A stretch of DNA of 19,512 nt, from positions 1 through 19,512 of the forward strand of contig RBNI01002150.1 in NCBI GenBank assembly GCA_003990745.1. The letters run 5' to 3'. Under the pieces are notes generated by a model. That model was not told the DNA's origin, made no database searches, and worked only from the letters and a program-made list of their open reading frames with translations. The DNA is from Jimgerdemannia flammicorona. Lineage: Eukaryota > Mucoromycota > Endogonomycetes > Endogonales > Endogonaceae. Shown in pieces: positions 1 to 19,512 of this stretch (within the stretch, counting starts at the first letter, position 1; every line of letters starts with the position of its first letter). The position numbers and the translations under genes were made by a program.

Positions 1-3000
1 TATGGCTAGCACCCACCCTATAGTAAGCCAACTATTACCCACCCCACCCACAAGCCGAGATCGCAAGTCCTCCCATCTACCCCCCTCTCCCACCAATCTA
101 TGCCCTAAACCCAGCTGATTCCCTATCTCAGCCCAAAAGTCCCCCAGAACCTCGCACTCTCCTAGCCAATGTTCTGGCGTCTGTACATAACCTCCAGCTT
201 GCCCAACATCATAACACTCCTCACATTCAAATTGTCCTCCATCCACCAAATGCCCTGCACGGAAATTCAGCATGACATTCCTCTGCAACATTCTCCACCA
301 TACCACCCAGTACTTGGGGGGAAGCCACCACTGTACCTCTACACTCTAAGACCATACACTAGCCCAGTCCCACTCCTCGCCGATCCCTACCCCCTGCCAG
401 CCACCCGGCCAAAGATCCTGGCCAAGCCCCTGCTGGCACTCTACCCCTTCCCCAATATCAAATGTACCAAGTGGAGCACCTCCCAGTAGCACTCTATCCC
501 AATGCCACATATTCGGTCCCCACACTGCCTCCCCCTCATTGCCTTGCCAGCGCAGGCCAATTCGGTGTACCCCATTAGCCACACCCCACCAAAAGCCCTT
601 AAACCTCAACCGCTGAATCCCATTGAACCCCACCAAAGAGAGCAGATCACCGGAGGACCCCCGAGGAGAAGTCCGCATCTCCCATACCTTCTGCAATAGA
701 GGCACCCAGCTCCTGCCCTGCAGTTCCACAGCTCTTTTCAACCACCAAGCTCACAAACAGTGCAACCTTTTAGGAAAGTCCACCAGCCCAAGACCTCCCC
801 TGACTACCGGCCTTGCAAGAGTATCCTAACTGACCTGGGACCTCCTCCCCGCCCAAATCCAATCTTTAGCCATCTTCATCAGCTTCTTCACTACCCATGC
901 TGGGAAGTCAAGGTGATATGCTACATACCATAGCTTGGGGAACCAGTAAACATTCAAAATCGACACTTGCCCTGCTAGAGAGATATGGCGACCTCCCCAT
1001 CCCTGGAGAGCCTCTCCCCAAGTGTTCACTCTGCTCTCCCACCACCCTCGTGGCAAGACAGAACCATATACAGAGAGGAAGATGCCCAAGTACCGCACCA
1101 TCTCACCAGTAGGGACAATTGTTCCAATGACGTCCCCACCCACTAGCCCATTTCCAAGCACCATTGTCTCACACTTATACCAGTTGAGCTTCACTCCCGA
1201 GTGGGCCTCATACCATTCCACAGTCTCCTGTAGTGCCTCTATATCGGCCACCTTCTCAAGTCCAACCACCATATCATCCGCAAAGGCCCCCACCTTCCAC
1301 ACTATACCATATATAGAGAGCCCTGCCACCTTCCGGCAAATCCTATCCATCAAAGGCTCCAGCGAAAGGGCATACAGAATAGGGGACAGCAGATCTCCCT
1401 GAGGAACCCCTCTTCCCAAGGAAAACGCCCTCCCATGGTGACCATTATACATCAGAGCTGCCCGACTGCCCTCCAGCAGACTCAACATAGAGGTACTGAA
1501 CCTTGGGGGTACTCTAATTCGGTCCAACACCTTGCCCAGCCACACTCACCGTACATGGTCATAGGCCTTCTCCTGGTCCAAAAAGACCAACCTGCCATCC
1601 AGGCCGCAGGCCCAGGCCCCTTCAATCATACCATGAACCCATGCAGTTCCATCTCTTATAAGCCTGTCCCCAACAAAGCCCTGCTGCTCCTCCCCCAGCA
1701 CCTGTTGGGCGACTTGCTGCAGCCTTGCGACAACCACCTTAGTCACCATCTTCCTGTCCATATCCAGAAGCATGATCAGTCTCCAGTTCTTCCAGTCTTC
1801 TCTCCTCCCCTTCTCCTTATACAATAAGGCCACCAGCCCGAGATCCTGCTCCCCCACCCACTCACCGTTCTGAAGGACATGGTCACAAAGAGCAGCCATC
1901 TCCCCCAAAACTCCAGGGACATCAATCATCTTCTTCCAGAAGTCCCATGGCATGCCATCCTCCCCAGGCGCCGTCCCTAGTTTAGTTGCTGCCAAGATAC
2001 TCTGAATCTCCTCCCCCTGCACCGGTAAGATCAAGTCCCCCAGTCCATCTACCTGTGGCGGCCTCCACTCTTCCAGTGTGTCTGCAATCCCTGCTGCATC
2101 AGCACCCCCTTCTCCCTCACTCCACAAGCTCTGCCATCTCTCCTTCAACACCCCTAGGATTTGTTGTGTGCCTTGTATCATATCCCCATCCACATCCAAA
2201 ATCCCATCCCACCGATGATGCACTCTCCTAGCTTTGAGAAGTCTCGATAGATATCCAGTAGGCCGCTCTCCCTCCTCCAGCCCCTGCCACCATAGTCTAG
2301 CAGCTATGCCCCGCATATGGTCCTCCTCCTCTTCCCTCAACACCTGTTGTAACTCCACAATCTCTAATTTCACTCTCTCGATCCTCCAATCCTCCACCCC
2401 AACAGTAGTAAGCAGATCCACCCAATCCATTTGTAATCTCCTCAGCCTGTTGGAAGCCCACCTTATACGCCTCCTCCTCTGTCTCCCAGCCTCTCTACCA
2501 GCCTCCCCCCAATAAACCCTCGCAGCCTCTTTCAATCTCATCCAGCGGACATCCACAGGCAAACCCTCATGCCCCCAGGCCGAAATCTTTGCCTGAATAT
2601 CCACCACCCACACTTCCCACAACCCCTTCTCAGCCAGCAGGGAGGAGTTAAGATGTCAATGTCTGGGTCCATCTCCACTCCCCCCAAACTGCCCCTGCCC
2701 CAAGAGTCCCCAGTGAACAGACCATGGGCACCACGCAACCTCCAATGTCTTCCAAACATCTGACCCCCAGCACTCCGCCGTCAGAACCCAATCAATCCTC
2801 GTGCCCAAGCCATTCACCTAATGTGTATAGACCCTCGTATCCCCCTACCTCTTCCTGCCCATATCCCTCAATGAGCTCAGCATCTCCACCTCCTCCTATG
2901 TATTCAGACCTCCACTTCTACCCCCAGCACTCCTCCCTCCATCAGTTCTGTCGAGATGCTGATCCCTAACCATATTAAAATCTCCACCGAGTATATTGAC

Positions 3001-3393
3001 CCCTTCCTCCAAGAGAATACCCTCCTCCAACAGCTCTCTTATCCATACAATCCTCTCACCCCTAGCCGCAGGGCAGTAGCAGGAGCCCACCTTCACTGAT
3101 TCCCACCCTGGCCAATTCCAATCTCCCCAGACCAAACAATCACCCCAGCTCCAGATGTTCCCCAATTCGCTCCTACCCTTCCTCACCAAAATCGCTACCT
3201 TACTAAACCAAGCTGTGGCCCTACCCCATTCCCTAGTCCACTCTACCCGATCGTCCTCATCCTCACATCGAACATCCTGCAGTAAAAAGAGATCAGCCTC
3301 CAATCCCTTGAGCCAAGTAAAAATGTTCTTGCGCCACCCAGAGCCCCGTAACCCATTCACATTCAAAGATAAAATGTTGGTTGTACTGTTCAT
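1..3393 (-). pseudogene. LINE A ORF2: endonuclease/reverse transcriptase, 3' partial, stop-ridden
   Basis: The ORF2 polyprotein should nick target DNA and reverse-transcribe the element from the nick. Domains in order: an APE-like endonuclease (about 3380-2700) with LNVNGL, LLQDVR, GGDFN and RIDWVL; a reverse transcriptase (about 2050-1000) with FLDQEKAYDHV near 1550-1590, GVPQGDLLSP and AFADD (catalytic Asp pair at 1273-1278); and a C-terminal CCHC zinc knuckle (CEEC ... EHWLGEC, 225-154). The frame stays open to base 1. Internal stops are TAG 2896, TAG 2845, TAG 2818, TGA 2656, TGA 1546, TAG 826, TGA 751 and TAG 346. B keeps TGG (Trp) at 2896, 2845, 2818, 2656, 826 and 346. The endonuclease SDH motif reads SVH here (2716-2718), whereas B has Asp. 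The RT order and motifs suggest the L1/Tx1 side of LINE diversity; the clade is uncertain. Confidence 0.87.
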
Positions 3394-3424
3394 AAGGAAT
3401 GAATATAGAATGTGGTCCCCTCCT

Positions 3425-5458
3425 CTACAAGTCCGCAGTCCGTACCTCCTGCACCAAGTCCAAGTCATGTTCCGCAGCCAGCTCTCTTTCTCCTGCTTCC
3501 TGTGCTGCCAATGCTCCCAGCAGTTCTACCATCACCCCATCCTCCCACTCCTTAAATTCTTCTCGATACTCCAGACAGGCCCCCTACCAGAGCCACAATC
3601 CATGACGCTCCACCCAGCAGTATGCAGTCCGCTCACCAGCAACCGCCCCAAGTTCTGCCCTCCTCACCTCATCAACCTCATACCCCTCCTCCTCCAGGAA
3701 AATATGCAGAATCTCCACCTTCAGGGCCTCCTCCACTCCATCACCACGCAGAATCCTTGCCTAATGCTCCTCAGGTATTGCCCGCAAGTCCACTTCTCCC
3801 AAAGCTTCAGCCGCCAGATTGTCCATCACTGTGCGCATCCACAGCAGGTTCCCCACCTCCTTCCCTCCTGGGGTCCCTGGCCGCCCTGCTTCCAGCATCG
3901 TAGTATCAACTCCAATACTAGCAGCCTCATCCCACTCCTCCTCAGGAACATCCACCAGCTCGTCCTCGCCGACTGCCACCACCTGACCCTCTTGCCCCAC
4001 ATCAGGAACCCCAAAGCGCATCTGCTGGGCCCCCTGCATCTTTGTATCTACCATCGGCCCTCGCTTCCCAACCGGGCTCCTCCTGATAAGTGGGGGGGGG
4101 GTGGCATCCAACTCCGGCTCCCACACCTCAAAGGTACCATCCACAAACGGGTCCTTGCCCTGCACCCCTCCAGCCTCTGCCTCCTTGGCCTCTACCTTCT
4201 CTCCTCCTTTCCCAGCCCAGACACTGGCTTCAGTGCCTCCAGACTCCTCAGTTCCAACTGTCATCTTCTTCCTCTCTCCTGTCATGCTCGCCAACAGCTC
4301 CCTCTGCCTCAAGCGCCCCTGGGCCCGCTCCCACTGCTTCTTATCCATACGGACGCACTTCCCACCCACCACTTCGAGATGCGTCGACTTCTCATACAGT
4401 TTCCAGGTCTTCGCCCTCCTCTCCACAGCACCACTCAGCTCCTCCAGCACCTCCAACAAATCCTCCTCCTCCTCTTCACTCCCTTTCACCCTTGACACCT
4501 TGCAGACAAAGGCCCCCCACATCAGCACTGAGGGCCAGTCACTCCCCTTCCCTGTGGCCTCCTTGCCTGCCAGCTGAATCCTGACATCCACATCTCCCGT
4601 CCTGATCTCAGTCCCCTCCTATACTTAAAAGCCGACGTCTACAATGTCACCATACTCCAACATCACCTCCTCCACCCTCTTTCTCGTCTCCTCCTTAGTC
4701 ACCATGGGCACCCTCTTCACCTGAAGCTGCACTACCCTGGGGTCCCAATGCAAGCACCATACCATGGAGACCACCACCTCTCCAACCACAACACCAGTCT
4801 TCAGTGCCTCGTCCAGTGGACCCGCCTCCTCAAAGCCCACCTCGACCCCTTCCAGACCCTTCAAGAACTTCACCAAAGCTGCCCCAGCCACCTGCTTCGA
4901 GACAAGCCCCAGTACCATCCTTGCTGTCACCGCCAAGCCCCGGAAGCACAAGGTCACCGCAAACTCCGAGATTGATTTCTTGAGTAACGGGGCCACTGCC
5001 AGCCCCGTCACACCATCTGCCAGGTCCTCCTTCCTCATCGGGAACCCCTGTCCCCCCTGGCCATCAGCTGTCACATCTCTTTTTTTCTCCAGATTCGCCG
5101 TCACACCACCATCAGCAGTCCCGCTACTACCCCCAGCAGCCCCTCCACTTCCCCCACCTCCCACTAGCGAAGGCCCAGCTCCCCCAGCAGCCTCAGCCTT
5201 CTGCTTCCCCTTCCCTCTATCCTGATCCCTGCGGGCTCCCATCGGCCAGCCTCCAGTCCTCAGCGTATCCGCGAAGCTCTACCTCTGCTGCCCTCCAGCC
5301 CCCCCACCAGTGCCACTGCCACTACCCGAGCTGCTCTGTCCACTTGAGCCACCGAAAGACCCCATCCCCAGCCCATGCCTCCTCCCAACATACTGCTAGT
5401 CGAAAGCCCCAGGTCCACCCGACCTGGTATGCACCTCGGCTTGCTTGCTGCTTGACAT
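3425..5458 (-). pseudogene. LINE A ORF1 (putative RNA-binding protein), stop-ridden
   Basis: ORF1 of LINE A, 677 codons before the terminal TAG at 3425-3427. The ATG at 5456-5458 is chosen because B has the same context with ATA there. The N-terminal quarter is Gly/Ser-rich. A central region of alternating strands and helices (about 5000-4500) looks like the RRM-like nucleic-acid-binding part found in many LINE ORF1 proteins, but this is inference from pattern only. An acidic run of Glu residues and a charged helical stretch follow (about 4500-4320). Internal stops are TAG 5396, TAG 5279, TAA 4625, TAG 4619, TAG 3761 and TAG 3584, all in one frame. At 5396, 4619 and 3761 copy B has TGG, and at 3584 it has CAG. 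The product would bind LINE RNA and help form the ribonucleoprotein; this copy cannot make a full-length one. Confidence 0.8.
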
Positions 5459-5541
5459 TTTCTTAGTATCTTTCTCCAATAAACGACTTGAAAGTGTGTT
5501 GCGAAAGTGTGTGTAATGTGAATTGTAGTAGAGAAAGATGG
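5459..5541 (-). other. 5' leader of LINE A
   Basis: On the minus strand this stretch aligns with the start of copy B (6815-6899). Shared blocks include TTACACACA, CTTTCAAGT and GGAGAAAGATACTAAG just before the ORF1 start. It defines the approximate 5' end of the family and shows that A is not 5' truncated. No TATA box or other promoter element is obvious here. Confidence 0.65.
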
Positions 5542-5599
5542 TGGGCTGCCCTTCAGATACAGTTGGCTAAGAGAGTAGATAATGAGTAGTTGATAGTCA

Positions 5600-6720
5600 G
5601 ATGGACTCTGACTATTTAGATTGGACTTACTTGATAGCTGGGAAGGCACAGAGTTCAGAATAGAAGATATAGATATCAGAATGAGGCTGACAGACCAGGT
5701 GAATATGGGGAAAGCAACTGATTGACTGGTAGTTCTCAAATAGTAATCTGTAGAGTATAAGGTCTCATGAGTAAATTGAAGGCTGGAGGAAGAAAAGGAC
5801 TTACTAGAGGTGTTAGAGGATCTAGCTGAGGCTGTGAAGAGAAGAAGATTGATCTGGAAGAAGTTTGAGGCCAAGATGATAGTGGAGATCATGAATGGAA
5901 AGATGGTGAGGCTAGATTGGGTGGCCTGGGAGAGGGCACAGGAGAGGTATATTCAGAAGGATCTGCTGACTAAGTTGAGAGGGGGGCAGCTGAGGGAACC
6001 TCCACTGAAGAAGCTGGATCAAGAGTGAGTTCCTGAGCAGAGAAGAAGGGATTAGCACCAGAGATGACCTCAGGAGGGAGAGGAGGCCTAGGGCTGAGTG
6101 TCATAGTAAAGGATACAGAGATGTAGAGGTGAACCACTCCCAGTATAGAGTACTAGAGTGGGCTGGAGGAGATAATGAACTGTAGGATATACTGGAGGAG
6201 GATTGAGATGAGTCAGTAAGAAATGCAGAGGATGGTCAGATAGAAGAGAGGAATTGGGTGGCCTAGAGAGTAGAAGAGGCTGTGGGTGAGGAGAAATAGT
6301 TGTGAAAAATACTAAAGAATGTGACAGTGGAGGAGCTAGGGGGAGAGGACTTTAGAGTTCTGAGTGAGAGATACTGGAGTGAAATCCTATAGTGCAAGAA
6401 GATGCTGCAGAAACTCCAAGATGTAATTATGGCAGCTTTGTTGGAAGTGAGATATATCAAGTAGATGATGACAGAGAGGTGGTACTTCTGATAATTACAA
6501 ATAATAGAGCTGTATATGTATATGTAGGGTCTGAGAAAGAGGCTGGCAAAGTAGCAGGTAGTGTATAATGAGCATCAGATGGAGATGAAAGCTGTGGATG
6601 GTATAGATTGTCAGGAGATCTTAGAGGTTTTAGAGACTCAGCAGGGAGAAATGGATGAGCTTAAGACAGAGAGGAACCTAGATCTTGCTGGGGATGTGGT
6701 GAGTATAGAATTATAGGGTA
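5600..6720 (+). pseudogene. LINE E ORF1 remnant
   Basis: The C-terminal half of ORF1 with many stops and some frame changes. The best preserved part is 5810-6025, where a 72-codon open stretch matches A's charged helical segment (compare LEELSGAVERRAKTWK in A with LEDLAEAVKRRRLIWK here, and VAWERAQ with KQWERAQ). A second recognisable block near 6330-6400 contains VLSERYW, where B has VISNEYW and A has a TAG in place of the Trp. It is more decayed than A and contains no functional protein. Confidence 0.7.
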
Positions 6721-6751
6721 GATGGCTATTCTTCTAATAATATTATTCAAT

Positions 6752-6814
6752 ATAAATAGTATAACTAGAATCTTGTCTTTGAATATCAATGAGATATAAG
6801 GAGTAATGAGATAT
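6752..6814 (+). pseudogene. LINE E ORF2, first codons (endonuclease N-terminus)
   Basis: Reads N-S-I-T-R-I-L-S-L-N-I-N-E-I, matching the ORF2 start of A (NSTTNILSLNVNGL). The ATG has become ATA at 6752-6754. The reading breaks off at the left target-site duplication of B and continues after B at 12538. Confidence 0.75.
6798..6814 (+). repeat. Left target-site duplication of LINE B
   Basis: AAGGAGTAATGAGATAT here matches AAGGAGTAATAAGATAT at 12521-12537 at 16 of 17 positions. The first two A residues of the right copy could also be part of the poly(A) tail, so the duplication is 15-17 bp. It belongs to E's endonuclease coding sequence. Confidence 0.85.
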
Positions 6815-6899
6815 AACAGGCCTTTCTCAGCTACTATTCATGTTACACACATTTTACAACATACTTTCAAGTTGTTTATTGGAGAAAGATACTAAGGCA

Positions 6900-8921
6900 A
6901 TAGCAAACAGCAAGCAATCTGGAGTGTGTACTAGGCAGGGCAGCCCTAACACATTTGACTGGCAGCAGGTGGGGAGAGGTCCTGGCCTGGGGGGAGGTAT
7001 GAGGGAGCTGTTGGTAAGAGGACAAGGAGGGGGAGGAGATAGTAGTGAAGGACAGGGGTCTGGGAGGGCAAGCTATATGGAGATGATAAAGGGGAGACAG
7101 CAGATATTGGGGCTAGAGAGATGGCTGAAGAAAGGCAAAGAAATAGAGAAGACAGCAGTTTACAGGGGAGTAGCCCTTGGTAGTGAGAGCAGTAGAGCTG
7201 AGGAAGTAGTGGCTGGGGTAAGTATGATGACTGATAGGGATGGGACTGCCAATCTGGAAAAAAATCCAGATATGACTGCTGATGGCACAGCTGAGCAGCA
7301 GGGGCTTAGAGGGCAGGGGAACTTGGCAGATAGTGTGATGGACCTGGTAGTAGCCCCATTACTCAAAAAATTGATCTCAGTATTCACTGTTATACTGTAC
7401 TTCTGAGGCCTTGCAGTGATGGCAAAAATGGTATTGGGTCTTATCAATAAGCAGATAGCTGGAGCAGCATCAGTTAAGTTTCTGAAGGGACTAGAGGGAG
7501 TGGAAGTGGGCTTTGAAAAGGCCAAGCATTTGGAGGAGGTGCTGAAGGTTGACCTGACTGTTGGAGAAGTGTTTGTCCCTATAGCAAACTGCCTAAGATG
7601 GGACCCCAGGGTGGTACAACTGCTGGTAAAAGGAGTGCCAATGGTGACAGTAGTAGAGACAAGAAGGAGAGTTGAGGAGATTATGGCAGAGTATAGTAAG
7701 GTGGTGGATATTGACTTTAGGGTTTGGGAAGGAATCTCACTCAGGACTGGAGATGTAGATGTGAGGATGCAGCTAGTTTGGAAGGAGGCTACTGGGAAGA
7801 TAAGAGACTGGCTGTTAGTGATGGTCTGGGGGGCAATCTTATATAAGGTAATAAGGGTGAAGGGGAGTGAGGAGGAGGAAGAGGATTTGTTGAAAGCATT
7901 GGAAGAGCTGAGTGATGTGGTAGAGCAGTGGGCAACAGCTTGGAAGGCTTTTATATAGTCAACATACTTAGAGGTAGTAGATGGAAAGTAGATTAGAATA
8001 GACAAGGAGTAGGGGAAAAGAGCTCAGGGGTGCAAGTGCTAGAAGAAGCTATTGGCTAAACTGGAAGATGGACCTTAGAAGGATGTGGGTGGAATGGTGG
8101 AGGTGGGGAGTACCAAAGTGAGTGTCTAGGCTGATGAGAATAGTGGGAGTGCAGAGAAGGTGGCAGGGGAGAACAGGCAAGTAACTGGCAAGGATCAGTA
8201 TGCTGATAGTATATTTGAGGTCTGGAAGGAGGACTAGGAGGGATTGTCTACCCCTACTCCTCTTATCAGGTGAGGTCTGGCTTCTCAATGTAGAGTGGTA
8301 GAGGATGTGCCAATGAGGGGAGCCCAGTATGTGCAGTTTAGAGTTCCTGAGTTGGCAAATAGGGGACAAGTGGTGGAGGTTGGAGAGGAGGAACTAGTGG
8401 ATGTCCTGGAGGTGAGAAACAAGTCTGCGAGTGCAGGGGCAGACATCACAATGCTGGATAGAGGAAGACCAGTGACTCCTGGGGGGAAGAAGGTGGGGAA
8501 CCTGCTGTGGATATATAGAATGATGAATAACTTGGTGGCTGAGGAGTTGAGGGAGGTGGACTTGAGAGTAATAAGTAATGAGTATTGGGCAAAGATCCTG
8601 CAAGGGGATGGGGTAGAGCTGGCATTGATGGCAGAAATCCTTGCAGTATATCTGGAGAAGGAAGGGTATGAGGTGGATAAGGAGTAGGAGGCTGAGCTGG
8701 GAGGAGTTACTGGTGAGAGGGCTAAATACTGTTGGGACAAGTATCATAGATTGCAGCTCTGGCAGGAGGCCTGCCTGGAGTACCATGAGGAGTTTGAAGA
8801 GAAGGCAGATAGGGAGATGAATGAGCTATTGACTGGACTGGAGGCTCAGAGGATTGAAGAGAAAGTAGTGACTACAGAGTATAATCTGGATATAGTGCAA
8901 GAAGAGGTGAATATGGAGTAG
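6900..8921 (+). pseudogene. LINE B ORF1, start codon lost, stop-ridden
   Basis: Homologue of A's ORF1 and of similar length (674 codons to the terminal TAG at 8919). The initiator aligned with A's ATG is ATA at 6900-6902. Open stretches up to 7403, 7416-7955 and 8295-8684 are all in the same frame. Shared landmarks with A include TANLEK, FLKGLEGVEVGFE, WDPRVVQL, the acidic run before DLL, and VGNLLW. Internal stops include TGA 7404 (A has an Arg codon) and TAG 7956. Between 7956 and 8294 there are several more TAG codons, two of which align with Gln in A. Putative RNA-binding role as for A; not functional. Confidence 0.8.
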
Positions 8922-8955
8922 TAGGGATATACTGGATAATACACTGAGTTTTATT

Positions 8956-11900
8956 ATGAATAGTACAATCAATATTTTCTCTTTAAATATGAATAGGTTA
9001 TGGGGCACTTCTTGACATAGGAACATTTTTACTTAGCTGAAGAGATTGGAGGCCAATCTCTTTCTCTTATAGGATGTTATATATAAGGATGATTTGGATA
9101 GGCTGAAATGGATGAAGGAATGGGGAGGTGAGACAGTTTGGAAGGGCAAGGTTGGGATTCTGGTATGTAAGAGTTGAGGGGTGATACAGGAGATGAGGAG
9201 CTGAGGGGAGAGATTGGTCTGGGGAGAGTAGATATATATAGGCTGGGAGCCAGTTACAGTGGGCTGCTATTACTGCCCTGCTATACAGAGTGAGTAGTGG
9301 ATTGGATGAAGGGTCTCCAGGAGAGTTGGGTCCTTACAGAGGCTGGGGTAGATGTGCTTGGTTGTGATTTCAATATGGTCTGAGATGCATGAGTAGATAG
9401 AATAGATGGTGGAAGGGGAGGTGAGAATAGCAGTAGAGAGTTGGTGGTATGGGAGGATGTGGAAAGGCTAAGTACTTTGGTAGATGCTGGTAGGGAGTAT
9501 TGGGGAGATAGGAGGGTATACACACACTGGGCAGAGAGTCTAGAGATAAGGATTGACTAGATGCTAACAGCCAGCTACTGAGGATTAGATATTGGAAAGT
9601 CACTGGAAGTGGAATGGTGCCCTTGGTTGGATCATTGGGGGCTGTTAGGGCAGGGATATTTTGGGGGGAGTAGAGATGGACCTGGACATTGGTGCCTCAA
9701 TTCTTCATTACTACGTGATAGGATCTATTGAAATGTATGAGTGGAAGACATTCAACTGAAGGTGGAGAGCTGGAGACAGGAATGTGCCCTGGTTGGTGTT
9801 AGGTTGATGAGGATGAAAGCAATGGCCAAGGTTTACTGAAATGAGGGTGGTAGGGAGGCTGGGAAGCAGAGAAGGTGATGGGTGAGATGGGCTTCTGTTA
9901 GACTGATCAGACTCTTGGAGAATTGGGCAGAGCTAGCTATAGTGGTAGAGAGGAGAGAGAATTGGAGATTGATGAGGACAAAAAAGGAGATTGGGGAGTT
10001 ACAACAGGTGCTGAGAGATGAGGAGGAGGCAAGGATGCAGAACATCATGGTACAGCTTCATTGGCAGAGGTTGAAAGAAGGAGAGAGGACCTCTTTGTAT
10101 CTCATGAGGGCCCTTCAGGCGAGAAGGATACAGTAATGGTGGGAGAGGGTGATTGACTCTGACAGTATACTGGTACATGATATATAAGACATCCTTGATT
10201 CACTAAAGGAGTGATGGAGTAGATTATGGAGTGAGGAGGAGGGGGGGGCAGATGCTGCTGCTATTGACTAGGCATTGGAGGATTGGCACCCTCCTTGAGT
10301 AGATGGGCTGGGTGACTTGATATTGCCAGTATAGAAGGGGGAGATCTACTAGGTTCCTGCTGCAATAACCCTAGGCATGGCACCTGGGGAGGATGGTCTG
10401 CCCTGAGACTTCTGGAAGAAGGTAGTGGAAGTCCTAGGAGTTCTGGGTGAGATGATGGCATTGTATAACTCCATATTACAGACAGGGAGATGGGTGGAAG
10501 AACAGGATCTGGGGTTGGTGACACTGCTTTACAAGAACAAAGAAAGGTGTGAGGACTAGAAGAACTGGTAGCTGAAATACTGCTAGATATAGACAGATAG
10601 TTAGTGACTAAAGTAATGATCATGTGACTACAAAAGGTGGCTCAGTAAGTCCTGACTATTGAGCAGAGAGGCTATGTGGGAGGCCAGCTCATTAGGGATG
10701 GTACAGCTTAGGTGCATAAAGTTATTGAAGAGGCTAGAGCCTGTGGACTAGAGAGGAGTATCATTTCCCTTAGGTAGGAGAGTACCCCAGGGGGACCCAC
10801 TGTCCTCCATTCTATATGCCCTTTCCCTAGAGCCCCTAATGGACAGAATTAGACAGAAGATAATGGAGCTCTCTGTCTTTGGGATTGGGTGGAAAGTTGG
10901 GGCCTTTGCAGATAATATAGTTGTTGGCCTAGGATCTATAGCTGAGATTGAGGAGCTCAAGAAGACAGTGGAGTGGTATGAGGAGAACTCTGGTGCCAAA
11001 CTCAATTGGCACAAGTAGGAAACAATAGTGTTGGGCAATGGTCTGGTGAGTGGAGACATTATTGGAACAATCTTCTCTACTAGTGAGATAGTGCAGTACT
11101 TGGGTATTTATTTGTCAGTATATAGATCAGTACTGGCTAGACTTTAGTGGAAGCAGAGGATTGGAATCTGACGAGAGGCCCTGCGGAGTTGGGAGGGTCG
11201 CCATTTATCTCTAGCAGGGTATGTCTTGATCTAAATATCTATTGGCTGCTGAAGTTGTGGTATCTGGCTTATCATCTGGACTTCCCAGCCTGGAGTAATT
11301 GTTGAAGCTGGCCAAGGAGTGGTTCTGTGCTAGAAGAAGGGATCAGATCAGTTGGGAGGTCTTATCTTTACCAGTGGCAAGAGGAGGACTTGGGCTGGTC
11401 GTTGTTTAAAGTAGCTAAACTGCTTAAGGACATGGTAGTTGAAGAGAGCAGTGGAATTGAGAGGAGGCAGTTGAGTTCCCCTATTACAGAAGGTCTGGAA
11501 GATAAGAACCTCACCAAGAGGCTCAACAGGTGATCTCCTTTCATTGGTGGGGCTTCAGAAGACCACACAGCTGCAATATAAAGGCTTCTGGTAGAGAGTA
11601 GCAGAGGGGGCATGCAATATTGGAATTCATTGGCAGAGCAATAAAGGAGAGGTAACTTGGAACCTAGTGATGTAGAGATGAGACTGAGTGTTGTTGGGAG
11701 ACATTCCCTTAATCATATTCAACATTGGTAATGGGATAGACTGCCAAAGAGGACAAGGCCAGGTTCTGTGGCCTAGTAGATGGCAGGGAGTTGGTTTTAG
11801 GGAAGAATAGAACTGGCATAGTATGTGGACCTGGAGTACTGAAATGAGGGGGTAGATGCCATCAAAGTACTGGGTGGTCTGATGGCACATGCTGAGGAGA

Positions 11901-12441
11901 AATGTGATGCTCAATTTCTACTCAGATCACCTTATTGAGGAGGGTTGCTTTGACTGTGAGGAGTACCACAATGTAGGGCAGAAAGGGAGATATGTGCAGA
12001 TACCTGAACATTAGCTGGGGGAGTGTGAGGTACTTAGTGACTGCTGGAGGGCTGTTGGAGACTATTAGGGGTAGTGTATCAGAGTGATAGCATACAGGAT
12101 CAGTGGGAGGATCTGATAAATAAACTGGTAGGGGGGGGGTGAGAAAGGAGTGGCTTACCTTAGACTGGGTTTTGGTGATTTGGGTAGAGTTGGCCAGTCA
12201 CTGGCTATTTGTTTTTGAAGATAGGAGGAGACTTGACTGGGGGGACTGGTTGTTGTATTGGCAAGACCTTATGGAAGACATCTTGACAGGCTAGTGGCTT
12301 GGTTGGGGGCTGCAGGGTGGTTGAAAGTACTGCTTGGTGGAGAACTGTAGGCAGAGTCAGGAGAGGGTAGGGGTAGTGGGTGAGAAGATGCCCTTTATTC
12401 GTAATGATGCAGAGAGGGGCTCCCCTATGGAAATTAGATAG
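8956..12441 (+). pseudogene. LINE B ORF2: endonuclease/reverse transcriptase remnant
   Basis: Starts at ATG 8956 (MNSTINIFSLNMN), matching A's ORF2. Endonuclease remnants run to about 9640 and include GCDFNMV, VYTHW and a preserved LDHW near 9620. RT remnants include APGEDGLP (about 10380), VPQGDPLS (about 10785) and AFAD-N, so the second catalytic Asp is Asn (10914-10916). A deletion near 10750-10770 removes about 165 bp relative to A, including the motif-A Asp. The zinc knuckle survives in outline near 11950-12030 with EH-stop-LGEC. The last codons (about 12140-12441) show what A lacks beyond the window. Stops and frame changes are frequent throughout. The end is inferred from a TAG at 12439. 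Confidence 0.8.
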
Positions 12442-12477
12442 GGGGAGGGGATGATGCATAATTATGAATAGAATGGT

Positions 12478-12483
12478 AATAAA
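12478..12483 (+). promoter_or_regulatory. Polyadenylation signal of LINE B
   Basis: A perfect AATAAA lies 21 bp before the poly(A) tract. This is the normal spacing for a cleavage and polyadenylation signal and supports the 3' end of B. Confidence 0.75.
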
Positions 12484-12504
12484 TGGCAGAGTCCAAGTGA
12501 CTAT

Positions 12505-12522
12505 AAAAAAAAAAAAAAAAAA
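12505..12522 (+). other. Poly(A) tail of LINE B
   Basis: A run of 18 A residues follows the AATAAA and directly precedes the right target-site duplication, as expected for target-primed reverse transcription of a polyadenylated RNA. Confidence 0.88.
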
Positions 12523-12537
12523 GGAGTAATAAGATAT
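12521..12537 (+). repeat. Right target-site duplication of LINE B
   Basis: Matches 6798-6814 at 16 of 17 positions. The first two A residues overlap the end of the poly(A) run. Confidence 0.85.
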
Positions 12538-12739
12538 CAAAATATCATTAGATGACTGAAAGAGATAGATGTAGATTTGTTCCTACTATAAGATGTTAGG
12601 TATAATGAGGACTTGGATATTTTAGGCTGAACAAAAGAATGGGGTGGTTAAACTTTTTGGCAGGAGCATGTGGATATTCTAGTCAGGATGAATAAGGGAG
12701 ATATTGAGATTATTGGACATTAGAGGAGCAGAGTAGTGT
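12538..12739 (+). mobile_element. LINE copy E, right part (endonuclease fragment)
   Basis: Continuation of E's ORF2 after the B insertion. It reads LKEIDVDLFLLQDVRYNEDL, aligned with A's LKGLEADLFLLQDVR, and then TKEWGG and ILVRMNKG. Stops occur where A has Trp. E stops in mid-domain at 12739, where telomere repeats begin, so about 80% of E's ORF2 is missing at this point. Confidence 0.8.
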
Positions 12740-12753
12740 GGTTAGGGTTAGGG
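12740..12753 (+). repeat. Interstitial telomere repeats, tract 1
   Basis: GGTTAGGGTTAGGG, two TTAGGG units reading rightward. They directly abut a LINE coding fragment on the left and the PLE on the right. The next bases (GTGAAGGTTGTGGGG) could be degenerate repeats. The orientation is that of a right-hand chromosome end. Confidence 0.85.
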
Positions 12754-13205
12754 TGAAGGTTGTGGGGTTTAAGCAAAGATTTGTGCAAAAAATTGACAGA
12801 GTCGAGTAATAGCCATGTTAGATCACAGAAATCTTTCGAACATCTCTCATCAGACTTGCTATTGCTTAAATACCTTTCACTTGTCCACTTCAGACTTAGA
12901 AATTGGTTACTGTTTTACACAATATAACATGAAATTAATCATGAATGAGAGTGAATTACTTCTCGGGTTTCACAATTAGGTAGCTTTGATTCACTGATCA
13001 AATCGCATTAAAATAAAATTTTAATTAAGTTGTAATTGTATTACTAAGTGATTTTTCTTTAAGATTAGGGTCAGGCGCATGCTACCAATTAGAATAAAAC
13101 ACACATTGCATAGTGCAGGAAAAGGAAAGATGAAGTGTGACATTTCACAACTGGTTATATATATTATAGGGGTGTTTTGCCTGCCATAGATAACACCTTC
13201 TTGTT
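12754..13205 (-). other. Noncoding 3' region of the PLE
   Basis: AT-rich, with stops in all frames I read and no recognisable domain, including no GIY-YIG endonuclease. It contains a lone TTAGGG-like hexamer near 13064 that is not part of an array. It is most likely the PLE 3' UTR. Confidence 0.5.
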
Positions 13206-14338
13206 CTACTTCTCAACTAGCTTCTTTAAGTTGAGACTGCGATAAATAACTGGGCTGTACTTCACAGAACAGTGTTTTGACAGAGTATTCATCACTCTGG
13301 CAGTCAAAGATAGTGCATGATAATGGTAATGATTACCGGAATAATTGTGCATATATGGCATAACATTTATCTCACCGAGCTTTGGGCCAAACTCTTCATT
13401 ATTCATACGAGAATCCTCCAAAAGCATACGGGAGCGGTCTTGATATGATTCAAGACTCAAAAGGTAAGCAGATTCAGTTTAAAGGCACGTTGTATTAAAA
13501 ACTGATAGAATTCGGAAATCGCTATGTCATAATTATCATATTCTGATGAGTTCTAGATAAGGTGAGTATTCTCGCCTCTAAGCCATCCATCGATGTATAC
13601 TTATGGGTAATACATATCTGGCATAGAATATATATGAAGATTCATTTCTTTATTAAAGTTTCAGAACCGAATTGACCAAGTCTTATTGGCATTGATCTTC
13701 ACATATGCTTTGAGATCGCAAAATGTAACTTTATCAGCTATATATTGTGTGAAGTACAAACTAGAGCTCATTGTTTCTAACAATATTATAACATGCTTTG
13801 AAGCTTCATTGCCCTTGTCCATAATGATAATGATGTCATTGATAAATTAGAAGTAAAGTTCCAGCAAAATCCCTTGGTCATCAAGTCTTAATTCATGAAA
13901 GCCGATAAAGAGATTCGCTATATTGGGAGCTGAAGGCGTGCCCATTGCAATTTCTTGAATTTGTTGATAGGTACATCCGGCATATTGAATAAATGCGAAC
14001 TTAAGCACAAAGCGCAATACTTTCATATAATATCGGTGAGTATGTTTCTTAGAATGATCAAATTGTATAAGAACAACAAATATTTTCTATAGACATTCAT
14101 CGATATTAATATTAATATACATTAACTCAACATCTGCTGCTGGCAACGTCATGGATCTGGAAAAGAACTTTCCTTCAATATGATTAATTATATATTTGGA
14201 GTCGGGAGCTACCATTCGACATATAGAAATATATAGTTTTAGGTAGGCGTCTACAGCTCTCGAAGCATCACTAGTAATCCAGCTTTAGTTCGGAGAGATA
14301 GGTTGTGACTTAACAGGATTTTTATGAAGTTTTGGTAG
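13206..14338 (-). pseudogene. Penelope-like reverse transcriptase fragment
   Basis: Minus-strand reading from 14338 gives LPKLHKNP at the edge, then motif A as ADVELMYININI (Asp at 14132-14134; the family pattern is DVxSLYTNI). Next come YQQIQEIAMGTPSAPNIANLF (Met codon at 13943-13945), motif C as FINDI (13835-13846), a thumb region with MNLHIYSM and GWLRGE, and NSSEYDN. After one frameshift near 13460 it continues as SYQDRSRMLL and ends with SPVIYRSLNLKKLVEK before TAG 13206. MGTPxAPxxANLF and the late YRxxxNLKxLV block are typical of PLE RTs, which are relatives of telomerase RT. It is dead: at least seven in-frame stops, and the catalytic Asp pair reads Asn-Asp. The N-terminal region before motif 1 is missing. 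Confidence 0.82.
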
Positions 14339-14340
14339 AA

Positions 14341-14354
14341 GGGTTAGGGTTAGG
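14341..14354 (+). repeat. Interstitial telomere repeats, tract 2
   Basis: GGGTTAGGGTTAGG, about two units in the same orientation as tracts 1 and 3. It separates the truncated 5' edge of the PLE from the 3' end of LINE C with no other sequence between them. Confidence 0.88.
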
Positions 14355-14747
14355 CTTCAAGGAAGAATTTATTCATTGTAGAGAAGATAAGATACATCGG
14401 AGCAACAAAAGACAAAGACTCCTAAGATGAGAAAAGCAAAACGAGGCCAGCGAAGTAAACAACTAGCTAAGAAGTACAAAACAAAGGCCAGAGAGGTGAC
14501 CACCCTATGGGTGAGCTGGATAAAACCATTTTGTCATGGCCGTAGAGATAATAAATGCAAGAAGCAAAGAAGAGAGGGACTAAGAAATAATACACACTCG
14601 CTCGGCACCAACTACACGAACCGTATCGACAACCAAACACCAAGCGACTGAAATGAGATGAATAACTCAAAGCACTCTCAGCAACAGGGGAACCAACCAG
14701 GCAAATGAGGGGAAAGAAGGAAATAAAGAAAATGTGCGATCGCTCGA
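14355..14747 (-). other. 3' UTR of LINE C
   Basis: About 390 bp (about 580 bp if the TGA at 14934 is the true end of ORF2). I see no domain in it. It ends directly at telomere tract 2 without an A-run, unlike copy B. Confidence 0.6.
14368..14373 (-). promoter_or_regulatory. AATAAA near the 3' end of LINE C
   Basis: Minus-strand AATAAA lies 13 bp before the telomere junction. The spacing is short but plausible for a polyadenylation signal. If it is used, the tail has been lost or replaced by telomere repeats. Confidence 0.5.
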
Positions 14748-14933
14748 TCACCTAAGCATCTTTGTAATCTCGGCCAGGCAGAACCTGACCGCAAGATGGC
14801 CACCAGAATTACATATGGCGTCGATAGCATGGTAGGCTGTCTCGTGAAGAGCGTGAAGAGGGTAGGTACAAAGTTCCTCCTGCCATTCGTCACCGGTAAA
14901 CCAATCGAGTTGTTCATCTCGATCAGAAGATCC
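14748..14933 (-). other. In-frame continuation of LINE C ORF2 beyond TGA
   Basis: After the TGA, 61 codons run in frame to a second TGA at 14748-14750. The composition is protein-like (DRDEQLDWFTGDEW, LHETAYHAIDAI, FCLAEITKML) and continues past the zinc knuckle. The first TGA may be a recent nonsense mutation or a stop subject to readthrough. Confidence 0.5.
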
Positions 14934-17795
14934 TCAGAATGCAGAATACGAACCATCGAGAAGACCGCACCTGAGGAGATGGCCACGATGAAACTTATCT
15001 CCACAGGGGCAGGGGCGGGGTTGGCCAAAGTAGCCATAGTGCCAGGCGAGCGCGGAACGCACAAGCCGGGGGGGGAAGGAGAGGACGCGGTCGGCGCCCC
15101 GCGACCACAAGCGGCCTTTGGGGGTAATATACCGAACGAGAGCCTGGGAGGAGGAGGCCCATTCCTGCAGTAGCTGATCCCGAAGGAAGGACTGGAGGAA
15201 GGAGCAGAGCGAGCGAGTCTTGCGGACCTGGGGACGGAGGTCCCAGTACCAGTCGAGGAAGTCAAGCCAGGAGGTCCAATGCCGGAACTTGTCAATGATA
15301 GAATCCGGGGGACGCGTGACAAAGCGCTCGCTAAGGGGGCCGATGGGGTTGTTGCCGGACTTGCTACACCAATCCAGATGGGCTTGGAACATGCAGCAGA
15401 GGTCAGACGTACGACGAAGGAAGGAAGGGAGGCCAAGAATCGAGCTGCCAAGCAAGAGACGGCCGGAAAATCCAACCGCCCAAGCGACAGCGTCATCAAA
15501 GACCTTCTCGGGACGCTTCAATACCTGAAGCCCCGTGGTAGTAGCTGGGCAGGAGGCTCGTAGAAGGGGTAGGCTGTATTCCCGCTGAGGCCTAATAAAT
15601 GTCCGTATGATGACCAGCTTGACCATTGGCGACCAGAGGGGACCACGAGCATGGCAGAATCCAAGAGTTCGTTCCGCCTTTGCCGCATTCTGCAACGCAA
15701 GTTCGATAAAGTCAAACTCTTTGTTGGTGTACAGCACGCCCAGGTATACGTAAGAGGAGGGTCGCGGGCAAGGTTCGCCCCCAATCCGTATGGCACAGTC
15801 AGCTGGGCCAACATAACCACACTTCTTAGGATTGAGTTCCATACCGTTCACCAGGAGCCAATCCTCACAGAAGTCAATCATCCTTTGCCCTTCCGTGGCA
15901 GTGCGGGGGGTAAGGGCGATATCATCAGCGAAGAAGAGACCTAGGGAGAAGTCGTACTCCTTGAACAGTTCATCAAAGGAGGTGGCGAGGGGGTCGATAA
16001 AGACATCAAAGAGCCAGGGGGAGAGGAGGGAGCCTTGGAAAAGACCGCGCTCAGTGGGGACCGAAGGGGTAACGAGGCCATTAACGACCACCTGATAGGA
16101 ACAGTGGTTGAACAGGCTTCGGATAATGCTAAGGAGGGCCACATCGGCACCTCGCGCCTCAAGACGTGAAAGAATAAGCTTGAGGGGGACTCGGTCATAT
16201 GCCTGCCAGAGGTCGAGAAAGACACGGCGGCCCCATCCCTTGGCCCACGTCTCATGCAAAAGCAAGACATGGGAGAGGGATGAGAAGCGGGTTCGGAAGC
16301 CACCTTGGCAGCATGACATTTCTGTCAAGCTACTTCGGCTCTTGATGTATCCTTCCAAACACCGCTCGAAGAGTCTACGAAACATTTCAGTCAGAGCAAT
16401 AGGGCGAAACCCATCAATCATTTGTGAATCCTCCTTCTTGGGGATCGGGGCGATGATGGCGGAATTCCAGTGGCGGGGAGTGAGCCCCCAGACCACGCAC
16501 ATCTGGAAGAAGAAGGACAAGGCTTTGGAGAGGCTACAGGGGGTATCAGCCTCACCTGCCATCACCCGAAGGATCCGGACGTGTAGGGAGTCAGCTCCAC
16601 AGGCCTTCGAGAGGGAGTAGCTGCAGATAGCCCTCCAAACCGCCGGCTGGTCGAACCAACTCTGCAGTCTAAGAGCACCCACGCCAAGGGGGAAGACATC
16701 TTCTGAGTCATCAAGACGGAGGGAGGCATCTGGCTGGCCGAAGATAGTGGTAAAATAATTAACCACGTCGTTGAACACCGGGACAGTGGGGGATCGAGAT
16801 TGAAGGGGAGCAGGGGGGGTGGAGCGATACGCCCGCTTAAAACCACGGATGGCATCAGAGACCGAAGACGCACTGCGAAGGAGGTCCCGCCGAGGGAGTG
16901 GCGCCGCCCTGATCTCTCTTGCGTCGTACGAGCCAAGAATGTCCTCACAAACTGACTGTAGACCAGAGGTCAAAAGGGTATCCAGGGAATCAATGAACTG
17001 CTGGCAATCTTCCACAGAGCGAAAGCCAGCAACATGATCCCGGACAGAGTAGATGGACCTAACAACCGTATCGCAAACGATATCGGCTGATTCCCGAAGG
17101 TGAGCTTGAACGACCGGGTTGGTCAGGTATTTCGCAGAGTAACGGTGGACACCAGCCAGGGCGGCGATCGGCAAGGGGGAGAAGGGAAAGGAAACAGTAA
17201 GGAGAGAGGGGTGGTCGGTGGCGACAGGAGGGGTGGAGCAGGTAAGTGATGCGTAGAGGGACGCGGTGGCAAATGCGTGATCAACGCGTGTAGAGCCAGC
17301 CACCGGGGTCAGATGATTCAACGACCACGTCATCAGGGAGGTGTCGACGACATCCATCCGATCACGAGGACCAGAGTTGACGTCACCAAGGCGGGCACCG
17401 AAACGAGTGTTGATGTCACCGATCAAAAGCGCCTTGCCCGGAAAGGGACCAGACACAAGATCACGGAAACCACCAATGGGAAGAGAGGGGGGGGCGTAGA
17501 CCCCGACCAAAGCCAGGCCCTGGAATATGAGCCAGATATGGAAGGGATCGGCGGAGGACCCGGAAATAAGGGGGGCGAAACGGTTTGACACGAGGACCAC
17601 AAGCCCACCATTCTGGTGGCCCATGATCCTGTGCGACGTCGAAGGAGATGACATGTGAATGAGCGGAGAGGGACGCAGCGGAATATGCCACGTTTCACAT
17701 ATGAAAAGAATGTCGAGGGCAGGACCAATCAACCGACTGAGCACATCGAACTTATCCTGGGGTAGTCCGTGTGCATTGAGGAACCCGACTCTCAT
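14934..17795 (-). CDS. LINE C ORF2: APE-type endonuclease / reverse transcriptase
   Basis: 953 codons, uninterrupted. An APE-like endonuclease occupies about residues 1-200 with all key motifs: N7 in FLNAHGL, E34 in ICETW, D127/N129 in GDIN, D172 in RVDH, and D194/H195 in TDHP. The reverse transcriptase spans about 390-700, with PIPKKED and FRPIALTE, motif A LDLWQAYDRV (D528), QGSLLSPWLF and FADD (D624, D625). A C-terminal CCHC knuckle uses C929, C931, H939 and C943. It would nick target DNA and prime reverse transcription of the element RNA. The ATG overlaps the TGA that ends ORF1 if ORF1's frame breaks are bridged. After the TGA at 14934-14936 the same frame stays open for 61 protein-like codons, so the true C-terminus may lie at 14748. 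All catalytic residues that I can check are present, so activity is possible. Confidence 0.93.
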   Translation of the reverse strand: MRVGFLNAHGLPQDKFDVLSRLIGPALDILFICETWHIPLRPSPLIHMSSPSTSHRIMGHQNGGLVVLVSNRFAPLISGSSADPFHIWLIFQGLALVGVYAPPSLPIGGFRDLVSGPFPGKALLIGDINTRFGARLGDVNSGPRDRMDVVDTSLMTWSLNHLTPVAGSTRVDHAFATASLYASLTCSTPPVATDHPSLLTVSFPFSPLPIAALAGVHRYSAKYLTNPVVQAHLRESADIVCDTVVRSIYSVRDHVAGFRSVEDCQQFIDSLDTLLTSGLQSVCEDILGSYDAREIRAAPLPRRDLLRSASSVSDAIRGFKRAYRSTPPAPLQSRSPTVPVFNDVVNYFTTIFGQPDASLRLDDSEDVFPLGVGALRLQSWFDQPAVWRAICSYSLSKACGADSLHVRILRVMAGEADTPCSLSKALSFFFQMCVVWGLTPRHWNSAIIAPIPKKEDSQMIDGFRPIALTEMFRRLFERCLEGYIKSRSSLTEMSCCQGGFRTRFSSLSHVLLLHETWAKGWGRRVFLDLWQAYDRVPLKLILSRLEARGADVALLSIIRSLFNHCSYQVVVNGLVTPSVPTERGLFQGSLLSPWLFDVFIDPLATSFDELFKEYDFSLGLFFADDIALTPRTATEGQRMIDFCEDWLLVNGMELNPKKCGYVGPADCAIRIGGEPCPRPSSYVYLGVLYTNKEFDFIELALQNAAKAERTLGFCHARGPLWSPMVKLVIIRTFIRPQREYSLPLLRASCPATTTGLQVLKRPEKVFDDAVAWAVGFSGRLLLGSSILGLPSFLRRTSDLCCMFQAHLDWCSKSGNNPIGPLSERFVTRPPDSIIDKFRHWTSWLDFLDWYWDLRPQVRKTRSLCSFLQSFLRDQLLQEWASSSQALVRYITPKGRLWSRGADRVLSFPPRLVRSALAWHYGYFGQPRPCPCGDKFHRGHLLRCGLLDGSYSAF

Positions 17796-19289
17796 TGTGG
17801 GCCGGGCGCGTTAGCGCCAACAGCATGAGAAGCACCCGAAACGGAAGCCTCAGCTTCCAAATCCATCGCCATCTCCCCGGTCACAGCCACCGTACCACCT
17901 GCCTTCGAAGCAGGGCCGGCCGCCGGGGGGGTGGAGGAGGGGAGAGTAAGGCCAAGTTCCGTGGCCCAGGCCTGTAGAAGGTCTGCACCTCCGGCTGCTT
18001 TGTAGTGGCATCGCCCGCCAACTGCCGGACCCGAGCATGGAATGATTGGAGTACCCGTGCCTTCACGGCCTCCGTGGCGTTCTTGTTGCGTGGGAGCGCA
18101 GGGTCCCAGGCCGTCAGCACCGAGAACCCGAGCGCCTTCATCTTCTTTTGGAATGCCGTGATATAATCAGGGCGGAGAAGGAATTCGATGGTTGACGCCG
18201 AGACGTACGACATATTGAGAACCTTTGACAACATCACATGGACGTCATACAAGTTCTTCCGAATCTGCCCGATCTTGAGATGGGCAAATCCGTCGACGTA
18301 AACGCGCTACAACTGGGTGCCCTTCTCAGTCGGCGACAGATGAGAGGTCAGCTTGCAGGTCATGCGTGAGAGAGCGGCGGCGGCGGCAGCTCTCTCCGGC
18401 TCAGGGTAGGCCTGGGTCCTATCCTTGATAAAGACCTTCTTGGCGGCGGCGGCGTACAATTTAGGGGGGGAGGGGGTCGAAGCGGAGGACGAAGACGAAC
18501 CGGCAGCACTGGGACCCGCAGGCAAGGCCTGGGGCACAGGCTCGGGGGCCTTGGCCATACCCTTTTTAGGGGGCGTGGCTTTAGCGGCCGAGGGCGCAAC
18601 CATGGGAGTTGCCTCCTTTGGCGGCGCACCTGCTTGTGATGCAGCGGCTTTAGCGGCCCGCTTGTCTGCTCGCTTCTGGGCCTTCGACCGCATGTTCGCG
18701 GCAGGACCAGTAGGAGGGGGGGCCGAGGACTTGGGGGGGGCGGATGTGGAAGGGGCGGCGGGGTACTTCCCGAAGGAGCACCAGATGACGAGGGGGCGGT
18801 GGGCGCAGATCGCGCAGCAAGCTGCGCCATCAGCTGAGCATTGATTTTGGCCAGTTCGGCCACTTGAGTCAGCAGATCTGAGATCTGCTTCCTCATCACG
18901 GCCATCTCCGTGACCAAATCGGGGTCGGCTGAGGGGCCCGCACGACCGGCTGTCGGGGTCATTCCCAAACTAGTGTTCAGGCGACCGCGCTTATTCCGAT
19001 TGAGGGGCGGGGGCGTGAGAGAGAAAGATGTGCGCTGGGCGTCGTGGTCCGAATCAGAAGAGATCGCAATCTCTTCGTCATCTTCCGCATCGCACAGAGA
19101 AGATAAATACGCCGATATCGGTCGTGCATCCCCGCACGACCTGCACATCGCCGTAAGGCTACCCTCGCCGAAGCCGAGGGAGAGGAGACCGACGCCGCGA
19201 CATTCAGCGCAGCGGAGCGAGGCGCCGAAGCGCGCGAAGAGGCGGGTGGCGTTGCCGTCATCACCAACGACGGACGAGGTGGCCGACAT
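17792..19289 (-). pseudogene. LINE C ORF1, broken by two frame changes and one TAG
   Basis: Putative RNA-binding ORF1 protein. I place the start at ATG 19287-19289 (MSATSSVV), the first ATG well downstream of the TATA box. An in-frame upstream ATG at 19367 would lie at about the predicted transcription start. Landmarks: two CxxC pairs (C27/C30, C49/C52) that could bind one zinc; an acidic Ser-rich stretch; a predicted coiled coil at about 124-162 (MRKQISDLLTQVAELAKINA); a Pro/Ala-rich linker; a basic segment (MRSKAQKRADKRAAKAA) at 18693; and a compact domain starting RVYVDGFAHLKIG. The frame changes within the Pro-rich linker (best candidate the G8 run at 18733-18740) and again at G7, 17925-17931. 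One TAG lies at 18307-18309. The final frame ends in TGA overlapping ORF2's ATG. It is either mutated or partly a homopolymer sequencing artefact. Confidence 0.75.
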
Positions 19290-19308
19290 TGCCGAAATAG
19301 GCGAAGGT

Positions 19309-19327
19309 GTGTTTGTTTGTTTGTTTG
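19309..19327 (+). repeat. TTTG tetranucleotide microsatellite
   Basis: Four to five tandem GTTT units on the plus strand (CAAA repeats in the element's 5' UTR on the minus strand), immediately before ORF1. Confidence 0.85.
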
Positions 19328-19342
19328 AAATTGTGAAACGTG

Positions 19343-19354
19343 GGTCACGTGACC
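19343..19354. promoter_or_regulatory. Palindromic E-box (GGTCACGTGACC)
   Basis: A perfect 12-bp palindrome centred on CACGTG, the core bound by Cbf1/Pho4/USF-type bHLH factors. It lies about 40 bp downstream of the TATA box on the element's sense strand, so it would be near or within the transcribed leader. Confidence 0.5.
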
Positions 19355-19391
19355 TTTGTTTGTGCAACGAAAAAATAATGGGGAAGGGGGG

Positions 19392-19399
19392 TATTTATA
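19392..19399 (-). promoter_or_regulatory. TATA box of LINE C (TATAAATA)
   Basis: Minus-strand TATAAATA flanked by GGG and CCC. It predicts transcription starting at about 19362-19370, roughly 75 bp before the ORF1 ATG. It is about 100 bp inside the element's apparent 5' end. Confidence 0.6.
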
Positions 19400-19490
19400 C
19401 CCGATGAGAGGCTTAGCTAATCAAAGTGACTGCTTTCTTAATTTGGAATAGCTTCGGGCCGTAAAGCCGAGTCTAACCAAATGGGGAAAT

Positions 19491-19496
19491 CACGTG
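19491..19496. promoter_or_regulatory. Second CACGTG E-box beside telomere tract 3
   Basis: CACGTG four bases from the telomere repeats, about 90 bp upstream of the TATA box, a typical place for an activator site. Confidence 0.4.
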
Positions 19497-19499
19497 AGT

Positions 19500-19512
19500 G
19501 GTTAGGGTTAGG
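19500..19512 (+). repeat. Telomere repeats, tract 3 (window end)
   Basis: GGTTAGGGTTAGG, two units running to the last base. The orientation is that of the G-rich strand at a right-hand chromosome end, so the array may continue beyond the window or be interrupted again by another element. Confidence 0.85.

What the first reader, a model, noticed from the sequence alone, without database searches (positions are those of the whole stretch)
12740..19512. Stack of former chromosome ends: three same-direction telomere tracts separating two different retroelements
TTAGGG tracts at 12740-12753, 14341-14354 and 19500-19512 all run rightward, and each lies directly at an element boundary with no other sequence between. 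The PLE and LINE C fill the two gaps completely and both have the 3' end inward and the 5' end outward. Random interstitial telomere repeats would not coincide with element ends three times in one orientation. The layout reads as successive rounds of element addition and telomere capping, similar in principle to rotifer terminons.
Basis: partly seen in the sequence, partly recalled or inferred. Interest (0 to 1): 0.88.

Follow-up and report, generated by a model that had tools for sequence, protein, structure and literature searches.

The report
Telomere-capped stacks of two retroelements
At chromosome ends of an unnamed fungus, two different kinds of retroelement appear to be piled up head-to-tail with a short piece of telomere between the layers, a pattern that suggests they are repeatedly added onto worn or broken ends although the fungus also carries telomerase-like genes.

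Summary
Three rightward TTAGGG tracts abut the element ends: an endonuclease-less Penelope-like element (PLE, 12755-14339, 5'-truncated) and a full-length LINE C (14355-19499), both with 3' ends inward. The window is a whole contig; tract 3 is its last 13 bases. The pattern recurs. Of 52 LINE C 3' junctions, 51 carry at least 6 telomeric bases in one register; of 30 PLE 3' junctions, 28 carry at least 5. All 51 recognised LINE C/PLE inward neighbours point the same way. Among listed hits, all 20 contigs with two or more LINE C copies have them on one strand. Of 16 contig-end telomere caps, 14 sit on the 5' side of a LINE C, 10 near-complete and 4 truncated. TERT-like loci exist. Best reading: successive additions at chromosome ends primed by the G-rich strand, with telomerase re-capping. 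A nick by LINE C's own endonuclease, or copying between ends, remain live rivals. MoTeR, FoTeR, Athena and the Zymoseptoria telomeric PLE are close precedents. New here: an APE-type LINE and an endonuclease-less PLE sharing fungal stacks. A new variant of a known kind.

The parts
12523..12739 (+). probable broken endonuclease-coding region of an ordinary LINE, cut off exactly at tract 1: the bottom layer
   Evidence: translation resembles, by eye, the APE-type endonuclease region encoded at 2896-3525 (PF03372 in the latter); preceded by a poly(A) run at 12505-12522
12740..12754 (+). telomere tract 1, at the PLE 3' end
12755..14339 (-). endonuclease-less Penelope-like element, 3' part only, 5'-truncated inside the reverse transcriptase, decayed by in-frame stops
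14340..14354 (+). telomere tract 2, at the PLE truncation point and the LINE C 3' end
14355..19499 (-). LINE C, full-length APE-type non-LTR retrotransposon, 3' end inward, 5' end outward
14934..17801 (-). LINE C ORF2: endonuclease-like N-terminus, reverse transcriptase (PF00078, E 2e-20), C-terminal Cys/His motif (by eye); shorter at the C-terminus than the copy in L019
17881..19286 (-). LINE C ORF1 region, not open throughout in this copy
   Evidence: compare L028
19500..19512 (+). telomere tract 3, at the LINE C 5' end and the contig end

Best explanation
The region is the end of a chromosome (or a former end) built from the inside outwards. An ordinary LINE was broken or eroded. A PLE RNA was then reverse transcribed from the 3' end of the exposed G-rich strand, leaving its 3' end inward and a truncated 5' end outward. 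A LINE C RNA was later added on top in the same way. In each addition a short telomeric stretch lies between the old end and the new element, and telomerase adds repeats to the outermost 5' end. SHOWN: fixed orientation, fixed telomeric register at both 3' ends, many different inward break points, short tracts (median 14-15 nt for LINE C), caps lying on the 5' side of LINE C, TERT-like loci in the assembly, no GIY-YIG domain found in the PLE frames tested. INFERRED: priming by the chromosome's own 3' end; pairing between telomere-complementary repeats at the RNA 3' end and the G strand as the cause of the fixed register; telomerase as the maker of the caps.
For: 51 of 52 LINE C and 28 of 30 PLE 3' junctions carry at least 6 and 5 in-register telomeric bases (runs allowing isolated mismatches); an exact run of 5 or more at random positions has probability 0.3%. 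Inward neighbours: LINE C 26, PLE 12, ordinary LINE 7, unrecognised 7 for LINE C; LINE C 11, PLE 2, ordinary LINE 5, unrecognised 12 for PLE; all 51 recognised LINE C/PLE neighbours in the same orientation. Among listed places, 20 of 20 contigs with two or more LINE C copies have one strand; 12 gaps between consecutive copies are 13-43 nt, six of them 13. 14 of 16 contig-end caps rest on LINE C, 10 near-complete, 4 truncated. In the five stacks where a LINE C neighbour is broken and the outward side of the next element is known (C943, only 19 bases short; C3766, C3929, C859, C4807), the missing part does not resume beyond that element. TERT RNA-binding domain matches at C1532, C310, C5416. Break points in LINE C share more bases with the telomeric tract than random ones, mean 1.45 against 0.69, P about 0.002, n = 20.
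Against: Eleven of those 20 break points show no overlap and 8 of them have 9 or more bases aligned to neither part, so the microhomology signal is modest. LINE C has its own endonuclease-like domain, so it need not use a free end. Contigs are short (10-60 kb among those seen), no reads were seen, and placement at real chromosome ends is inferred from caps and contig ends. In 7 of 31 contigs the innermost LINE C has more sequence outward than inward. Two caps (C175, C476) do not rest on LINE C, and one interstitial array (C729) lies inside an ordinary LINE that continues on both sides. At least 5 of the 30 PLE junctions (L038, L040, L041, L044, L045) are the repeated 3' region at the PLE's own 5' side rather than a new addition.
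Confidence: 0.62

Rival explanations
1. LINE C is a site-specific element that nicks the G strand inside residual telomere repeats with its own APE-type endonuclease, as TRAS/SART or (with another endonuclease) MoTeR do; only the PLE needs a free end. Short tracts are what is left between the nick and the old boundary.
For: Conserved endonuclease-like N-terminus: Exo_endo_phos matches 6 of 8 aligned proteins, best E 1.4e-5, window copy E 0.033 and below the curated cut-off; invariant E36, G128-D129-I130-N131, D174-H175, H197. A fixed register is expected of a sequence-specific nick.
Against: Caps run to about 65-180 bp even as cut by contig ends, yet the longest in-register LINE C tract is 27 nt in 52, so nicks would have to fall next to the old boundary, unless longer tracts are lost later. 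The PLE shows a similarly fixed register, and no endonuclease was found in it.
Confidence: 0.22
2. Most stacks were not made by retrotransposition at that end but copied from other ends by recombination (break-induced replication) seeded by short TTAGGG stretches.
For: The PLE ends at position 321-322 before LINE C at 6 loci, with the very same junction letters at three of them by eye (C1121, C6888, C1318). Such copying is described for MoTeR arrays (passages of PMC7367193). It would give one orientation, one register and varied inward neighbours.
Against: The LINE C pieces at 5 of those loci are hardly more alike (mean 0.859) than others (0.819-0.838), and no pair among 19 aligned copies exceeds 0.94. 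Break points are otherwise many and different.
Confidence: 0.14
3. Chance interstitial telomere repeats or misassembly.
For: Contigs are short and repetitive; no read data could be seen; one array (C729) does lie inside an ordinary LINE.
Against: Dozens of different junctions obey one rule against a 0.3% background.
Confidence: 0.02

Closest known systems
MoTeR1/MoTeR2 of Magnaporthe oryzae, and FoTeR of Fusarium oxysporum
   Same: Non-LTR elements in fungal telomeres, 5' end toward the chromosome end; MoTeR arrays head-to-tail with (TTAGGG)n from half a unit to more than 20, stable ones with at most two repeats (passages of PMC12857005 and PMC7367193).
   Different: They carry a restriction-like (REL) endonuclease; LINE C has an APE-like domain before the RT and shares its stacks with a PLE.
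Telomere-localised putative PLE family 4 of Mycosphaerella graminicola (Zymoseptoria)
   Same: About 3.4-3.5 kb, internal tandem repeats, one to three TTAGGG at the 3' end, orientation fixed to the chromosome end, described as lacking the endonuclease (passages of PMC4522978). Here the unit is about 3.28 kb with 82-bp repeats.
   Different: No alternation with a telomeric APE-type LINE appears in the passages read.
Athena PLEs and terminons of bdelloid rotifers; Hebe
   Same: Endonuclease-less PLEs thought to prime from exposed chromosome ends and then receive telomeric repeats (passages of PMC3846280); at one rotifer telomere two Athena elements, an LTR element (Juno) and the APE-type LINE Hebe lie in one chain (passages of PMC2861651).
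   Different: Hebe is described as preferentially subtelomeric; LINE C joins telomere repeats at its 3' end in 51 of 52 junctions. Terminons themselves are known to me from recall and listings only.
TRAS/SART of insects, Zepp of Chlorella, HeT-A/TART of Drosophila
   Same: Telomeric non-LTR elements; HeT-A/TART arrays are head-to-tail at the end (listing, passages of PMC10088271; further details recalled).
   Different: Other hosts; Drosophila is the telomerase exception (abstract), whereas TERT-like loci are present here. Relationship of LINE C to these lineages was not tested.

Membership tests
Endonuclease-deficient telomeric PLE | PLE-type reverse transcriptase | tested here: met
   RVT_1 weak match (E 7e-4, below the curated cut-off) on the 675-aa frame of L018; nearest proteins P0025 and P0026 have RVT_1 above it; PLE-like motifs such as FYILPKLHKNP are named from recall
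Endonuclease-deficient telomeric PLE | no GIY-YIG endonuclease | tested here: met
   no match in the 5 PLE reading frames given to Pfam, among them the C-terminal one of L019; absence rests on decayed copies
Endonuclease-deficient telomeric PLE | telomeric repeats at the 3' end, 5' end outward | tested here: met
   28 of 30 junctions, 5 of the 30 being the inner repeated copy
Endonuclease-deficient telomeric PLE | place in the PLE tree next to Coprina or Athena | not tested
   no reference sequences at hand; PMC1890498 not held
MoTeR/FoTeR (REL) clade | C-terminal restriction-like endonuclease | not tested
   no REL motif or tree was run; an N-terminal APE-like domain is present
APE-type LINE | N-terminal APE endonuclease and RT | tested here: met
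   Exo_endo_phos in 6 of 8 aligned proteins (window copy itself only E 0.033, below cut-off), RVT_1 in 8 of 8; no structure could be predicted
Rotifer terminon | large units with PLE RT and additional ORFs between telomere repeats | tested here: inconclusive
   units here are a PLE of about 3.3 kb and a LINE of about 5.1 kb, each separated by telomere repeats; the definition is recalled and extra ORFs were not searched for
Telomere-specific insertion (TRAS/SART-like) | endonuclease cuts telomere repeats | not testable with these tools
   needs an enzyme assay

The most novel reading that the evidence does not exclude
Two unrelated reverse transcriptases, one with and one without an endonuclease, have each acquired RNA 3' ends carrying telomere-complementary repeats, and both act as part-time telomerases that add whole elements to worn or broken ends in a fungus that still has telomerase.
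Probability: 0.35. Interest if true: 0.82.

Novelty: new variant of a known kind. Interest (0 to 1): 0.62.

Why it matters
Telomeric retroelements are usually described one kind at a time. A fungal genome in which an APE-type LINE and an endonuclease-less PLE share the same ends, with the same orientation and a similarly fixed telomeric register, is a natural side-by-side test of whether a free chromosome end and RNA pairing suffice, or a nick is needed. It also offers a record of repeated end loss and rescue in an organism that keeps TERT-like genes.

Tried and rejected
Chance interstitial repeats: rejected as a general explanation. Ordinary insertion of one element into another: not seen in the five stacks where both sides are known; it may explain the ordinary LINE that follows the interrupted LINE C of C663. 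Loss of telomerase: not supported, TERT-like loci are present; by eye C310 looks decayed, and the stops at C1532 and C5416 fall where introns are likely. Recent segmental copying as sole cause: not supported. The G-quadruplex idea gave no four-G-run motif in LINE C or the PLE piece of the window. PDB sequence matches for ORF2 with E below 0.001 are reverse transcriptases only, mostly R2 and LINE-1; none of note for the PLE. No structure could be predicted. Six searches for a published precedent, of which I saw the top listings, showed no paper on a PLE and an APE-type LINE alternating at fungal telomeres; the library is open-access only and the 2007 PLE paper is not held.

Full report
WHAT IS THERE. 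The window is an entire contig, C2150 of 19512 bases, in an assembly of 134.8 Mb in 7754 contigs. Tract 3 is its last 13 bases. Between tracts 1 and 2 lies the 3' part of a Penelope-like element, coded on the - strand, cut off inside its reverse transcriptase and carrying in-frame stops. Between tracts 2 and 3 lies LINE C, 5145 bases, also on the - strand, with an open ORF2 and a disrupted ORF1 region. Under tract 1 lies what looks like the broken endonuclease region of an ordinary LINE of the kind that fills much of the left 12.7 kb.

THE SAME RULE ACROSS THE GENOME. A search with the first 301 bases inside the LINE C 3' end scored 40 of 220 first-look candidates and listed 40 places; with the PLE it scored 40 of 42 and listed 68 matches; with the LINE C 5' end it scored 40 of 92 and listed 40. 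Copy numbers are therefore lower bounds. Of the 39 non-window LINE C 3' places, I fetched the junction of 31 (L077-L107), seven more were already held in other loci, and one (C7229:111) was not read. From all held loci, after removing duplicates and dropping matches shorter than 40 bases, matches not starting at the element's first or second base, and places with under 60 bases of inward flank, 52 LINE C and 30 PLE 3' junctions remained, the window's own included. Allowing isolated mismatches, 51 of 52 and 28 of 30 have at least 6 and 5 telomeric bases in one fixed register...TTAGG|CTTCAAG for LINE C and ...AGGGT|GAAGG for the PLE. Median run 15 for each; longest 27 and 42. With exact runs only, the medians are 14 and 10. 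Random positions reach an exact run of 5 or more in 0.3% of trials. The exceptions are L065 (LINE C-like, 72% identical) and, for the PLE, L062 and L031, which have telomere-like repeats nearby but out of register. At least five of the 30 PLE junctions (L038, L040, L041, L044, L045) are the repeated 3' region at the PLE's own 5' side, not separate additions; without them the count is 23 of 25.

NEIGHBOURS AND ORIENTATION. Inward of the 52 LINE C junctions lie LINE C (26), PLE (12), ordinary LINE (7) or nothing recognised (7); inward of the 30 PLE junctions lie LINE C (11), PLE (2), ordinary LINE (5) or nothing recognised (12). All 51 recognised LINE C/PLE neighbours have the same orientation, with the 5' end outward. 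The 12 ordinary LINE neighbours do not follow that rule: taking the coding strands of the window's two LINEs, I count 2 with the 5' end outward, 9 inward and 1 unclear. LINE C neighbours end at many different places, from position 108 to the full 5145. Combining (39 non-window places each), 20 contigs hold two or more copies, seven of them three, and all 20 have them on one strand; 12 gaps between consecutive copies are 13 to 43 bases, six of them 13.

CHROMOSOME ENDS. A pattern for the inner edge of arrays of three or more repeats found 43 places. Of these, 22 lie within about 200 bases of a contig end, on 16 contigs, and all 22 point outward. Beneath them lies LINE C in 14 of 16: near-complete at its 5' end in C943, C1192, C1856 (position 5093), C2317, C3373, C3766, C4238, C4465, C6737 and C7229; truncated in C17, C3789, C3929 and C6543 (76.7% identical). 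C175 has an ordinary LINE and C476 nothing recognised. Of the 21 interstitial places, I count 14 within about 40 bases of a LINE C or PLE boundary, some of these boundaries diverged; for three (C4857, C6979, C7144) the outward side was not read; the other four (C729, C1656, C3058, C3665) show no LINE C or PLE there, and the array of C729 lies inside an ordinary LINE that continues on both sides. The pattern misses some arrays by design.

MECHANISM. An element whose 3' end is inward, with the outward-running G-rich strand continuing into its antisense strand, is what reverse transcription primed by the 3' end of the G strand would leave. For the PLE no endonuclease was found, so a free end or break is the simplest primer. 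LINE C has an APE-like domain, so a nick is also possible. The register is fixed for both, which suggests pairing between a telomere-complementary RNA end and the G strand; for LINE C a specific nick would do as well. Tracts are short although caps are about 65-180 bases even where contig ends cut them; additions therefore fall on worn ends or next to the old boundary, or longer tracts are lost later: passages of PMC7367193 report that longer interstitial tracts break in MoTeR arrays. One PLE junction (C6214, L019) joins a LINE C break with only AGGGT; by eye LINE C itself has AGGGT at that place, so no added repeat is needed there, though the script credits three shared bases. Overlap at 20 LINE C break points is above chance but modest: 11 of 20 show none. 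Where a LINE C neighbour is broken and the far side of the next element is known (five stacks: C943, C3766, C3929, C859, C4807), the missing part does not resume, which speaks against ordinary internal insertion. In C17 the inner copy has an internal deletion but keeps its last 21 bases at the 5' end, so it is not such a case.

RIVALS AND LIMITS. Recombination between ends, seeded by TTAGGG, would explain much of the pattern; the PLE 321-322/LINE C junction seen at six loci is its best evidence, although the junction letters are the same at only about three of them, and the low similarity among those copies is its best counter-evidence. No reads, no chromosome-scale assembly and no expression data were available. 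LINE C 3' copies differ mainly by transitions (82%), so many are probably old. Three TERT-like loci exist, one of them decayed by eye; telomerase activity is inferred, not shown. The host is a fungus by an RPB2 fragment: the 8 organism-labelled hits among the 120 listed are all fungi.

KNOWN OR NEW. Fungal telomeric LINEs (MoTeR, FoTeR), putative telomeric PLEs in Zymoseptoria and PLEs near Agaricus telomeres, and a rotifer chain holding Athena and an APE-type LINE are in print. I read passages, not whole papers. What I did not see in the listings of six searches is an APE-type LINE and an endonuclease-less PLE alternating with telomere tracts in a fungus. I therefore call this a new variant of a known kind.

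Corrected facts: one of the six stacks (C17) was dropped, one place was not read, three arrays had an unread outward side, five PLE junctions are inner repeats, two membership rows were softened.

Noticed in passing
window 1-12522: Two ordinary APE-type LINEs of one family in opposite orientation, about 66-68% alike over most of their length, with strong strand asymmetry (GC skew -0.45 over 1-5300 and +0.45 over 6800-12739); the right one is followed by poly(A) and then by what looks like a third copy.
   Followed up: partly
L036 (C1121:19542-22913) and L041 (C663:9794-13148): A repeated copy of the PLE 3' region (pseudo-LTR-like) is followed by 82-bp tandem units that contain TTAGGG; in L041 it lies at the PLE 5' end. 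LINE C joins at or near that inner TTAGGG at several loci.
   Followed up: partly
G000:C1532, C310, C5416: Three loci match the telomerase RNA-binding domain; by eye C310 looks decayed and C5416 is distinct from the other two.
   Followed up: partly
L117 (C663:22500-28080): An ordinary LINE reading outward follows the point where a LINE C copy stops in this stack.
   Followed up: no
G000:C729:4521-4544 (L051): A telomere array inside an ordinary LINE that continues on both sides, with no LINE C or PLE beside it.
   Followed up: no
LINE C and PLE copies in G000: Changes between LINE C 3' copies are mostly transitions (82%), and several stops in the window's PLE sit, by eye, where other copies have Gln codons, suggesting cytosine deamination or a RIP-like process.
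   Followed up: no
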